A stretch of DNA of 64,000 nt from positions 1,798,001 to 1,862,000 of the forward strand of contig NZ_CP045434.1 in NCBI RefSeq assembly GCF_009363895.1, read 5' to 3'. The DNA comes from Sphingomonas ginsengisoli An et al. 2013 (GTDB lineage Bacteria; Pseudomonadota; Alphaproteobacteria; Sphingomonadales; Sphingomonadaceae). Made by a program: the position numbers and the translations under genes. Positions within the stretch are counted from its first letter, which is position 1, and each line of letters begins with the position of its first letter. Shown here piece by piece: positions 1 through 64,000 of the stretch. The notes under the pieces were generated by a model. It searched no databases. It saw nothing but the letters and a program-made list of their open reading frames with translations, and was not told where the DNA came from.

Positions 1-1
1 C

Positions 2-157
2 CTCAATGCCCAACTCGCGTTCAGCAAAGGCAGCGTGACGATCACCGCCTACGCGACCAACCTCACCAACCAGCACTATCCCGCGGCGCTCAACAGCGGC
101 CTCTACTTCGCGGGGGCACCGCGGCAGTATGGGCTGAAAGTGCTGAAAGCCTTCTAG
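2..157 (+). CDS. TonB-dependent receptor, C-terminal end (partial)
   Basis: Only the last 51 codons are in the window, in the frame starting at base 2 and ending in TAG. The sequence alternates polar and hydrophobic residues (YATNLTNQHYP, then GAPRQYGLKVLKAF) and ends in an aromatic residue. That pattern is typical of the last beta strands of an outer-membrane TonB-dependent receptor, where the terminal Phe is the BAM recognition signal. Such receptors import siderophores, B12 or glycans. The substrate cannot be told from this fragment. The acyl-CoA ligase downstream is on the same strand after a 58-base gap and could be co-transcribed. Confidence 0.7.
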   Translation, partial: LNAQLAFSKGSVTITAYATNLTNQHYPAALNSGLYFAGAPRQYGLKVLKAF

Positions 158-215
158 TCTCGTCCTCGGGCGCGCGGCTTCGGCGGCGCGCCCCTTCTCC
201 TCTCGTCGGGTCGTC

Positions 216-1784
216 ATGCAAAGCTACGCCCTCACCGTCGACAAATTGCTCGACCATGCGGCCAAGTGGTTCGGCGATCGTGAGGTCGTCACTGGCGGCG
301 GCTCGGGACCCGACGATCGGATCGGCTATGCCGCGTTACGGCGCCGCGCCAATCTCCTGTCGGGGGCCTTGGCGAGCCTGGGCGTGACCCTGGGAACGCG
401 GGTCGCGACGCTCGCCTGGAACAGCCGGCACCATGTCGAGCTGACCTATGCGGCGATGGGCATCGGGTCTGTCTGCCACACCCTCAATCCGCGCCTGACG
501 ATCGAACAATTGGCGGCGATGATCGACGAAGCCGGAGACATACTGCTCGCGGTGGCCGGCGACCTCATCGAGCAAGGGGCGGAGCTCAAAGCGCGATGCA
601 GTAGCGTGCGCCACCTCATCCTACTTGATGACGAGGGCGCGACGTCGCCAGCCGGGACGCTGACGATCGACAAGCTCATCGAGGACCACGGCGTCGCGGT
701 GCCCTGGGGCGACTTCGACGAGCGGACGGTGGCCGGACTGTGCTTCACGTCGGGCACGACCGGCGCGCCCAAGGGTGTCGAATATACGCATCGCTCCAAC
801 TACCTCCACACGCTGCGCGCGCTGGCGGCCGACGCGGTTGCTCTCACCGCGCGCGAATCGCTGCTGCTGGCGGTACCGATGTTCCACGCCAATGGCTGGG
901 GCCTTCCGTTCGCGGCGCCCGCTGCCGGCACCAAGCTGGTCCTTCCGGGGCGGCACCTCGACGGGGCCAGTCTCGCCGGCCTCATTCGCGCCGAGCAAGT
1001 CACCGTGGCGGTCGGCGTGCCGACGGTGTGGCTGGGTCTGCTCGAACAGCTCGAGCGCAGCGGCGAGAGCGTGCCGAGCCTCGAACGCATTCTTATCGGC
1101 GGGTCGAGCTGCCCCGCCGCGCTGATCGAGCGGCTCGAAAGAGGGCTTGGCGCGCGCGTGCAGACCAGTTGGGGGATGACCGAACTATCGCCAATCGGGA
1201 CTTTGTCCCCGCCGTTCGCGCGCGCGGTTCCAGGCACTGCGGGGCGGCCCCCGCTCGGCCTCGACCTCAAGCTGACCGATGCCGACGGGACCCCCCTGAC
1301 TGACCAGCGCGCCGGCCAGGGGCATCTGTGGGTGCGCGGGCCAAGCGTGCTCGACCGCTATCTGGGCGCGGAGAATGATGCGCTCGACGCCGAAGGTTAT
1401 TTCCCCACCGGAGACCTGGCGACCATCGATCGCGACGGCAATCTCACTATCTGCGGGCGCGCCAAGGACCTCATCAAGTCAGGCGGCGAGTGGATCAACC
1501 CGGCCGAAATCGAGGCAATCGTCGGGGCCGACACGTCGGTTCAGCATGTCGCGGTCATCGCCCGTCCGCACGTCCGCTGGGGCGAGCGACCGGTGATGAT
1601 CGTCGAGCGGGCAGAAGGTGCCGAGCCCGTCGACCTCCTGGCGCTCCTCAAAGGACGGATCGCCGGCTGGTGGCTCCCCGACGCGGTCATCGAAATTTCC
1701 GCCATGCCGCTCGCCGCCACCGGCAAGATCGACAAGCAGCGGCTTCGGCGGGAATATGCGAGCGACCCTGCCGCCGCCGCCTGA
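216..1784 (+). CDS. AMP-forming acyl-CoA synthetase (medium/long-chain fatty acid-CoA ligase type)
   Basis: This 522-residue protein belongs to the adenylate-forming ANL superfamily, which activates a carboxylic acid with ATP to an acyl-AMP and transfers it to CoA in the cytosol. The P-loop-like motif [12 protein letters not shown] lies near residues 175-187. [10 protein letters not shown] (A5) is near residue 325, YFPTGDLA (A7) near 395 and [13 protein letters not shown] (A8 hinge) near 418. The catalytic Lys is in ATGKIDK near residue 502. Length and the N-terminal pattern ([20 protein letters not shown]) resemble the AlkK/DmdB branch of fatty-acyl or methylthiopropionyl-CoA ligases. The substrate is not resolved. 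The neighbouring esterase/transporter operon suggests uptake and degradation of an ester or lipid. Confidence 0.85.
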
Positions 1785-1786
1785 AC

Positions 1787-3418
1787 TCAGTCGCAGCCGG
1801 CGCTTCGCGGCGGCAGGGTGGGTGCGGCCAGCCCAACGTTCCAGTTCCACCCGTCCTTGCCCGCGGCCCGGCGCCGGCACATCACCGCCTCGTTCAGCTT
1901 GAACATGCCGGGCATGGGGTCGCGCCGGTTCTCCGGCTCTGCTGCGAAGTGGAGATAGTTGGCCTCCTTCCCGTAGCTTGGCCACGCGCCGCCTAGCCGC
2001 GCGGTCGGCTTGCCGTTGCGGACGAAACTCGCCCAATAATCGATCATCGCGCCGGAGAAGGCGCGCTCGGCGGGCGTGTCGCTGACCTTTGGCCAGCGCG
2101 GCGGCGTGCCGTCGAAGGTGCCCCAGACATAGGGCAGCTCGCTCGCGTGAAAGGCGTGCAGCCCGGCGCTGTCCATCGCCGGATAGCCATGGTCGAACAG
2201 GTACAGGTAAGCGGACTGGCCGAGTGTGGTCTGCTTGCGCGCGACGCGCTCGGCGGTCCAGCCATAGAGTGAGTCGCGGGTCGTCGCGAGAATGCTCTCG
2301 GCATAATCTGGGCTCGGATAGAGCTTAAGGAAGTCGTTGGCGAGATCGCCGTAGCGCGCCCGGATTTCGCGCTCATAGTCGGCCGCGCTGGCCGCGCTCT
2401 TCGGGGTCAGCATCCGGAGCGACCGAATCTCGCCCTGGTTGAAACCGGCGAGGACCGGGACCGGCGCCTGCGCCCCCGCGTCGAACACGTCGACCATTTG
2501 GCGGGGGAGCAACTTGCCGTCGACGACGCCGAACGGGAAGAAGCCGAGCTTGGCCGCGCTGTCGGTGAGAGTCTGCACATCGAGGCGGCGCAGCGCCGCG
2601 AGGTCGGGCGCCTTCAGTCCCGCGCCGACCAGTTGGCCAACCGCCTCATAGGCCGGAAGGCCGAACGCCGGCTTCTTCAGCTCGGGCATCGAGATCATGT
2701 AGCTGCTCTGCAGGATCGCGCGGCCGAACAGCCCGCGCGCGGCAGGCGACGTCATCAAGTAAAGCCCGCTCAGCCCGCCCGCCGACTCGCCGGCGATCGT
2801 CACGTTGGCGGGATCGCCTCCGAACGCGGCGATGTTGCGGCGGACCCATTGCAGCGCGGCGATCTGGTCCTGCAGTCCGTAATTGCCCGATACGCCCTGC
2901 GGGCTTTCCGCGCTGAGCGCCGGATGCGCCATCCAGCCAAGCACGCCGAGGCGATAGTTGATCGAGACCACCATGATCCCGCGCTCGGCGAAGCGGCGGC
3001 CGTCGTAGAGAGCTTCGCGACTGCTGCCGGTCGTCAGCGCGCCGCCGTGAATCCAGAACAGGACGGGCGCATGGCGGGCGTTGGCCGGCTTCCAGATGTT
3101 CAGCGTGAGACAGTCTTCGCTGACCGGCATCGGCGTATCACTGCTGTAGACCGACGGCGGGCCGCCCTGCGGCTGGACGCAGGCAGCGCCGAATAACTGT
3201 GCCGACCGCTCACCGCTCCAGCGCGGCAGAGGCTGCGGCGCGCGCAAGCGCAGCGGGCCGACGGGCGGCTGGGCGTAGGGAATGCCCTTGAACACGCCAA
3301 CGGCTCCGTCGCTGGTGCCGCGAACGCGCCCGGCCGGGGCGTCGATGACGGGGGCGGTAGCGGCGGCGGCCGCGCTGCCCAGCAACGCGGCCGATAGAAG
3401 CATGGACTTGGCGATCAT
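1787..3418 (-). CDS. Carboxylesterase type B (secreted alpha/beta hydrolase)
   Basis: This 543-residue protein has an N-terminal Sec signal (MIAKSMLLSAALLGSAAAA) and a type B carboxylesterase fold. The nucleophile elbow GESAGG is near residue 208. The family motif EDCLTLNIWKP lies around residue 100, and the oxyanion segment WIHGGAL is upstream of the elbow. A His in the HASELPYVWG segment is the likely triad base. It should hydrolyse carboxylic esters in the periplasm. I chose the ATG at 3418 rather than upstream codons because it begins the signal peptide and overlaps the stop of the MFS gene as ATGA, which implies translational coupling. The gene ends two bases from the convergent acyl-CoA ligase. 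Confidence 0.88.
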   Translation of the reverse strand: MIAKSMLLSAALLGSAAAAATAPVIDAPAGRVRGTSDGAVGVFKGIPYAQPPVGPLRLRAPQPLPRWSGERSAQLFGAACVQPQGGPPSVYSSDTPMPVSEDCLTLNIWKPANARHAPVLFWIHGGALTTGSSREALYDGRRFAERGIMVVSINYRLGVLGWMAHPALSAESPQGVSGNYGLQDQIAALQWVRRNIAAFGGDPANVTIAGESAGGLSGLYLMTSPAARGLFGRAILQSSYMISMPELKKPAFGLPAYEAVGQLVGAGLKAPDLAALRRLDVQTLTDSAAKLGFFPFGVVDGKLLPRQMVDVFDAGAQAPVPVLAGFNQGEIRSLRMLTPKSAASAADYEREIRARYGDLANDFLKLYPSPDYAESILATTRDSLYGWTAERVARKQTTLGQSAYLYLFDHGYPAMDSAGLHAFHASELPYVWGTFDGTPPRWPKVSDTPAERAFSGAMIDYWASFVRNGKPTARLGGAWPSYGKEANYLHFAAEPENRRDPMPGMFKLNEAVMCRRRAAGKDGWNWNVGLAAPTLPPRSAGCD

Positions 3419-4704
3419 GAAGCCTCCTGACGACGCAGCACGCGAGCGAGCCACAGGAACAGGCCGATCGCGATTAGATAGAATGGGGCGAGAGTGGTGA
3501 GCGCCAGCTGCAGCCCGTTCGGGTGGCCGTGCGCCGCGAACCAGTCGCTGGCCGCACCGACCCAGGTCGGGCCGAGCCCGAGGCCGATGAAGTTCATCAC
3601 CAGCAACAGCAGGGCACCGGCCAGCACGCGCTGATTGGCCGGAACTTCCTCCTGCACCAACGTCACTGAGCAGGAGAGATAGAAATAGTTGAAGAACATC
3701 ACGACGGTCAGCAGGGTCAGCGCGAGCGGCCAGCCGGGCACCCATATGAAGGCGAGGTAGAAAGGCGCGGCAATCGCCAGCGAACCAGCCGGAAGGGTGG
3801 CGAAGCCGCGCCGTGAGCCGCCCGCCAGCCGGTCGATCAGCCGCCCCGACACGACCATGCCGCCGCCCATCCCGAGAATGATCGCCAGTGCGTACCACAC
3901 GGCGACCTCGCCGAGCGCCATGCCCTTTTCGCGCATCAGGAAGAGCACCGCGAAATTGCCGAGCCCGTAGGTCACGAACTGGGTCGCGCCGCTGCCGAGC
4001 GACGCGAGCAGCAGCACCGGGTTGATGAAGAAGGCGCGCACGGTTGCGCCGAACGGTGCCTTTCCGGTGGCGCTGGCTACCTTGTCGGTGGCGCCGCGGG
4101 CCGGCTCAGGCACCAGCAACGGCAAGGCCACGGCGGCGACAATGCCCACAATCCCGATGGCGATGAACGCATGGCGCCAGTCGAACGCGGCGGCGATCGA
4201 CGCGCCGAGTGCAATCCCGAGCGCGGCGCCGATCGGCGGACCGAGGTTGTAGATGCCAAAGGCGATGCCGCGCTTCCCCGGAGCAAAGGTATCAGTGATG
4301 AGCGCATAAGAGGGGGGCACCCCGCCGGCCTCGCCGAAGCCCACGGTCATGCGCGCCGCGACCAGCTGCGGGTAGGTGCGCGCCAGGCCGCAGGCGATGG
4401 TCGCCATGCTCCAGATGCCGCAGGCGAGGCTGAGCACCGCAACCCGATTGGTGCGGTCCGCCAGCCAGCTTACCGGCACGGCGATGAAGCAGTAAAACAT
4501 CGCGAAGTAGAGACCGCCGATCAGGCCGAGCTGCGTGTCGCTGATGTGAAGCGTGTCCTGGATCGGCTTGGCGAGGATGCCGAGCAGTTGTCGGTCGAGG
4601 AAGTTCAGCACGTAGACGAAGGTCAGCATGCCCAGCACGACGCCGGGGCGCCCGCGCCAGCTGCCTCCGGCCCGAACCGGCTCGATCGCTCCTCCAACGT
4701 CCAT
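3415..4704 (-). CDS. MFS transporter (spinster-like)
   Basis: This 429-residue protein has about 12 hydrophobic segments and MFS signatures: FLDRQLLGILAKPIQ in the first helix region, SWLADRTNRVAVL between TM2 and TM3, and a duplicated gate sequence after TM8. The N-terminal pattern FVYVLNFLDRQ is common in spinster/GudP-like transporters of alphaproteobacteria. The substrate is unknown. An upstream extension to 4908 is open but would read through the palindromic operator and the TetR start region. The ATG at 4704 (MDVGGAIEP) is therefore preferred. The gene forms an operon with the downstream esterase (ATGA overlap) and is divergent from the TetR gene, which probably controls it. Confidence 0.85.
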   Translation of the reverse strand: MDVGGAIEPVRAGGSWRGRPGVVLGMLTFVYVLNFLDRQLLGILAKPIQDTLHISDTQLGLIGGLYFAMFYCFIAVPVSWLADRTNRVAVLSLACGIWSMATIACGLARTYPQLVAARMTVGFGEAGGVPPSYALITDTFAPGKRGIAFGIYNLGPPIGAALGIALGASIAAAFDWRHAFIAIGIVGIVAAVALPLLVPEPARGATDKVASATGKAPFGATVRAFFINPVLLLASLGSGATQFVTYGLGNFAVLFLMREKGMALGEVAVWYALAIILGMGGGMVVSGRLIDRLAGGSRRGFATLPAGSLAIAAPFYLAFIWVPGWPLALTLLTVVMFFNYFYLSCSVTLVQEEVPANQRVLAGALLLLVMNFIGLGLGPTWVGAASDWFAAHGHPNGLQLALTTLAPFYLIAIGLFLWLARVLRRQEAS

Positions 4705-4767
4705 TCGCGCTCCACCTCGCTCGTGACGAGCACGCAAGAGACACGCCTCGGCAACGGCTGTCAATGC

Positions 4768-4789
4768 ACGTTCACTTGTGAGTGAACGT
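4768..4789. promoter_or_regulatory. Perfect palindrome, probable TetR operator
   Basis: ACGTTCACT and AGTGAACGT form a perfect 9-bp inverted repeat around a TGTG spacer, in the divergent gap between the MFS/esterase operon and the TetR gene. TetR-family dimers bind such sites and usually repress both directions. The palindrome covers the most upstream in-frame GTG of the regulator at 4778. This argues that translation starts further downstream. Confidence 0.7.
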
Positions 4790-4837
4790 TTCTCGTACAC
4801 CTTGACCGGGGGCCGAATTCCACCGCAGGACGGCCTG

Positions 4838-5518
4838 GTGAACGAGTTGCCAAAGACCATCCGTAAATCGCGCAAGGCCGAGCAACGCGCCGAGACGATG
4901 GAGCTCATCTACGACGCCGCCGAGGAGCTTTTCTCGAAGCATGGCCTGCACGGCGTGACGTTCAAGGATGTCGCCAAGCAGGTCGGCGTCCACCACACGC
5001 TGCTCAACTATTATTTCACCGACAAGAAGGCGCTGTTCGATGCCGTGTTCGCGCGGCGCGCGGTGATCACCAGTGAGCGGCGGATGAAGGCGCTCGACGA
5101 TTATGAGCGCGAGGCCGGCGACCGGCCGACCGTCGAGGGCGCGTTGCATGCTTTCCTCGACACCGATCTCGACACCTACATCGAAGGTGGGGAAGGCTGG
5201 CGTAATTACGCCAAGCTGGGCGCGCAGGTCGCCAACACGCCCGAGTGGGGCGCCGAGCTGATGGACCAGCACTTCGATCCCGTCGTGCTCCGTCTCATCG
5301 ACTTACTTCAGCGCGCGCTGCCCGACTGTTCGCGCGAGGATATCTTCTGGGGCTATCATTTCGTCACCGGCGCGCTGATGCTGACGCTGGCGCGGACGGG
5401 CCGGATCGACAAGCTTTCGGGTGGGCTGTGCAGCTCCGATGACTTTGCAGCGGTGAAGCTGCGGATGGCGCGCTTCATGGCCGCCGGCTTTCGTTCGATT
5501 TGTCACGTATCCGCGTGA
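4838..5518 (+). CDS. TetR/AcrR family transcriptional regulator
   Basis: This is a 226-residue protein from the GTG at 4838. The N-terminal TetR helix-turn-helix runs from about residue 20 to 65 and includes VTFKDVAKQVGVHHTLLNYYFTDK split over the recognition helix. The remainder is the alpha-helical ligand-binding/dimer domain. The start at 4838 has AGGA seven bases upstream. An alternative in-frame GTG at 4778 would add 20 residues but lies inside the palindromic operator. The protein is divergent from the MFS-esterase operon and probably represses it and itself, released by a transported or hydrolysed compound (inference). Confidence 0.88.
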   Translation: MNELPKTIRKSRKAEQRAETMELIYDAAEELFSKHGLHGVTFKDVAKQVGVHHTLLNYYFTDKKALFDAVFARRAVITSERRMKALDDYEREAGDRPTVEGALHAFLDTDLDTYIEGGEGWRNYAKLGAQVANTPEWGAELMDQHFDPVVLRLIDLLQRALPDCSREDIFWGYHFVTGALMLTLARTGRIDKLSGGLCSSDDFAAVKLRMARFMAAGFRSICHVSA

Positions 5519-6029
5519 GGTCGGGCGAGAACAACTGGCTCAGCAGAATCGGCGAAGGTGAGCGAGGAGATGGTGCGGCTTGCAGTTTGTCGCTAACCGG
5601 TCTCATCCCTGTTTTTCGCTGTTTCGCAGCAATTAACAGGGAAAACATTGCAAATCGCCCGCCGGAACAGGCCTCTGGCGGCAAACAAATGAACTCCTCC
5701 GCCAGAACATTGGCCGGTTTCTGCGGCTATACTGCGAGAAGATCAGCGTTCCCTGTTATTCGACGGAACAGGGACTTAAATCGACGTATCAGGGCCTGCT
5801 AATCGCGCATAACAGGTAAGCAGCTCGGCGATAACAGGTCTTCCTTCGAGCTTGGAGCAGTGGCGCTGCTGCGCGCATAATCTACATGAGCCTAGCGGGG
5901 CGAATGTCCGCTTTCGACCAATTGCGGACAGTCGCTGAGAGCGTCCGTAGTGACCTATCGGTCAGTGGTCAGCGTCACAATTGTTCGAGCGGAGATCGTA
6001 CTCAGGCCCGAACGGCTCGACGCTGCGGC
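5519..6029. other. Gene-free gap with an array of CCTGTT/AACAGG elements
   Basis: No convincing gene is visible here. The stretch 5606-5840 holds at least six short CCTGTT or AACAGG elements in both orientations. They include two exact inverted pairs, TCCCTGTT (5606-5613) with AACAGGGA (5635-5642) and TCCCTGTT (5750-5757) with AACAGGGA (5767-5774). A copy of the dispersed GAATGTCCGC hairpin repeat follows at 5902-5930. Short open frames through it have no family-like features. Confidence 0.6.
5902..5930. repeat. Dispersed hairpin repeat, copy 1
   Basis: GAATGTCCGC, TTTCGACC, then ATTGCGGACA. The left arm and the right arm are complementary and can form a hairpin. The same unit recurs at 8536, 9380, 9915 (degenerate) and 20158, always between genes. 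Confidence 0.75.
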
Positions 6030-7070
6030 TCAAAGTTGCCTTACCCGGGCCGGCGCGATGACCTGCGCTGCGAAGCGGTCCATCTCTTCCGCTTGCGGAC
6101 TCATTTGCAGGAGAAGGAGGTCAAGCCCAGCAGCCTGATATTCTTCGATGCGTTCGCGAATTTGTTCAGGCGTTCCAACGAGGTTTGGCCGCAAGCCCCT
6201 GTTTGAGACCGAGTACTCTTGGAGTTTGAGCTCACGCTCGAGTTCAGTGCCTGACAGCCACTGCTCGAAGTTGTCGAATCCCTTGGGTGGATGGGGCGGC
6301 ATTTGCGTGATCCGCTCGAGCTCGCGGCGCGCTTCCGCTTCGCTGTCGCGGACGATGGCAAATGCCGCCATGCCAAATTGCATGCGGGACTGGCCAGTAT
6401 GCGCGCGCCGTTCTTCCATGTCGGCAATCTTCGCCGTGATGATGTCGACTGGATCTCCGTGCATGACGTAGGCGTCGCACAGAGTAGCGATCATCGTCTT
6501 TGCCGCCTCGCTTTCGCCGCCCGCATAAATGGTCGGGCGAGGCTTGCGCATCGGCTTGGGAGAGCAGATCGCGTTGTCGAGCGTGAATCGCTCGCCCGCG
6601 AAGCTGAAGCGATCTTGGGTCCACAAGCCATTCACAACCTGAAGCCATTCGCTCGAACGGGCGTAGCGGTCGTCGTGCTCGTCGAACTGCAAGCCGTACT
6701 GCTTTGCTTCGTCTGCCCACCAGGATGAAACGACGTTCAGCGCCAACCTTCCGCCCGAAATATTGTCGATATTGGCTGCTGCTTTTGCGAACAGTGCCGG
6801 GTGATGGAAATTAGGACGGACCGCGACCATCAGCTCAAGCCGTGATGTTACCGCGGCCAAGGCCGCAGCAGTCGACCATGCATCGAGCGCGGGCTGGTCG
6901 ACGCCCTTGATATCGTTGAGATTAAGCTCAGCGATAAGCGACAGATCCCAACCGGTTTCCTCGCTCCGCTGGGTAAGCCGCTTCACGTAGTCCCAGCTCG
7001 CCTCCATCCGCTCATCGGCGACATTACGAAGCCACCCGCCAAACACCGGCATCCAGTAGCCAAACCTCAT
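6030..7070 (-). CDS. Luciferase-like (LLM class) flavin-dependent monooxygenase
   Basis: This 346-residue protein belongs to the bacterial luciferase-like/SsuD superfamily, which uses reduced FMN and oxygen to oxidise sulfonates, sulfones or other carbon skeletons. The TIM-barrel pattern is clear: MRFGYWMPVFGGWL at the N terminus, RLELMVAVRPNFHHPALFAKAAANID around residues 75-100, and NISGGRLALNVVSSWW (phosphate-binding and active-site loop) near 105-120. It resembles the dimethylsulfone monooxygenase (SfnG) or alkanesulfonate monooxygenase branch. It is second in a two-gene operon: its ATG overlaps the stop of the ATP-grasp gene as ATGA. The pairing suggests it modifies a ligated product rather than scavenging sulfur. 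Which one applies is open. Confidence 0.85.
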   Translation of the reverse strand: MRFGYWMPVFGGWLRNVADERMEASWDYVKRLTQRSEETGWDLSLIAELNLNDIKGVDQPALDAWSTAAALAAVTSRLELMVAVRPNFHHPALFAKAAANIDNISGGRLALNVVSSWWADEAKQYGLQFDEHDDRYARSSEWLQVVNGLWTQDRFSFAGERFTLDNAICSPKPMRKPRPTIYAGGESEAAKTMIATLCDAYVMHGDPVDIITAKIADMEERRAHTGQSRMQFGMAAFAIVRDSEAEARRELERITQMPPHPPKGFDNFEQWLSGTELERELKLQEYSVSNRGLRPNLVGTPEQIRERIEEYQAAGLDLLLLQMSPQAEEMDRFAAQVIAPARVRQL

Positions 7071-8008
7071 GCTTTTTTCCCGTCGCCCAATTGATTCTCA
7101 AGGTAGTCGACTAGCCGGTCGTGCGGATCCCAACCGAGTACGGTGAGAGGATCGGCAACGAAGTTGGACATTGCGTTGATGTCATAAAAGCGCGGCGTGC
7201 CGTCGCGATCGTCGATGACGACTTCGACGCCTCCCAGATCCAGATTGGCGGCACGCGCGATCCGCTCGGCGGCTTCGATGAGTTGTTGCGGCGGCGTGGC
7301 GGCCGCCATCCGGATCGGACGGCGTCCGGGTTGCGCAATGCAGGCGTCGGCGGGACAGAGATCAAAGCTATCACCGCTGCTTTCAACTTCGATCGCGTAG
7401 AGGAATTGGCCGCCCAAAGTCTCCAGCCGTAGTATGCTGTCGCCTCTAGGTGGCACATACTCCTGAATCAGCAACACCTGATCAACCGATACTGGCAGCC
7501 GAACGTCGAGCGAAGCCACGCGCAGTTCTTCCATCGAATTGAAGCGGACGATGCCCGCGCCCGAGCCGCCAATGTTTGCCTTCACGAGAACCGGGAAGCT
7601 CAATCCTTCAGCGGCGGCTAGGACGTCGCGTGCACGGTGTACAACGCGACTCCGCGGTACAGCGAGACCGAGTGACGTAATCAGGGAGAGCTGGCGCGCC
7701 TTGGACGAATCGATGGCGAGGGTTTCAGAGCCGTTGATGACACGGGCACCGAGCCGCTCCCACTGATCCAGCAGTGCTTCAGCGTAAAAAATTGGATGCT
7801 CCGGCTCGCGCAGGAAGCTTGATTGAGCGACGCGACTGAGAATTAAAGGCGCCGGTAACTCGGGACTTCCCGGATCGAAGGAATGGCCGGAGAGCTGAAT
7901 AGGAACGTAGGCCACTCCGCGGCGATCAAGGGCCGCGAACAAAGGGCGAAACCACTCCGGATGCTCGTAAAGAACAGCAAGGTGATTTTCAGGAGAGTTT
8001 GAGCTCAT
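7067..8008 (-). CDS. ATP-grasp (RimK-like) ligase
   Basis: This 313-residue protein has an ATP-grasp domain in its C-terminal two thirds. PVLVKANIGGSGAGIVRF (ATP-binding loop) is near residues 135-153. LLIQEYVPPRGDSILRLETL is the hinge region near 185-205. GVEVVIDDRDGTPRFYDINAM carries the metal-binding acidic residues near 265-285. Such enzymes join a carboxylate to an amine or thiol through an acyl phosphate; RimK adds glutamate and others make peptides or cyclise them. It is translationally coupled to the flavin monooxygenase. No precursor peptide gene is evident just upstream (8009-8129). The Shine-Dalgarno sequence is weak. Confidence 0.82.
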   Translation of the reverse strand: MSSNSPENHLAVLYEHPEWFRPLFAALDRRGVAYVPIQLSGHSFDPGSPELPAPLILSRVAQSSFLREPEHPIFYAEALLDQWERLGARVINGSETLAIDSSKARQLSLITSLGLAVPRSRVVHRARDVLAAAEGLSFPVLVKANIGGSGAGIVRFNSMEELRVASLDVRLPVSVDQVLLIQEYVPPRGDSILRLETLGGQFLYAIEVESSGDSFDLCPADACIAQPGRRPIRMAAATPPQQLIEAAERIARAANLDLGGVEVVIDDRDGTPRFYDINAMSNFVADPLTVLGWDPHDRLVDYLENQLGDGKKA

Positions 8009-8129
8009 CTTGAGTTGGCAGACTTCGATAGTCGACTTGATAAGTACATCGACTGAGACCTCTAACGGCTGGAATTAGACCGCGCTACCAATGCAGTATT
8101 ATGAGCTTGGTCGCTGACTACGCGGATGA

Positions 8130-8390
8130 TCAGCGCAGCTGACTGTCCTTGCTGCCGCGCCGGTTGAACGCGGGCGCCAATGGTCGATCGCGGCTGCTTT
8201 GGCACGTCACGCAAGTGGTCACCCCAGGCACCGCACGGCGGCGACCCTGTGGGATGTCCTCGCCACACAATAAACAAAACGGTTCGCTCTCTCCGCTCGG
8301 CATCCTCGCCCGAGCAGCCAGCACCGCGTCAGTCACCGTGTCGTCGATTTGATCCTGTACTGCGCCGTCGCGCGTCCAACCGCCAGCCAT
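8130..8390 (-). CDS. DksA/TraR family C4 zinc-finger protein
   Basis: This 86-residue protein has the C-terminal zinc finger CLLCGEDIPQGRRRAVPGVTTC-x2-C in outline (C-x2-C, 17 residues, C-x2-C), typical of TraR/DksA-like proteins. These enter the RNA polymerase secondary channel and tune transcription, often with ppGpp. It lacks the long coiled coil of full-length DksA, so it is a short TraR-type member. The ATG at 8390 has a good GAGGAG seven bases upstream. It has no operon partner. Confidence 0.8.
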   Translation of the reverse strand: MAGGWTRDGAVQDQIDDTVTDAVLAARARMPSGESEPFCLLCGEDIPQGRRRAVPGVTTCVTCQSSRDRPLAPAFNRRGSKDSQLR

Positions 8391-8535
8391 CTGCCTCTCC
8401 TCAATCTATCGATATGGGAAGCAGAGGTCATCAGCGCCATACTCAAAGCAAGAACGATTGGCGGCTTCGGGGTCGCTTTTCAGGCGGCGCTCAGAACTGC
8501 TTCTGGGTTCTTTTCGGGAGCGGGGCTGGCTGCGC

Positions 8536-8567
8536 GAATGTCTGCTTCCCACCCATTGCGGACATTC
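8536..8567. repeat. Dispersed hairpin repeat, copy 2
   Basis: GAATGTCTGC ... CCCATTGCGGACATTC. It has the same layout as the copies at 5902, 9380 and 20158. The outer ten bases on each side are complementary apart from one position. Confidence 0.75.
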
Positions 8568-8644
8568 CGGCCGAACAATCTCCGTCGACCGGAAGCAGAC
8601 AAGACCCGGAAGCATTGCTGTCAGCGACTAGCTGGAAGCCAGCT

Positions 8645-8675
8645 CTTGAAGCTTTTGAAGTGTCTTCCAACATTT
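8645..8675 (+). promoter_or_regulatory. Possible sigma32 (RpoH) promoter of hsp20
   Basis: CTTGAA at 8645-8650, 16 bases, then CCAACATTT at 8667-8675. This resembles the heat-shock consensus CTTGAAA-N13-17-CCCCATNT and lies about 100 bases before an Hsp20 gene. The -10 element has two mismatches, so this is only a candidate. Confidence 0.35.
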
Positions 8676-8777
8676 GCGCTGCCGGACGCCCAGTCGGGTC
8701 CGGCGACGGGCCTAGGGACGGTTGTCATGCTCGTGCCCTGGTCCGCCTTTGTTGCTCTAGACACAGGAGGACAAGTG

Positions 8778-9269
8778 ATGCGTAGTTCGTTTGATTTCGC
8801 CCCCTTCCGCCGTAGCGCGGTTGGCTTTGACCGCCTGTTTGATATGCTGGAGAGCAGCGCCGCTGCCGGGGCGGGAGAAAATTACCCGCCATTTGATCTC
8901 ATCCGCGAGGGCGAGCACGAGTATCGTATTGAACTTGCCGTCGCCGGTCTGCAGCGCGACCATATTGAGATCACCAGCCATCAAAACGTGCTGATCATTC
9001 GCGGCCGCAAGGCAGACGAGAGTGGCACCGAGTATATTCACAGAGGAATTGCGACACGCAATTTCGAGCGGCGCTTCGCACTGGCCGACCATGTTCACGT
9101 GACGGGAGCCGATTTGTCGGACGGGATGCTGGCGATCACGCTGAAGCGGGAAATCCCCGAGGCAATGAAGCCCCGGCGAATTGAGATCGGTGGCACTGAT
9201 TTTGGGCCTCGTCATGACCCGATTGAGGCAGAAGTCTCCAATGACGAGAGGCAATCCGAGGACGCCTGA
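8778..9269 (+). CDS. Small heat shock protein, Hsp20/IbpA family
   Basis: This 163-residue protein has an alpha-crystallin domain from about residue 40 to 140. The N-terminal part is FAPFRRSAVGFDRLFDML. The core contains PPFDLIREGEHEYRIELAVAG split over the first strands, followed by HRGIATRNFERRFAL and DGMLAITLKREIPE. It should act as an ATP-independent holdase that binds unfolding proteins in the cytoplasm. The ATG at 8778 has AGGAGG seven bases upstream, which fixes the start. A sigma32-like promoter lies about 100 bases upstream. The C-terminal tail after IEIGG is longer and more acidic than in IbpA. Confidence 0.92.
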   Translation: MRSSFDFAPFRRSAVGFDRLFDMLESSAAAGAGENYPPFDLIREGEHEYRIELAVAGLQRDHIEITSHQNVLIIRGRKADESGTEYIHRGIATRNFERRFALADHVHVTGADLSDGMLAITLKREIPEAMKPRRIEIGGTDFGPRHDPIEAEVSNDERQSEDA

Positions 9270-9379
9270 GGCTCTGCGCCGATAATCGAAAGGAGGGCTT
9301 CGTGAGCGATGCTTCCGGAGCCTTCCCTTGTGCAATTGTGGGAGGGTCTGCTCCCTCGACTGACAGGAGGCAGCAGCTC

Positions 9380-9440
9380 GAATGTACGCCTTCGACCCAT
9401 TGCGGACATTGAACCCGAATGTCTGAGTTCGACCCATCCG
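9380..9440. repeat. Dispersed hairpin repeat, copy 3 plus a partial copy
   Basis: GAATGTACGCC, TTCGA, CCCATTGCGGACATT (9380-9410) is followed directly by a second, partial unit GAATGTCTGAGTTCGACCCAT (9418-9438). It lies between hsp20 and the PilZ gene, where no gene is visible. Confidence 0.7.
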
Positions 9441-9513
9441 AACCATCGGGTTCCACTTCCGAGCGTTGAGGTTCCGAACCTTGCAGCGACAACCGCTCAG
9501 GGAGCGGCGCCTC

Positions 9514-9780
9514 CTAAGCGAGGGAAGGCCCTCGTTCCAGAAAGATCAGACCAGCCGTGGGCGTATGGGCCCATCTGACTTGTGCGTCGAAGTCACCGTA
9601 ACCTTGCACTCGAAGGCGGACGATCTCGCCCGGCGACAATCGTTCGGCCGACCTGAGGCAAAGACCCTTCGCCGATACGTTGATGACCTCACCGGCGAAG
9701 CGATTGCCTTGCAGGTTCGCAACATCGGCCTTTTCTCGCACGCAAACACGCGTTTCCCGCTTTGCCTTCCTCGGTATCAC
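9514..9780 (-). CDS. PilZ domain protein
   Basis: This 88-residue protein is almost entirely a PilZ domain, the common c-di-GMP receptor fold. An N-terminal basic segment (RKAKRETRVCVR) stands where the RxxxR motif lies, and VINVSAKGLCL matches the second motif (D/N)xSxxG. It could act in motility, adhesion or polysaccharide export, but no neighbour identifies a partner. I chose the GTG at 9780 because it has GGGGAG six bases upstream. A TTG at 9819 would add 13 residues without a ribosome site. Confidence 0.8.
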   Translation of the reverse strand: MIPRKAKRETRVCVREKADVANLQGNRFAGEVINVSAKGLCLRSAERLSPGEIVRLRVQGYGDFDAQVRWAHTPTAGLIFLERGPSLA

Positions 9781-9914
9781 GTCACTCTCCCCGATCTCTG
9801 TTTGCGACCTAACAGTCAAAGATTAAGGCGTTTTTGGCGATCAAGGTTAATCGCAAGTGAGGTCCCGGTCTTTTCTGCTTAGGTCACACGAAAGAGCATC
9901 CGCTCTCAAATCGG

Positions 9915-9941
9915 GTGTTCGCTTTCGACCCATTGCAGATT
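9915..9941. repeat. Dispersed hairpin repeat, degenerate copy 4
   Basis: GTGTTCGCTTTCGACCCATT then GCAGATT. The central CTTTCGACCCATTGC core matches the other copies but the arms have decayed, so the hairpin is weak. Confidence 0.5.
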
Positions 9942-10044
9942 GGCTGGCAGACCACTGTTCAATGCATTGCCTTGCTGGCCATGAGAGCCGACGCAGCTGC
10001 GCTCTGTTGTATTGGGGCGTGAGAAGGGCGATTGCTCCTCAGGT

Positions 10045-10929
10045 ATGAGTAATGAGCCCAGATCGCTGAACGACCAAACGTTGAAGCGCTTTCCTCTTCC
10101 GTCGATTATGAGCGGAGATAAGGACGAACGTGGTTCAATCCTGATCATTGCGGGAAGCCGCGAAGTTCCCGGCGCGGCCTTGCTCACAGCGATGGGCGCG
10201 ATGCGAGCCGGGGCTGGCCGACTTCAGATTATAACGGTGCAGAGTGCGGCCGCTGGATTATCGAATTCGATGCCTGAGGCCATGGTGACTGGCTTGGCCG
10301 AGGGTCGCGACGGCGGTTTTGCGCCCTCGACGGTCAGAGAGATTGCAAAACGCGCCAAGCAGGCAGACGTTGTGATCGCCGGGCCCGGGATGCGCGGCAA
10401 TAGTGCGGCGGAGGAGCTCGCCGCGACGCTGGTCGAAGGCGGCGGCCCGCTGGTTCTCGACGCAGCCCTTCTCCGAGTCCTTGCCGCAAGGAGCGCCGAT
10501 ATAGAGCGGTCCGATTGTCCTACCATCCTTCTTCCTCACGCCGGCGAGATGGCGAGCCTTCTAGGCTGCGAAGAACAAGAGGTGGCCGCAGATCCTATTT
10601 CGGCCGGCCGAAGCTGCGCTCAGCGCTACGATTGCCTCACCTTGGTTAAAGGAGTTGTGAGCCACATCGTGAGCCCCGTGGGGCAGGTCTTTCGCTATAA
10701 AGGCGGGGGCCCGGGGCTTGGTGTGTCGGGTTCCGGTGATACGCTGGCTGGGATTGTCGGCGGGTTGTTAGCACGGCGAGCCGATCCGCTTACCGCCTTA
10801 TTGTGGGGCGTCTGGTGTCATGGCGAGGCCGGCAGGCGGCTTGCTGAAAGGATCGGCAGACTCGGCTTCCTCGCGCGCGAGATACCGGATGAAGTACCAG
10901 GCGTCTTGAGTGACGGGGGCATGCTTTAG
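10045..10929 (+). CDS. nnrD: ADP/ATP-dependent (S)-NAD(P)H-hydrate dehydratase
   Basis: This 294-residue protein matches the YjeF C-terminal (carbohydrate-kinase-like) domain, which repairs damaged hydrated NAD(P)H using ADP or ATP. Visible motifs are GSILIIAGSREVPGAALL near residue 30-47, VIAGPGMRG near 112, VLDAALLRVL near 140, and GVSGSGDTLAGIVGG near 226-240 with the catalytic Asp. The YjeF N-terminal epimerase domain (NnrE) is absent, so this is a stand-alone dehydratase. The ATG at 10045 is preferred over a TTG at 10012. No linked genes point to special regulation. Confidence 0.88.
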   Translation: MSNEPRSLNDQTLKRFPLPSIMSGDKDERGSILIIAGSREVPGAALLTAMGAMRAGAGRLQIITVQSAAAGLSNSMPEAMVTGLAEGRDGGFAPSTVREIAKRAKQADVVIAGPGMRGNSAAEELAATLVEGGGPLVLDAALLRVLAARSADIERSDCPTILLPHAGEMASLLGCEEQEVAADPISAGRSCAQRYDCLTLVKGVVSHIVSPVGQVFRYKGGGPGLGVSGSGDTLAGIVGGLLARRADPLTALLWGVWCHGEAGRRLAERIGRLGFLAREIPDEVPGVLSDGGML

Positions 10930-11026
10930 CTGGCACTGGCATGCGAAGGCGAACAGCCGAGCCGCCGCCAAAGATGGTCGGCAGCGCAGATGGCCAACTC
11001 GACCTCAACCTGGCCAGGATTGATCA

Positions 11027-11356
11027 ATGTTAATGAAAAGTCTCTGTTGTTTGTGTCTTGTCTTCGCGGCGGCAATGATTTGCAGGCAAAGAGCAATGGC
11101 AAAGCCAAGCAATTCAGATCAAGCATACTTCCTGACACGCGCGGGTGAGGAACGGCGGCTCGCATCAGAAGCGACGAGCGCTGTAGCTCAGGCCGCGCAT
11201 ATAAAACTTGCTCAGGAGTATGACGCCAAGGCGCAGGCCGAAGAGATTATCAATAAGCCACAAAACCACGTTTACGGCCTCTCGCCGCCAGATGATATTC
11301 AATCTTCTTTCTATATCTTAGAACAGGGGCCTCGTCCTCTCACCAACAAGGCGTAA
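11027..11356 (+). CDS. Small exported protein of unknown function
   Basis: This 109-residue protein has a likely Sec signal peptide (MKSLCCLCLVFAAAMICRQRAMA, two pieces around residues 3-25). The mature part is predominantly helical and Ala/Glu-rich (LTRAGEERRLASEATSAVAQ). I do not recognise a family. The ATG at 11027 is followed by a second ATG two codons later (11033), and either could be used. It stands alone between nnrD and a convergent Crp/Fnr regulator. Confidence 0.5.
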   Translation: MLMKSLCCLCLVFAAAMICRQRAMAKPSNSDQAYFLTRAGEERRLASEATSAVAQAAHIKLAQEYDAKAQAEEIINKPQNHVYGLSPPDDIQSSFYILEQGPRPLTNKA

Positions 11357-11611
11357 CATGCTCTTGGCCGCGGCGATCTACTGAACTCCACTCCAGACAT
11401 CATTTGGCTTCGAACACACAGCCATTCCCCTCCGCCTCGCTCGGTTCAATCGACCAGAACTTCCCATCAATGCATGCGTTTGGCCCCGCCAGCACGAATG
11501 GCGGAAGAGCGTTTGCGCTTGGACGCAGGTGTTACGAGCACCTCCCACAGCAGGCTTGGGCGGCGATGCCAAGACTGTATCGGCGGATCAAGAAAGCGGT
11601 CTTAAGGAAGC

Positions 11612-12367
11612 CTAAGCAAAGGCCAGGTCGTCTTGGCGCATGTGCAGATAGTTGCTGTCGAAGTCGCCTGCGGCTGCTAATCTCCGCCAGTCGCCTATCG
11701 AAATTACGCGTGCACTGGGCCGAAGGATCAGGCCTTCAGCCTCAAGCGCCTTCAGGCTTCGGTTAACATGTACCGACGTGAGCCCTGTCGCGTCTGCAAC
11801 CTGTTCCTGCGTCATTGGCAAGTCATAACGCGTTTCCTCTCCCAAGCCCGCAGACTTGAGGCGCAGTGAGAATTCACAAAGGAGATGAGCAACACGCGTA
11901 CGTGCGTTTCTCCTGCCGACATTCGCGATCCACTCGCGGAAGATCGACGCGTCCACCAGCGTGTCGACCCACATGGCGCGTGCGATTGTAGGTCTCTCGA
12001 GCGTAAGACGGACAACATTCTCGCGCGGGATCATCGCCACGTCGCCAGAGGTAAGCATTTCAACGCTGTGGTCGGCGACCTTGAGCAGCGAGCTCTGTAG
12101 ATCGACAACCTCGCCTTTCATGTGCACGGCTAAAATCTGCCGTTTCCCGGTCCCAACTAGCTTCGAACGGACTGCGTAGCCCGAGAGGACCACGCAACAG
12201 TGAGTGGCAAGCTCGCCTTCACGGACGATCATCTGGTCGCGTTTCATGGTCGTGAGAATGAAAGGGAGTGCCATGATGGCAGCACGATCTTCAGCATCTA
12301 GACTTGCCCGATAGGCGAGCTTCTCAACCAGAGGCTCCAAGGTCGAAGTATCTGTGTGGCGTTGCAC
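11612..12367 (-). CDS. Crp/Fnr family transcriptional regulator
   Basis: This 251-residue protein has an N-terminal cyclic-nucleotide-binding-like beta roll (MIVREGELATHCCVVLSGYAV around residues 45-65). The C-terminal winged helix has DLPMTQEQVADATGLTSVHV as helix-turn-helix near residue 180-200. The FNR cysteine cluster is absent, so it is not an iron-sulfur oxygen sensor. Its ligand is unknown. Similar proteins are multiplied in sphingomonads. The GTG at 12367 has GGGAG seven bases upstream. An ATG at 12418 would add 17 residues but lacks a ribosome site. Confidence 0.82.
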   Translation of the reverse strand: MQRHTDTSTLEPLVEKLAYRASLDAEDRAAIMALPFILTTMKRDQMIVREGELATHCCVVLSGYAVRSKLVGTGKRQILAVHMKGEVVDLQSSLLKVADHSVEMLTSGDVAMIPRENVVRLTLERPTIARAMWVDTLVDASIFREWIANVGRRNARTRVAHLLCEFSLRLKSAGLGEETRYDLPMTQEQVADATGLTSVHVNRSLKALEAEGLILRPSARVISIGDWRRLAAAGDFDSNYLHMRQDDLAFA

Positions 12368-12567
12368 GGCGTGGCTCCCAATGCGTGGGCGATACCAGTT
12401 GGTGGGCGTTCGCCCCATCGGGATTAGCCTCTACCGCGTCATGCTGCACTACCGCATCCACATCGAGGATGAGCGCAGTGCCCTCGAGCGCATTTGAGTG
12501 CTTAAGCGAGCCGAACTTTTGCCAGACCTCGTGGTTGTATTCTTCTCGATTTCGTCAGGAGTGCGTG

Positions 12568-12738
12568 ATGAGCAGCAAGCGTGAACTCGTCGATACTGGA
12601 GCCGACAAGCGCTATGTCCGGCGCGACGATGACGGGAAATTCAAGGAGAGCGATGACCAGGCCAAGTCGCTTAGGCGTGACGTTCAGCAACATGCCAAGT
12701 CCAAGAAGCCGAAGAGCCAAGGCGACAAGGGAGACTAA
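12568..12738 (+). CDS. Small highly charged protein (56 aa)
   Basis: MSSKRELVDTGADKRYVRRD begins a 56-residue, Lys/Asp-rich, probably disordered protein ending in KSKKPKSQGDKGD. The RYVRRDDDGKFKES segment looks like a short conserved domain I have seen in sphingomonad small proteins without a named function. AGGAG is about seven bases before the ATG, which fixes the start. It sits in a run of small genes (12568-13591) between the Crp regulator and stress genes. That context suggests a stress role (inference). Confidence 0.6.
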   Translation: MSSKRELVDTGADKRYVRRDDDGKFKESDDQAKSLRRDVQQHAKSKKPKSQGDKGD

Positions 12739-12867
12739 GGCTTAATGCGATCGGCTGGTTTCATGTTGATCGCGCCAGTTGCGACGAGCCTCTCTCATCG
12801 CTTACCGTTCTTTGAAGTCCCCGTGTTTCAGCGAGTCGAATGCGAGGGCTAGACGGAGTGACTCGCG

Positions 12868-13080
12868 GTGGAGCAAAGTATGCGCCTCACCGAGGATGAA
12901 GAATACTATCGTCAGCGGGTGATCATTGAGCGGCAGCGAGCCACGGACGCGCCCAATCTCAAGATTGCCAAGGTTCATATGCAGCTCGCTGATCTTTACG
13001 AAGAGCTGGTCGAGAGCAGGGAAGATGCGACGGTCATCTGTTGGCCGGGTACGTCTCGAGGGCATAACGACAATCGTTGA
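12868..13080 (+). CDS. Small helical protein of unknown function
   Basis: This 70-residue protein starts at GTG 12868 (GGAG nine bases upstream) or at ATG 12880. The segment LTEDEEYYRQRVIIERQRAT followed by AKVHMQLADLYEELVE is amphipathic helical. It resembles short alphaproteobacterial proteins with an EEYYRQRA...H.ELA..YEEL pattern. Function is unknown. Confidence 0.55.
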   Translation: MEQSMRLTEDEEYYRQRVIIERQRATDAPNLKIAKVHMQLADLYEELVESREDATVICWPGTSRGHNDNR

Positions 13081-13140
13081 GATCAACCAAAATGTCGGCC
13101 TTGTGGGCGGTCGAGTCTTCACAGATTTGGGTGTGCCTGC

Positions 13141-13407
13141 ATGAAAGGCCTCGGCTACTTGATTTCGACGCTCAGCGTCTGTCTGCTGGGGATCGTTTCA
13201 TGGCGGAGCGACCAACCCTTTTGGAAGGCTGCGGTCCTGACCACGGGCATGGTCGCGTCAGTTCTCGGCATGCTCCTGCGCTTCCTGTCTCACCGCAAGG
13301 ATCGAGCGGCGATAGCGTTTGCGCAGCGAGAGGCCGAGAATCAATCGTGCGGGCCGTCGACGGCTGCACCGCCAAAAACAAGCGGTGACGCCGGCGCAAA
13401 GAGTTAG
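13141..13407 (+). CDS. Small inner-membrane protein
   Basis: This 88-residue protein has two predicted transmembrane helices (LGYLISTLSVCLLGIVSW and AAVLTTGMVASVLGMLLRFL) separated by a short polar loop. It has a basic HRKDRAAI segment after the second helix and a soluble tail. No named family is recognised. It is on the same strand as the preceding small gene. Confidence 0.6.
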   Translation: MKGLGYLISTLSVCLLGIVSWRSDQPFWKAAVLTTGMVASVLGMLLRFLSHRKDRAAIAFAQREAENQSCGPSTAAPPKTSGDAGAKS

Positions 13408-13408
13408 A

Positions 13409-13591
13409 TCAGGATTTGTGCTCAGGCTTTCCCTTGCGGCTAGTCTTGGCCATCTTCTCAAGCTCTTTCTCACTCATCGAAGAGGCCATCGACTTCGACG
13501 CACCTTTGAGCTCGCTTTTAGGTGTGTCACCTCGCTTAGCCGCAAGAGCCGCGCCAGCGGCTTTCTGTTGAGCTGCTGATTTAGCTGGCAT
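13409..13591 (-). CDS. DUF3008 family small protein
   Basis: This 60-residue basic, Ala/Lys-rich protein runs from MPAKSAAQQKAAGAALAAKR to RKGKPEHKS. It matches the DUF3008 pattern (PAKSKAQQ...AAGAALAAKRG, then SM.EKELE.MA.T.RKGKP). The function is unknown; family members are abundant in alphaproteobacteria and often belong to stress regulons. AAGGAG seven bases before the ATG at 13591 fixes the start. An EcfG-like promoter candidate lies about 30 bases upstream. Confidence 0.82.
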   Translation of the reverse strand: MPAKSAAQQKAAGAALAAKRGDTPKSELKGASKSMASSMSEKELEKMAKTSRKGKPEHKS

Positions 13592-13621
13592 CAGCGATCT
13601 CCTTACGTGATCCAGCGGCCA

Positions 13622-13646
13622 AACGTTCCAAGAGCTTTTTGGTTCG
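13622..13646 (-). promoter_or_regulatory. EcfG-like promoter candidate for the DUF3008 gene
   Basis: Read on the minus strand: CGAAC, 16 bases, CGTT. This is one mismatch from the alphaproteobacterial general-stress consensus GGAAC-N16-17-CGTT, and the -10 lies 31 bases before the start codon. Confidence 0.4.
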
Positions 13647-13758
13647 AGCGGATGCGAATTGCGAGCAGACCTGGCCGATGTCCGATTTCCACCCAAGCGG
13701 ACTTGCCTATTGTAGCCGGTACACGTCGGCAGGCAGCATTGAGGCGGTTGGCGTGTGC

Positions 13759-14487
13759 TCAGACGCAGACGGAGTCTTGCAACGCCAGCGCATCGCCCGT
13801 CGCAGCATTACTCGCCGTGTTGTCGAAGATGCACCAGCGCTCGCCACTGACTCCAGCGATTTGGGCGGCATAGCCGGCGATCCGGCCTGTATAGCTTGAA
13901 TGATATATCACCGGCGAGCCATGCAGCCGCCAGTAGCGTAAATCGGGCCAGCCTCCCGGGATTGCAGCGGCCGGCACCCGCGCCGGGTCGGCCGCGACCC
14001 GCGCTACCTTCAGCTCGGCCAAGAGCGCATCGGCCTCCGGTTCGAACCAGCTCGCGTGTCGCGGCTCGCAGGCAAGCAGGGCCGGGCAGCGCGTCGCCAG
14101 TTCGGCCATGAAGGGTTGAACGACGGATGCGTCAAACTCGAGGCTCGGCGGAAGCTGGACCAGCAGCACGGCCAGCTTGTCGCCGAGCAGCGCGACCTGC
14201 TGCAAAAACGGCGGTAGCAATTCGGCATAGTCGATCAGCCGTCGCTCGTGCGTGATCGTCTTGGGCAGCTTGACCGAGAAGCGGAAGTCGACCGGCACGC
14301 TGTCGCGCCACCTTTCCCAGGTCGAGTGCCGGTGTGGCCGGTGGAAGCTGCTGTTGATCTCCACGCATCCGAACACCGCCGCGTAGCGCTCCAGCCCGCT
14401 GCCTTGGCCCGGGAATGCGTCGGCCGCGTTGCGATCAATGCCCCAGCCGGCGGTGCCGATGCGCGGGACGGGGGGAGCGTGGTTCAT
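13759..14487 (-). CDS. DUF72 (YecE-like) protein
   Basis: This 242-residue protein belongs to DUF72/YecE, a TIM-barrel family of unknown biochemical role. Key features are RIGTAGWGI at the N terminus, YAAVFGCVEINSSFHRPH near residue 40-55, FRFSVKLPKTITHERRL near 72-88, LACEPRHASWF near 145 and YWRLHGSP near 190. The ATG at 14487 starts directly before the conserved barrel. The open frame continues upstream to 15006 but that part is antisense to YihY and lacks family features. Confidence 0.85.
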   Translation of the reverse strand: MNHAPPVPRIGTAGWGIDRNAADAFPGQGSGLERYAAVFGCVEINSSFHRPHRHSTWERWRDSVPVDFRFSVKLPKTITHERRLIDYAELLPPFLQQVALLGDKLAVLLVQLPPSLEFDASVVQPFMAELATRCPALLACEPRHASWFEPEADALLAELKVARVAADPARVPAAAIPGGWPDLRYWRLHGSPVIYHSSYTGRIAGYAAQIAGVSGERWCIFDNTASNAATGDALALQDSVCV

Positions 14488-14626
14488 GCGCCGAAAACGC
14501 GTTTCACTATTCTTTCGCCTAATGCCTGCTTCCAACTCGAGACGAGCTGACAGCCGAGCGGGATCCGACAGCGTGTCGGAGCTGGCGGGACCCAATTTGC
14601 AGATGCTCGAGCCAAAGAAGGCACAC

Positions 14627-15874
14627 TTACTTTCGACGCAGGAAAGCGAGGCCGGCCGCCGCCGCCAAAAGCGCAGCCCCGACCTTGGCCCTGCCGCGCC
14701 GTTTGAGTAGGCCGAGCCCAACCGTTGCCAGGGCCGAGGAGGCCATCGAGATCCGGCGCGCCCCGACCAGCGGGCCCGCCCGCGACGCGGCCCGCGAGAC
14801 GAGATAATCGTGGCCGTTGCTCGCCCGCGTCGGCGTGCCGCGCGCCACCGTTTTGCCGGCCCCGACCGCCTCCGCCAGGCTCGCACGTAGTGACGCCTCT
14901 TCGGTTGGTCCGTCTCCGCCAGCAACATGATCCGCGCTCCAGGCGCCCCGCTGGCCCAGCGGCACCTCGCGACCCCGGGTCGTGTCGCGCCCGGTCTGAT
15001 GCTCAAGCTCGCTGTTGAGCTCCCCGGCGAACAACAGGAGATAGGAAGAAAGATACAGCCAGCTGAGCATTACCACAGTCGCGCTGAGGCTGCCGTAGGT
15101 CGCACCATAATTGCCGAAATTCTTGACGTAAAAACCGAAGCCGAGGGTGAGCACGATCCAGCCGATGGCGTACAGCATTGAGCCCGGCGTGAGCCAGATC
15201 CACTTCGCTTCGTTACGTGCTGGTCCATAGCGAAAAAGCGTCGCGGCAGCGGCGGCGGCGGCGGCCCCCAGCAACACAAAGGTCAGCAGCTGGAACAGCG
15301 CGGCACCGATCGGTCCGACATCGGGCAACAACTTCTCGAGTGCCGCCAGCATGGCGATCGCGCCCCCCGCGATCAGCGCCAGCACTACGGCGGCCACCGT
15401 AATCAGAAGGGCGAGGACGGTCGTCGCGACCAGGCTTCGCGTTTCCTCTTCCTCATAGGCGATGTTGAGTGCGGTCACGACCGAACCGGCGGCGTTGCGC
15501 GCGCCCCACAGTGCGATGACGAGCGCCAACAGTAGTCCGAACCCCTTCTTGCCGCCGCTCGTATCGACCACGGAGATGAGCTGTTGCCCGATCAGCTGCC
15601 CGGTTTCGCCCGGTAGCAGCCGAGTGATCGCGGTCGCGTGGCGAAGGACCGTCTCGGGCTCCGCGACCAAGCCGTAGGTCAGCACGATGGCGCCGAGCAG
15701 CGGGATCAGCGCAAGAAAGCCGTAGAACGCCACTCCAGCGGCGACGATGCCCACATTGTCCTGGCCGGTTTCCCGCCACGTGCGGAGGATGACATCCTTC
15801 CAACCCGCGAGCGGAATGGCGCTGGGCGTGGCGGCCGCACGACCGCGGTCGTCCGGTGCGGATGGACTGCCCAT
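14627..15874 (-). CDS. YihY/BrkB-family inner-membrane protein
   Basis: This 415-residue protein matches the YihY/virulence factor BrkB family, which has six transmembrane helices. GIVAAGVAFYGFLALIPLLG is TM1, near residue 42-61. The conserved FGLLLALVIALWGARNAAG is near 112-130. The YGATYGSLSATVVMLSWLYL signature is near 260-280. The C-terminal 110 residues form a low-complexity cytoplasmic tail with one more hydrophobic stretch (AALLAAAAGLAFL). Function is unsettled; BrkB is not an RNase as once thought. An EcfG-like promoter candidate lies 24 bases upstream. Confidence 0.88.
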   Translation of the reverse strand: MGSPSAPDDRGRAAATPSAIPLAGWKDVILRTWRETGQDNVGIVAAGVAFYGFLALIPLLGAIVLTYGLVAEPETVLRHATAITRLLPGETGQLIGQQLISVVDTSGGKKGFGLLLALVIALWGARNAAGSVVTALNIAYEEEETRSLVATTVLALLITVAAVVLALIAGGAIAMLAALEKLLPDVGPIGAALFQLLTFVLLGAAAAAAAATLFRYGPARNEAKWIWLTPGSMLYAIGWIVLTLGFGFYVKNFGNYGATYGSLSATVVMLSWLYLSSYLLLFAGELNSELEHQTGRDTTRGREVPLGQRGAWSADHVAGGDGPTEEASLRASLAEAVGAGKTVARGTPTRASNGHDYLVSRAASRAGPLVGARRISMASSALATVGLGLLKRRGRAKVGAALLAAAAGLAFLRRK

Positions 15875-15897
15875 GCCGAAAACTCCCTCGCCGGCTC

Positions 15898-15922
15898 AAC
15901 CCCACGGGGCTGCCGCCGTTCC
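15898..15922 (-). promoter_or_regulatory. EcfG-like promoter candidate for the YihY gene
   Basis: On the minus strand: GGAAC (15922-15918), 16 bases, GGTT (15901-15898). The -35 is exact and the -10 has one mismatch to CGTT. It is divergent from the exact EcfG site at 16005. Confidence 0.45.
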
Positions 15923-16004
15923 GAGCGCTCGCTTATCGGCGTTTGGCTCCCTGGCCCTCGCCGCGTTACGCCCTCCGCCGATCGTCACTACCCCCGAAAC
16001 AACA

Positions 16005-16029
16005 GGAACGGCTCCCGCCCGAGCCCGTT
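16005..16029 (+). promoter_or_regulatory. EcfG-type general-stress promoter
   Basis: GGAAC at 16005-16009, 16 bases, CGTT at 16026-16029. This is an exact match to the alphaproteobacterial EcfG consensus. It is followed by AAAGGAG (16037-16043) and the ATG of the SRPBCC gene at 16052, giving a short leader of about 16 bases. Confidence 0.65.
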
Positions 16030-16051
16030 GGCCGGGAAAGGAGTGGCAGCC

Positions 16052-16804
16052 ATGGCAGACGGCAGTGATGAGCGGCGCGGAGCGCGGACGGGCAATCGGC
16101 AAGGCCGGCGACAAGACGCTCAGGCCGATGTCAGTGGCCGGGCGCTGATCGGCATTGGGCTGGGGCTGGCGGCTGCCGGCGCGGCGGCCTTCTTTGTGGC
16201 CAAATCGCGCGAGGACGACACCGGCGAGGGATCGCTACTGAGTGACGCGCCCGACCACGTGCTGCGTGGCAAGGCGCGCAAGACCGCCCGCAACAGCGAA
16301 GCCGGCGCGGCGCTGGTCGGCCGCACGGTGACGATCAACAAGCCGCGCCAGGATCTTTACGAGGTCTGGCGCGACTTTACCCGCTTCCCCGACTTCATGG
16401 ACAATGTGCGCGAGGTCCGGAAGCTCGACGACAAGGTCTCCGAATGGACGATCGCGGCGCCAGCAGGTGCCAGTGTTACGCTCAAGACGCGGATCATCGA
16501 GGACGAGCCCGGCACCACCATCGCCTGGGCCAGCGAGCCCGACAGCCCGATCGAGACCGCCGGCAGAGTCGAGTTCGCCGACGCGCCCCCGGGTCGTGGC
16601 ACATATGTGCGGCTGGTGATGCGCTACACGCCGCCGGTGGGCACGCTCGGCCGACTGGCGGCAAAGCTGCTGCAGCGCGAGCCGAACGTGCAGGCGCGCC
16701 GCGACCTCAACCGCTTCAAGTCGCTGATGGAAACCGGCGAGGTCGCGACAAATGCCTCGCCCTCCGGCCGCAAGTCGGAAACCCCCACCGAAGCCCGGAT
16801 CTAG
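16052..16804 (+). CDS. SRPBCC/cyclase-like membrane-anchored protein
   Basis: This 250-residue protein has a basic N terminus, one transmembrane helix ([20 protein letters not shown] near residue 31-50) and then an SRPBCC/polyketide-cyclase-like domain. The domain reads [20 protein letters not shown], then [20 protein letters not shown], with matching strands to residue 235. These domains bind hydrophobic ligands; the ligand here is unknown. AAAGGAG eight bases before the ATG fixes the start. It heads a tight operon with the alcohol dehydrogenase (10-base gap) and the SDR (12-base gap), under the EcfG-type promoter at 16005. Confidence 0.82.
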
Positions 16805-16814
16805 GAGTAAAGCC

Positions 16815-18041
16815 ATGCGTGCACTCACTTGGCACGGCCGCCACGACGTTCGCGTGGACACCGTTCCCGACCCCGAGATCGTCAACCCGCGCGACGCAAT
16901 CATCAAGGTGACCTCGACCGCCATCTGCGGCTCGGACCTTCACCTCTACGACAAGTATATCCCGACGCTCCGCGCGGGCGACGTGCTCGGCCACGAGTTC
17001 ATGGGCGAAGTGGTCGAGGTCGGGCCCAAGTCGACGCTCAAAAAGGGACAGCGGGTGGTCGTCCCCTTCACCATCAGCTGCGGCAGCTGCTTCTTTTGCG
17101 AAAAGCAGCAATATAGCGCCTGCGACAACAGCAATCCGGCCGAGACGTCCGATGCGTCCGAGACGCTGATGGGGCATCCGATGGGTGCGGCGTTCGGTTA
17201 CGCGCACCTGACCGGCGGCTATGCCGGTGGCCAGGCCGAATATGTCCGCGTGCCCTACAGCGATGTCGGCCCGCTGGTGATCCCCGACGGGCTCGAGGAC
17301 GACCAGGTGCTGTTCCTGTCGGACATCTTGCCGACCGGGTACCAGGGCGCGATCAACGCTGACATCGAGCCGGGCGATACTGTCGCGGTCTGGGGCTGCG
17401 GCCCGGTGGGCTTGTTCGCCATCCAGTCGGCGTTCCTGCTCGGCGCGCACCGGGTGATCGCGATCGACCATTACCCCAATCGGCTGCGCCTCGCGAAAGA
17501 GAAGGGCGCAGACATCCTCGACTATCGCGAGGTCAACGTGCTCGAGGCACTGAAGGAGATGACCGGCGGGATCGGCCCCGATGCGGTGATCGATTGCGTC
17601 GGGATGGAGAGCCACGGCCTCGCCATCGACAATGTTATGGACACGATGAAGGCGCACACCTTTCTCGGCACCGACCGGCCGCACGCGCTCAGGCAGATGA
17701 TCATCGCCTGCCGCAAGGGTGGGCGCATCTCGATCCCTGGGGTCTATGGCGGGTTCGTCGACAAATTCCCCTTGGGTGCGCTGATGGAGAAGGGGCTGCA
17801 GGTGAAGAGCGGCCAGACTCACATGCAGAAATGGATGAAGCCGCTCCTTGAGCACATCCAGAAGGGCGAGATCGACACCACCTGGTTCATCTCGCACCGC
17901 GCTCCGCTCGAGCAGGCAGCCGAGATGTACCGTCACTGGCACGATGAGCAGAACGACTACACCAAGATCGTGCTCAAGCCCGAGATGGCCAAGCCCTCCA
18001 CCCAGGCCGCCAAGCCAGCCGCCGTCACCGAACCCGCGTAA
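16815..18041 (+). CDS. Zinc-dependent alcohol/formaldehyde dehydrogenase-like protein
   Basis: This 408-residue medium-chain dehydrogenase uses zinc and NAD(P). Catalytic zinc ligands are in [12 protein letters not shown] (Cys near 38) and [14 protein letters not shown] (His/Glu near 60). The structural zinc motif [15 protein letters not shown] is near residue 93-107. The Rossmann motif GCGPVGLFA is near 194. The length and the insertion after the zinc lobe resemble glutathione-independent formaldehyde dehydrogenase-like proteins. The substrate is uncertain. TAGGAG before the ATG fixes the start. It is co-transcribed with the SRPBCC and SDR genes, likely in stress. Confidence 0.88.
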
Positions 18042-18053
18042 GGAGTTTTCACC

Positions 18054-18830
18054 ATGGCCAACAAACTTGCCGTCGTCACCGGCGCTTCGTCCGGGATCGG
18101 GCTCGAACTCGCCAAGCTCGCCGCGGGTGAGGGATACGACCTGATCGTCGCCGCCGACACGCCGTTCGTGGATGCCTCGGCGGGGCTCAAGGACCTTGGC
18201 GTCACGGTCGAGCAGATCGAGACCGACCTCGCCACCGAAGCGGGCGTGAAGGAGTTGCTCGGCAAGATCGGCAATCGCCAGGTCGATGTCCTCGCCGCCA
18301 ACGCCGGCCATGGCCTCGGCCACGCCTTCCTCGACCAAGAGCCGCGCGACTGGCGCGGCGTGATCGACACCAACATCACCGGCACGCTGCTGTTGATCCA
18401 GCCGATCGCCAAGAAGATGGTCGCGCGGGGCGAGGGCCGGATCCTCATCACCGGCTCGATCGCCGGTCATCTCGCGGGCTCGTTCCAGGCGGTCTACAAC
18501 GGCACCAAGGCGTTCGTCGACAGCTTCGCCGCCGCGCTCAACAATGAACTTAAGGACACCGGCGTCACCGTCACCTGCCTCAAGCCGGGGGCGACCGACA
18601 CCGAATTCTTCGAGCGTGCCGACATGGAGGACACCAAGGTCGGCCAGGCCAAGAAGGACGATCCCGCCGATGTCGCTAAGACCGGCTGGGAGGCTATGAA
18701 GGACGGCAAGGAGAGCGTCGTCTACGGCCTCAAGAACAAGGCGCAGGTGCTCGCCTCGGGCGTGCTTCCGGAAAAGGTGACCGCGATGCTCCACCGCCAG
18801 CAGGCTGAACCCGGCAGCGGTGAGGATTGA
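18054..18830 (+). CDS. Short-chain dehydrogenase/reductase (SDR)
   Basis: This 258-residue classical SDR has the cofactor motif TGASSGIG (residues 9-16), NAG (near 83) and the catalytic Tyr/Lys in AVYNGTKAF (near 147-152). A Ser lies in TGSIAGHLAG near 135. It reduces or oxidises a carbonyl/alcohol with NAD(P)(H); the substrate is not evident. It is the last gene of the SRPBCC-ADH-SDR operon and stops 15 bases before the convergent flavoprotein gene. Its acidic C-terminal tail suggests a soluble cytosolic enzyme. Confidence 0.9.
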   Translation: MANKLAVVTGASSGIGLELAKLAAGEGYDLIVAADTPFVDASAGLKDLGVTVEQIETDLATEAGVKELLGKIGNRQVDVLAANAGHGLGHAFLDQEPRDWRGVIDTNITGTLLLIQPIAKKMVARGEGRILITGSIAGHLAGSFQAVYNGTKAFVDSFAAALNNELKDTGVTVTCLKPGATDTEFFERADMEDTKVGQAKKDDPADVAKTGWEAMKDGKESVVYGLKNKAQVLASGVLPEKVTAMLHRQQAEPGSGED

Positions 18831-18845
18831 GGCAAGCCTTTAGTC

Positions 18846-20102
18846 TCACCGCCGATCGGACAAGCTTTGTCCCTCATCGTGGCGGCGGCGCGCCGCGATG
18901 TGCGCGGCCAAGTGCTCGGCGTCCTCTCCGACCCCGGCCAGCAAGGTCGACTTGCGTTTGCTGAGCCAGGGGAGGCCGAGGAAGTAGAGGCCCGGGATGG
19001 GGCTTATCCCGCGGTCGTGAATGGGTTTGCCCGCGGCGAACACCGGCAGATCGATCCATTCGAAATCGAGCCTATAGCCGGTCGCCCAGATCACGCTCCC
19101 AATCCTCGCCGCGGCAAGGTCGAGCCGGCGTAGCGGGTCGCTCACGCACGGCAGCAATGGGCGCGGAGCCGAGGGCTCCGTCGGAGGCAGCGCCAAGTTT
19201 TTCATCAGCGCATGGACGTCGATGGCAGCCACGAACCGATCGTAATGTGCGTCGCCCGCAGCTAGGCTTTCTTCAAGGTCACGCGCGAAAGTCGCGACTC
19301 CATCGTGAATGCCGGTCACGCGGCCAGTCAGGGTCACGCCCGTGCCGGCGAGACCGCGCAGATCGACCTCATGGCCGCCGGCGACCCCGGTCAACAGCGG
19401 CGGCGGCTCCTCGGCGGGGCGCTGCGCCGAGGTCCGGTCCCATTCTCCCAGCGCATATTCCCAATGGTGAAAATCGTATCCGCGATAGCGTCGGGGCACC
19501 CGTCGGTGCGAGCCCACCGCCAGCCAGACCTCGCGCCCGCTGGCGGCAAGTTCGGCGGCGATCTGCACGCCCGAGGCACCAGCGCCGACGATGAGCACGC
19601 CGCCCGCGGGTAATCGCGCGGGATTGCGATAGGCACTGGTATGGAGCTGGAAGACAGCGCCAAGCTCGGCGGCGAACGACGGCAACGCCGGCCGCTGATA
19701 GGGGCCGGTAGCGACAACCACGTTGCGGGCAACAATGGTTCCCGCGCCGGTCTCGGCAGCAAAACTGTCGCCGTCCAGACCGAGGCGTCGGACCTCGACA
19801 CCTTCCCGCACTGGTGCGTTGATGAAATCGGCGTAGGCCGCGATGAGCCGGCAAATCTCGTCGCGGCCCGCAAAGTCATCCGGAGCCTTACCGGCATAAG
19901 CGAATCCTGGCAGCTCGACCCCCCAATTGGGGAATTGGAACCGCAGTGAATCCCAGCGCTCGCTGCGCCAGCGCTCGGCGATCCTGCCGCGCTCCAGGAG
20001 CAGGTGGGGCACCCGCCAACGCGATAGCCAGAAGCTCATCGCCAAACCGGCCTGCCCCGCTCCGATCACCAGCGTATCGACAGTTCTAGGAGCGCTTTCC
20101 AT
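18846..20102 (-). CDS. Flavin-containing monooxygenase-like NAD(P)/FAD oxidoreductase
   Basis: This 418-residue protein has two Rossmann motifs: VIGAGQAGLAMSFWL (FAD, residues 12-26) and VLIVGAGASGVQIAAELA (NADPH, near 166-183). RWDSLRFQFPNWGVELPG is the FMO/CzcO-type signature near residue 50-68, and VIWATGYRLDF near 345 is the conserved ATG motif. Such enzymes hydroxylate nitrogen or sulfur compounds or act as Baeyer-Villiger enzymes. The substrate cannot be told from context. It is convergent with the SDR operon. Confidence 0.85.
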   Translation of the reverse strand: MESAPRTVDTLVIGAGQAGLAMSFWLSRWRVPHLLLERGRIAERWRSERWDSLRFQFPNWGVELPGFAYAGKAPDDFAGRDEICRLIAAYADFINAPVREGVEVRRLGLDGDSFAAETGAGTIVARNVVVATGPYQRPALPSFAAELGAVFQLHTSAYRNPARLPAGGVLIVGAGASGVQIAAELAASGREVWLAVGSHRRVPRRYRGYDFHHWEYALGEWDRTSAQRPAEEPPPLLTGVAGGHEVDLRGLAGTGVTLTGRVTGIHDGVATFARDLEESLAAGDAHYDRFVAAIDVHALMKNLALPPTEPSAPRPLLPCVSDPLRRLDLAAARIGSVIWATGYRLDFEWIDLPVFAAGKPIHDRGISPIPGLYFLGLPWLSKRKSTLLAGVGEDAEHLAAHIAARRRHDEGQSLSDRR

Positions 20103-20157
20103 CGGCGCACTATCGCAAGCCAGTCATGCGACGTCACGCTGTCGTGAGCGAGCAGCG

Positions 20158-20189
20158 GAACGTCTGCTTTCCACCCATTGCGGACATTC
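20158..20189. repeat. Dispersed hairpin repeat, copy 5
   Basis: GAACGTCTGCTTTCC then ACCCATTGCGGACATTC. It has the same structure as the copies at 5902, 8536 and 9380, and lies between the flavoprotein gene and the BLUF gene. The rest of 20103-20397 holds no gene I can support. Confidence 0.75.
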
Positions 20190-20397
20190 ACATGTCCTTT
20201 AGGTTGGCGGCATGGCGAGCACTCACTTGGACCTGGCAGCCTCGGTCGCCCGGCTTATCGATGCCGCAATATCGATTCTGTATTTGTACAGGAGCGGCCC
20301 AACCTCGGCCGACCAAAGTTTGCCGCGAGCAATCGACTTCGAGCTTTCTAGTCGGACGGCCCGTGCGAACGGCGGCGAGCGTGCTCGCCCGATCTAG

Positions 20398-20811
20398 TCA
20401 GGCGGCCTGATCCTGCAATTCGGCGAAGCCGATAAACTGCGCGCGCAAGCTTGCGTCGCTAATTGGATTCACGAGTCGCGTCACAATTTGGGCCAAACTT
20501 TGGTCGTCGGACATTTCAGAGCCACCTGACACGAAGCCCATCGACCATGCAGCGAACTGACGGTTTTCTACGTACTGCTCGCTGAGAAGCACGCAGGCAT
20601 AGTGGCGGTGATCCTGTATAATGCGGGCGTAAGTCGAGCGGACGGCTTCTGTCGGTCCTTCAAGCGCTTGCAGAAAGCGGCGCTCACCAGCGACGAGAAG
20701 GCCAGTGACGTCGTCTCTGGAATTATTAGCGCGAGACTTCTCAAGGATTGTTGCGCACGTCGATCCGGTGATCACCTCACGTGCAGAACTGATATAGACT
20801 AACTGAAGCAC
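20398..20811 (-). CDS. BLUF-domain blue-light sensor protein
   Basis: This 137-residue protein is a single BLUF domain with a short helical C terminus. Residues that define the FAD photocycle are in place: Tyr6 (LQLVYISSA), Asn29/Asn30 (KSRANNSRDD), Gln48 (ERRFLQALEG), and Trp89 with Met91 (FAAWSMGF). Blue light switches the flavin hydrogen-bond network and alters a partner protein. There is no output domain, so it must signal through another protein. The next genes, on the same strand, are two histidine kinases. It starts at GTG with GGGAG seven bases upstream. Confidence 0.92.
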   Translation of the reverse strand: MLQLVYISSAREVITGSTCATILEKSRANNSRDDVTGLLVAGERRFLQALEGPTEAVRSTYARIIQDHRHYACVLLSEQYVENRQFAAWSMGFVSGGSEMSDDQSLAQIVTRLVNPISDASLRAQFIGFAELQDQAA

Positions 20812-20968
20812 GCCAACTCTCCCAGGAACGAGCGCGCCTCAATGCACAAAGTGCGTTAAAGCGGAGTCAACGGTCTTTTAAACTCAGCGAATTTTTAATC
20901 CTTTGCCGACCAGATTTTCGACCAAGGCGGAAATTGAGCTCGAGGCCGCGGTGAGCCGAGAAAATGGA

Positions 20969-20986
20969 GAGGAGTTCAAGCTCCTC
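20969..20986 (-). terminator. Possible terminator after the REC-PAS-kinase gene
   Basis: On the minus strand GAGGAG and CTCCTC form a six-base stem around a six-base loop, followed by CCATTTTCT. It lies about 50 bases past the stop of the kinase gene. The stem is short and the T tract imperfect, so support is modest. The rest of 20812-21035 holds nothing I can name. Confidence 0.35.
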
Positions 20987-21035
20987 CACTTTAACAGCAC
21001 GCTTAGTGCGTGAACCTCATCGCAGGTATAGCCGC

Positions 21036-23036
21036 TTAGGCGGCCTCTGATTGCGAAGGCCGAAGCGTGTTGTTGATGGCGGCGACCAGCTCCGGTACGG
21101 TGAATGGCTTGCCGAGGACAGCTACATCCCTCGGCCGCTCCCCAATTTCATCAGCCTCGGCATAGCCGGTGATAATCATAGCCCGCAGTCCGGGCTTGAG
21201 CTCCCGAGCGGCTATTACGATTTCCGTACCGCGCAGCTGCGGCATTGCATAATCGCTGATGAGGAGTTCGAATTCTTCTGCCTGCAACAACTCAAGTGCA
21301 GCGGCGCCGCTGGCTGCTTCGCTCACCGAGTGGCCGAGGTCGCGAAGAAGCGCGGCTGTCGTCGCGCGTACCTCGGCATGATCGTCGACCAGTAGAATGG
21401 CGGTCGGTGGCGTTTCGACATGTTCGCTGACCGGTAACGGGAGCGCCTCCTTGCGTGCTGCCGTCGTTGAACGCGGGAGCCAGATCGTCGCCCGCGTGCC
21501 GCGCCCCAGTTCGCTCCTCAATTGGAGTGTTCCTCCAGACTGTCGAGCAAAACCATACACCATGCTCAGCCCAAGTCCGGTCCCCTTACCCACGGGCTTG
21601 GTGGTAAAGAAAGGTTCCAAGACCTTTTGCAGGATGTCCGGAGCGATTCCGACACCTTCGTCACAAACTTCAGCAGTGACGTACGATCCTGCAGGTAGGC
21701 CGAGTTCGCCGTTCTCCCCCACCTCTTGGTTCTTGGCGGAAACAGTGATCGTACCCCCGCTGGGCATGGCATCGCGCGCGTTGATGATCAGGTTCATCAA
21801 AGCCAGCTCAAGCTGCGATTGGTCGGCGAAAGCGCACCACTTCGCTGTGGGGAAAGCCCACTTGAGCTCCACGAGACCGCCCAAGGTGTGGCTGAGGAGA
21901 TCATGGACTCCCTTGTGTAAGGTTGCGATGTCGACCGGCGCCGGCTGCAATTGCTGGCGCCGCGCAAAGGCCAAAAGTCGCCCAACAAGCTCGGTGCCCT
22001 GGTCCGCAGCACGCTTGGTCATGGCTAGAATCTTGCGGTGCTCCTCCGCCAACTCGGCGCGGCGCTCAATCAGGCCGATACCGCCGAGGACCGCGGCGAG
22101 CAGATTGTTGAAATCGTGCGCGATGCCGCCCGTAAGCTTGCCGATCGCGTCCATCTTCTGCGCTTGCACCAGTTGGTTCTCCAGCATGCGCTGCTCAGTC
22201 ACGTCGGTCAGCGATCCGGCATATTCGACGGGCTCCCCATCAGCATCGCGCAGCAGCACAGCTTGATCTTGGAAGTGCTTGTAGCTGCCATCGGCGCAGC
22301 GCCAGCGGTACTCGACGGATAGCTTGCCAGTCGCCGTTCGTTCCTCAAGCGCGCGCAGGACTCGCTCGCGGTCGTCCTCATGAAGCCGCGATGCCCATAA
22401 TGTGGGATTCTCGAGTACCTGCGCGAACGGATAACCCGTGATGCCGATACAGTCGCCACTGACGAAGGTAGGGCAGCGCGGCTCGCAAGCGAGGGGCTCC
22501 AGATACAAGAGGATGGGCAACGACTGGATGATCGCGGCTTGCCGCTGTTCGGCGCGGCGTAGATCCTGCTCGGCTCGGAGGCGCTCGGCATTGGCGCGCA
22601 AATTGGCGTCGAGCAGCGCCTGCTCGTGCTTGGCTTTCCGCTCGATCTCGCGCGTTTTGGCAAACAGATCGACGAACACTGCGACTTTCGAACGCAGCAC
22701 CACCGATTCCACAGGTTTGAAGACATAGTCGACCGCACCCATGGAATAGCCGCGGATTAAGTGTTCAGCTTCTTTGTTGACTGCCGACAGAAAGACGATG
22801 GGGATGCGCTTGGTCTGTTCGCGGCTACGGATGATGCTGGCAGTCTCGTAGCCGTCCATTCCGGGCATGTAGACGTCGAGCAAAATAACCGCGAAGTCAC
22901 CCCCGAGGAGATGACGCAGGGCCTCCTCGCCAGATCTGGCGACGACTACGTCGCCGATATCCTCAAGCACCGTTGCGATCGCAAGGAGATTTCGCTCGTC
23001 ATCATCAACGACCAGCACGCGCACGTGCTCGGACAT
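21036..23036 (-). CDS. Hybrid histidine kinase (REC-PAS-HisKA-HATPase-REC)
   Basis: This is a soluble 666-residue kinase. The N-terminal receiver has its phosphoacceptor in VILLDVYMPGMDGYE (near residue 50). A coiled coil follows (about 125-165), then a PAS domain (FVSGDCIGITGYPF, then EYRWRCADGSYKHFQDQ). The phospho-His is in LTGGIAHDFNNLLA near residue 306. The HATPase region has LMNLIINARDAMP, DEGVGIAP and GKGTGLGLSMVYGFARQ. The C-terminal receiver has LLISDYAMPQLRG near 593. I chose ATG 23036 (GGAGAG upstream) over GTG 23078. It lies directly after the poly-HAMP kinase gene and is probably co-transcribed with it. Confidence 0.9.
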   Translation of the reverse strand: MSEHVRVLVVDDDERNLLAIATVLEDIGDVVVARSGEEALRHLLGGDFAVILLDVYMPGMDGYETASIIRSREQTKRIPIVFLSAVNKEAEHLIRGYSMGAVDYVFKPVESVVLRSKVAVFVDLFAKTREIERKAKHEQALLDANLRANAERLRAEQDLRRAEQRQAAIIQSLPILLYLEPLACEPRCPTFVSGDCIGITGYPFAQVLENPTLWASRLHEDDRERVLRALEERTATGKLSVEYRWRCADGSYKHFQDQAVLLRDADGEPVEYAGSLTDVTEQRMLENQLVQAQKMDAIGKLTGGIAHDFNNLLAAVLGGIGLIERRAELAEEHRKILAMTKRAADQGTELVGRLLAFARRQQLQPAPVDIATLHKGVHDLLSHTLGGLVELKWAFPTAKWCAFADQSQLELALMNLIINARDAMPSGGTITVSAKNQEVGENGELGLPAGSYVTAEVCDEGVGIAPDILQKVLEPFFTTKPVGKGTGLGLSMVYGFARQSGGTLQLRSELGRGTRATIWLPRSTTAARKEALPLPVSEHVETPPTAILLVDDHAEVRATTAALLRDLGHSVSEAASGAAALELLQAEEFELLISDYAMPQLRGTEIVIAARELKPGLRAMIITGYAEADEIGERPRDVAVLGKPFTVPELVAAINNTLRPSQSEAA

Positions 23037-23080
23037 TTCCGAACTCTCCGATGGGTTATTCGGGGTCGGGGAGGTCACAA

Positions 23081-26000
23081 CTATTCCGCAGCTTCAATGA
23101 TCAACTGTCCCGTGGTGGCGTCGCGGCTCCGCGCAACCCACACGCGCAAGAGAGCGAGCAGCAGGTCGATGTCGACCGGCTTGGCTATATAATCGCTAGC
23201 CCCCGCATCGAGGCACTTCTGACGATCGCCCTTCATCGCCTTCGCAGTGACAGCAATGAGCGGCACGTCAGCTAGTGCAGGACGCGAGCGAATCTGCTGC
23301 ATCGTCTCGTAGCCGTCCATTTCGGGCATCATAATGTCGATAAGTGCTGCATCGATGCTCGGTGTACGTTCCAAAATCGCGATGCCTTCTTTGCCGCGCT
23401 CGGCGTGCATCACTTCGACCCCGTAGCTTTCAAGCACGCTGGTGAGCGAGAAGATGTTGCGGATGTCGTCATCCACAATCAACATCTTGGCGCCAGCGAG
23501 TTCCGGCACCTCGCGCACCGGCACTGGCGCGGCTTGGCGGGCCGGCGCGCGCTTGCGTCCCGCCTTGCGAGCTTGGGCCAGCAGGTCGCGGAACACCCCG
23601 CCGAGTTCGGCTTGGTCGGCCGGCTTCTCGGTCACGCCGAACGCCCCCATGGCGATGACAGACTCCCGCCGGTCCGCGCCCGAAATGACGTGGATGGGAG
23701 TGTCGCGCGTGTCTGGATCATGCTTGAGCAAATCGAGCAGCACAAACCCGTCGATGTCGCTCAACCCCAAGTCGAGCGTAATGGCATTCGGATGCAGTTT
23801 GCGCGCCAGGTTCAGCGTTCCTGAACCAGCGGTCGAGACCACGCCCTTTAGGCCGTTCTCACGGGCAAGATCGAGCAAGATGGACGCAAACGTCGGATCA
23901 TCTTCGACGATTAGGACAAAGGGATCACGGCCCAGGCTATCGCGATCGTCCTGAATCTCGAACGTGCTGGGCAGCGCCGTGGGAACATTGGCGCCACTGT
24001 TCTCATAACGGACATTGCTGCTGCCCGAGGGCGCGGCCTCCGCGTGTGCCGCGGACAACGGCACGAACAGGGTGAAGGTCGATCCCTCCCCGGGGGTGGA
24101 GCGGACCTGCAGCTCGCCACCTAGCAGGCGGGCAATTTCGCGGCTGATGGAGAGACCAAGGCCTGTACCGCCATACTTACGACTGGTCGTACCGTCAGCC
24201 TGCTGAAACGCCTCGAAGATCAACTTCTGCTTGTCGTCGGGAATACCGATACCGGTGTCCGTAACCGCTATCTCAATGGCTAGCTCTCCGGCGCGTAGCA
24301 CCGGATGACTGTTACTCCACCCGCTGGTCGCGCAGCGCACATCGAGTGTGACGCCGCCGCGAGCCGTGAACTTGAAGGCATTGGACAGGAGATTAAGAAC
24401 GATCTGCTGCAGGCGCTTCTCGTCCGTCCGGATGGCCTCCGGCAGGGCGGCATCAAAGTTGACGTTGAACTCAAGATTCTTGTCGGCCGCAAGCTGACGG
24501 AAGGTCCGCTCCATGTGCTGCTTGAGGCTGCCCATCGGCATCTCGCCAACCTCGATGCTCACGGTACCCGACTCGATCTTCGAAAGATCGAGGATGTCGT
24601 TGATGAGGCTGAGCAGGTCGGAACCCGCCGAATTTATCGTCTTGGCGAACTCGACCTGCTTCTCGTTGAGGTTGCCGTGCTGATTGTCGGACAGCAGCTT
24701 AGACAAAATTAGCAGCGAGTTGAGCGGCGTCCGCAATTCGTGGCTCATGTTGGCCAGGAACTCGGACTTGTACTTGGAAGTGAGCGCCAGCTGCTCCGCC
24801 TTCTCCTCGATCGCACGCCGAGCCATATCGATCTCGATGTTCTTGGCTTCGACCTGCTTCTTCTCGTTTTCGAGCAGCTGCGCCTTTTCCTGAAGCTCCT
24901 CGTTTGTCGCGTGAAGCTCTTCCTGCTTGGTGGTGAGTTCGGTCTGCCGCGCCTGCAGCTCCTGGGTCAGCAGCTGAGACTGCTTGAGCAGACCCTCTGT
25001 CCGCATAGTTGCGGCAATCGTGTTGAGGACGATGCCGACCGACTCCATCAGCTGGTCTAGGAAGCTCTGGTGCGTTTCGTTGAAGTCGCTGAACGAGGCG
25101 AGCTCGATCACGGCTTTGACGTCGTCCTCGAACAAGGCCGGCAGGATGTTGACGTTGGCTGGCGCTGAATGGCCGAGGCCTGAGCCGATCCTGATGAAGT
25201 CGGCCGGAGCGTTCTTGAGCAGGATCGGCCGCTTGTCCGCCGCAGCTTGACCGACCAACCCTTCGCGCAAGCTGAACTCCCTGCGCAGCTTGTCAGGACT
25301 GTCAGCGCCGTAGCTGGCGACCAGCTCGAGCTTGGTTTCGTCCTCCTCACGCTTGGTGACGTAGAACACGCCGTACTGGGCGTTCACCAGCGGCGCGAGT
25401 TCGGACATGATGAGGTTCGACACTGTGGCAAGGTCGCGCTCGCCCTGCAGCATGCGGCTGAACCTCGCGAGGTTGGTCTTAAGCCAATCCTGCTCCGCAT
25501 TCTTCAAAGTCTGCTCCTTGAGGTTGCGGATCATCTCGTTGATGTTGTCCTTTAGCGCTGCCATCTCACCCGACGCCTCGACGGCGATGGAGCGCGACAG
25601 GTCGCCCTTGGTCACTGCGGTAGCCACGTCGGCAATGGAGCGGACTTGGTTGGTCAGGTTGGCAGCGAGCTGGTTCACGTTGTCGGTGAGGTCGCGCCAG
25701 AGGCCGGCGGCGCCAGGCACGCGCGCCTGTCCGCCAAGCCGGCCTTCGATGCCGACCTCGCGGGCCATGTTGGTCACCTGATCGGCAAAGGTCGCCAGCG
25801 TGTCGATCATGAAGTTGATCGTCTCGGCCAGCGCTGCGATCTCGCCTTTGGCGTCCACCGTCAGCTTTCGCTTAAGGTTACCCTGAGCAACCGCGGTCAC
25901 CACCTCCGCGATACCGCGCACCTGGTTTGTAAGATTGGTCGCCATCAGGTTCACGTTGTCCGTGAGGTCCTTCCAGGTACCACCCACCCCCGGCACCTGC

Positions 26001-28453
26001 GCCTGACCACCGAGCTTGCCTTCAGTGCCGACCTCGCGCGCAACGCGGGTCACTTCGGAGGCGAAGCCATTGAGCTGGTCGACCATGGTGTTGATGGTGT
26101 TTTTTAGAGCTAGAATCTCGCCCTTCACGTCCACCGTGATCTTCTTGGATAGGTCGCCTTTGGCCACCGCGGTCGTCACGTCCGCGATGTTGCGGACCTG
26201 ACCTGTCAGGTTTGCAGCCATCAGATTCACATTGTCGGTAAGGTCGGCCCAGGTGCCGGCGACGCCCGGCACCTGCGCCTGGCCGCCGAGCTTGCCCTCG
26301 GTACCCACTTCGCGGGCCACGCGGGTGACTTCGCCGGCAAACGAATTGAGCTGATCCACCATCGTGTTGATGGTGCTTTTCAGCTCGAGGATTTCGCCTT
26401 TCACGTCGACGGTGATCTTCTTGGAGAGATCGCCCGACGCGACCGCGGTGGTCACCTCGGCGATGTTGCGCACCTGACCCGTAAGATTCGCGGCCATGGC
26501 GTTCACGTTGTCGGTGAGGTCCTTCCACGTGCCGCCCACCCCCGGCACCTGCGCCTGCCCGCCGAGCTTACCTTCGGTGCCGACCTCGCGCGCCACGCGG
26601 GTCACCTCCGACGCAAAGCCGTTGAGCTGATCGACCATCACGTTGATGGTGTCCTTCAGCTCGAGGATCTCGCCCTTCACGTCGACCGTGATCTTCTTGG
26701 ACAAATCACCGCGGGCCACGGCGGTGGTCACCTCCGCGATGTTGCGGACCTGACCGGTCAGATTGCCGGCCATAAGGTTCACGCTTTCGGTCAGGTCGGC
26801 CCAGGTGCCTGCGACGCCTTCCACCTGCGCCTGACCGCCGAGCTTGCCTTCGGAGCCGACCTCGCGGGCCACGCGGGTCACCTCGGATGCGAAGGAGTTT
26901 AGCTGATCCACCATGGTGTTGATGGTGTTCTTCAGCTCAAGGATCTCGCCCTTCACGTCGACCGTGATCTTCTTAGAAAGATCGCCCTTCGCCACGGCCG
27001 TCGTCACCTCGGCGATGTTGCGGACCTGACCCGTCAGATTGCCGGCCATGAGGTTCACGCTGTCCGTCAAGTCGGCCCAGGTACCGCCGACGCCGGGAAC
27101 CTGCGCCTGGCCTCCGAGCTTGCCTTCCGAACCCACCTCGCGCGCCACTCGAGTCACCTCGGAAGCGAAGGAGTTGAGCTGGTCCACCATCGTGTTGATG
27201 GTGTCTTTCAGCTCCAGGATCTCACCACGCACGTCGACTGTGATCTTCTTGGACAGGTCGCCCTTGGCCACCGCGGTCGTCACATCCGCGATGTTGCGGA
27301 CCTGGCCCGTCAGGTTTGCGGCCATCAGATTCACGTTGTCGGTAAGGTCGGCCCAAGTGCCGGCGACGCCCGGCACCTGCGCCTGACCGCCCAGCTTACC
27401 TTCGGTACCCACTTCACGCGCCACGCGAGTCACTTCGGATGCGAAGCCGTTGAGCTGATCCACCATGGTGTTGATGGTGTTCTTCAGCTCCAGAATTTCG
27501 CCGCGTACGTCGACGGTGATTTTCTTCGACAAGTCGCCCTTGGCGACCGCGGTAGTCACTTCAGCGATGTTGCGGACCTGGCCCGTCAGATTGTCGGCCA
27601 TCAGGTTCACGTTATCGGTGAGGTCCTTCCACGTGCCGGCGACGCCTTCGACGCGCGCCTGCCCGCCAAGCTTCCCTTCGGTACCGACCTCGCGGGCGAC
27701 GCGAGTCACCTCGGACGCGAAGCCGTTGAGCTGATCCACCATCACGTTGATAGTGTTCTTGAGCTCGAGGATCTCGCCCTTCACCTCGACCGTAATCTTC
27801 TTCGACAAGTCGCCGCGCGCCACGGCGGTGGTCACCTCCGCGATGTTGCGCACCTGGCCGGTCAGGTTGGTGGCCATGGCGTTCACATTGTCGGTGAGGT
27901 CCTTCCAGGTGCCGGCAACGCCTTTCACGTTGGCCTGGCCGCCCAGCTTGCCTTCGGTGCCGACTTCGCGAGCGACGCGCGTCACCTCGGCCGAGAAGGA
28001 ACCGAGCTGCTCCACCATGGTGTTCACCACCTTGCCGATGCGGAGAAACTCACCGCGCAGGGGGCGTCCGTCGATCTCGACCGTCATAGTTTGCGACAAG
28101 TCGCCCTTCGCCACCGCGCCGATCACGCGCGACACCTCGGCGGTCGGCTGAACCATGTCCTCGATCAACTCATTGACGGAACGGATCGCCGTCTCCCAGC
28201 CGCCACGGGCGTTCTTCACCTGACCGCGCTGACTGATCTTGCCTTCTTTGCCGACAACCTGCGACAGACGCGCGAATTCCTGCGCCATGTCGTCATTGAG
28301 CGACACGACTTCATTGAATAGCGCTGCAATCTCGGCGTCGACGCCGTCAGCGTCTTCAGGCAAGCGAACAGTAAAGTCGCCCCGACGAAGAGCACGGAGA
28401 GCTGAGACAAGTTGGCGGCGATCGAAAGAGTCGCGCGATGTTTGGATGTTCAA
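23081..28453 (-). CDS. Giant soluble poly-HAMP hybrid histidine kinase
   Basis: This protein has about 1790 residues and no transmembrane segment. After a HAMP-like start ([14 protein letters not shown]) come nine tandem 92-residue units. Each carries [17 protein letters not shown], then [15 protein letters not shown], then [23 protein letters not shown]-like domain follows (about 1015-1165), then a coiled coil, then HisKA with [19 protein letters not shown] (phospho-His near 1235) and HATPase ([18 protein letters not shown]). Two receivers close it: [13 protein letters not shown] and [15 protein letters not shown]. This is the architecture of group III (Nik1-type) osmosensing kinases, though the stimulus here is unknown. 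TTG 28453 has GGAG six bases upstream; TTG 28483 is an alternative. Confidence 0.9.
25620..28103 (-). repeat. Nine tandem 276-bp repeats encoding HAMP units
   Basis: The same codon landmark (CGAGCTTGCC or a close variant) recurs at about 25735, 26011, 26287, 26563, 26839, 27115, 27391, 27667 and 27943, exactly 276 bases (92 codons) apart. The middle units are nearly identical in protein sequence. The first unit (promoter-proximal) and the ninth (kinase-proximal) have diverged. Boundaries given are approximate. Confidence 0.9.
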
Positions 28454-28572
28454 CTGCCTCTCCGTACGTCTCCCCCCGCCCAATATGACGCAGCCCCCCG
28501 GCTACGCTTGCTCATTAGCAGAGATAATCCTTGATGAGTGCTGAAAATCAAGTTGGATGTCGATAGTCCGAC

Positions 28573-28986
28573 ATGGCCACTGTGCTGTATCGATCGGCCC
28601 TGCTAGCGGGCGCCGCGATGGAGTCACCCGAACACATCACACGGTTTATAGCGGGCAGCTTCCGCTCAGTCTGGGCTTTGGACTTGCTGCTGCTCCTCAA
28701 ACAGCGCGGCGGACCTTGCCAGCACCACGAGCTGGTCACGCTTCTTCGGGCCAGTGAACTGGTGGTGCGACACTCCTTGGCCGATCTGGTCGCCAGTGGC
28801 TTGGTCGTCATCGACGAAGAAGAGTATGCCTTGTACGCCCCTGCCTCCGAACGGCTGAGGGATCTGGTCGAGGGAACACAGGACCTGTACGCTCGTCGTC
28901 CGGATTCCGTCCGCCGGCAGATCGTTTCGGCGAATTCGCGAGGGCTGTCAGCCTTCGCCGATGCCTTCCGGCTACGAAAGGACTAG
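28573..28986 (+). CDS. Winged-helix DNA-binding-like protein
   Basis: This 137-residue protein has a probable winged helix: SVWALDLLLLLKQRG, then HHELVTLLRASELVVRHSLA, then LVASGLVVIDEEEYALYAP as wing strands. This MarR/Rrf2-like layout is seen in small regulators, but no named family is certain. It may start at ATG 28573 or at ATG 28618, which is closer to the folded part. It is divergent from the poly-HAMP kinase and heads a tight run with two DUF5985 membrane proteins (3-base gap), so it may regulate them. Confidence 0.62.
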   Translation: MATVLYRSALLAGAAMESPEHITRFIAGSFRSVWALDLLLLLKQRGGPCQHHELVTLLRASELVVRHSLADLVASGLVVIDEEEYALYAPASERLRDLVEGTQDLYARRPDSVRRQIVSANSRGLSAFADAFRLRKD

Positions 28987-28989
28987 CCC

Positions 28990-29268
28990 ATGCAGCCGCT
29001 CCTGGCCGCCGCGGTTTACCTCTTGTGCTTCGCTACAAGTAGCGGCTGTGCGTTCCTGCTGGCACGAGGATATCTGCGCAGCGGGGCGCGCCTCCTGTTG
29101 TGGAGCTCAATCTGCTTTACCTTTCTAGCGCTCAATAATCTGATGCTGGTGCTCGATCTGCTGGTCTGGCCGGACCTAGACCTGCAAACACTGCGCCTGG
29201 TGACCTCGTTGGCGGGAGTTGGCGTGCTGGTCTTCGGTTTTATCTGGGACCAGGAGGAAGAAGCATGA
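28990..29268 (+). CDS. DUF5985-like small membrane protein
   Basis: This 92-residue protein has three predicted transmembrane helices (LAAAVYLLCFATSSGCAFLL, LLLWSSICFTFLALNNLMLV, LRLVTSLAGVGVLVFGFIW) and an acidic C terminus. It matches the DUF5985 pattern, including C-x3-S near the first helix and N-N-x2-L in the second. Function is unknown. AGGA precedes the ATG. Its stop overlaps the start of the next DUF5985 gene by four bases. Confidence 0.7.
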   Translation: MQPLLAAAVYLLCFATSSGCAFLLARGYLRSGARLLLWSSICFTFLALNNLMLVLDLLVWPDLDLQTLRLVTSLAGVGVLVFGFIWDQEEEA

Positions 29269-29534
29269 TGCTGTACACCTTCCTCTCCGGCATGCTGGTG
29301 ACCCTGTTCTTCGTCGCGGCGCTGTTCTTTCTTCGGTTTTGGGCACGCAGTCGCGATCCGCTGTTCTTATCCTTCGCCTGTACTTTCTGCCTCCTCGGCC
29401 TCGGACAAAGCTTGCTCGCGCTTGGCCGTTTCGCGGTGGAGGAACGGAGCTGGGTCTACCTCGTCAGGCTGGCCGCCTTTCTGCTCATCCTGGCAGCAAT
29501 TTACGGTAAAAACAGAGGAAGAAGCTCGCGCTGA
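29265..29534 (+). CDS. DUF5985-like small membrane protein, second copy
   Basis: This 89-residue protein has three hydrophobic helices (FLSGMLVTLFFVAALFFLRF, LFLSFACTFCLLGLGQSLLA, YLVRLAAFLLILAAIYG). It resembles the upstream protein in size and topology and overlaps it as ATGATG. The pair probably forms a heteromeric membrane complex (inference). Function is unknown. Confidence 0.7.
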   Translation: MMLYTFLSGMLVTLFFVAALFFLRFWARSRDPLFLSFACTFCLLGLGQSLLALGRFAVEERSWVYLVRLAAFLLILAAIYGKNRGRSSR

Positions 29535-29836
29535 ACTAAGCGAAAGCGTGCCACTTGTACGTGCGGACTGAAATTAGTTCCCGGTTCGCTAGGAACCACT
29601 GCCCGCCCGCTTCAAGCGGAAGCTCGCCGCTTTGCGACAACCAGTCTTATGTGAAATCCGGTTCGAGTCTCCAAGCGCGCTCTCCGGAGATCTGCCAGCC
29701 AGATCAACGATGCCGGGCGCGCCGATAGCCCGGCATGATGAGTCTGCCCGTCGCGATAAGATTGGAGCTTCTGCGTTGCGTTTCGCGTGCTTAAACGCAA
29801 CGATCCGTTTCGATCGAGTAACCGGAGGTGCTGCGT
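29535..29836. other. Gene-free gap before the accessory island
   Basis: There are 302 bases with no supported gene. Short frames on the minus strand have no family features. GGTTCGAGTCTCC at 29662-29674 looks like a tRNA T-arm but has no tRNA around it. Confidence 0.5.
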
Positions 29837-30838
29837 GTGAGTGAGCCTGTCTTGGGCCGTCTAGAGAAAGTCGAACTGCGGCAGATTTGGGTATCTGAAG
29901 CAACTTCATTCACCCCGTGGCTCGCACGAGATGAAAATTTAGTCATACTTGCGGATGCACTTGGGCTTGAACTTGAGCTTGAAGCACAAGAAAAGGCGGT
30001 TGGCCCGTTCCGTGCGGACATCCTTTGCAAGGAGTTAGGGTCAAACTCTTGGGTGCTCATTGAGAACCAGCTTGAGAAGACCGATCACGGTCACCTTGGA
30101 CAGCTGCTAACATACGCCTCGGGTTTAGAAGCGGTCACGATCGTCTGGATTGCAGCGCGGTTCACCGAAGAGCACCGGTCGACGCTCGACTGGCTCAACA
30201 AGATCACTGATGACACTTTTCGGTTCTTCGGGCTGGAGGTTGAGCTCTGGCGGATCGGCGACTCTCCTGCTGCCCCGAAGTTCAACATCGTCTCAAAGCC
30301 GAACGATTGGTCGAGATCCGTCGCGCAAGCGGCCCGTGCGATTGATGAGGCGGAGTTATCCGACACCCGAGTTTTGCAGAGAGAGTACTGGGAGCAATTT
30401 CATCTGGAACTCGACCGGCATAAGGGACCAATCAGCGGAAATCGCAAGGCGCAGCTGCAATCTTGGATGACGTACCCAGTGGGTCGCAGCGGCTTCATGT
30501 TGGGTGCGGTTATGATCCGTCCGAAAAAGCAGGTTCGGGCGGAGCTCTACATCTCGAACGAGCATGCAAAATCCTTCTTTTTTCAGCTTTGCGAACAACG
30601 GGCGCACGTTGAACAAGAGCTCGGGTACGAACTGCTCTGGGAAGAACTGCCCGATGCTCGCGACAAACGAGTCTCTATTGCCCTTAGAGGCGTGGACCCG
30701 GAAGACCGGTCAGACTGGCCGCGGCAGCATGCTTGGTTAGCCAAGCATGTAAACGACTTGAGGAGAGTTTTTGAAAGTCGTGTGCGGCAGCTAAGAAGCG
30801 AGAACTGGCAAGAGCCGGTCGAGAAGGCCGTTAGCTGA
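29837..30838 (+). CDS. DUF4268 / PD-(D/E)xK nuclease-like protein
   Basis: This 333-residue protein has an N-terminal restriction-endonuclease-like core: FRADILCKELGSNSWVLIEN, then QLEKTDHGHLGQLLTYASGL. Here Asp and Glu-x-Gln stand for the D...ExK active site of PD-(D/E)xK nucleases; Q replaces K, as in some families. The C-terminal half (from about 190) matches DUF4268: YWEQFHLELDRHKG, MLGAVMIRPKKQVRAELYIS. Members usually sit in defence or mobile islands and are thought to be DNA nucleases or restriction-like proteins. GTG 29837 has GGAGG eight bases upstream. Its codons are AT-richer than those of the chromosome on either side, which suggests transfer. Confidence 0.8.
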   Translation: MSEPVLGRLEKVELRQIWVSEATSFTPWLARDENLVILADALGLELELEAQEKAVGPFRADILCKELGSNSWVLIENQLEKTDHGHLGQLLTYASGLEAVTIVWIAARFTEEHRSTLDWLNKITDDTFRFFGLEVELWRIGDSPAAPKFNIVSKPNDWSRSVAQAARAIDEAELSDTRVLQREYWEQFHLELDRHKGPISGNRKAQLQSWMTYPVGRSGFMLGAVMIRPKKQVRAELYISNEHAKSFFFQLCEQRAHVEQELGYELLWEELPDARDKRVSIALRGVDPEDRSDWPRQHAWLAKHVNDLRRVFESRVRQLRSENWQEPVEKAVS

Positions 30839-31137
30839 CATCGCGTCTTGCGATGCTCATCGCTGCTCCAAAAAACGGACAGGGACGGTGCAGCTTTGGC
30901 CAGCACGGCCAGGGACAGCTCGGGATGACTCTACAAGTTGGCCGCTTCGCGCTCACGCAAGGCAGAACGCAAATTTGCGATAAGAGGCACCTTCTCCTGG
31001 ACTTCTTTCGCTATCGGAGCGGAAATCAGTTCGTGAGTCGCAGCGCTGGTGAGCTGCATAGCGCCTGGCAGCCCGAATCTGCCGGGCTTCGGTCAGTGGA
31101 AGCGGCAATCCAGCGGCTGCCAACTGGAACCACTCAC
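30839..31137. other. Gap upstream of the recombinase cassette
   Basis: There are 299 bases with no gene I can support. An open frame runs through it into the DUF3489 gene but its sequence has no conserved features upstream of the ATG at 31138. Confidence 0.45.
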
Positions 31138-31404
31138 ATGACCAAAGATCAGAAGGCTGCACCCACAACCAAGCAGGACAAGGCCGAAGCGGCCGCCACC
31201 CCCAGCAACACCAAGTTCGACCTAGTACTCGGCCTCCTTCGACGCGAGCAAGGCGGCACACTTGCCGAGCTGGTGGAAGCCACCGCTTGGCAGCCGCACA
31301 CGACCCGAGCGATGCTGACGGGCCTTCGTAAGAAGGGCCATGCCATTGAGCGCCGCAAGCGCGGTGACGTGACCTGCTACCATCTCGCCAGCGTGGACGC
31401 CTGA
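31138..31404 (+). CDS. DUF3489 small DNA-binding-like protein
   Basis: This 88-residue protein has a polar Lys/Ala-rich N terminus (MTKDQKAAPTTKQDKAEAAA) and a C-terminal winged-helix-like domain: LVLGLLRREQGGTLAELVEA, then TAWQPHTTRAMLTGLRKKGH, then RKRGDVTCYHLA. This is DUF3489, which in alphaproteobacteria is repeatedly found just before a DUF2924 gene and a serine recombinase. It is probably a regulator or accessory factor of the recombinase (inference). It stops two bases before the next gene. Confidence 0.8.
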   Translation: MTKDQKAAPTTKQDKAEAAATPSNTKFDLVLGLLRREQGGTLAELVEATAWQPHTTRAMLTGLRKKGHAIERRKRGDVTCYHLASVDA

Positions 31405-31406
31405 AC

Positions 31407-31805
31407 ATGGCCGACATTGAACAACAGCTGGCGGCGTTGATCGCGCTGCCGGCAGCAGCGCTGCCGGCCGAGTGGCAGATGGTCTACAAGACCCCTGCCC
31501 CCCGCCTTCCGCCCGACCTCTTGCGCCGTGGCATTGCTTACCGGCTCCAGGAGCGCGCCTATGGCAAGCTGCCAGCGAGGATCGCACGCGAGATCGCCGC
31601 CGCTGGTCGCAGGAAGAGACCGGAGGTCAGCCCAGGCACTCGGCTGGTGCGCGAGTGGAACGGCCGCACCATCGATGTGATCGCCACTGAGGAGGGCATG
31701 CTCTGGGAAGGGCGGACCTACAGCTCCTTGTCGGCCATCGCGCGCGAGGTGACCGGGACGCCGTGGTCCGGGCCGAGGTTCTTCGGGATCGGCAAGCATG
31801 CCTGA
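31407..31805 (+). CDS. DUF2924 protein
   Basis: This 132-residue protein matches DUF2924: RRGIAYRLQERAYGKLPARI, then GTRLVREWNGRTIDVIATEE, then FLWEGRTYSSLSAIAREVTG in outline (here GMLWEGRTY). The SLSAIAREVTGTPWSGPRFFG end is a helix-turn-helix-like fold, probably DNA-binding. The gene overlaps the start of the recombinase by eight bases, so the two are coupled. Its exact role in recombination is unknown. Confidence 0.85.
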   Translation: MADIEQQLAALIALPAAALPAEWQMVYKTPAPRLPPDLLRRGIAYRLQERAYGKLPARIAREIAAAGRRKRPEVSPGTRLVREWNGRTIDVIATEEGMLWEGRTYSSLSAIAREVTGTPWSGPRFFGIGKHA

Positions 31806-33435
31806 GCGCAAGGTCATCCGCTGCGCTATCTACACTCGCAAGAGCACCGAGGAGGGCCTTGAGCAGGAGTTCAACAGCCTCGACGCCCAGCATGAGGCCT
31901 GTGCCGCCTACATCCTCAGCCAGCTGCACGAGGGCTGGATTCAGAACCCTGAGCGCTACGACGATGGCGGCTTCTCAGGCGGCAACATGGACCGGCCCGG
32001 CCTCAAGCGACTGATGGCGGACATCGCCGCGGGCAAGGTTGACGTGATCGTAGTCTACAAGGTCGACCGGCTCACCCGAGCCCTCACCGACTTCGCACGG
32101 ATCGTGGAGGTGTTGGATGCCAGAGGTGCATCCTTCGTGTCCGTCACGCAGGCCCTGAACAGCACCACCAGCATGGGCCGGCTGACTCTCAATGTGCTCC
32201 TCTCCTTTGCTCAGTTCGAACGCGAGGTCACGGGCGAGCGGATCCGCGACAAGATCGCCGCTTCGAAGAAGAAGGGCATGTTCATGGGTGGCCCGGTGCC
32301 GATCGGCTACGACGTGCAAAACCGCAAGCTCGTCATCAACGAGGCGGAGGCCGCAACCGTCCGGCACATCTTCACCCGCTACCTGGCCCTGGGTTCCGGC
32401 CGTGAGCTGATCGAGGAGCTGCGGACGGATGGTTACCGCACTAAGGTACGCCAGCAGGGCAGCCGGATCGTGGGGGGCATCCCCTTCGAGCGTGGCGTGC
32501 TGTTCCACATCCTCGGCAACCCGATATACATCGGCAAAGTCGTGCACAAAGGCGTGGAGCATGAAGGCGAGCACCCGCCGCTCATCGATCCGGAGCTCTG
32601 GGCTAGCGTTCAGCAGCGCATCGCTGATAATCGGGTGAGCCGCGGCCGAGCACGCAACGGCAACCCAACCAGCTTACTGGCAGGTGTCCTTCGCGACGGA
32701 CACGGCCGGCGCATGACCCCGAGCCATGCTGTGAAGAAGGGCAAGCGCTACCGCTACTACATCACTCATGCAGCGGAGCTGAGGACGGGTCAGCCGCAGG
32801 CGTGGCGCATGCCAGCCGCAGACCTCGAGGCTGCGGTAGTCGATCGAGTGACGCAGTACCTCCGTGATCATCGGGAGCTTGCCGCGATGGCTGGCCCCTC
32901 GCCCACGGCCTCTCACCTGCGAGCCCTTTTAGATCGGGCCGATCACTTCGCTGCAAGTTTGCAGGCCAATGCGGGGCAGCGCGCGATACTCGGGCGGCTG
33001 CTGATGAAGGTCACCGTCAGCCAGGCTTACCTCGCCTTGCTTATCGATGCGGCTCAGCTGGCAGGCCTGCTCGAATTACCACCCCCTCTTAGCGACGAGC
33101 CCATCGAGCTGGTCACCTCAGCATCGAAGGTGCGGCAGGGCACGGCCACAAAGCTGGTGTTGACTAATGCCTCGGCAAGCCAGCCGAGGCGGGACAATAA
33201 CCTGATTGCCCTGCTTGCTGAAGCGCAGGCTGCGCGTGCGGCAGTGCTGGCAGCACCAGAGAAATCGCTTCGGGAGCTCGCGGCGGAGCAGGGGCGCTGC
33301 CGACATCGTCTGCCTAAGCTGGTTCGGCTGTCGTGGCTCTCGCCGGAGGTCACGGCTGCGATCGTCGATGGCAAGGCTCCTCACGACCTAACGCCAAGGC
33401 AGCTGCTAGAGGGAGAGCACCCCTTAAGTTGGTGA
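31798..33435 (+). CDS. Large serine recombinase (resolvase/invertase family)
   Basis: This 545-residue protein has the serine recombinase catalytic domain at its N terminus. Ser16 lies in YTRKSTEEGLEQEFNSLD, and the catalytic Arg region in VYKVDRLTRALTDFARI near residue 85-101. FAQFEREVTGERIRDKIAASK is the E helix near 140-160. A recombinase domain (PFERGVLFHILGNPIYIG near 230-247) and a zinc-ribbon/coiled-coil region follow. A basic C-terminal part ends it. It catalyses strand exchange between short att sites with a phosphoserine intermediate. A dyad at 33463-33492 just downstream may be an att site. Confidence 0.93.
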   Translation: MPERKVIRCAIYTRKSTEEGLEQEFNSLDAQHEACAAYILSQLHEGWIQNPERYDDGGFSGGNMDRPGLKRLMADIAAGKVDVIVVYKVDRLTRALTDFARIVEVLDARGASFVSVTQALNSTTSMGRLTLNVLLSFAQFEREVTGERIRDKIAASKKKGMFMGGPVPIGYDVQNRKLVINEAEAATVRHIFTRYLALGSGRELIEELRTDGYRTKVRQQGSRIVGGIPFERGVLFHILGNPIYIGKVVHKGVEHEGEHPPLIDPELWASVQQRIADNRVSRGRARNGNPTSLLAGVLRDGHGRRMTPSHAVKKGKRYRYYITHAAELRTGQPQAWRMPAADLEAAVVDRVTQYLRDHRELAAMAGPSPTASHLRALLDRADHFAASLQANAGQRAILGRLLMKVTVSQAYLALLIDAAQLAGLLELPPPLSDEPIELVTSASKVRQGTATKLVLTNASASQPRRDNNLIALLAEAQAARAAVLAAPEKSLRELAAEQGRCRHRLPKLVRLSWLSPEVTAAIVDGKAPHDLTPRQLLEGEHPLSW

Positions 33436-33462
33436 GGGAGCCCGTAATTTTCACAGTACGCT

Positions 33463-33492
33463 GTCATGACATTTGTACAGTTTTGTCATGAC
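33463..33492. promoter_or_regulatory. Dyad element between recombinase and hsdR (att site or operator candidate)
   Basis: GTCATGACA and TGTCATGAC form a perfect nine-base inverted repeat separated by 12 bases that hold a TGTACA palindrome. It lies 28 bases after the recombinase stop and 45 bases before hsdR. Related sequence (TCATGACATTT and CATTTGTAC) recurs just past hsdM at 39225-39249. It could be a recombination site, or an operator of the restriction genes. Confidence 0.45.
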
Positions 33493-33536
33493 TCACTGAA
33501 GGGGCTAGGCCAGCGTCCGAACAGGACGGGCAAGTA

Positions 33537-36305
33537 TTGCCTCCGTCAACACTAGCAGTTCATAGTTGGTCGGTGAGCGTCACTCCCGAAGCAGCGGCCC
33601 GGCAGGTCATCGATCAACAGCTCGCAGCAACCGGATGGGTGGTGCAGGACCGCTCGACTATGAACCGGACCGCCGCTCTGGGCGTGGCGGTTCGGGAGTA
33701 TCCACTCGCGACCGGTCCCTGCGATTACCTCCTGTTCGTGGCCGGCAAGGCATGCGGCGTGATCGAAGCCAAGGCGGCTGGAGCGACCTTGTCCGGGGTG
33801 GCCGAACAGGCACGCGGCTATCAGCCGCTTCCAGAGCAGCCCCTAGCGCGTTGGACCGACCCGTTTCGTTTCGACTATGAGGCGTCCAGCACCGAGATCC
33901 TGTTCTCCGACCGTGTCGATCCGCTGCACCGGTCACGCCGGGTGTTTTCGTTCCACCAGCCCGAGACGCTGCACGAGTGGCTGAAGTCAGGTTCGTCCTT
34001 CCGATCACGGCTCAGCAAGCTTCCGCCGCTGATCACCGACGGGCTGCGGGACTGCCAGGTCGAGGCAATCGCCGGTATCGAGCAGTCGCTTGCGGCCGAC
34101 CGGCCCCGAGCCTTCGTCCGCATGGCAACGGGCGCCGGCAAAACCTTCACCGCGGCGACACTTTCCTACCGCTTGCTGGCCCATGCCGACGTCAAGCGCA
34201 TCCTCTTCCTTGTCGACCGCAACAACCTCGGCCGGCAAACGCTGAAGGAGTTCCAGACCTACCGTCCGCCGGGCACCGGCCGCCTGTTCACCGAGCTCTA
34301 CAACGTTCAGCGGCTCGGCTCAGTCGGGCTCGACCCGCCCGCCAAGGTGGTTATCTCGACCATCCAGCGCCTCTTCGCCCAGCTGACCGGGTCCGAGCTG
34401 TCGGACGAGGACGAGGAAGCCAGCGACTTCGAGCGGGGCTGGGTACCGCCGCCCAAGCAGGTGGCCTACAATGCCGCCATCCCGCCGGAAGCGTTCGACA
34501 TCGTCATCGTCGACGAGTGCCATCGTTCCATTTACGGCAACTGGCGCCAGCTTCTCGACTATTTCGACGCCCAGATCGTCGGCTTGACCGCTACCCCCAC
34601 GGTTCAGACCGCAGCCTTCTTCAACGAGAACATCGTTGCTGATTACCCCTACGAGCGGTCGGTCGCCGACGGAGTCAACGTGCCGTTCGAGATCTTCCGC
34701 ATCCGGACCCAGATCGGCGAGCATGGCGGACGGGTGGAGGCCGGCTACACCGTCCCGGTTCGTGACCGACACACCAGGGCGCAGGAATTCCGACTTCTCG
34801 ACGACGACCTCGTTTATGCTCCGCAGGACCTCGACCGGAGCGTCATCGCACGCAACCAGATCCGCACGGTGCTCGAGACCTATCGCGACACCCTGTTCAC
34901 TGAGCTTTTTCTCGGGCGCACGGAGGTCCCGAAGACCCTGATCTTCGCCAAGGACGACCACCACGCCGAGGAGATCGTCGAGATCGCCCGCGAGGTGTTC
35001 GATCAGGGCAACGAGTTCGCCAAGAAGATCACCTACCGGGTCGGGGCGGGCTATGCGGAGCAGCTGATCAACGCCTTCCGAAACTCATACTACCCACGCA
35101 TTGCCGTCACGGTCGACATGATCGCCACAGGCACGGACGTGAAGGCGATTGAGGCGCTGATCTTCCTCCGGGATGTCCGGTCCGCCGTCTACTTCGAGCA
35201 GATGCGGGGCCGCGGCGTCCGGACCATGGATCCGGCGACGCTGGCCACCATCACGCCGGGCGCCGGGGTGAAGGACCGCTTCGTGCTCGTCGACGCGGTC
35301 GGCGTGACCGACAGCCTGAAGGTGCAAGCCGTGCCACTCGATCGAGAGCATGGCGTCGCATTCGAGAAGCTTCTCGAGCAGATTGCCAGCGGACGTAGCG
35401 ACGAGGATGCCGTCGCCACGCTGGCCGGCCGTCTCGCTCGGCTCGACCGCAAGCTCGACCCGGCCGCCCGCGCCAAGGTGGAAGCGGTTGCGGGCAAGCC
35501 TCTCAGCGCTTTGGCTGGTGAGCTGGTCGAAGCCATCGACGCGGACGCGATCATCTCGCAGGCCGAGACCTGCCACGGACCCCGTCCCACCGCCGAGCAG
35601 ATGGAGACTGTCGCGGCCGACAGGCGGGAAGCAGCTCTTTTAGCTTACAACGACCCGAACCTTCGCCGCGTGCTCATCGAGGTGAAGAAGGCGTCCGAAG
35701 TCGTCATCGACGACATCAGCCGGGACGTGACGATCTCCTCGGCCTGGGACGAAGGTCAGGCCACGACCATGACGGCCGACTTCGCCCGCTTCCTGGACGA
35801 GCATCGGGACCAGCTCACCGCCCTGCGCATCCTCTACGGCTTGCCGGCGGCGACCAGGCGCCTGACCTATGCCAGCCTGGAGGAGCTGCGAGATGCCATG
35901 CTCCAGCCGCCGTGGCTTCTGGAACCGCTCGCCATCTGGAGCGCCTACCGCCGGCTGCAGGGCGACAAGGTTCGGGCGAACCCGGCCAAGACTCTGACCG
36001 ACATAGTGGCGCTGGTCCGCTTCGCCGTCGGCCACGCCGAAACGCTGGCACCGCTGTCGTCCGACATGGCCGGGCGATTTAATCTGTGGCTCGGCCGCGA
36101 GCAGCGGGCGGGGCGGCACTATACGCAGGAGCAGCTCGGCTGGCTGGAAGCCGTCCGCGACTATCTCGCCGCCAACATCGAGGTGACCACCGCCGACCTC
36201 CAGGACCAGTTCGAGGGCAGGGGCGGCATCATTGGCGCCCGGCGGGCTTTCGGCCAGCGGCTTGAGCCGCTACTCGACGAGCTTCAGGACGCATTGGTGG
36301 CATAA
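33537..36305 (+). CDS. hsdR: Type I restriction enzyme, R subunit (endonuclease/helicase)
   Basis: This protein is about 922 residues long. An N-terminal PD-(D/E)xK nuclease is seen in GPCDYLLFVAGKACGVIEAK (Asp near 62, ExK near 75-78). The SF2 translocase motor has Walker A MATGAGKTF (near 197), DECHRS (near 324), LTATPT (motif III) and the second RecA lobe with IAVTVDMIATGTDVK and EQMRGRGVR (motifs V and VI). It cuts unmethylated DNA after ATP-driven translocation, together with HsdS and HsdM. TTG at 33537 or GTG at 33573 may be the start; neither has a strong ribosome site. The order hsdR-hsdS-hsdM differs from the classical one. Confidence 0.92.
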   Translation: MPPSTLAVHSWSVSVTPEAAARQVIDQQLAATGWVVQDRSTMNRTAALGVAVREYPLATGPCDYLLFVAGKACGVIEAKAAGATLSGVAEQARGYQPLPEQPLARWTDPFRFDYEASSTEILFSDRVDPLHRSRRVFSFHQPETLHEWLKSGSSFRSRLSKLPPLITDGLRDCQVEAIAGIEQSLAADRPRAFVRMATGAGKTFTAATLSYRLLAHADVKRILFLVDRNNLGRQTLKEFQTYRPPGTGRLFTELYNVQRLGSVGLDPPAKVVISTIQRLFAQLTGSELSDEDEEASDFERGWVPPPKQVAYNAAIPPEAFDIVIVDECHRSIYGNWRQLLDYFDAQIVGLTATPTVQTAAFFNENIVADYPYERSVADGVNVPFEIFRIRTQIGEHGGRVEAGYTVPVRDRHTRAQEFRLLDDDLVYAPQDLDRSVIARNQIRTVLETYRDTLFTELFLGRTEVPKTLIFAKDDHHAEEIVEIAREVFDQGNEFAKKITYRVGAGYAEQLINAFRNSYYPRIAVTVDMIATGTDVKAIEALIFLRDVRSAVYFEQMRGRGVRTMDPATLATITPGAGVKDRFVLVDAVGVTDSLKVQAVPLDREHGVAFEKLLEQIASGRSDEDAVATLAGRLARLDRKLDPAARAKVEAVAGKPLSALAGELVEAIDADAIISQAETCHGPRPTAEQMETVAADRREAALLAYNDPNLRRVLIEVKKASEVVIDDISRDVTISSAWDEGQATTMTADFARFLDEHRDQLTALRILYGLPAATRRLTYASLEELRDAMLQPPWLLEPLAIWSAYRRLQGDKVRANPAKTLTDIVALVRFAVGHAETLAPLSSDMAGRFNLWLGREQRAGRHYTQEQLGWLEAVRDYLAANIEVTTADLQDQFEGRGGIIGARRAFGQRLEPLLDELQDALVA

Positions 36306-36316
36306 GCGGGGGACTG

Positions 36317-37735
36317 GTGAAGGCGAAGCGTGTGGCGGCAAGTGGGCCGGTAGAAGGTCGCTGGCCGCTGCCTCCAGGTTGGGTTTGGCGACGTGCGCGT
36401 GATCTTGGTCGCATCGTCGGCGGCAGCACGCCGAAGAACGCTACCGATCCATCGAACTTCAGCGACGACGGCATGCCTTGGATCACTCCAGCCGACCTTT
36501 CTGGTTATACACACGCGACCATCTCGGAGGGACGTCGCAACCTTGCGCCGCATCTTGTGAACAGGGCAGCGCTTCTGCCCGCTGGCACGGTTCTGATCTC
36601 CTCCCGCGCGCCGGTCGGCTACTGCGCTGTCGCGTCCAATGCGCTGCTTACGAACCAAGGGTTCCGGAGCCTTGTCCTTGGCGACGAAGTCGATCCGTTT
36701 TTCATCCGCTATTACGTGCTGTTCTCAAGAAGCTACCTTGAGGACCATGCGAGCGGCACGACGTTCAAGGAGCTATCGGGGACGGCGCTAGGTGAGCTGG
36801 TCTTTCCGGTCCCCCCTTTAGAAACTCAGCGCCGCATCGTCGCTCGCATCGACGATTTCTTTGCCCAAATCGACGATGGCGAGGCAGCGCTGGCGCGGGC
36901 GCGGGAGGATCTGGCGACTTGGCGCAAGGCGCTGCTGAAGGCCGCCGTCACCGGCGAACTCACCGCCGACTGGCGGGCGAAAAACGCATCGGGAGAAATC
37001 GGCGCGGACTATCTAGTGCGGCTATACTCAGCACGGCTCCCCCGGGCCGTTGGGGCACGCGGCAGAGGCGCAGGGTCCCAGGCATCTGCCCCCCAGCCCC
37101 CCTTTTCTGTCCCAGCCGAGTGGACTTGGACGACTCTCGGACAAATTATTTCGTCGGGGCCATCTAATGGCTTCTCGCCGAAACGGTCGCCAGATGGCCG
37201 CGGCACTGAGGCGCTGAAGCTTACGGCGACAACCTCCGGCCGACTAAGGCTTGGACCGGACTGTGTGAAGGTCATTTCGGAGGACATCCCGAAGGATTCT
37301 CCGCTATACCTTGAGGCTGGTGACCTTCTGTTCCAGCGGGGAAACACCCGTGAATACGTGGGCATGGCCGCCGTTTATGACGGACCAGAAGGTCGCTACA
37401 TCTATCCGGACCTGATGATACGCGTCCGATAGCTGACCGACTCATTGACGCAATGGGTTTGGCGGTGGTCAACCTCTCCGCATGGGCGCCACTACTTGAT
37501 GAGCTCGGCCCAGGGGGGCGCGGGCACCATGCCTAAAATCTCTGGACAGACCCTCCGCGACATGCCGATCCCATTACCTTCAGAAGCAGAACTCGCCGCG
37601 GTTCTCGATAGACTTGCGCACTTGGAAGCAGAAGCGGAGCCGGGAGAGGATGAATTGGTGCAGGTAGATCGACTGCCGCTGAGCCTCCGCCACTCCATCC
37701 TGTCCGCTGCCTTCCGTGGAGAACTCATCGCATGA
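36317..37735 (+). pseudogene. hsdS: Type I restriction specificity subunit, interrupted by an in-frame TAG
   Basis: The reading frame from ATG 36317 runs 371 codons and stops at TAG 37430-37432. The same frame then continues without shift to TGA at 37733, another 100 codons. The first part holds target-recognition domain 1 (WPLPPGWVWRRARDLGRIVG; SGTTFKELSG), the central conserved helix (PPLETQRRIVARIDDFFAQI) and the start of domain 2. The part after the stop completes domain 2 and the last conserved helix (ISGQTLRDMPIPLPSEAELA; LRHSILSAAFRGEL). A complete HsdS needs both. A single nonsense change therefore breaks the gene, unless suppressed or reassembled from two peptides. It ends overlapping hsdM by four bases. 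Confidence 0.88.
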
Positions 37736-39204
37736 ATGAGCAGGCGCTCGTCGCCAAGGTCTGGAACTACGCCCACGTCCTACGGGACGATGGCGTGTCC
37801 TATGGCGACTACCTTGGGCAGATCAGCTTCTTGCTCTTTATGAAGATGGACAAGGAGCGGACCGAGGCGCTCGGTGAGGCCTCGGCTCTGCCGGCCGATG
37901 CCAATTGGGATGCGCTCGCAGGCAAGGCAGGAGAGGAGCTGGAGCGGACCTACCGCCGCATCCTAGAAACCCTGTCCCGGCGCACCGACATCGTCGGCAC
38001 CCTGTTCCTGAAGGCCGAGAACAAGATCGGCGACCCGGCCAAGCTGCAGCGTCTCGTGACGCTGATCGGAGCCGAGACTTGGATGGGCCTCGACGTCGAT
38101 GTGAAGGGCACCATCTACGAGGGCCTGCTCGAGCGGAACGCAGGCGAGGTGAAGTCCGGCGCCGGCCAGTATTTCACACCCAGGTCGCTGATTGAGGTGA
38201 TCACCCAGCTCGTCGACCCGGAGCCCGAGCACACGGTTCACGATCCGGCGGTCGGAACCGGCGGCTTCCTGCTCGCCGCCTACGAGCACATGAAGGCGAA
38301 GCCGGCCGCCCGCGACCGAAAGGTCGCCAAAGCTCTCCGCGAGGAGAAACTTTCGGGCACCGATATCGTCGCAGAGGTCGTCCGGCTCTGCGCCATGAAC
38401 CTCTACCTGCACGGCATCGGCGGGGCGGTGTCGCCCGTGCGCCAGGCGGATGCGCTGCTGGACCGGGGCGTCCAGTCATTCGACGTCATCCTGACCAACC
38501 CGCCGTTCGGGAAGCGCCAGTCGTTCCGTATCGTCCGGGAGGATGGCGGAATCGAGAGCGAGCGGCAGGACTATGTCCGTGACGACTTCACCGTCACCAC
38601 GGGCAACAAGCAGCTGAACTTCCTCCAGCACATCATGTCGATCCTCAAGGTCGGCGGCAGCACGGCCGTCGTCATGCCGGACAACGTCCTCTTCGAGGGC
38701 GGGGCGGGCGAGGCCCTGCGTAAGCGCCTGCTGGAGGAGTTCGATTTCCACACCCTTCTACGACTGCCAACTGGCATCTTCTACAGCCAAGGGGTAAAGG
38801 CCAACGTCCTGTTCTTCGATCGGGTGGCTCCGGGCAGCGGCATCGGCACCCGCGATTTATGGGTCTATGATCTTCGCACCAACCAGCGCTTCACCCTGCG
38901 CGAACGGCCCTTGAAGCGTTCCGATCTCGACAATTTTGTCGCCTGCTACGGCGAGAAGCGGAGGCGGCACGAGCGGCAGGAGACCGACCACTTCCGCCGC
39001 TTCGACTATGAGGAGTTGGTAAAGCGCGACAAGCTGAACCTCGACATCTTCTGGCTGAAGGACGCCAGCACCACCGACCCGGACAGCCTACCACCACCAG
39101 CTGAGCTGGCGGCGGAAATTGTGGACAGCCTGGAGACGGCGCTGGAGAAGTTCCGGTCGGTGGCGGCGAATATCTCTTTGCCCAGCTCAAATGCCCCGAG
39201 CTGA
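37732..39204 (+). CDS. hsdM: Type I DNA N6-adenine methyltransferase, M subunit
   Basis: This 490-residue methyltransferase has the N-terminal HsdM helical domain (VWNYAHVLRDDGVSYGDYLG; FLLFMKMDKE). The SAM-binding motif I is DPAVGTGGFLLAAYEHM near residue 170. The catalytic motif IV is ILTNPPFGKRQS near 255, of the N6-adenine (N/D)PP(F/Y) type. GAGQYFTPRSLIEVI precedes motif I. It methylates the target with HsdS as a trimer (M2S) and protects host DNA. All key motifs are intact although its partner hsdS is interrupted, so methylation may be lost unless another S subunit exists. It starts four bases inside the hsdS end (ATGA). Confidence 0.93.
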   Translation: MNEQALVAKVWNYAHVLRDDGVSYGDYLGQISFLLFMKMDKERTEALGEASALPADANWDALAGKAGEELERTYRRILETLSRRTDIVGTLFLKAENKIGDPAKLQRLVTLIGAETWMGLDVDVKGTIYEGLLERNAGEVKSGAGQYFTPRSLIEVITQLVDPEPEHTVHDPAVGTGGFLLAAYEHMKAKPAARDRKVAKALREEKLSGTDIVAEVVRLCAMNLYLHGIGGAVSPVRQADALLDRGVQSFDVILTNPPFGKRQSFRIVREDGGIESERQDYVRDDFTVTTGNKQLNFLQHIMSILKVGGSTAVVMPDNVLFEGGAGEALRKRLLEEFDFHTLLRLPTGIFYSQGVKANVLFFDRVAPGSGIGTRDLWVYDLRTNQRFTLRERPLKRSDLDNFVACYGEKRRRHERQETDHFRRFDYEELVKRDKLNLDIFWLKDASTTDPDSLPPPAELAAEIVDSLETALEKFRSVAANISLPSSNAPS

Positions 39205-39541
39205 AGTGCCAACAACCGCCGTACTCATGACATTTTCGCACATTTGTACTGCGTGCCGGATCGCACGCGAGGGGAGCTCCCTAGGACCTCTCGACACTTA
39301 GGGTCCGCGCGAACAGTCGTTTTTGGTGGAAAGCGGCCGGTCCGCTGTTAGGTTTACACAGGCGAATAGCCGACGATCGTTCAGCAAGGCAGCAATCGTC
39401 TTGTCTCGATAGAATTCGAGCGCATCGGTTTGGCCAGTCTTGACCAGGACCTGGCGGTAAGCTGAATCCGATCCTGGGCGTCGAAGACCAGGCATGCTGG
39501 CCTGCATTCGGGTCGAGCGACCTTCGGCGATAAGGCGGTCG
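39205..39541. other. Gap after the restriction operon
   Basis: There are 337 bases with no gene I can support. TCATGACATTT (39225-39235) and CATTTGTAC (39241-39249) resemble the dyad element before hsdR and could mark the other end of the restriction cargo. A minus-strand frame (39298-39654) has no conserved features and overlaps the next gene. Confidence 0.5.
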
Positions 39542-40756
39542 TTAGAGAGGCGGGCGCCGCTTGAAACGGTCGGCGATAAGCAACTCAAGACGGAAAAGCA
39601 GCATAGTCTGAATGAAAAGGGTAGCAGTGCGCGCGAGATAATTACCGTACCCAAGCGTCTTTACTTCGCCCTGTCCGCCCTTTCCCGATCGATAGTGAAT
39701 GATCCCGGTCTTGCGGTCGAACTCCATTCCGTTGTGATGGGAGGCATTGCGGAGCTGGTTATCGAACTCGGCGGCGGCTGCGGCCAAGGCCGGGTGCGCG
39801 GAAAAAGCTCTAACTCGGCCAGCTTTGTCGATTCGATGGTAGTCGTCCAGTGTCATCGTCTCGAATTGATCGAACGATCGCCCCACAACTAGATTGTTCA
39901 GCATTGCAAGTAGTTCGACGTTGCTCGCAAAGGTCTCGAATGCGTCGCCGTAGACCATACGTGTCCGGTCGAAATCGGTGGAGCCGGCGACGGCTGTATC
40001 CGCTACCTTGACCCCGAAGTTAACAGCAGAATGCGCCTGCGAGAATTCGGAGAAATGGTTAAGGTAGGCCTTCATAAGTTCGAAGTAGCGGCGCCCATGC
40101 GACCGGCTAAGTTCAGCGTCGAAATAGCCGAGAAATCGCTCGAAATCGGCAGACTCCATGGCTTGTCTAAGCACTTGGAACAGACCCTCAAACATCGGTT
40201 CGAAGGCGAAGCCAGCTAGTCGCTGAGTGAACATAAACAACCAGTCCGGCAGCCCGTCAGGCGCTTCGGGTAGCGGGTTCGCCTTCTGAAAGCGCTCGCG
40301 ACGCGCAACGGCGAGCTTGTCCTTGCCATTGCGGTGAAGCGACCAGGCTGCGCGAAGAGCCTCCCATTCGAATCCGATTGCAGCCGGCGGCGGCGCGGCC
40401 TTTTCGGCGTCGCTGAAATCTTCACTGAGCCCTGCTGCGCGCCGTGCAGCGAGCATATTTTGAACCATCCTCGCGCCCATCTCGAGGCTGGCGAAAAATT
40501 TAGGATCGGATCGCTCGGCTTGGCCGAAAAGAAAGTCTGGATGCAAATTGATGACAGCCGCGCTGTCATTGGGGTCAACCTCAATAGCGTTCGGGCCGAA
40601 GCGGATGCCTACTCCTTGTTCAAGTGTAAGCCCCATTTCGGAACCACAATGGCTGCATGCAAAATGGTGCTGCTCGACGGGCTCATTACCAAGGCCAATC
40701 CGAAGAACATGATCGGTGCCGCACTCTTCGCAGGCGGCGTACTTGCGAATGATCAT
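39542..40756 (-). CDS. Zinc-ribbon protein with HEPN-like C-terminal motif (unknown function)
   Basis: This 404-residue protein has an N-terminal zinc-ribbon pattern: Cys9-x2-Cys12 (CEECG) and Cys34-x2-Cys37 (CSHCG). The middle is helical. Near residue 336 the stretch FDNQLRNASHHNGMEFDR contains R-N-A-S-H-H. This fits the R-x4-H catalytic motif, with a polar residue after Arg, of HEPN-type RNases, and it lies in a helical context followed by IIHYRSGKGG. No family name is certain. It is in the defence island between hsdM and the Xre-RES module and divergent from the latter. A RNA-cleaving toxin or abortive-infection role is inference only. Confidence 0.5.
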   Translation of the reverse strand: MIIRKYAACEECGTDHVLRIGLGNEPVEQHHFACSHCGSEMGLTLEQGVGIRFGPNAIEVDPNDSAAVINLHPDFLFGQAERSDPKFFASLEMGARMVQNMLAARRAAGLSEDFSDAEKAAPPPAAIGFEWEALRAAWSLHRNGKDKLAVARRERFQKANPLPEAPDGLPDWLFMFTQRLAGFAFEPMFEGLFQVLRQAMESADFERFLGYFDAELSRSHGRRYFELMKAYLNHFSEFSQAHSAVNFGVKVADTAVAGSTDFDRTRMVYGDAFETFASNVELLAMLNNLVVGRSFDQFETMTLDDYHRIDKAGRVRAFSAHPALAAAAAEFDNQLRNASHHNGMEFDRKTGIIHYRSGKGGQGEVKTLGYGNYLARTATLFIQTMLLFRLELLIADRFKRRPPL

Positions 40757-40801
40757 GGCACGCCTTTGTTCAAGGCCTTCCCTTTGTCGATACCGTCTGG
40801 C

Positions 40802-40830
40802 TTGCGCAATCGAAATGTCAATACTATAGT
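40802..40830 (+). promoter_or_regulatory. Sigma70-like promoter of the barrel-Xre-RES unit
   Basis: TTGCGC (40802-40807), 17 bases, TATAGT (40825-40830), followed by AAGGAGA and the ATG at 40856. The -10 lies between direct GTCAAT repeats (GTCAATACTATAGTCAAT), which could be a binding site for the Xre protein of the same unit. Confidence 0.5.
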
Positions 40831-40855
40831 CAATTCACTCCTCAAGGAGATTGGC

Positions 40856-42130
40856 ATGTCAAACGTCATCCAGCTGCCCCGTCCACGTCGCCTACGGCCA
40901 TCTCCAGCTCGGATCGGCTACTATCTTCGGGTTGGTCGAAACGATCACAAGGAAGTTGCTAGCCGACTGGCGGAGGGAGAGAGGGCGTATTCAGGCCTCG
41001 TATTTGATGCGCACAATGTCGAGCGTCATCGCGAGTTGATTGCTGCGGCAGCGACCTACGGCCTAGATGCGGTGCTCGACACGCGCTCTCAGCAAGCAGC
41101 CTTTGTGGGTGGCTACAGCAATAGCCTTGGTAAACTGCCGTGGGGGCTCGGGCGCCAGTCTGCGATAGGAGATTTTCGAGGGGCAGAGGGGCAACGCCGG
41201 GCAGAAGAAATTGCCACCTTTGCCGAAGAGCATGGAATCTCTGCGGTTCTGGCCCCCACCCACCTAATTAGCAGTGCCAATGATCCTTGGTTCGCTGCGG
41301 ATCGTGCCGTCGCCACTCGTCTGAAAGCTCAACTGCCGCGTCAATCGGCGCTCTTCTATTCTCTGGCGTTGCCGTTTCAGCTCTTACGGAACACGGAAGA
41401 GCGGGGTGCAATCGTCGAAGCCTTGCGCTCGGTCGACATGGACGCGCTTTGGATCAAGGTAGAGAACTTCGGCGCTGACGCCAGTGGCGAGAAGGTCCGC
41501 GCTTTTGTAAATGCCTCTCAGGACTTCCATCAGCTGGGAGTACCGGTTGTAGTTGACCATGCTGGCGGGTTGCCCGGGCTCGCTACGCTCGCGTTCGGTG
41601 CAACTGGTGGCATTGCGCATGGCATCATGATGTTCGAGAGCTTCAAGGCATCTGCGTGGCGTCATCCTCGCGGTGGAACGCCACGCGTGCCCGCTCCTCG
41701 GGTCTACCTGCAAGGCTTGGACATGTTGGTTGCTAAAGATCAGGCATCGAACCTGCTCGAGCACTCTCTACGTGTCAGGGGACAGCATGCGTGCCGTGAT
41801 CCGCGCTGCTGTCCTCGCGGCTACCGCGACATGGTTGAGCATCCCGCTCGCCATTACTGCTATAGTCGCGCCCGTCAGGTCGAGATGCTGAGCTCGACGC
41901 CGATCGGCGGCCGCGCGAGCGCTTTTATGGACGAGATGGTGCGGCCTAGATCTGATGCCCTTGCTGCAGCTGCCACGCTGCCGCTCACCGATGAGAAGTT
42001 AGTGGCCAGCCTCGCTAAGCGCCACCTCGCCATGGGACGCTTTCGGGGCGCGTTGGCAGACATGACCGAAAATTTTGAGCCTTTGACAGTGGCGCAATGT
42101 CCGTTGTCGCGCCAGCAGCGAGAAGAGTGA
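40856..42130 (+). CDS. Unrecognised barrel-like protein associated with Xre-RES toxin-antitoxin genes
   Basis: This 424-residue protein starts at ATG 40856 with AAGGAGA upstream. Regular alternation of short hydrophobic strands and helices suggests a TIM barrel: GYYLRVG, GLVFDAHN, GLDAVLDTRS, ISAVLAPTHLI, SALFYSLALPFQLL, DALWIKVENFG, VPVVVDHAGGLPG, GIAHGIMMFES. The C terminus has a Cys/His-rich stretch HACRDPRCCPRG that could bind a metal. The barrel and Cys-rich end recall the tRNA-guanine transglycosylase/DpdA group, but I cannot match the exact zinc motif. It precedes an antitoxin and a RES toxin on the same strand, so it may be a third component. Confidence 0.5.
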   Translation: MSNVIQLPRPRRLRPSPARIGYYLRVGRNDHKEVASRLAEGERAYSGLVFDAHNVERHRELIAAAATYGLDAVLDTRSQQAAFVGGYSNSLGKLPWGLGRQSAIGDFRGAEGQRRAEEIATFAEEHGISAVLAPTHLISSANDPWFAADRAVATRLKAQLPRQSALFYSLALPFQLLRNTEERGAIVEALRSVDMDALWIKVENFGADASGEKVRAFVNASQDFHQLGVPVVVDHAGGLPGLATLAFGATGGIAHGIMMFESFKASAWRHPRGGTPRVPAPRVYLQGLDMLVAKDQASNLLEHSLRVRGQHACRDPRCCPRGYRDMVEHPARHYCYSRARQVEMLSSTPIGGRASAFMDEMVRPRSDALAAAATLPLTDEKLVASLAKRHLAMGRFRGALADMTENFEPLTVAQCPLSRQQREE

Positions 42131-42182
42131 TCGTGGCTCGTGTGAAAGGATTAAGTTTGAACGAGAAAGGCTGGGTAACATC

Positions 42183-42518
42183 ATGACGGCGGTCGCAAGG
42201 AAGCTAGACTCGATCCGCTCCAAGGGGGGGATGAAGCACATCGACGTCGCCAATCTGCTCGGGACTAGGCCGGAGACTGTATCGCGCTGGAACCAGGGTA
42301 AAGCTTACCCGCACTCTGGCACTGAAAAGGAGCTGATTGAGCTCGAATACATCGTGGACCAGCTAAGCGACTTCTACGAGCCTCGTGAGGCCAGGCTATT
42401 TCTGTTCTCCCGTCAGCGGCTGCTGAACAATCAGTCGCCTGCGGATCTCATCAAGAATGGCCGCATTGACGAGGTGGTGGCGTTTGTGTGCCAACTGCGG
42501 GACGGGGTCTTTGCCTGA
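42183..42518 (+). CDS. Xre/MbcA/ParS-type antitoxin
   Basis: This 111-residue protein has an N-terminal Xre-type helix-turn-helix (HIDVANLLGTRPETVSRWNQ near residue 19-38). Its C-terminal domain is like the toxin-binding MbcA/ParS region (RQRLLNNQSPADLIKNGRID near 79-98), usually called DUF2384. It neutralises the adjacent RES toxin and represses the operon (knowledge of the MbcTA and ParST families). It overlaps the toxin reading frame, which supports coupled translation. Confidence 0.8.
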   Translation: MTAVARKLDSIRSKGGMKHIDVANLLGTRPETVSRWNQGKAYPHSGTEKELIELEYIVDQLSDFYEPREARLFLFSRQRLLNNQSPADLIKNGRIDEVVAFVCQLRDGVFA

Positions 42519-43098
42519 TAGTGGTTCTCGCCCGCACGATCCGGATCTTTTGGATCTGCTGGCCGGGTACACGGTGCAGCCTTTCGCCGGGGTTGTCTGG
42601 CGTGCGACGCGCCTATCACAGGATCCCACCGCTTTCTCATATCGAGGTGGTCGCTGGGCGCCACCGTCGAGCTACCAGTCAGTGCCTGTTCTATATACTA
42701 GCTGCGAGCGCGATGGGGCTATCGCCGAGATGAGCAGCTGGTTAGCGCTGCTGACACCGCCGCCAACTAAACCAGTGCTAATCCACAAGCTTACAGTTCG
42801 AGCCGAGCAGGTAATCACCCTTGACGAGGCCGATCTAACGCGGCTCGGCATCGACGCCAGAACATATGACACACGATCCTATGTGGGAATGGGCGAGGCG
42901 CCACCGTCGAGAACTCAGGAGATTGGTGCTGCGATAAGCTTTCTCGGAGTGGACGGCTTGAGGGTTCCGTCAGCCCGTTGGTCATGCGACAACGTTATTT
43001 TGTACGACAATCTAGATCTGGCGTTCGCGATTGACGTGGAAGAAACCTTAGAGGTCAGCTGGACTGAGTGGCGGGAACTAAATCTGCCCGACGGCTGA
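42511..43098 (+). CDS. RES-domain toxin
   Basis: This 195-residue protein (from TTG 42511, overlapping the antitoxin by eight bases; ATG 42457 would add 18) has the RES fold. It is named for the conserved Arg, Glu and Ser, here in VVWRATR (Arg31), ERDGAIAEM (Glu near 72-73) and GLRVPSARW (Ser near 153). GRWAPPSSYQSVPVLYTS is the NAD-binding segment. RES toxins such as MbcT and ParT degrade or use NAD+, and cause arrest or death when the antitoxin is lost. This is the toxin of the three-gene unit, third from the promoter. Confidence 0.82.
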   Translation: MPDSGSRPHDPDLLDLLAGYTVQPFAGVVWRATRLSQDPTAFSYRGGRWAPPSSYQSVPVLYTSCERDGAIAEMSSWLALLTPPPTKPVLIHKLTVRAEQVITLDEADLTRLGIDARTYDTRSYVGMGEAPPSRTQEIGAAISFLGVDGLRVPSARWSCDNVILYDNLDLAFAIDVEETLEVSWTEWRELNLPDG

Positions 43099-43541
43099 CT
43101 AACAGCTTGGGCGAGCGCACCGGCCGATGTTGCTTCGCCGCGCAGCCGTACCCCGCCAGGCGCTGAACGTCCGCGGTCGGGTCTTTCCGCCCGCATCCGT
43201 CTCCATGAATGAATGTCTGCTCATGGGCGGTCGCGGCGACAGCCTAAGCGACGGCGGTTGGGTCTTCACGGCCGTCACCGACCTCGATGAACGAAAGTCC
43301 GCTCATGGGCAAATTCGATCAATGCCTGAGCGCCCGAGAGTGGTTCTTCCCGGACGAGACAGGTTGTTCACCGGAGTACGCTCAAGAGACCGCGGCCTTG
43401 ATCCCAAGGCAACACAGACGGGTTCGACGTCTCTCGGCTTCCGCTCAGGCGAGCCTTATTCGGAGTTGTGCCGCAAAGTCGGGCACTTGCAGAGAGGGCA
43501 CCAACGAGAGCGCGGTTTTTCAGCAGAGACTGAGAAGAGAG
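43099..43541. other. Repeat-bearing gap between island and tRNA-Thr
   Basis: There are 443 bases with no gene I can support. Two related elements are visible: GAATGTCTGCTCATGGGCGG at 43211-43230 and AAGTCCGCTCATGGGCAAATT at about 43294-43314. Each keeps the GT(C/T)TGC-like arm of the dispersed hairpin family but ends differently. Frames covering 43127-43606 are low in family-like features. Confidence 0.45.
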
Positions 43542-43617
43542 TGGTGCCGCTTACAGGACTCGAACCTGTGACCCCCTCATTACGAATGAGGTGCTCTACC
43601 AACTGAGCTAAAGCGGC
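43542..43617 (-). tRNA. tRNA-Thr (anticodon CGT)
   Basis: On the minus strand a 76-base cloverleaf begins GCCGCTTTAGCTCAGTTGG. The 7-bp acceptor stem is GCCGCTT/AAGCGGC. The D arm is GCTC...GAGC, and the anticodon arm CCTCA-TTCGTAA-TGAGG has anticodon CGT (reads ACG, Thr). The T arm is ACAGG-TTCGAGT-CCTGT, and an encoded CCA end lies at 43542-43544. Its 3' end faces the accessory island (lower coordinates), a common integration position for islands. Confidence 0.95.
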
Positions 43618-43709
43618 GTGGCCTCGCGGCTGGCGGGCGCCCTACCAAGGGCGGGGCCGCGGAACAAGGGGGCGGTGGACGCCCACCTGCCCCGCCGCCG
43701 TCCGGGCGA

Positions 43710-44123
43710 TTACTTCTCGACGCCCTTCACTTTGCCCCACGTACGCGCGGCGGTGTAGCCGAGGTAGCCGGTGCCGAAGAGCGTGTAGAGCTCGTTCGGG
43801 ATGCCGCGCAGGTAGCTGGTCATGCCGGTGGCGATCGCCGCGGCGGTGGTCGGGTTGGCGGCGCTGATCAGGCCCATCGGGATCGACCACAGCACCAGCG
43901 CGTACATGACGTAGAGGAAGCTCGGACGGGCGCGGCTGGTCCACGGGTCTGGCGACTGCGCCTCGGCGACGATCGCCTGCATCTGCTGGGCGATGGCGTT
44001 GGCTTCCTGGTCGCCCTCGAGCTTGAGGAGGTTCAATTTGGCCTGCTCGCGCGCCTGGGGGTCGGGAATGATCTTGTCGATGAGCTTGGCGACGGGAGCG
44101 ACGATGGCGTCGAGAATGGGCAT
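43710..44123 (-). CDS. Phage/GTA-type holin (3TM family)
   Basis: This 137-residue protein begins with a helical segment (LDAIVAPVAKLIDKIIPDPQ). It continues with a Glu/Gln-rich linker, then hydrophobic helices (FLYVMYALVLWSIPMGLISA; AAIATGMTSYLRGIPN; LYTLFGTGYLGYTAARTWGK). This matches the 3TM holin family found in gene transfer agents and prophages. Holins perforate the membrane and release the endolysin. It follows the endolysin on the same strand (gap of 78 bases), forming a lysis cassette. AAGGAA precedes the ATG. No other phage genes are nearby. Confidence 0.75.
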   Translation of the reverse strand: MPILDAIVAPVAKLIDKIIPDPQAREQAKLNLLKLEGDQEANAIAQQMQAIVAEAQSPDPWTSRARPSFLYVMYALVLWSIPMGLISAANPTTAAAIATGMTSYLRGIPNELYTLFGTGYLGYTAARTWGKVKGVEK

Positions 44124-44201
44124 GCGTGGTTCCTTTTCTGGGACGCTAAGTTTCCAAGTTTCCCTGGTGCGAGGGTGGGTGGTCGGCGTTTCCGCGAGGC
44201 C

Positions 44202-44765
44202 TCAGGCGTTGCCAAGGCGATTGGCGAGCCAGCCGTAGAGGAAGGCCTCGTTGGCCGGGCGCTTCTCGGCGAGGCGAAGGTAGCGCTCGCCCTGCAGCGC
44301 CTCGAGCGCGCGCATCAGCACCGTCTCTCCGCGCTCGCGGCCGCGGACGGCGAGGAAGCGGTCGAGCGCGCCGAGCGTGACCGGACCGACCCGGCCGTCG
44401 GGGGTGAGGTCGGGATAGTCCTTGCCATTGCGGTTGAGCGCGGTGAGCGCGCGCTGGAGAAAGGTGGTGGCGACTCCCGGACCCATGTTGGCGCCGGTAT
44501 CGAACAACTCGGCCGCGATGCGCGACGAGCGCGATGCGACCTGGTCGTAGCGTGGGCGGGTCCAGTAGAGACGGCGGTAGATGGCCTCGGCCTCCTCACG
44601 CGGGAGCAGCGCCATCGGCCCCCCATAGCCATGGGCGCGGGCGACCGCTTCGGTGATCCCGAAGTTGGTCGCGCCGCCGCGGTCGGCGGGGTGGTCGACG
44701 AACCCGCCCTCGCGCTCGATCAGCTCGTCGACCAGCGTGGCGATCAGTTGTTCGTCTGCATCCAT
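44202..44765 (-). CDS. Endolysin, glycoside hydrolase 108 (N-acetylmuramidase)
   Basis: This 187-residue protein has the GH108 pattern: IEREGGFVDHPADRGGATNF with the catalytic Glu in EGGF (near residue 18-21), followed by GIT. The middle has YRRLYWTRPRYDQV and LFDTGANMGPGVATTFLQRA. The C-terminal part (DGRVGPVTLGALDRFL) is a peptidoglycan-binding 3 domain. It cleaves the murein glycan strand. No signal peptide is seen, so it relies on the adjacent holin. The pair may serve a prophage remnant or gene transfer agent. Confidence 0.88.
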   Translation of the reverse strand: MDADEQLIATLVDELIEREGGFVDHPADRGGATNFGITEAVARAHGYGGPMALLPREEAEAIYRRLYWTRPRYDQVASRSSRIAAELFDTGANMGPGVATTFLQRALTALNRNGKDYPDLTPDGRVGPVTLGALDRFLAVRGRERGETVLMRALEALQGERYLRLAEKRPANEAFLYGWLANRLGNA

Positions 44766-44835
44766 TGTAAGCCGCTCCTCATTACCGAGTCGCGACTTTG
44801 CTAACCTTTTTGGTTCGTTGTAGGACAGTGATTTC

Positions 44836-45810
44836 TTATTTGGGGAGAAGTCCGAGGTTCGCGGCCAGGGTTCGGACGAGTGCGTCGAGTTGGTCGAGCG
44901 CTGGGGTCGGCACCCCGTGGCGACGGCCGAGTTCGCGCGGGGCGCCGAGCAGGGCGTCGAGCTCGAGCGGGCGCCCGGCTTCTAGATCCTGGAGCATCGA
45001 GGTCTTGAAGGCGCCGAGCCGGGCGGTGACCGCCATGCGGGCGTCGGCGCTTTCGGAGATCGGGCAGCCGATCGCCGCACCGACCGCCGCCGCGTCGGCC
45101 ATGCCGGCGGCGATGAATCGGCGTAGGTCAGGGTCGGCGAGCACTTGGTCGCAGCTGGCGCGGGTCAGCGCCGACAAGGGGTTGAGGGTGCAATTGCCCC
45201 ACAATTTGTACCAGATCGCGCGGCGCACGTCGGGATCGGCCACCGCCGGCACCGCTGCGGCCGTGAATAGCCCTGCCAGCCGCTCGACCCGGTCGCTGTG
45301 GCCGCCGTGCGGCTCGCCGAGGATGAGCTTGTCGGCGTGGACAAGCACGATCTCTCCCGGCGCGGGACTGCGCACCGCGGCATGGACCACGCCGGCCACC
45401 AGTTGGCGCGCGGGCAGAGCGGCAGCAATCCGCCCGGCGGGGTCGACCGAACGCAGCGGCTCGTCCCCGGCAAACCAGAATGGCACGCCGTTCTGTAAGG
45501 GGAGGATCGCGGTCTCGGGACCGATGAGGGGTCGTGACCATTCGGCCGCGGCGGCGAGGCCAGTCGCCTTGGTCGCGATAATCAGCACGTCCTGCGGCTC
45601 GTACGGCTGGTCGCTCAGGCGGACCGGCGCGGCGAACGTGGCGCCGTCGGCCTGAAGCTGGAGTCCGTCGGCCATCGAGCGCAGCCGTTCAGACCTGACG
45701 AAGCCAGTGACCTGATGCCCCGCCAAGGCGAGGCGGGCCGCCAGCCAGCCGCCAACCGCGCCCAGGCCGACGACGCCAATTCGTAACGGTTCACCCATGG
45801 TCGCCGTCAT
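44836..45810 (-). CDS. panE: 2-dehydropantoate 2-reductase
   Basis: This 324-residue ketopantoate reductase makes pantoate with NADPH in coenzyme A synthesis. The Rossmann motif is VVGLGAVGGWLAARL near residue 13-27. The conserved Lys is in IATKATGL near 78, and LPLQNGVPFW (NGV) is near 100. IWYKLWGNCTLNPLSALT, with the catalytic Lys and the N.....N/S pattern, is near 193-210. The start may be ATG 45810 or the second Met at 45798. Pantothenate synthetase (panC) is 6 kb away in the same window but not linked in an operon. Confidence 0.85.
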   Translation of the reverse strand: MTATMGEPLRIGVVGLGAVGGWLAARLALAGHQVTGFVRSERLRSMADGLQLQADGATFAAPVRLSDQPYEPQDVLIIATKATGLAAAAEWSRPLIGPETAILPLQNGVPFWFAGDEPLRSVDPAGRIAAALPARQLVAGVVHAAVRSPAPGEIVLVHADKLILGEPHGGHSDRVERLAGLFTAAAVPAVADPDVRRAIWYKLWGNCTLNPLSALTRASCDQVLADPDLRRFIAAGMADAAAVGAAIGCPISESADARMAVTARLGAFKTSMLQDLEAGRPLELDALLGAPRELGRRHGVPTPALDQLDALVRTLAANLGLLPK

Positions 45811-45836
45811 GCCGTCCGTGGACGGCCGGACGCAAG

Positions 45837-46442
45837 TCAGTCGTGATAGAGCTGCGGAAAGCGGCGCTTGAGGTCGGCCACCTTGGGCCGGTCGTTGATC
45901 ACGATATAGGGATAGTACGGGTTCTTGCGCATGAAATTCTGGTGATAGGCCTCGGCGGGGAAGAAACCGCCACGCTCGATCTTGGTCACGATCGGTTTCT
46001 TGAACGTTCCCGATTTTGCCAGATTGGCGAGAAAGGCACGCGCGGCGGCGGCCTGGCCGGGGTTTTGCGGGAAGATCGCCGAACGGTAGCTGGTCCCTTC
46101 GTCGGGACCCTGGCGGTTGAGTTCAGTCGGATCGTGCGCGACGCCGGCGAAGATCTGCAGCAATTGGCCGTAGCTGATCTGACGCGGGTCGTAGGTGATG
46201 CGGACGGCTTCCGCATGACCGGTGCGTTCGCTGCTGACCGCTGGGTAGTTGGCGTCGGCCGCGCTGCCGCCGGCATAGCCCGAGGTGACGTCGACGACGC
46301 CCTTCACATGCTCGTAGACGCCTTCCATCCCCCAGAAGCAGCCCCCGGCGAGGACCGCAGTGGCGCGCTCCGCCGGGGCGGCGGCGGCGGGCGAGGCCGC
46401 CAACAGCGCGGCGAGGGCAAGGCCGATGGCGCGGGCGCTCAT
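45837..46442 (-). CDS. msrA: Peptide methionine (S)-S-oxide reductase, exported
   Basis: This 201-residue MsrA has a Sec-like signal (MSARAIGLALAALLAASPAA) and the catalytic motif GGCFWGMEGVYEHVKGV (Cys near 35). TSGYAGG and HAEAVRITYDPRQISY follow. The end (YYPYIVINDRPKVADLKRRF) lacks the clustered recycling cysteines of some MsrA. It reduces Met-S-sulfoxide in periplasmic proteins. Its ATG overlaps the msrB stop by four bases, so the pair is coupled and repairs both stereoisomers. Confidence 0.93.
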   Translation of the reverse strand: MSARAIGLALAALLAASPAAAAPAERATAVLAGGCFWGMEGVYEHVKGVVDVTSGYAGGSAADANYPAVSSERTGHAEAVRITYDPRQISYGQLLQIFAGVAHDPTELNRQGPDEGTSYRSAIFPQNPGQAAAARAFLANLAKSGTFKKPIVTKIERGGFFPAEAYHQNFMRKNPYYPYIVINDRPKVADLKRRFPQLYHD

Positions 46443-46933
46443 GCCGTTGCTCCCACATGGAATTGCATCGCCAGTCCGTTCATGCAGTAGCGCAGGCCGG
46501 TCGGCTTGGGGCCGTCGTCAAAGACATGCCCGAGATGACCGCCGCAGCGCCGGCATAGCACTTCGGTGCGGCTCATGCCGAGCGAGCGGTCGGTCCGGGT
46601 GAGGACGGCGTTCGGGAGGGCCCGATAGAAGCTCGGCCAGCCGGTGCCGCTGTCGAACTTGGTGGTCGAGGAGAAGAGCGGCTGGTTGCAACCGGCGCAG
46701 ACAAAGGTCCCGCGGCGATGCTCTTTGTTGAGCGGGCTGCTGCCGGGGGTCTCGGTCCCGGCTTCGCGCAGGATGTTGTAGCGCGCGGCGCCGAGCTGGG
46801 CGCGCCATTGCGCGGGGGTTTTCTGCACCGCGAACGGGCCGGCGGCGGCGGGCGACGGGCGCAGCAGCATCCAGCCGGCGACGCCAAGGCCGGCGGCACC
46901 GAGCAGGGCACGACGATCGAGCGACGGGTTCAT
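46439..46933 (-). CDS. msrB: Peptide methionine (R)-S-oxide reductase, Tat-like signal
   Basis: This 164-residue MsrB starts at ATG 46933 with AAGGAG upstream. The N terminus MNPSLDRRALLGAAGLGVAG has a twin-arginine, suggesting Tat export. Zinc sites are FVCAGCNQPLF and LCRRCGGHLGHVFDDGP. The catalytic Cys is in LRYCMNGLAMQFH near the C terminus. TKFDSGTGWPSFY is the MsrB signature. It reduces Met-R-sulfoxide and is the partner of msrA. Apparent export by different routes (Tat for MsrB, Sec for MsrA) is unusual. Confidence 0.92.
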   Translation of the reverse strand: MNPSLDRRALLGAAGLGVAGWMLLRPSPAAAGPFAVQKTPAQWRAQLGAARYNILREAGTETPGSSPLNKEHRRGTFVCAGCNQPLFSSTTKFDSGTGWPSFYRALPNAVLTRTDRSLGMSRTEVLCRRCGGHLGHVFDDGPKPTGLRYCMNGLAMQFHVGATA

Positions 46934-46985
46934 GGCAACTCCTTGTTCCAGCTCAGCTACGCGCGGCGTCGCCAATCGGATGCAC

Positions 46986-47723
46986 TTAGGTAGGAAGCAG
47001 CGCGCCCGACGCAATCACCGGCCCGGTCGGCTGGCCCGTCGGCGATCCGCCCGTCGGCTCGACCGAGATGGCGAGCACCGTCCCCTGGCGAAGCGCGGCG
47101 GCGATCTCGGCGGCGAGCTGGGCGTGCATGCGGCCGTTCAGCGGCATCACGCCGAGCGATTTCGGCTTCGCGCCGGAAACGATGAACCACAATTCGTGGC
47201 TGTGCGCGCCGTCGTTGGGCATGTCGCCCGCTGCGGCCACCGTCAGGCTGCGCGCCGTCGGCTCCCAGGTCGCGACCAGCTTGGCGTCGCTGTCCTTGCT
47301 CGCCATCGCGGCGACCATCGGGGCTTCGGCTGTCGGCTGCGTCGGAGCGGGCGGGGGCGGCGGAGTCGGGCGTGGTTCGACCAGCAGGAACAGCCCGAGG
47401 GCGGCGGCGACCGCAGTCGCGCCGGCCGACCACCGCTGCCAGAAGGCGAGCCGTCGATGGACGTCCACCGCATTGTCGTTGACCGCCGCGGGCGCGCGGC
47501 CACCGAGGGCCCCGGATATATGGGCCCACAGGCTAGACGGCGGCGGCGTGTCGCCGACCTCGTCGAGCAGCGGCGCCAGCCGCCGGGACCAGCCGGCGAC
47601 CTCTGCGGCGAAGCGGGGATCGGTGGCGGCGCGGCGGCGCGCGGCGTCGAGCTCGACACCGTCGAGCAGCCCGAGCGCCAGTTCGGCGGCCTGCCAGTCG
47701 CCGGCGGGTTGGTCGGTGCTCAT
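46986..47723 (-). CDS. Anti-sigma factor (RskA/anti-sigma-K type)
   Basis: This 245-residue membrane protein has an N-terminal cytosolic sigma-binding region (AAELALGLLDGVELDAARRR). A transmembrane helix follows near residue 90-110 (WSAGATAVAAALGLFLLVEP), then a Pro-rich linker (TPPPPPAPTQPT). The periplasmic RskA domain has LVATWEPTARSLTVAAAGD, AHSHELWFIVSGAKPKSLGV and GTVLAISVEPTGGSPTGQPT. It holds the ECF sigma factor inactive until a signal. Its ATG at 47723 overlaps the sigma stop as ATGA. Confidence 0.88.
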   Translation of the reverse strand: MSTDQPAGDWQAAELALGLLDGVELDAARRRAATDPRFAAEVAGWSRRLAPLLDEVGDTPPPSSLWAHISGALGGRAPAAVNDNAVDVHRRLAFWQRWSAGATAVAAALGLFLLVEPRPTPPPPPAPTQPTAEAPMVAAMASKDSDAKLVATWEPTARSLTVAAAGDMPNDGAHSHELWFIVSGAKPKSLGVMPLNGRMHAQLAAEIAAALRQGTVLAISVEPTGGSPTGQPTGPVIASGALLPT

Positions 47724-48286
47724 GCGTCCAGGCATCCCTTGAGCCGCTGGAGCGAGCGGCGGATCCAGCTCTTCATCGTCGGCAGCGGCACGCCCTCGCG
47801 TTCGGCCAGTTGCGGATAGCTGAAGCCGTCGAGAAAGGCGGCGCGGATCATCTGGCGGCCGCGCTCGTCGAGCTCGCCGAGGCAGTGCTCGAGCCGGCCG
47901 CGGTCCTCGCTCGCGCTGGCGAGGGTCAGCGCGTCGGGATTCTCGTCGGGGATGTCGAGCGCCGACTCGATCGGCTCGGCGGTCGCCTTGCGCCGGCGAA
48001 TGAGGTCGATCGCGCGGCTGCGGGCGATCAGCGCGAGCCAGGTGATCGGACTGGCGCGGCCGGCATCGAAGCGGTCGGCCTTGCGCCAGACGGTGAGATA
48101 GACATCCTGGAGCACGTCGGCGGCGTCATCCTCGCTGCCGGTCACCCGCAGGCAGATGCCGAACAGCTTGGCTGAGGTGCGGTCGTAGACCGAGCGAAGC
48201 GCGGCGCGATCGCCGCTCCCGACCTGGCCGAGCAGGCGGACCAGTTCGAGGCGGGCCGCGGCGGGCTCGGAGGCGGACGGGTCCAT
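47720..48286 (-). CDS. ECF RNA polymerase sigma factor (SigK-like)
   Basis: This 188-residue ECF sigma factor has region 2 (SVYDRTSAKLFGICLRVTGS; DAADVLQDVYLTVWRKADRF; SPITWLALIARSRAIDLIRR) and region 4 (GELDERGRQMIRAAFLDGFS; AEREGVPLPTMKSWIRRSL). The start was taken at ATG 48286; the frame is open to 48412 without a family-like extension. It is coupled with the downstream anti-sigma factor and lies just after a fasciclin gene, a likely target. Confidence 0.9.
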   Translation of the reverse strand: MDPSASEPAAARLELVRLLGQVGSGDRAALRSVYDRTSAKLFGICLRVTGSEDDAADVLQDVYLTVWRKADRFDAGRASPITWLALIARSRAIDLIRRRKATAEPIESALDIPDENPDALTLASASEDRGRLEHCLGELDERGRQMIRAAFLDGFSYPQLAEREGVPLPTMKSWIRRSLQRLKGCLDA

Positions 48287-48431
48287 GCGCAGCGTGATGG
48301 CCCAAGGCGATGCAAAGGAAAAGAGAAACCCGGCAGGAGCGCCCGGATCGACGGCTAGGTCGGGCATGACAGGCGCTCCCACCAGGCGGCGCGCGGGGAA
48401 CAGGAGGGCCAAACCCCGCGCGCCTGACCAA

Positions 48432-48980
48432 TTACGGCATCAGGACGTGGTCGACGACGTGGATGACGCCGTTGGACTGCATCACGTCGGCGGTGGTGAC
48501 GGTCGACATACCGCCCTTGGCGTCGGTGAGGACGATGTTGCGGCCGCGCATGCGGGCCGTGAGCTTGCCGCCCTCGACCGTCGTCAACGAAGCCATCCCG
48601 TGACCGGCGCGGATCTTCGCGGCGAGCTGCGCCGAGGTCACGCGGCCCGGCACCACATGATAGGTGAGAATCTGGGTCAGCGTGCCCTTGTTCTCAGGCT
48701 TGACCAGCGTGTCGACCGTGCCCGCGGGCAGGCGGTTGAAGGCGGCGTTGGTCGGGGCGAAGACGGTGAAGGGGCCAGCGCCGTTCAGCGTATCGACCAG
48801 GCCGGCGGCCTTGACCGCGGCGACCAGCGTGGTGTGATCCTTCGAGTTGACCGCATTCTGGACGATCGTCTTGGTCGGATACATGGCGGCGCCGCCGACC
48901 ATCGGGTTCTTGGCGCTGGCCGCGCCGAGCGGAAGCGCGGCGGCGGCGAGGGTCAGGGCAGTGAGGCGAACGAGCTTCAT
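48432..48980 (-). CDS. Fasciclin-domain secreted protein
   Basis: This 182-residue protein has a signal peptide (MKLVRLTALTLAAAALPLGA) and one FAS1 domain: LVAAVKAAGLVDTLNGAGPF, then TVFAPTNAAFNRLPAGTVD, YHVVPGRVTSAQL, and NGVIHVVDHVLMP at the end. FAS1 proteins act in adhesion or matrix. It is on the same strand as the ECF sigma and anti-sigma genes that follow, as in several proteobacterial SigK-like loci. Confidence 0.9.
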   Translation of the reverse strand: MKLVRLTALTLAAAALPLGAASAKNPMVGGAAMYPTKTIVQNAVNSKDHTTLVAAVKAAGLVDTLNGAGPFTVFAPTNAAFNRLPAGTVDTLVKPENKGTLTQILTYHVVPGRVTSAQLAAKIRAGHGMASLTTVEGGKLTARMRGRNIVLTDAKGGMSTVTTADVMQSNGVIHVVDHVLMP

Positions 48981-49147
48981 CGAAGATACTCCCGTGTTGG
49001 GTCGGCAACCTCAGCCGGCTGCCTACGAGAGTTACGCAAGTGGCACGCGGCCGGATGCGGGCGGGACCAAAGGCCGTAATCCGCAGGTGCGCCACGCTTG
49101 AATTGCTCGGTCGATCGGCGGACAACATCGGCGAGAGGAGCGCGGCA

Positions 49148-49630
49148 ATGCTGTTCTTGCTGATGGCGTCCCTGGCGAGCCCCGAGCCACCGGCGGCGGC
49201 CCAACCGCCCCCACCGCTGCGCATCGACGTGCTGGCCCGGCCCTGCAAAGACGATGGCGATGCCGACGTCACCGTCTGCGCCCGCCCCCGCGACGACTTC
49301 CGGATCGACCCGAACGTGCTGGCCGGGCAGCGGGCACGCGAGGCTTTACCGGTCGACACCCGCTCGCCGCAGGAAAGGTCGCAGGTCGCCGACTGTACCA
49401 AGGAGGTCGGGCAGTGCCAGGGCGGCGGGGTGATCCCGATCTTGCCCGGAGTGGTCAGGACGGTGACCGCTGTGGTGCTCGCTGCCAAGGGCGAGGACTG
49501 GCGCCAGCCCTTCCGCGACAAGCCCGACGAATATCAGGCCTACCGCGCCTATCAGGCCGAGCAGGCGCGGCGGAAGAGCCGGGTCAGCGTCCAAGTCAGC
49601 GCGGGCAGCGGAACGACCGGCCCACGCTGA
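49148..49630 (+). CDS. Exported protein of unknown function
   Basis: This 160-residue protein starts at ATG 49148 with GAGAGGAG upstream. The N-terminal signal (MLFLLMASLASPEPPAAA) is followed by a Pro-rich stretch and four cysteines in the mature part (RPCKDD, VTVCARP, VADCTKEVGQCQ), two likely disulfides. The end (YRAYQAEQARRKSRVSVQVS) is basic. I recognise no family. It is convergent with the phosphohexomutase gene. Confidence 0.5.
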   Translation: MLFLLMASLASPEPPAAAQPPPPLRIDVLARPCKDDGDADVTVCARPRDDFRIDPNVLAGQRAREALPVDTRSPQERSQVADCTKEVGQCQGGGVIPILPGVVRTVTAVVLAAKGEDWRQPFRDKPDEYQAYRAYQAEQARRKSRVSVQVSAGSGTTGPR

Positions 49631-49639
49631 GCGCCGTGC

Positions 49640-51019
49640 TCAATGGTCGCTGGCGGTCCGCTCGACCCCGCTCGCCGCGAGCTGCTCGTCGATCTCGCTG
49701 ACCAGCCGGTCGAGCCCGGCCTGATCGCGCGCTTCGGCGCGGGCGACGAGCACGTCCTGGGTGTTGGACGCGCGCAGCAGCCACCAGCCGTCGCCGCTGT
49801 TGACGCGAGCGCCATCGGTACGGTCGACCTCGGCCCCGCTCTGCTCGAGCCGGGCGAGCACTTCGTCGATCACCGCGAACTTGCGGCTTTCATCGACCGG
49901 GAAGCGCAGCTCGGGCGTGGTGACGGTCTGCGGCATGGCGTCGCGCAGCTCGGTCAGGCTCTTGCCCGACTTCGCCACCGCCTCGATCAGCCGGACCGAG
50001 GCGTAGAGCGCGTCGTCGAAGCCGTACCAGCGGTGTTTGAAGAAGATGTGGCCGCTCATCTCGCCGGCGAGCGGCGCGTGGGTTTCCTTCATCTTCGACT
50101 TGATGAGGCTGTGTCCGGTCTTCCACATCAGCGGCTTGCCGCCGAGTTCGGCGATGCGGTCAAACAGTGACTGGCTGGCCTTGACGTCGGCAATGATGGT
50201 CGCACCCGGCTCGGCGGCGAGCACCGGCTCGGCGAGGATCGCAACGATCTGGTCGCCCCAGATCACCCGCCCCTGCCCGTCGACCGCACCGATGCGGTCG
50301 CCGTCGCCGTCATAGGCGATGCCGAAGTCGAGACCCTTGTCGCGAACGAGCTTCTTGAGATGCTCGAGGTTCTTCTCGACCGTGGGATCGGGATGGTGGT
50401 TGGGGAAGCGGCCGTCGACGTCGGTGAAGATGGTGTGGTGCTCGCCCGGGAGCGCCTTGACCAGCCGCTCGAGCGCCGGGCCGGCGGCGCCGTTGCCCGC
50501 GTCCCACCCGATCTTATATTCACCGCCCTCGAAATCTTCGGTCAGGCGGGCGACGTAGCGGTCGATCACGTCCTCGTCGGTGACGTGGCCCTGCCCCTCC
50601 GACCAGTCGCCAGCGGCGCTGCGCGCGCCCAGTGCCTTGATCTCATCGCCGAACACCGAGCGGCCGTTCAAGAGCATCTTGAAGCCGTTGTAGTCGGCCG
50701 GATTGTGGCTGCCGGTGATCTGGATGCCGCCGCCGACGGGGAGGTTGTAGGTCGCCCAATAGAGCATCGGCGAGGGCCCCTGCCCGATCCGCACCACGTC
50801 GAGGCCGCCTTCAGTGAGGCCGCGAACGAGCGCTTCCTGCATCTCGGGCGAGTGGGTGCGGCCGTCGCGGCCGACGGCGATGTTGGTCACCCCTTCCGAC
50901 TTGGCGAGCGCGGCGAAGCTGCGGCCGAGGGCATAGGCGTCGTCCGCCGAGAGCGTCGAGCCGACGATTCCGCGGATGTCATATTCGCGGAGGATGGTGG
51001 GGTGGAATGAGTGGGTCAT
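49640..51019 (-). CDS. Phosphomannomutase/phosphoglucomutase
   Basis: This 459-residue alpha-D-phosphohexomutase interconverts hexose-1- and hexose-6-phosphates for GDP-mannose or UDP-glucose supply. The phosphoserine loop is ITGSHNPADYNGFKM near residue 96-110. The metal-binding loop AYDGDGDRIGAVD is near 234-246. The sugar-binding GEMSGHIFFKHRW is near 317-329. The C-terminal phosphate loop is RASNTQDVLVARAEA near 411-425. The N terminus (REYDIRGIVG) is typical of AlgC-like dual enzymes. Confidence 0.92.
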   Translation of the reverse strand: MTHSFHPTILREYDIRGIVGSTLSADDAYALGRSFAALAKSEGVTNIAVGRDGRTHSPEMQEALVRGLTEGGLDVVRIGQGPSPMLYWATYNLPVGGGIQITGSHNPADYNGFKMLLNGRSVFGDEIKALGARSAAGDWSEGQGHVTDEDVIDRYVARLTEDFEGGEYKIGWDAGNGAAGPALERLVKALPGEHHTIFTDVDGRFPNHHPDPTVEKNLEHLKKLVRDKGLDFGIAYDGDGDRIGAVDGQGRVIWGDQIVAILAEPVLAAEPGATIIADVKASQSLFDRIAELGGKPLMWKTGHSLIKSKMKETHAPLAGEMSGHIFFKHRWYGFDDALYASVRLIEAVAKSGKSLTELRDAMPQTVTTPELRFPVDESRKFAVIDEVLARLEQSGAEVDRTDGARVNSGDGWWLLRASNTQDVLVARAEARDQAGLDRLVSEIDEQLAASGVERTASDH

Positions 51020-51072
51020 TGCGCGGCCCTACGCGGAAGGCAGCGATTTGTTCAACCGCATCGCCAGAACTG

Positions 51073-51156
51073 CGTCATTGCGAGCCGCAGCGAAGCAATC
51101 CAGTGCTTGGCATCAGTGGATGCGCAATGGATTGCTTCGCTACGCTCGCAATGACG
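51073..51156. repeat. REP-like inverted repeat between phosphohexomutase and mipZ
   Basis: CGTCATTGCGAGCCGCAGCG then AAGCAATCCA is matched by TGGATTGCTTCGCTACGCTC then GCAATGACG. The two arms of about 28 bases pair with few mismatches around a loop of about 24 bases. It lies directly after the mipZ stop and may act as a terminator or a REP-type mobile remnant. Confidence 0.7.
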
Positions 51157-51163
51157 ACGAAAC

Positions 51164-51943
51164 TTACGCCGCTTCGCGGGCCTCCGCACCGGGGACGCCC
51201 AACGCCGCGACCATCTCGCGCAGCTCCTGCCGCGCGGCGATGTGGCCGATGCCGACTTCGCCCAACTGCTGGAGGTCGAGCAGGGTGAGGCCCTTGGGGA
51301 AGAGCTCACGGAAGATGACGCGCTCGCCGAGGCCCGGGATGACCCGGAAGCCGACCCGGCGGGCGAGCTCGTCGAGCGCGGCACCTACCCGCTGGAGGTT
51401 GTGGCTCTGGATGTGCTGGAGGCGATTGCGAAGCACCACCCAGTCGACGCTCTTGCCGGTCGACTTGGCGCGCTGGGTGCGACTGTTCCAGATCAGTTCG
51501 GCATAGAAGCTGGGCTTGGTAATCTTGAAATTGTCGGGGTGGACCTGGCCGATGAGGTCGAGGTCGACGAAGCTGTCGTTCATCGGCGTGACCAGCGTAT
51601 CGGCCTTGAGGATCGCGGCGCGGGCGACCTCGTCGTCGCGGCCGGGGGTGTCGATCACCAGCACGTCGGCCTGCTCGGCCAGCCGGGCGACCGCGGTGTC
51701 GAGCGCGGCGATGCTCTGGTCCTCGAGCACTTCGAAGACCGGCTGCGGCAGCGCGGTGTCGAGCCGGCGCATGGTGGCGGCGCGGTTCTCGAGATAGCGG
51801 GTGGTGGTGCGCTGGCGGTGATCGAGGTCGAGCACCCCGACACGATGGCCCGACGCGGCCAAGGCCACCGCGGTATGCACGGCGGTGGTCGACTTGCCGG
51901 TCCCGCCCTTTTCGTTGGCGAACACGATCGTGTGCGTTGTCAT
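51164..51943 (-). CDS. mipZ: Division-plane positioning ATPase
   Basis: This 259-residue ParA-family ATPase has the deviant Walker A NEKGGTGKSTTAVHTA near residue 10-25. VLDLDHRQRTTTRYLENRA is the MipZ-specific region after motif A', and VLVIDTPGRDDEVARAA is Walker B. In Caulobacter, MipZ forms gradients from ParB-bound poles and inhibits FtsZ, confining division to midcell. MipZ is typical of alphaproteobacteria, which supports the taxonomic call. It is divergent from panC. Confidence 0.9.
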   Translation of the reverse strand: MTTHTIVFANEKGGTGKSTTAVHTAVALAASGHRVGVLDLDHRQRTTTRYLENRAATMRRLDTALPQPVFEVLEDQSIAALDTAVARLAEQADVLVIDTPGRDDEVARAAILKADTLVTPMNDSFVDLDLIGQVHPDNFKITKPSFYAELIWNSRTQRAKSTGKSVDWVVLRNRLQHIQSHNLQRVGAALDELARRVGFRVIPGLGERVIFRELFPKGLTLLDLQQLGEVGIGHIAARQELREMVAALGVPGAEAREAA

Positions 51944-52015
51944 CGCTCTTGATTCATCCCCCGGTGCGCGTCCAAGCGCCTCAATGGATTAACGTTTACG
52001 GCAGGGGAATCCGCG

Positions 52016-52852
52016 GTGCAAATCATCCGTTCCATCGCGGAGCTGCGCAGCGTCCGCCGTGACCTCGCGGGCACGCTGGCGCTGGTGCCGACCATGGGGG
52101 CGCTCCATGAGGGGCACCTGACGCTGGTCCGCGAGGGCAAGGCGCGGGCCGACCAAGTCGCCGCCTCGATCTTCGTCAATCCGCTCCAGTTCGGACCGAC
52201 CGAGGACCTGTCGCGCTATCCGCGGCAGGAGGCGGCGGACCTGGCGCTGCTCGAGCGCGAAGGCTGCGACCTCGTCTGGCTGCCGACCCCCGACGTCCTC
52301 TACCCCTCCGGCTTCGCGACGACGGTGAGCGTGGCGGGGGTCAGCGAGCGCTGGGACGGTGCCGCACGGCCGGGCCATTTCTCCGGGGTCGCCACCGTCG
52401 TCGCCAAATTGCTGATCGCCTGCGCGCCGCAAGTCGCCTTGTTCGGCGAAAAGGATTTCCAGCAGCTCGCGGTCATTAGCCGGATGGTTGCCGACCTCGG
52501 CCTGCCGGTCGAAGTCGTCGGCGTGCCGACGGTTCGCGACCCCGACGGCCTCGCCCTCTCCTCGCGCAATGCCTACCTTTCGCCCGAGCAGCGTGCGCAG
52601 GCGCTGGCGCTGCCGCGGGCGTTGCAGCAGGCGGCCGGCCGGATCGGTGCGGGCGAGGTGGTGGCCGATGTCGTCGATGAAGCCAAAGCCGCGCTGCTTG
52701 GCGCCGGCTTTGCGAGCGTGGACTATGTCGCGCTGGTCGATGCCGACAGTCTCGAACCGCTCGATTCGGCGGGCGGACACATGCGATTACTCGCCGCGGC
52801 GACCCTTGGAACGACCCGGCTGATCGACAATCTGGCTGTGGCCGGCGAGTAA
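52016..52852 (+). CDS. panC: Pantoate-beta-alanine ligase (pantothenate synthetase)
   Basis: This 278-residue enzyme joins pantoate and beta-alanine with ATP, the last step of pantothenate synthesis. The HIGH-like motif is PTMGALHEGHLTLVREGK near residue 25-42. FVNPLQFGPTEDLSRYPR follows near 54-71. LFGEKDFQQLAVI (Lys and Gln for substrate) is near 143-155. The KMSKS-like LALSSRNAYL is near 182-191. It starts at GTG. It is single and divergent from mipZ. Confidence 0.93.
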   Translation: MQIIRSIAELRSVRRDLAGTLALVPTMGALHEGHLTLVREGKARADQVAASIFVNPLQFGPTEDLSRYPRQEAADLALLEREGCDLVWLPTPDVLYPSGFATTVSVAGVSERWDGAARPGHFSGVATVVAKLLIACAPQVALFGEKDFQQLAVISRMVADLGLPVEVVGVPTVRDPDGLALSSRNAYLSPEQRAQALALPRALQQAAGRIGAGEVVADVVDEAKAALLGAGFASVDYVALVDADSLEPLDSAGGHMRLLAAATLGTTRLIDNLAVAGE

Positions 52853-52931
52853 CAAAATCAACGGTGATGATGCCGTTAACCATTTAATAGGCGAATCAGT
52901 CGAACTTCAATCTCAACAGGAGGGAAGTTCC

Positions 52932-53243
52932 ATGGCGATCAGTCTCAAGAGTGCCGAGTTTCTGCTGCGCAGCCGGATGGCCGATGCGGAAGCCGGCGAC
53001 GTCGATGCCTTGTTCGAGCTTGGGGTGAGCTATTCGACCGGCCGTGGGGGCACGGGCGTCGACCTCATCGAAGCGCACAAGTGGTTCAACCTGGCGGCGC
53101 TCAACGGCTGCACCCGGGGGCAGCAGTGCCGCGCCGAGATCAGCGTCGAGATGACCGCGCGCGAGATCGCCGAAGCCCAGCGCCAGGCGCGCGCGTGGCT
53201 GGCGATGACCGGCCGCGGTACGACCCAGCGCTACGCGGCGTAA
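52932..53243 (+). CDS. SEL1-repeat-like small protein
   Basis: This 103-residue protein has one Sel1/TPR-like helical pair: ADAEAGDVDALFELGVSYST, then EAHKWFNLAALNGC, which matches the (Y/F)xxG...A..W...AA..G pattern. The C-terminal helix is AREIAEAQRQARAWLAM. Such repeats mediate protein contacts; the partner is unknown. AGGAGGG upstream fixes the ATG at 52932. Confidence 0.65.
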   Translation: MAISLKSAEFLLRSRMADAEAGDVDALFELGVSYSTGRGGTGVDLIEAHKWFNLAALNGCTRGQQCRAEISVEMTAREIAEAQRQARAWLAMTGRGTTQRYAA

Positions 53244-53250
53244 TCGATGT

Positions 53251-53339
53251 CGTCCCGGCGGAGGCCGGGACCCCGGTGATATCTGGACGCGACCTTCGCG
53301 CCTTCGCGACCTGAGATCCCGGCCTTCGCCGGGATGACG
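53251..53339. repeat. Inverted repeat after pal (CGTCCCGGC family)
   Basis: CGTCCCGGCGGAGGCCGGGA (53251-53270) and GATCCCGGCCTTCGCCGGGA then TGAC (53315-53338) pair with each other, and each arm can also fold on itself. It lies between the Sel1-like gene and the end of pal, so it may terminate both. Such CGTCCCGG...CCGGGATGACG elements are common between genes in sphingomonads. Confidence 0.7.
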
Positions 53340-53340
53340 A

Positions 53341-53856
53341 TTATCGCACCACCACGGTCACCGCCCGGCGGTTCTGGGCGTGGGAGGCCTCGTCCGAACC
53401 GAGCGCCACCGGCCGCTCCTTGCCCCAGCTGATCGTCAGCAGGCGCGCCTCGGGCACACCTTGGCCGATCAGGAAATTCTTGGCGGCAGTGGCGCGCCGC
53501 TCGCCCAGCGCCTGATTATATTCGCGGGTCCCGCGCTCGTCGGCATGGCCTTCGATGCTGGCGCGCACGTTGGGGTTGGCGAGCAGCCACTTGGCCTGCG
53601 CCGCCAGCACGGTGCGATCCGATTCGCGAATATCCGACTGGTCGGTGTCGAAGTGGATCGTGTCGGTCCCGGCCGCCGCGACCAGCGCGCGCTGGCTGCC
53701 CGGCAGCTCGACCAGCCCGACATCGTCGTTGCCGGCGCCGGCACCGGTTGCCGCGCCCTGCTCGGCGGGAGGTGGCGTGGTCGCGGGCGGGGCTTTCCGG
53801 GCACAGCCGGCGAGCGCCAGAGCGGCGACCGACGCGGCGATGATCATCTTGCGCAT
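53341..53856 (-). CDS. pal: Peptidoglycan-associated lipoprotein Pal
   Basis: This 171-residue lipoprotein has lipobox LALAGC (Cys after residue 17). A Pro/Ala-rich linker follows (APPATTPPPAEQGAATG), then an OmpA-like peptidoglycan-binding domain: IHFDTDQSDIRESDRTVLAA, IEGHADERGTREYNQALGER, and RAVTVVVR at the end. It binds meso-diaminopimelate and tethers the outer membrane. The ATG at 53856 has AAGGAG upstream. It is the last gene of the Tol-Pal operon. Confidence 0.93.
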   Translation of the reverse strand: MRKMIIAASVAALALAGCARKAPPATTPPPAEQGAATGAGAGNDDVGLVELPGSQRALVAAAGTDTIHFDTDQSDIRESDRTVLAAQAKWLLANPNVRASIEGHADERGTREYNQALGERRATAAKNFLIGQGVPEARLLTISWGKERPVALGSDEASHAQNRRAVTVVVR

Positions 53857-53867
53857 TTGTTTTCTCC

Positions 53868-55163
53868 TTAGCGCTGGAGCGGTGACCAGGACGGATCCGA
53901 GCCGTCCTGCGGGGTAGGAAGGCGACGCGCCGCGCCGCCGGCCAGCGGCACGGCGTAGAGGCTGGTGGCACCCGCCCGGGTGAAGCGGTTGAACATCACG
54001 AATTGGCCATTGGGCGCCCAGCTCGGGCTCTCGTCCTGCCAGCCATCGGTCAGCAGCCGCTCGCCCGAACCGTCGGGGTTCATCACCCCGACGCGGAAGG
54101 CGCCGACGCGGACGAAAGCGATCTTGTCGCCGCGCGGGCTCCACGCGGGCGAGGCCGACGGGCCGCCGGCGCTGATCCGCCGCTGGCCGCTGCCGTCGGC
54201 GTTCATCACATAAAGCTGCTGTGAGCCCGAACGATCGCTCTCGAACACGATCCGGCTACCGTCGGGCGAGAAGCTGGGCGCGGTGTCGATCCCGGGCGAA
54301 GTAGTCAGCCGCACCGGCGTCCCGCCGCCAGCCGCGTCGGTGACGTAGATGTCGGTGTTGCCGCCGGCGCTCATCGCGAAGGCGATCCGGCGGCCATCGG
54401 GCGAGAAGCGTGGCGCGCTGGTCTGGACGAGGCCCGGGACGAGCAGGCGCTTGGCGCCGGTGGCAAGATCGAGCACCCACACCCGCCCGCGCCGTCCCTG
54501 ATAGGAGAGGTAAGCGAGCCGGCTGCCGTCGGGGGAGAAGCGCGGGGTGACTACGGTCGCCTCGCCCTCGGTCAGATAGCGCAGGTTCGACCCGTCGCTG
54601 TCCATGATCGCGATGCGCTTGAGGCGCTGCGTGCTGGGTCCGGTCTCGGCGACGAATACCACGCGGGTGTCGAGGAAGGGCTGCTCGCCGGTCAGCTTGG
54701 CGTAGACCGCGTCGGCGCATTTATGCGCGGCGCGGCGCCAGTTTGCGGCGCTCACCGCATAACCCTGGCGGACCAGCTCGCGGCCCGAGGTCACGTCGAA
54801 CAGAGTACAGGCCAGGGTCAGCGAGCCCGCCGACCCGCCCTCGACATAGCCGGTGACGAGCTGCGCCGCGCCGGCCGAACGCCAAGTCGGAAAGTCGGGA
54901 TCGGTGCCCTGCGCGAAGCTGACCGCGGGCAGACCCTGCGGCCCGATCGGAGCGAAGGCGCCGGTCGAGCGAAGATCGGCGGCGATGACGCCGGCGACCT
55001 GCGCGCCCAAGCCGGCATCGGCGTTGCGGGTGGGGAGCACGGGCACGGCGATCGTCTGCGCGGTGCGCACGCTGCCGCCGACCACCTCGGGCGCGTCAGT
55101 CTCCTGAGCGACCGCCGGGCTGGCAAGCAGAGCCAGCGTCAAAAAGACCGGAGATCGCATCAT
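53868..55163 (-). CDS. tolB: Tol-Pal system periplasmic protein TolB
   Basis: This 431-residue protein has a signal peptide (MMRSPVFLTLALLASPAVAQ), an N-terminal domain, and a six-bladed beta-propeller with repeated FSPDGSRLAYLS-type motifs (TPRFSPDGSRLAYLSYQGRR; APRFSPDGRRIAFAMSAGGN; APSFSPDGSRIVFESDRSGS; PAWSPRGDKIAFV). It links Pal to TolA in the periplasm. It starts at ATG 55163, overlapping the TolA stop. Pal follows after 11 bases. Confidence 0.93.
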   Translation of the reverse strand: MMRSPVFLTLALLASPAVAQETDAPEVVGGSVRTAQTIAVPVLPTRNADAGLGAQVAGVIAADLRSTGAFAPIGPQGLPAVSFAQGTDPDFPTWRSAGAAQLVTGYVEGGSAGSLTLACTLFDVTSGRELVRQGYAVSAANWRRAAHKCADAVYAKLTGEQPFLDTRVVFVAETGPSTQRLKRIAIMDSDGSNLRYLTEGEATVVTPRFSPDGSRLAYLSYQGRRGRVWVLDLATGAKRLLVPGLVQTSAPRFSPDGRRIAFAMSAGGNTDIYVTDAAGGGTPVRLTTSPGIDTAPSFSPDGSRIVFESDRSGSQQLYVMNADGSGQRRISAGGPSASPAWSPRGDKIAFVRVGAFRVGVMNPDGSGERLLTDGWQDESPSWAPNGQFVMFNRFTRAGATSLYAVPLAGGAARRLPTPQDGSDPSWSPLQR

Positions 55164-56011
55164 TTCTTCACCCGATAACGAAGGACGGTCTGCTTCCAGC
55201 CACCCGCTTGCGTGTCGTAGAGCTCGGGCGGCAAACGGTAAGGCGCGCAATCGGCGAAGATCGCGCGAACCTGATCTTCCAGCCGATCGCCATATTTCGC
55301 TTGCAGCTCACTTGGACCCTCCACCGCCAAGATTGTCGGAGGTCGTAGCAAATCCCCGGATTTCGCTAAGCTTAACCGCACCTGCAGCCGAAGCTGGTCG
55401 GCCCCGTCGCCGAGGAACGGTTGGCGATTGGCGCACCGTTGAGCTTGGGCGGCGATCGCATTGGCGACGCTGGCCTTGGCCTCTGACGAATAGTTGGCGG
55501 CGGCCTGTGCGGGTTTGTGCGACGGCGCACTGCCGATCCCTTGAAGGAAATCGGCGCCAAGCTGCGACTGGCGTGGAGCAGCCGGCAACTTGAGACTGTC
55601 GAGCGGCCGCCCGGCTGGGCGCTGGGGAGGTGCCGGGCGCGCCGCAGGCGGCGTCGGACGAGGCGGCGGGGCCGGGCGAGCCTGCGGTAACGGGGTGGAA
55701 CGGACCGGCGGAGACGGTGGCGGCGGCACGGCTTGCGGAGGCGCCGGCATTGGCTGCGGCGCCGGCGGTGGTACGTCGGTCGATTGCGGCGCGGGCAGCG
55801 GCGCGGTCGCGGCCGGCGGCGGGGAAGCGGTCGGCGCGGCAGCGGTCAGCGCGACTTCGGGCGAATCGACAAACTCCACTTCCATCGGCTTGGGCTCGGG
55901 CGTGGGCGAGACTTTTGCGAGGCTGGTGGTCAAGGCGACGATCAAGACGACGTGCAGCAGCACCGCCGCGGCCGTTCCGCCCATCTCCCCCTTGTCGAGC
56001 GCCATCGCCAC
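55160..56011 (-). CDS. tolA: TolA, cell-envelope energy-transducing protein
   Basis: This 283-residue protein has one N-terminal transmembrane helix (GGTAAAVLLHVVLIVALTTS near residue 11-30). A long Pro/Ala-rich spacer follows (about 55-150), shorter than the Enterobacterial TolA helix. The C-terminal domain has CANRQPFLGDGADQLRLQVR, ILAVEGPSELQAKYGDRLED, and YRVKK at the end. It transmits proton-motive force from TolQ/TolR to Pal/TolB. Start ATG 56011 or 56005. Confidence 0.85.
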   Translation of the reverse strand: MAMALDKGEMGGTAAAVLLHVVLIVALTTSLAKVSPTPEPKPMEVEFVDSPEVALTAAAPTASPPPAATAPLPAPQSTDVPPPAPQPMPAPPQAVPPPPSPPVRSTPLPQARPAPPPRPTPPAARPAPPQRPAGRPLDSLKLPAAPRQSQLGADFLQGIGSAPSHKPAQAAANYSSEAKASVANAIAAQAQRCANRQPFLGDGADQLRLQVRLSLAKSGDLLRPPTILAVEGPSELQAKYGDRLEDQVRAIFADCAPYRLPPELYDTQAGGWKQTVLRYRVKK

Positions 56012-56014
56012 GGC

Positions 56015-56451
<437 letters not shown>

Positions 56452-56452
<1 letters not shown>

Positions 56453-57141
56453 CAGCCTTCGAGCTCAAGCTCGCGGCTAAGAGTCGCGTGGAAGCGGTCG
56501 GCGAAGCGACCGAGCCGCGCCTCGAGCCGGTCGAGGCCGTGGGTCAGCCGGTTGTAGGCGATCAGCGCAGGAATCGCCGCGAACAGGCCGATCGCGGTGG
56601 CGAAAAGCGCTTCGGCGATGCCCGGCGCAACCACCGCGAGCGAGGTGTTGTTGGCGCCGGCGATGGCGGTGAAGCTGCGCATGATTCCCCACACGGTGCC
56701 GAACAACCCGACGAACGGCGCCGCCGAGGCGATCGTGGCGAGGATGTTGAGGCGGTCGGACAACCGGTCGAGCTCGCCCGCCACTTCGGCATTCATCACC
56801 GTGGTCAGACGCTCGCGCGCGCCGGCCTTGTCGAGCTGCTTGGCGCGGACCGACTTGCGCCATTCGGTCAGGCCGGCGGTCATGATGCGCGCGTGGGGCA
56901 GCGCCTCCCCCCCGCGCCGGGAATGAAAATCGTCGAGGTCTCGCGCACCGTCGAATTCGGTTTCGAAACCGTCGGTGGCGCGGTTGATCCGCCGCAGCCG
57001 GGTGGCGTGGGTTAAAATGATCCCCCACGTCCACACGCTCGCCAGCAAGAGGCCGATCATGACCAGCTTCACCACCACGTCGGCGTGGAGGAACAGCGCC
57101 AGCGGGCTCATCAGCCCCGCCGCGGCGTCGCCGCCGCTCAT
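56452..57141 (-). CDS. tolQ: TolQ, proton-channel subunit
   Basis: This 229-residue MotA/TolQ/ExbB protein has three transmembrane helices (VVVKLVMIGLLLASVWTWGI near 22-41; LNILATIASAAPFVGLFGTV near 129-148; AEALFATAIGLFAAIPALIA near 174-193). The second includes the conserved GLFGTVWGIM. It starts at ATG 57141 (MSGGDAAAG), overlapping the ybgC stop as ATGA. It energises outer-membrane constriction during division. Confidence 0.93.
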
Positions 57142-57599
57142 CGCGTCTCTCCCCGGCTGATGGCTTCGAACACTTGGACCCACTCCCGCGGCTGGCGGGT
57201 CGGCCGGCCGTCCGGGGTAAGGAAGGCAGCGGTGACCAGCGCTTCGGTCAGCTGTTCGGTGCCGCGCATGACTCGCTGCTGAATCAGCACGCTGGCGGCG
57301 CGCACGCGCTCGACCCGCGAGACCACCAGCAGGTCGTCGCCGAGCTTGGCGGGACGGAGGTAACGGATGGTCGCCTCGGCCACCGCATAGACCCCGGTGC
57401 CCGCCTCGATCGCGCCGCGCTGGTCGATCCCGGCGGCACGCAGCATGTCCGAGCGCGCCCGCTCCATAAACTTGAGATAATTGGCGTAATAGACGATCCC
57501 GGCGGTGTCGGTGTCTTCGAAATAGACGGTCAGCGCGAAGCGATGCTCCGCGCCAACGAACCCGCCGCGATAGGGCGTGTCGAACGGTGCTGAACTCAT
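57138..57599 (-). CDS. ybgC: Tol-Pal-associated acyl-CoA thioesterase
   Basis: This 153-residue hot-dog thioesterase has the YbgC signature FEDTDTAGIVYYANYLKFME near residue 28-47, with the catalytic Asp in DTDTAG. It hydrolyses acyl-CoA or acyl-ACP. It is first in the order ybgC-tolQ-tolR-tolA-tolB-pal, with overlaps of four, one and four bases between several genes. Confidence 0.93.
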   Translation of the reverse strand: MSSAPFDTPYRGGFVGAEHRFALTVYFEDTDTAGIVYYANYLKFMERARSDMLRAAGIDQRGAIEAGTGVYAVAEATIRYLRPAKLGDDLLVVSRVERVRAASVLIQQRVMRGTEQLTEALVTAAFLTPDGRPTRQPREWVQVFEAISRGETR

Positions 57600-57664
57600 G
57601 ATCGGGCGTTAACCATCAGACTTGCCAAGGGCAAACCGCGCGCGACGAAGCGGGGCTTGACGGC

Positions 57665-57704
57665 GATGTAACGCATAGGTTACTTGTCACCTAGAGGTTA
57701 CATC
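57665..57704 (+). promoter_or_regulatory. Clustered GGTTAC operator-like repeats
   Basis: GATGTAAC (57665-57672) and GTTACATC (57697-57704) form a perfect eight-base inverted repeat. Between and overlapping them lie AGGTTAC twice, and the near-palindrome AGGTTAC-TT-GTCACCT (57678-57693). It is directly upstream of the membrane protein/HTH pair, whose HTH protein is the likely binder (autoregulation, inference). Confidence 0.55.
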
Positions 57705-57715
57705 AGGAGAGCATT

Positions 57716-58141
57716 ATGACCAGCGTCGTCGACCGGGCCGACCGCCTCGCCGTCAAGCGCGCGAATACCGCCACGTCGCTCGCGATCGTCTTCCTCGCGA
57801 CTCAAGGCGGTTCGTTCAATTCGGTGAAATCGCCGCATCTCGATTGGCCGTTCCTGTGCTGGGTCGCGGTGTTGCTGACGATCCTGATGTTCGGCGGTGG
57901 CTGGTTTCAAGGCGAAGGAGTTCGTGCGGCCTTGAACGACGAGACGACACGCGCGCACCGGCGCTGCGCGATGGCGAACGGCTTCGTCGCCGCGCTCGTC
58001 TGCGGGCTGTTCATCACCGTCCTCAACAGCTTCGTCCCACTCGAAACTGGCCTCGCGGTTCGCGTGTTGATCACCGCCTCGGTCTCCGCTGCCTTGCTCC
58101 AGTTCGGCAAGCTCGAGCGGCGCGCGCTGCGCGATGGTTGA
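57716..58141 (+). CDS. Membrane protein paired with HTH regulator
   Basis: This 141-residue protein has four predicted transmembrane helices (TATSLAIVFLATQGGSF; WPFLCWVAVLLTILMFGGGW; MANGFVAALVCGLFITVLNS; LAVRVLITASVSAALLQFGK). I recognise no named family. It overlaps the following Cro/C1-type regulator by eight bases. Such pairs are common in sphingomonads; one idea is that the membrane protein senses a signal for the regulator (inference). Confidence 0.65.
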   Translation: MTSVVDRADRLAVKRANTATSLAIVFLATQGGSFNSVKSPHLDWPFLCWVAVLLTILMFGGGWFQGEGVRAALNDETTRAHRRCAMANGFVAALVCGLFITVLNSFVPLETGLAVRVLITASVSAALLQFGKLERRALRDG

Positions 58142-58340
58142 GCGCCTCGGCAATCGCCTCAAGGAACGGCGCGGCGAGCTGGGACTGACGCAAAGCCAGC
58201 TCGCCGAGTTATGCCAGGTGTCGCGCAAGACGATCAACACCGTCGAGAACGGCGTGTTCGTTCCCTCGACCCTGCTCGCGCTCAAGCTCGCGGTGGCGCT
58301 CGAGCGACCGGTCGAGGAGTTATTCTGGGTGGAGCGCTAG
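58134..58340 (+). CDS. Cro/C1-type HTH transcriptional regulator
   Basis: This 68-residue protein is almost wholly a helix-turn-helix (ERRGELGLTQSQLAELCQVS, then RKTINTVENGVFVPSTLLAL), ending in ERPVEELFWVER. This is the short YgzD-like type, usually autoregulatory. It is translationally coupled to the upstream membrane protein and probably binds the repeats at 57665-57704. Confidence 0.88.
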   Translation: MVERLGNRLKERRGELGLTQSQLAELCQVSRKTINTVENGVFVPSTLLALKLAVALERPVEELFWVER

Positions 58341-59464
58341 CGGCTGACGCCTTCCACCAGCCGCATCAGGTCGCCCTGCGCCTCGTTGACGTCGGCAAGG
58401 TGCATGCCCCAGCCGGGCAGGAAGAAGCCGAGCGCGCCGACTTCGCCACCGATCCGGTCGGTGCGCTTGTCCTTGGGGTCCGCGTTGACCCGCACTTCCA
58501 GATAGCCGCGCGGGCCGTCGTTGACGCAGCGCGCCGAGGCCAGACCCTCGGTCCGCAGATAGGGCGTCGGCGGCGGACCCTCGGTCGACCAGGTGATCGG
58601 ACCGCCGGGAACCGGCTGCGCCGAGTTGGCGAACCAGTAGCTGTCGAGCGGACGCCAGTCGCGGCTGCCGGGCGCGGCCGGATTGACGCAGCCGACGGTC
58701 ATCCCGGGGGCGCCCGAATAACCGAATAGCGCGCCGGGTGGGGGAAGATTGCCGGTCCGGAAGCTCGAATAAGCGATTACGCAACCGGTCTGGCCAGCGC
58801 GGCTGCACAGCGGCGTCGAGGCGAAGGTGCCGCCGACCAGTTTACCGATGGGCACATAGGTGTTGAACCCCGGCAGCAGCGCCAGCCGCATCAGCCGGGC
58901 GGCGGGTGTTCCTTCGATCTCGCGGGCGATCAGCTGCTGGAGCATCAGGCTGCCCTGGCTGTGGCCGATCAGGATCACCGGCCGGCCGCGGTTGCGGGTG
59001 GCCAGATAGTTCTGCCACGCCGCCGCGACGTCGCGATAGGCGAGCGCATAGGCGGCGGAGACGTCACCGCCGGTCGCCGCCGCGGTGACCGCGCCGAGCG
59101 TCATCTGGCGATAGATGGGCGCATAGACCTTGCACACGCCGGCGAAGCGCGCGGCCTGCGTCTCGGCCACGCTGCGCTCCTCATTGGCATTGAGGTCGCT
59201 GCTGTAACCAGGATCGCGCGACACGGTCGGGTAGACGTAGAAGCAGTCCACCGGCGGATCCTTGGCGACCGTGCTCGGCCCGCTCGACCCATAGCCGTTG
59301 GGGTTGAGTGCGGTGGTCTTGAGTGGGGTCGAGCAGACGTCGGCGCGGCCGGGCAGGCACAGCCAATGCGCGGCGACGCTGTAATCGGTCGCGGGACCCG
59401 CTGCCGGCTTGAGTGGGAGCGGCGCGATCGCGGCGGCGGCGGCAAGCAGGGGCAAAGCGAGCAC
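58337..59464 (-). CDS. DUF3089 alpha/beta-hydrolase-like exported protein
   Basis: This 375-residue protein has a signal-like N terminus (LALPLLAAAAAIAPLPLKPA). The lipase-like nucleophile elbow IGHSQGSLMLQQLIAREIE contains Ser in GHSQGS, and DCFYVYPTVSRDPGYSS is the DUF3089 motif. The start is GTG 59464, which has AGGAG seven bases upstream placed inside the ruvB stop (TTAGGAG). Translation is therefore coupled to ruvB. The function (esterase?) is not established. Confidence 0.82.
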   Translation of the reverse strand: MLALPLLAAAAAIAPLPLKPAAGPATDYSVAAHWLCLPGRADVCSTPLKTTALNPNGYGSSGPSTVAKDPPVDCFYVYPTVSRDPGYSSDLNANEERSVAETQAARFAGVCKVYAPIYRQMTLGAVTAAATGGDVSAAYALAYRDVAAAWQNYLATRNRGRPVILIGHSQGSLMLQQLIAREIEGTPAARLMRLALLPGFNTYVPIGKLVGGTFASTPLCSRAGQTGCVIAYSSFRTGNLPPPGALFGYSGAPGMTVGCVNPAAPGSRDWRPLDSYWFANSAQPVPGGPITWSTEGPPPTPYLRTEGLASARCVNDGPRGYLEVRVNADPKDKRTDRIGGEVGALGFFLPGWGMHLADVNEAQGDLMRLVEGVSR

Positions 59465-59474
59465 TGGCAAACTC

Positions 59475-60503
59475 CTAAGTGTCGAACAGGCCGGCGGTCG
59501 TCCCGGCGGGCGGATTGAGGCCGAGGTGGGTCCAGGCCAGGCCATTGAGCTGGCGGCCGCGCGCGGTGCGGGCGATCAGCCCGAGCTGGATGAGGTAAGG
59601 CTCGATCACGTCTTCGATCGTGTCGCGCGGCTCGCTCAGGCCCGCCGCGAGCGTTTCGACCCCGACCGGGCCGCCGCCGTAGAGGTCGGCGATCATGGTG
59701 AGGTAGCGGCGGTCCATCGCGTCGAGCCCGAGCGCGTCGATCTCGAGCCGGCTCAAGGCGCGGTCGGCGGTGGCGGCGTCGATGCGGTCGGCCCCGGCGG
59801 CATGGGCAAAATCGCGTACCCGGCGCAGCAGGCGCCCGGCGATGCGCGGGGTGCCGCGGCTGCGGCGGGCGATTTCCTCCGCGCCGTCCTCGGCGAGGTC
59901 GGCGCCGAGCAGGCGGGCTGCGCGGCGAACGACCGACTGAAGCTCGTCGACGGTGTAAAAGTTGAGCCGCACGGGGATGCCGAACCGGTCGCGCAGCGGG
60001 GTCGTCAGCAGGCCCTGCCGGGTCGTCGCGCCGACCAGGGTGAAGCGCGGCAGGTCGATCCGGACCGAGCGGGCGGACGGCCCCTCCCCGATCATCAGAT
60101 CGAGCGCGCGATCCTCCATCGCGGGGTAAAGCACTTCCTCGACCGCCGGATTGAGGCGGTGGATCTCGTCGATGAAGAGGACGTCGCCGTCCTCGAGATT
60201 GGTGAGTAGGGCGGCGAGGTCGCCCGACTTGGCGATCACGGGCCCCGAGGTGGCGCGGAAGCCGACCCCCATCTCGCGCGCGACGATCTGCGCCAGCGTG
60301 GTCTTGCCGAGCCCGGGCGGCCCGAAGAACAGGACATGGTCGAGCGCTTCGCCCCGGCTCTTGGCGGCCTGGATAAACACCCGCAAATTCTCGCGCGCGC
60401 CCTTCTGCCCGACGAATTCGTCGAGGCTCTTGGGGCGCAGCGCCGCGTCGGCATCCTCGGCGGTGCGTTCGGGTGTCGTCAGGCGGTCAGGATCGGTGGC
60501 CAT
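59475..60503 (-). CDS. ruvB: Holliday junction branch migration helicase RuvB
   Basis: This 342-residue AAA+ motor has Walker [21 protein letters not shown] near residue 60-79 and Walker [21 protein letters not shown] near 109-128. Sensor 1 is LVGATTRQG, and the arginine finger region is [12 protein letters not shown]. The C-terminal winged helix ([20 protein letters not shown]) is near 280-299. It drives branch migration with RuvA. ruvA and ruvC are not in the window. Confidence 0.95.
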
Positions 60504-60643
60504 CGGCTGCGCTTGTGGCACAGCAGCAGCGACCCTGCACAGGGGCTGCGTGCCGTCTCGCTTGACTTGCCGGGCCAAGCGGAGTCACCTCGCCGTTCCG
60601 GACCCGTTGCGTTCCCATCCGACTTTCGCAGGAGGAGCTGGAA

Positions 60644-61102
60644 ATGAACGAAACCGTGATAACCGCGCCCGAGAGTGGCGCCCGCGTCCCATGGCATCTG
60701 TGGACCGTCGGGATCGTCTCGCTGCTGTGGAACAGCTTCGGCGGCTACGACTACACCATGACCCGGCTGAGAAACGTCGACTATCTCAAGAACGCCGGCG
60801 ATCCGGCGGCCATGCTCGCCTACATCGACGCCATGCCGCTCTATGCCCAGATCGGCTGGGGCCTCGGCGTCTGGGGCTCAGTGCTCGGCAGCGTCCTGTT
60901 GCTGACGCGCAGCCGCCATGCCGTGACCGCATTCGCGGTGTCGCTGGCGGGAGCGGTGCTCAGCTTTGCCGGTCAGTCGCTCGGGCCGCCGGCGCCGATG
61001 AACGAGGGCATGATGAAGTACATGCCCGTCCTGATCATCGCGCTGGTGCTTTTGCAGCTGTGGTATGCCGCGCGGCAATCGCGGGCCGGGGTGCTGCGCT
61101 AG
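60644..61102 (+). CDS. Integral membrane protein of unknown function
   Basis: This 152-residue protein has four transmembrane helices. TVGIVSLLWNSFGGYDYTMT begins TM1, and WGLGVWGSVLGSVLLLTRSR, AFAVSLAGAVLSFAGQSLG and YMPVLIIALVLLQLWYAARQ are the others. It resembles small sphingomonad sugar-transporter-like proteins, but I cannot name it. AGGAGGA before the ATG fixes the start. It overlaps the convergent S10 peptidase by four bases. Confidence 0.6.
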   Translation: MNETVITAPESGARVPWHLWTVGIVSLLWNSFGGYDYTMTRLRNVDYLKNAGDPAAMLAYIDAMPLYAQIGWGLGVWGSVLGSVLLLTRSRHAVTAFAVSLAGAVLSFAGQSLGPPAPMNEGMMKYMPVLIIALVLLQLWYAARQSRAGVLR

Positions 61103-62619
61103 CGCGAGCGGATGAAGGCGCGGATGTCGCCGACCAGCTTGGCGCGATCCTCGTCGCGGACGTACATCATGTGTCCGGCGTGATAGTAATGGAATTGGAC
61201 CCGATCCTGCGGGATGCCGGTGCGCGACAGGCTGTATTCGGCGCCGAAGAAGGGCGTGGCGAAGTCGTAATAGCCCTGGGCGACGAACACCCGCAGGCCG
61301 CTGTTCTCGCGCAGCGCGGTGCCGAGGTAGGGCGCGACGTTCATGTAGCTGCTGTCGTCGCGGCCGCCGAGCCGCCAGTCCCAGTCGCGCCCGACCGAGC
61401 CGATTGCCTGATATTCGCGGTCGGTCTTGAAGCCGAGCGAGCCGCGCGCCCAGCTGTTGATCGCCGCGGTATAGCCGGCGTCGATGCCGTAGAAGCTCGG
61501 ATCGTTGTCGACGTTCTCGCCGGCGCTGTCATAGTCCTGACCGGTGTAGCGGGTGTCGAGCCGGCCGATCGTCTGGTTACGGTCGCGCAGCAACTCCTTG
61601 AAGAAACGGCCGGGCGTCACCCGCAGGTCGGCGTGGTCGAGGTAAGTGGTGCTGAGCCCGGTGAAGCGGGCGAGCTGCGGCAGGATGGCGGCGCGCTCGG
61701 CGGGTGTCGCGTGCTGCCCCTTGAGGAGGAAGCTGGCGTAGGGGCCGAGCGCGAACTGGCGCGCTTCCTCGGTGAACTGCTCGACCGACGGGCTCTGCGC
61801 CTTGCCGTGGTAGAGCGCGGTCGCGGCCATCGACGGCAGGTTGGTGATGTAGTTGAGCTCGTTCCCCGCCGCATCCGAACCGGCGGCGAAGTCGAGGATG
61901 GTCGAGATGAGGATGATGCCGTTCAAGCCCACGTCGTTGTAGGTGACGTTCATCAGCTGGTTGGCGACCGCCGCCGAGCGGGTGGTCCCGTAGCTTTCGC
62001 CGCCGAGGAATTTGGGGCTGGCCCAGCGGCCGTTGTCGTTGAGCCAGCGGCGGATCACCCCGGCGACCAGCTTGGCGTCCTGGGTGACGCCGTAATAATT
62101 CTTCGGGTCGGCCTTGCCGATGAGGTGCGACCAACCGGTGCCCGGCGGGTCGATGAAAACCATGTCGCTGACGTCGAGCAGCGAGCCCGGATTGTCGACA
62201 ATCGGGTAAGGCGGGGCGCCATCGTCGCGCGCGTCGGAGGGGATCGCGACCCGCTTGGGCCCGAATGCCCCCATTTGCAGCCACACCGAGCCCGAGCCGG
62301 GACCGCCGTTGAACAGGAAGGTGATCGGCCGGTTGGGGTCTCGCGGCTCCTTGACGTAGGCGGTGGTGACCACCGCGACCTCGGGCACGCCATCGTCATT
62401 CTTGACGATCGTCTCGCCGATGGTCGCGGCGTAGTTGATGCGCTGGCCACCGAAAGTGCCCGAGTGGCGGGTGGTGACGACCTGCGGCACCACGTCGACG
62501 GGCGCGTCGGCCGCGGCCTGCCCCTTGCGGTCGCCCCCCGGCCGGTCCTGCGCCGCCGCCGGTCCCGCCGTCACCAACACCGCCGCAAGTACCGCCGCCA
62601 GGGCCCACCGATCAGTCAC
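61099..62619 (-). CDS. Serine carboxypeptidase-like S10 family peptidase (exported)
   Basis: This 506-residue protein has a signal peptide (WALAAVLAAVLVTAGPAAAQ). The S10 motifs are in place: FLFNGGPGSGSVWLQMGAFG (oxyanion), DPPGTGWS, FLGGESYGTTRSA with the catalytic Ser, GYYDFATPFFG with Asp, and YYHAGHMMYV with His. It likely removes C-terminal residues from peptides in the periplasm. The GTG at 62619 is preferred (GGGAG seven bases upstream); an ATG at 62673 would lengthen it by 18 residues. Confidence 0.88.
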   Translation of the reverse strand: MTDRWALAAVLAAVLVTAGPAAAQDRPGGDRKGQAAADAPVDVVPQVVTTRHSGTFGGQRINYAATIGETIVKNDDGVPEVAVVTTAYVKEPRDPNRPITFLFNGGPGSGSVWLQMGAFGPKRVAIPSDARDDGAPPYPIVDNPGSLLDVSDMVFIDPPGTGWSHLIGKADPKNYYGVTQDAKLVAGVIRRWLNDNGRWASPKFLGGESYGTTRSAAVANQLMNVTYNDVGLNGIILISTILDFAAGSDAAGNELNYITNLPSMAATALYHGKAQSPSVEQFTEEARQFALGPYASFLLKGQHATPAERAAILPQLARFTGLSTTYLDHADLRVTPGRFFKELLRDRNQTIGRLDTRYTGQDYDSAGENVDNDPSFYGIDAGYTAAINSWARGSLGFKTDREYQAIGSVGRDWDWRLGGRDDSSYMNVAPYLGTALRENSGLRVFVAQGYYDFATPFFGAEYSLSRTGIPQDRVQFHYYHAGHMMYVRDEDRAKLVGDIRAFIRSR

Positions 62620-62632
62620 GCTCGTCTCCCTC

Positions 62633-62657
62633 AGAACCGGCGCGCACCATGCCCGTT
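62633..62657 (+). promoter_or_regulatory. EcfG-like promoter candidate for the DUF2171 gene
   Basis: AGAAC, 16 bases, CGTT, one mismatch from GGAAC-N16-CGTT. It lies about 84 bases before the DUF2171 start, further away than the other candidates. Confidence 0.3.
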
Positions 62658-62740
62658 CGCGGTCGGCTGACAAGAGGGAGCCGTTACGGTCGCGACGCGT
62701 TCAGCGAAGCGGGTTCATCCAAACTCAAGGGAGAAGACAC

Positions 62741-63013
62741 ATGGCCGACCTCAGCCAGGTTCGTGAGCATATGGAAGTCATCGGCGCCGACGGCGTCCAT
62801 GTGGGCACCGTCGACCACGTCGATGGCGAGCGGATCAAGCTCACCAAGAAGGACAGCGGCAGCGGTGAAGGCGGCGCGCACGAGGGTCACCACCATTATC
62901 TCCCCGGTGGTTTGGTGGCCGGAGTCGAGGGCGACCAGGTCCGCCTGAGCGCCAACGCCGACGTCGCCGCCAATCTGTTCGAGGAAGAAGAGAGCGGTCA
63001 GTCGCTCGGCTGA
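62741..63013 (+). CDS. DUF2171 (PRC-barrel-like) protein
   Basis: This 90-residue protein matches DUF2171: VREHMEVIGADGVHVGTVDH, then DGERIKLTKKDSG, then HYLPGGLVAGVEGDQVRLS. It is probably a small beta-barrel fold. Such proteins are often induced by stress; the function is unknown. AAGGGAG precedes the ATG. An intrinsic terminator follows at 63041. Confidence 0.85.
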   Translation: MADLSQVREHMEVIGADGVHVGTVDHVDGERIKLTKKDSGSGEGGAHEGHHHYLPGGLVAGVEGDQVRLSANADVAANLFEEEESGQSLG

Positions 63014-63040
63014 GTCACCGTTCACCATAACGGAATCGAT

Positions 63041-63080
63041 AACCGCCGTTGCCTTTTTTACGAGGGTAACGGCGGTTTTT
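63041..63080 (+). terminator. Intrinsic terminator after the DUF2171 gene
   Basis: AACCGCCGTTGCC and GGTAACGGCGGTT pair as a 13-bp stem (one G-T pair) around an 11-base loop, followed directly by TTT. It begins 28 bases after the stop codon. Confidence 0.85.
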
Positions 63081-63127
63081 CGTGGGTTCGCGCGATTCCG
63101 GCTGGCGCGCTCGCCTATCATGGAAAG

Positions 63128-64000
63128 ATGGAACGACGGGGGGAGCGCGGCGGATCGAACGATCCGCCCAGCGCGGCCGAGAAGGGCCGCTACGAGCGCA
63201 TGCTCGGCAATTCCGCCACCGCGGCGATTTGCGCCGATCCCGACCACGGCATCATCGGCTGGAATAGCGCGGCCGAGCAAATGTTCGGTTATCCCGCGGC
63301 GGAGGCGATCGGCCAGCCGCTTTCCATCATCATCCCCGAGCGATTGCGCGCCGCGCACGACGCGGGAATGATCCGCGCGATTGCTGCCCGCAAGACGCCG
63401 ATGGCCGGCCAGACCATCGAGATCATGGCCCTTCACCGCGACGGGCACGAAATCCCGGTCGACCTGTCGTTGTCGATGTGGTTCGAGGAGGGGCGGCCGA
63501 TGTTCGGCGCGCTCCTGCGCGACGTCAGCGACCGCCACGCCGCGACCCGCCGGCTCGAGCATCTCGCCCATCGCGACACGCTGACCACGCTGCCCAATCG
63601 CGGGGCGCTGGTGACGCGGCTCGCGGAAACGCTCGGCCAGCAGCCGTGCGCGCTGTTGATGCTCGACCTCGACGGCTTCAAGCATGTCAACGACAGCCTC
63701 GGCCACAGTGCCGGCGATGCCCTGCTCGCCGAGGTCGCCAAGCGGCTCAGGGCCGCTGTCGACGTCGGCGATTTCGTCGCCCGTCTCGGCGGCGATGAAT
63801 TCGCCATCCTTCTCACCGAACATGTCGGTCCGCTGCGGATCGATGCCCTGTCCACCCGCATTTTCACCGCGCTCAAGCAGCCGTTCGCGCTCGCCGGGCG
63901 CTCGGTCTTCGTTGGAACCAGCATCGGCGTCGCCTTGAGCCCGCACGATGCGACCGAGGTCGACCAGTTGCTCGCCGATGCGGACCTTGCGCTTTACAGC
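63128..64000 (+). CDS. PAS-GGDEF diguanylate cyclase (partial, cut by window edge)
   Basis: The first 291 residues are present, with no stop before the window ends. A PAS domain comes first: AAICADPDHGIIGWNSAAEQ, then MFGYPAAEAIGQPLS, then IEIMALHRDGHEIPVDLSLS. A GGDEF domain follows: LAHRDTLTTLPNRGALVTRL, LMLDLDGFKHVNDSLGHSAG, and the signature VARLGGDEFAILL. It should make c-di-GMP; an EAL domain could follow beyond the edge. ATG 63128 has no strong ribosome site and ATG 63200 is a possible alternative. Confidence 0.88.
   Translation, partial: MERRGERGGSNDPPSAAEKGRYERMLGNSATAAICADPDHGIIGWNSAAEQMFGYPAAEAIGQPLSIIIPERLRAAHDAGMIRAIAARKTPMAGQTIEIMALHRDGHEIPVDLSLSMWFEEGRPMFGALLRDVSDRHAATRRLEHLAHRDTLTTLPNRGALVTRLAETLGQQPCALLMLDLDGFKHVNDSLGHSAGDALLAEVAKRLRAAVDVGDFVARLGGDEFAILLTEHVGPLRIDALSTRIFTALKQPFALAGRSVFVGTSIGVALSPHDATEVDQLLADADLALYS

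Follow-up and report, generated by a model that had tools for sequence, protein, structure and literature searches.

Two-gene systems of the RES-Xre type comprise a RES toxin, which consumes or modifies NAD+, and an Xre partner that binds it (accessible part of PMC12457610). In P. putida, the Xre-RES complex represses its own promoter via an inverted repeat, and the role of RES-Xre systems in bacterial cell biology is called still largely unknown (PMC12204516, accessible sections). The tRNA-guanine transglycosylases (TGT) have homologs in DNA-modification defense, namely DpdA (PMC6884629), and TGT genes occur in the BREX-related BRC loci (PMC12839542), according to the available portions of these papers. 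The locus analyzed here lies in a window (the whole stretch of DNA under analysis, 64,000 nucleotides of Sphingomonas ginsengisoli contig NZ_CP045434.1) and combines a RES-Xre pair with a preceding third gene, the product of which (P0001) is predicted to adopt a fold closest to that of TGT.

The preliminary description of this DNA had listed three same-strand genes, for P0001, an Xre antitoxin and a RES toxin, and all three are found where it placed them, on the plus strand. The features of the locus are as follows.

40802..40830, plus strand: promoter-like TTGCGC-N17-TATAGT upstream of the first gene, recognized by eye
40844..40849, plus strand: Shine-Dalgarno-like AAGGAG, recognized by eye in the sequence
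40856..42130, plus strand: P0001, first gene of the unit, ATG start, 424 amino acids, stop included; predicted TGT-fold protein (TIM barrel and Cys3-His tail)
41792..41854, plus strand: codons of the putative metal site C313, C318, C319 ... H333 in P0001
42183..42518, plus strand: Xre/MbcA/ParS-type antitoxin, 111 amino acids, HTH and toxin-binding domain
42511..43098, plus strand: RES toxin, 195 amino acids from the preferred start TTG 42511
43542..43617, minus strand: tRNA-Thr(CGT)

The start of P0001 was set at ATG 40856 because it agrees with the relatives; a long ORF from GTG 40334 was rejected as the P0001 frame, given that it runs against the opposite-strand gene at 39542-40756. The antitoxin gene follows after a gap of 52 nt. 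For the toxin, the preliminary description had chosen the in-frame ATG 42457, which yields 213 amino acids; the relatives favor TTG 42511, from which the gene overlaps that of the antitoxin by 8 nt.

The assignment of the toxin is secure (PF08808, E-value 2.5e-17, 63.8 bits against a curated cut-off of 23.2). The catalytic R-E-S residues described for RES toxins (PMC12457610, accessible part) are all present in the protein from the window; among 45 aligned sequences, with positions assigned by motif and not by superposition, R and E are each found in 45 and S in 38 (A in five, N in two). The antitoxin scores 17.5 bits against PF09722, below the cut-off of 24.5; most of its annotated plasmid relatives are named Xre/MbcA/ParS, and it is 32-46% identical to 14 antitoxins adjoining P0001 relatives. 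The HTH part of this protein also shows weak PADLOC matches to the PDC-M64 and RmrA models (best E-value 6.3e-5). The genome also encodes another Xre-RES pair (L090, 1494-2524; genome positions 237200-240600), a two-gene one with no adjoining TGT-fold gene.

Sequence and profile searches started with P0001, unrecognized in the preliminary description, identify no credible match to a known family. The TGT profile (PF01702) is matched by none of the 13 and none of the 27 family members searched, and sequence kinship to TGT was rejected, the hhalign probability for the family alignment against 20 TGT sequences being 0.5%. PADLOC-DB 2023 yields 0 families up to an E-value of 0.1, whether the query is P0001 or its Mesorhizobium relative. 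The remaining candidates do not recur in the family and were dismissed: NF011059 (E-value 0.0066 for P0001, 15.6 bits against a cut-off of 354), PF07371 (one of 13 members, E-value 0.0011), PF25071 (4 of 27 members, best E-value 1.9e-4), and azurins, designed proteins and others (E-value 0.14 or more for P0001). Among phages, three records appear up to an E-value of 10, none of them aligned over more than 12% of the protein, and two scans of viral contigs detect no relatives. A scan of genome contigs with P0001 alone as the query returns nothing; the same scan with the family alignment returns 32 loci.

The AlphaFold2 model of P0001 contains eight barrel strands, which bears out the earlier suggestion of a TIM-barrel-like protein, and all of the best 50 structure matches listed for each of two models are TGT, with 7-12% identity in the structure alignments among these matches. 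The matches from the BFVD search, 451 in all, are weak and to barrels of mixed kinds; two have an E-value of 0.001 or less. In the predicted models, the family appears as a TIM barrel with an attached Cys/His-bearing tail, structurally nearest to TGT. P0001 can be assigned the TGT fold by predicted structure; it fails a defining catalytic test and is not classed as a TGT. The Cys-rich end noted previously holds in part: C313, C318, C319 and H333 are conserved after the barrel, but the last ~75 residues are mostly helices in the AlphaFold2 model.

Residue conservation was assessed in the same 45 sequences. The D75 position on strand 3 (D in 43, E in 2) is, by strand order, the presumed counterpart of TGT Asp102 at the end of strand 3. 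Strand 8 reads GIAHG in the model and includes position 255, by strand order presumably the place of the TGT nucleophile (Asp280), where Asp never occurs among the 45 sequences and H, S, N, T, V or F is found instead; within the rows read, a Glu one position earlier (254) is limited to L007, L088 and L089. G248 and G256 never vary, G238 is kept in 44 of the 45, and few residues are universal altogether. H136, W199 and D234, the last on strand 7, are near-universal outside six actinobacterial copies and are not kept in those six. C313 and H333 are present in 41 sequences and absent only in four Rhodobacterales plasmid copies (L013-L016). The Cys3-His cluster is a putative metal site. In TGT, zinc is bound beyond strand 8 by three Cys and a His spaced C-x-C-x2-C-x25-H, whereas the cluster of P0001 has the spacing C-x4-C-C-x13-H.

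Relatives of P0001 were collected from 100 kin genomes (three matches, the window's own included), plasmids (16 records, 13 of them fetched, the other three nearly repeating these to judge from name and score) and genome contigs, which gave 32 loci. Profiles run over all ORFs detect antitoxin and toxin genes in all 48 loci found via P0001, the window included. The three genes are collinear in 47 of these; in L012 (Gordonia bronchialis) the antitoxin and toxin genes are divergent. The 48 loci amount to ~46 distinct copies, as L041 repeats L003 and L034 nearly repeats L004, and several are imperfect: L020 has its RES match, without the beginning of the domain, ~2.4 kb further along; the RES match of L018 and the first gene of L026, L032 and L048 are each broken into two pieces; and L027 and L028 lack an assigned start codon. 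A 49th locus with all three genes (L069) comes from 398 genomes of the phylum, two of which, the window's genome included, encode a P0001 relative; one further raw match (G313/L070) is spurious, hitting an ORF that we take, from its sequence, to be an M20-type peptidase. RES itself is common, being detected in 41 of the 150 phylum genomes sampled (again with the window's genome), so the three-gene variant is rare.

The reverse searches give the same picture from the side of the pair. The RES protein of the window matches 16 plasmid records, 14 of which hold a P0001 relative, so that among records with a window-like RES the antitoxin-toxin pair alone is not the conserved unit; the two without a third gene are from Pannonibacter (one of the two was fetched). 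The antitoxin matches 35 plasmid records, namely the 16 of the first-protein set and 19 others, seven of which were fetched. Five of the seven (L084, L085, L087-L089) carry an intact gene for a distant P0001 relative, in divergent orientation to the pair. In L086 (Mycolicibacterium rufum, 1102-3920), the distant first gene is split around an IS256-family transposase gene, and the antitoxin and toxin genes remain; L083 (Pannonibacter plasmid, 3986-5012) has the same antitoxin/toxin subtype with no first gene. The persistence of the association in two arrangements, collinear and divergent, argues for a functional link.

Pairwise distances are strongly correlated among the three proteins (Mantel r of 0.936 for the first protein and RES, 0.913 for the first protein and the antitoxin, 0.896 for the antitoxin and RES; none of 2000 permutations reached these values), which reflects linked descent, not contact. 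The 45 loci compared are the 48 minus eight that are broken, split, unclear or duplicate (L018, L020, L026, L028, L032, L034, L041, L048) plus five actinobacterial ones. When ORFs from 52 loci are clustered into families, only the three unit genes are present in 51-52, the recurrence of the first gene and the antitoxin being by selection, as the loci were picked via one or the other; the next family, which includes an ORF antisense to the unit, reaches 13 loci, and no other family recurs broadly. The TGT-fold protein (by prediction), the Xre antitoxin and the RES toxin form a conserved triad co-inherited as a block.

The one clear sigma70-like promoter of the preliminary description is not supported by a consensus scan: 39200-43800 contains 0 sites, whereas shuffles average 1.4. 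By eye, TTGCGC (40802-40807) is followed after 17 nt by TATAGT (40825-40830) and then by AAGGAG (40844-40849); given that TTGCGCA is shared by 8 of the 13 clade-1 upstream regions, the window's included, a promoter at this place is plausible. An inverted-repeat scan covered 43 of the 48 upstream regions (all but L026, L027, L028, L032 and L048), divided by hand into clade 1 (13) and clade 2 (30). Repeats unmatched in 30 shuffles occur in 12 of the 30 clade-2 regions versus 1 of the 13 in clade 1; 11 of the 12 lie within 34 nt of the first gene, with arms of up to 21 nt and a core that is often GATTTCA/TGAAATC or GTTTCA/TGAAAC. The scan finds no such palindrome before the window's own first gene. 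Long near-perfect palindromes with arms of 16-21 nt precede the first gene in L010, L031, L035 and L044 and are candidate Xre operators.

The unit adjoins a type I restriction system (REase at 33537, specificity subunit at 36317, methyltransferase at 37732). The stretch 29828-39204 next to the unit holds, with this system, a PDC-S11 candidate defense protein and a recombinase, presumably of the serine type judging from its sequence, relatives of which are encoded in 8 of the remaining 51 loci. Divergent from the unit, at 39542-40756 on the minus strand, is a gene for a 404-aa protein with no assigned family and a weak zinc-ribbon match at its start, which is not among the listed recurrent neighbors of the unit relatives. 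Sequence similarity to G056, a close relative, picks up again at 43539, where the tRNA-Thr gene has its 3' end; this suggests an island edge, the defense-rich stretch to the left probably having been inserted at the tRNA 3' end, and a search of the window reveals no second copy of that end. Some plasmid-borne relatives of the unit lie beside repABC genes or on plasmids typed as conjugative, near integrases. In L014 (Celeribacter, 5300-8783), the anti-phage genes qatA and qatB (Qat system) come directly after the unit.

We tentatively favor the possibility that the unit is a mobile three-gene variant of RES-Xre systems in which the TGT-fold protein acts as a ligand-responsive control component that releases the toxin. 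The free RES protein would deplete or transfer NAD+, as characterized RES toxins do, and the Xre protein would bind RES and, at sites upstream of the first gene, repress the operon. The TGT-fold protein, keeping the presumed Asp102 position and the Cys/His cluster and lacking the Asp280 nucleophile, might be a nucleic-acid- or nucleobase-binding component that keeps the pair silent, until a change of ligand (phage infection, a modified or missing base, or loss of the plasmid or island) lets RES go and the cell arrests. Cast as an undescribed immune or addiction principle, in which a nucleophile-less TGT-fold protein senses tRNA, DNA or a 7-deazaguanine-like base and fires the NAD+-consuming RES toxin via Xre when the nucleic acid is altered, the idea is rather doubtful. 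Among the roles raised in the preliminary description (a sensor, a control component, or a nucleic-acid-modifying effector with the Xre-RES pair as its guard), the nucleic-acid-modifying one gains weight in that the best structural neighbors are TGT. It may be envisaged that the protein is active in base exchange, with an altered chemistry, and marks tRNA or DNA like TGT and DpdA, and that Xre-RES kills cells losing the mark or the enzyme, in the manner of a restriction-modification or addiction system; the predicted fold, the Asp that by strand order stands at the Asp102 position, the Cys3-His cluster, the plasmid and island locations and the type I restriction system next door all fit, but position 255 on strand 8 has no Asp, the nearby Glu is confined, within the rows read, to three loci, D234 has no counterpart in the six actinobacterial copies, and no dedicated base-synthesis gene travels with the unit, given that no further family recurs broadly beside it. 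This makes such an enzyme unlikely, and the missing nucleophile together with the few universal residues leads us to place, with modest confidence, a binding or sensing role ahead of base exchange.

That RES usually occurs without the first protein in the phylum, and that Pannonibacter has the same subtype without it, speaks against a co-antitoxin or chaperone that folds or stabilizes the antitoxin-toxin complex, with the TGT fold as a scaffold; tight co-variation with both partners, the paucity of universal residues and the long C-terminal helices of the model, suited to protein contact, would agree with such a role, which we nevertheless judge improbable. A metabolic helper, that is, a barrel acting on the NAD+ breakdown products nicotinamide and ADP-ribose phosphate to limit or reverse the damage, is very improbable: RES chemistry yields such products and NadV-like TIM-barrel phosphoribosyltransferases act on nicotinamide (PMC9503650, accessible part), but such enzymes are absent from the best 50 structure matches listed for either model and there is no credible sequence match. 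Finally, plasmids and islands with other defense and recombination genes could have carried the first gene along as an accidental neighbor, which the preliminary description would have expected to show as relatives standing alone or in housekeeping contexts. Such relatives were looked for; instead, all 48 loci hold the three genes, in two arrangements and co-varying, as the other neighbors change. This strongly supports a three-gene unit, and chance proximity, extremely unlikely, is rejected.

The literature covered (mostly open access, no preprints) contains no paper that mentions a guanine transglycosylase together with xre and antitoxin, and none of the matches listed, judged by title and start of abstract, presents a RES-Xre system whose third gene is TGT-like or encodes a barrel; where a barrel term does turn up, in one paper, it refers to a different enzyme. 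Common as RES is, the trigger of RES-Xre systems is largely open, and a dedicated third component with the predicted fold of a nucleic-acid enzyme, present from Proteobacteria to plasmids of Actinomycetota, makes the question of the trigger directly testable. A third gene that travels with a toxin-antitoxin pair across distant bacteria, its product predicted to fold like the enzymes that exchange bases in tRNA, hints at a self-poisoning system under a nucleic-acid sensor or editor; if true, the TGT fold would extend from base exchange to toxin control.

Compared with bacterial and archaeal TGT and QTRT1, P0001 has no detectable sequence similarity, no nucleophile Asp at strand 8, extra C-terminal helices and, unlike TGT, relatives with an adjoining toxin pair in every locus found via P0001. 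With DpdA/Dpd and BRC (PMC6884629 and PMC12839542, as far as accessible), the unit shares a TGT-superfamily protein, here by predicted fold, in a mobile, defense-related setting, but its partners are a toxin-antitoxin pair. The tripartite toxin-antitoxin-chaperone (TAC) systems are likewise three-component toxin-antitoxin units with an accessory protein; unlike in the present unit, that protein resembles SecB and a ribonuclease serves as the toxin (PMC9098466, accessible part). The closest systems are the two-gene RES-Xre ones of the MbcTA/NatRT/ParST type, with which the unit shares the RES toxin with R-E-S, the adjoining Xre/MbcA/ParS antitoxin and, in some relatives, palindromes upstream of the operon. 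The systems in the accessible parts of PMC12457610 and PMC12204516 consist of two genes, whereas here a third, co-inherited gene for a predicted TGT-fold protein precedes the pair or, in several actinobacterial plasmids, is divergent from it.
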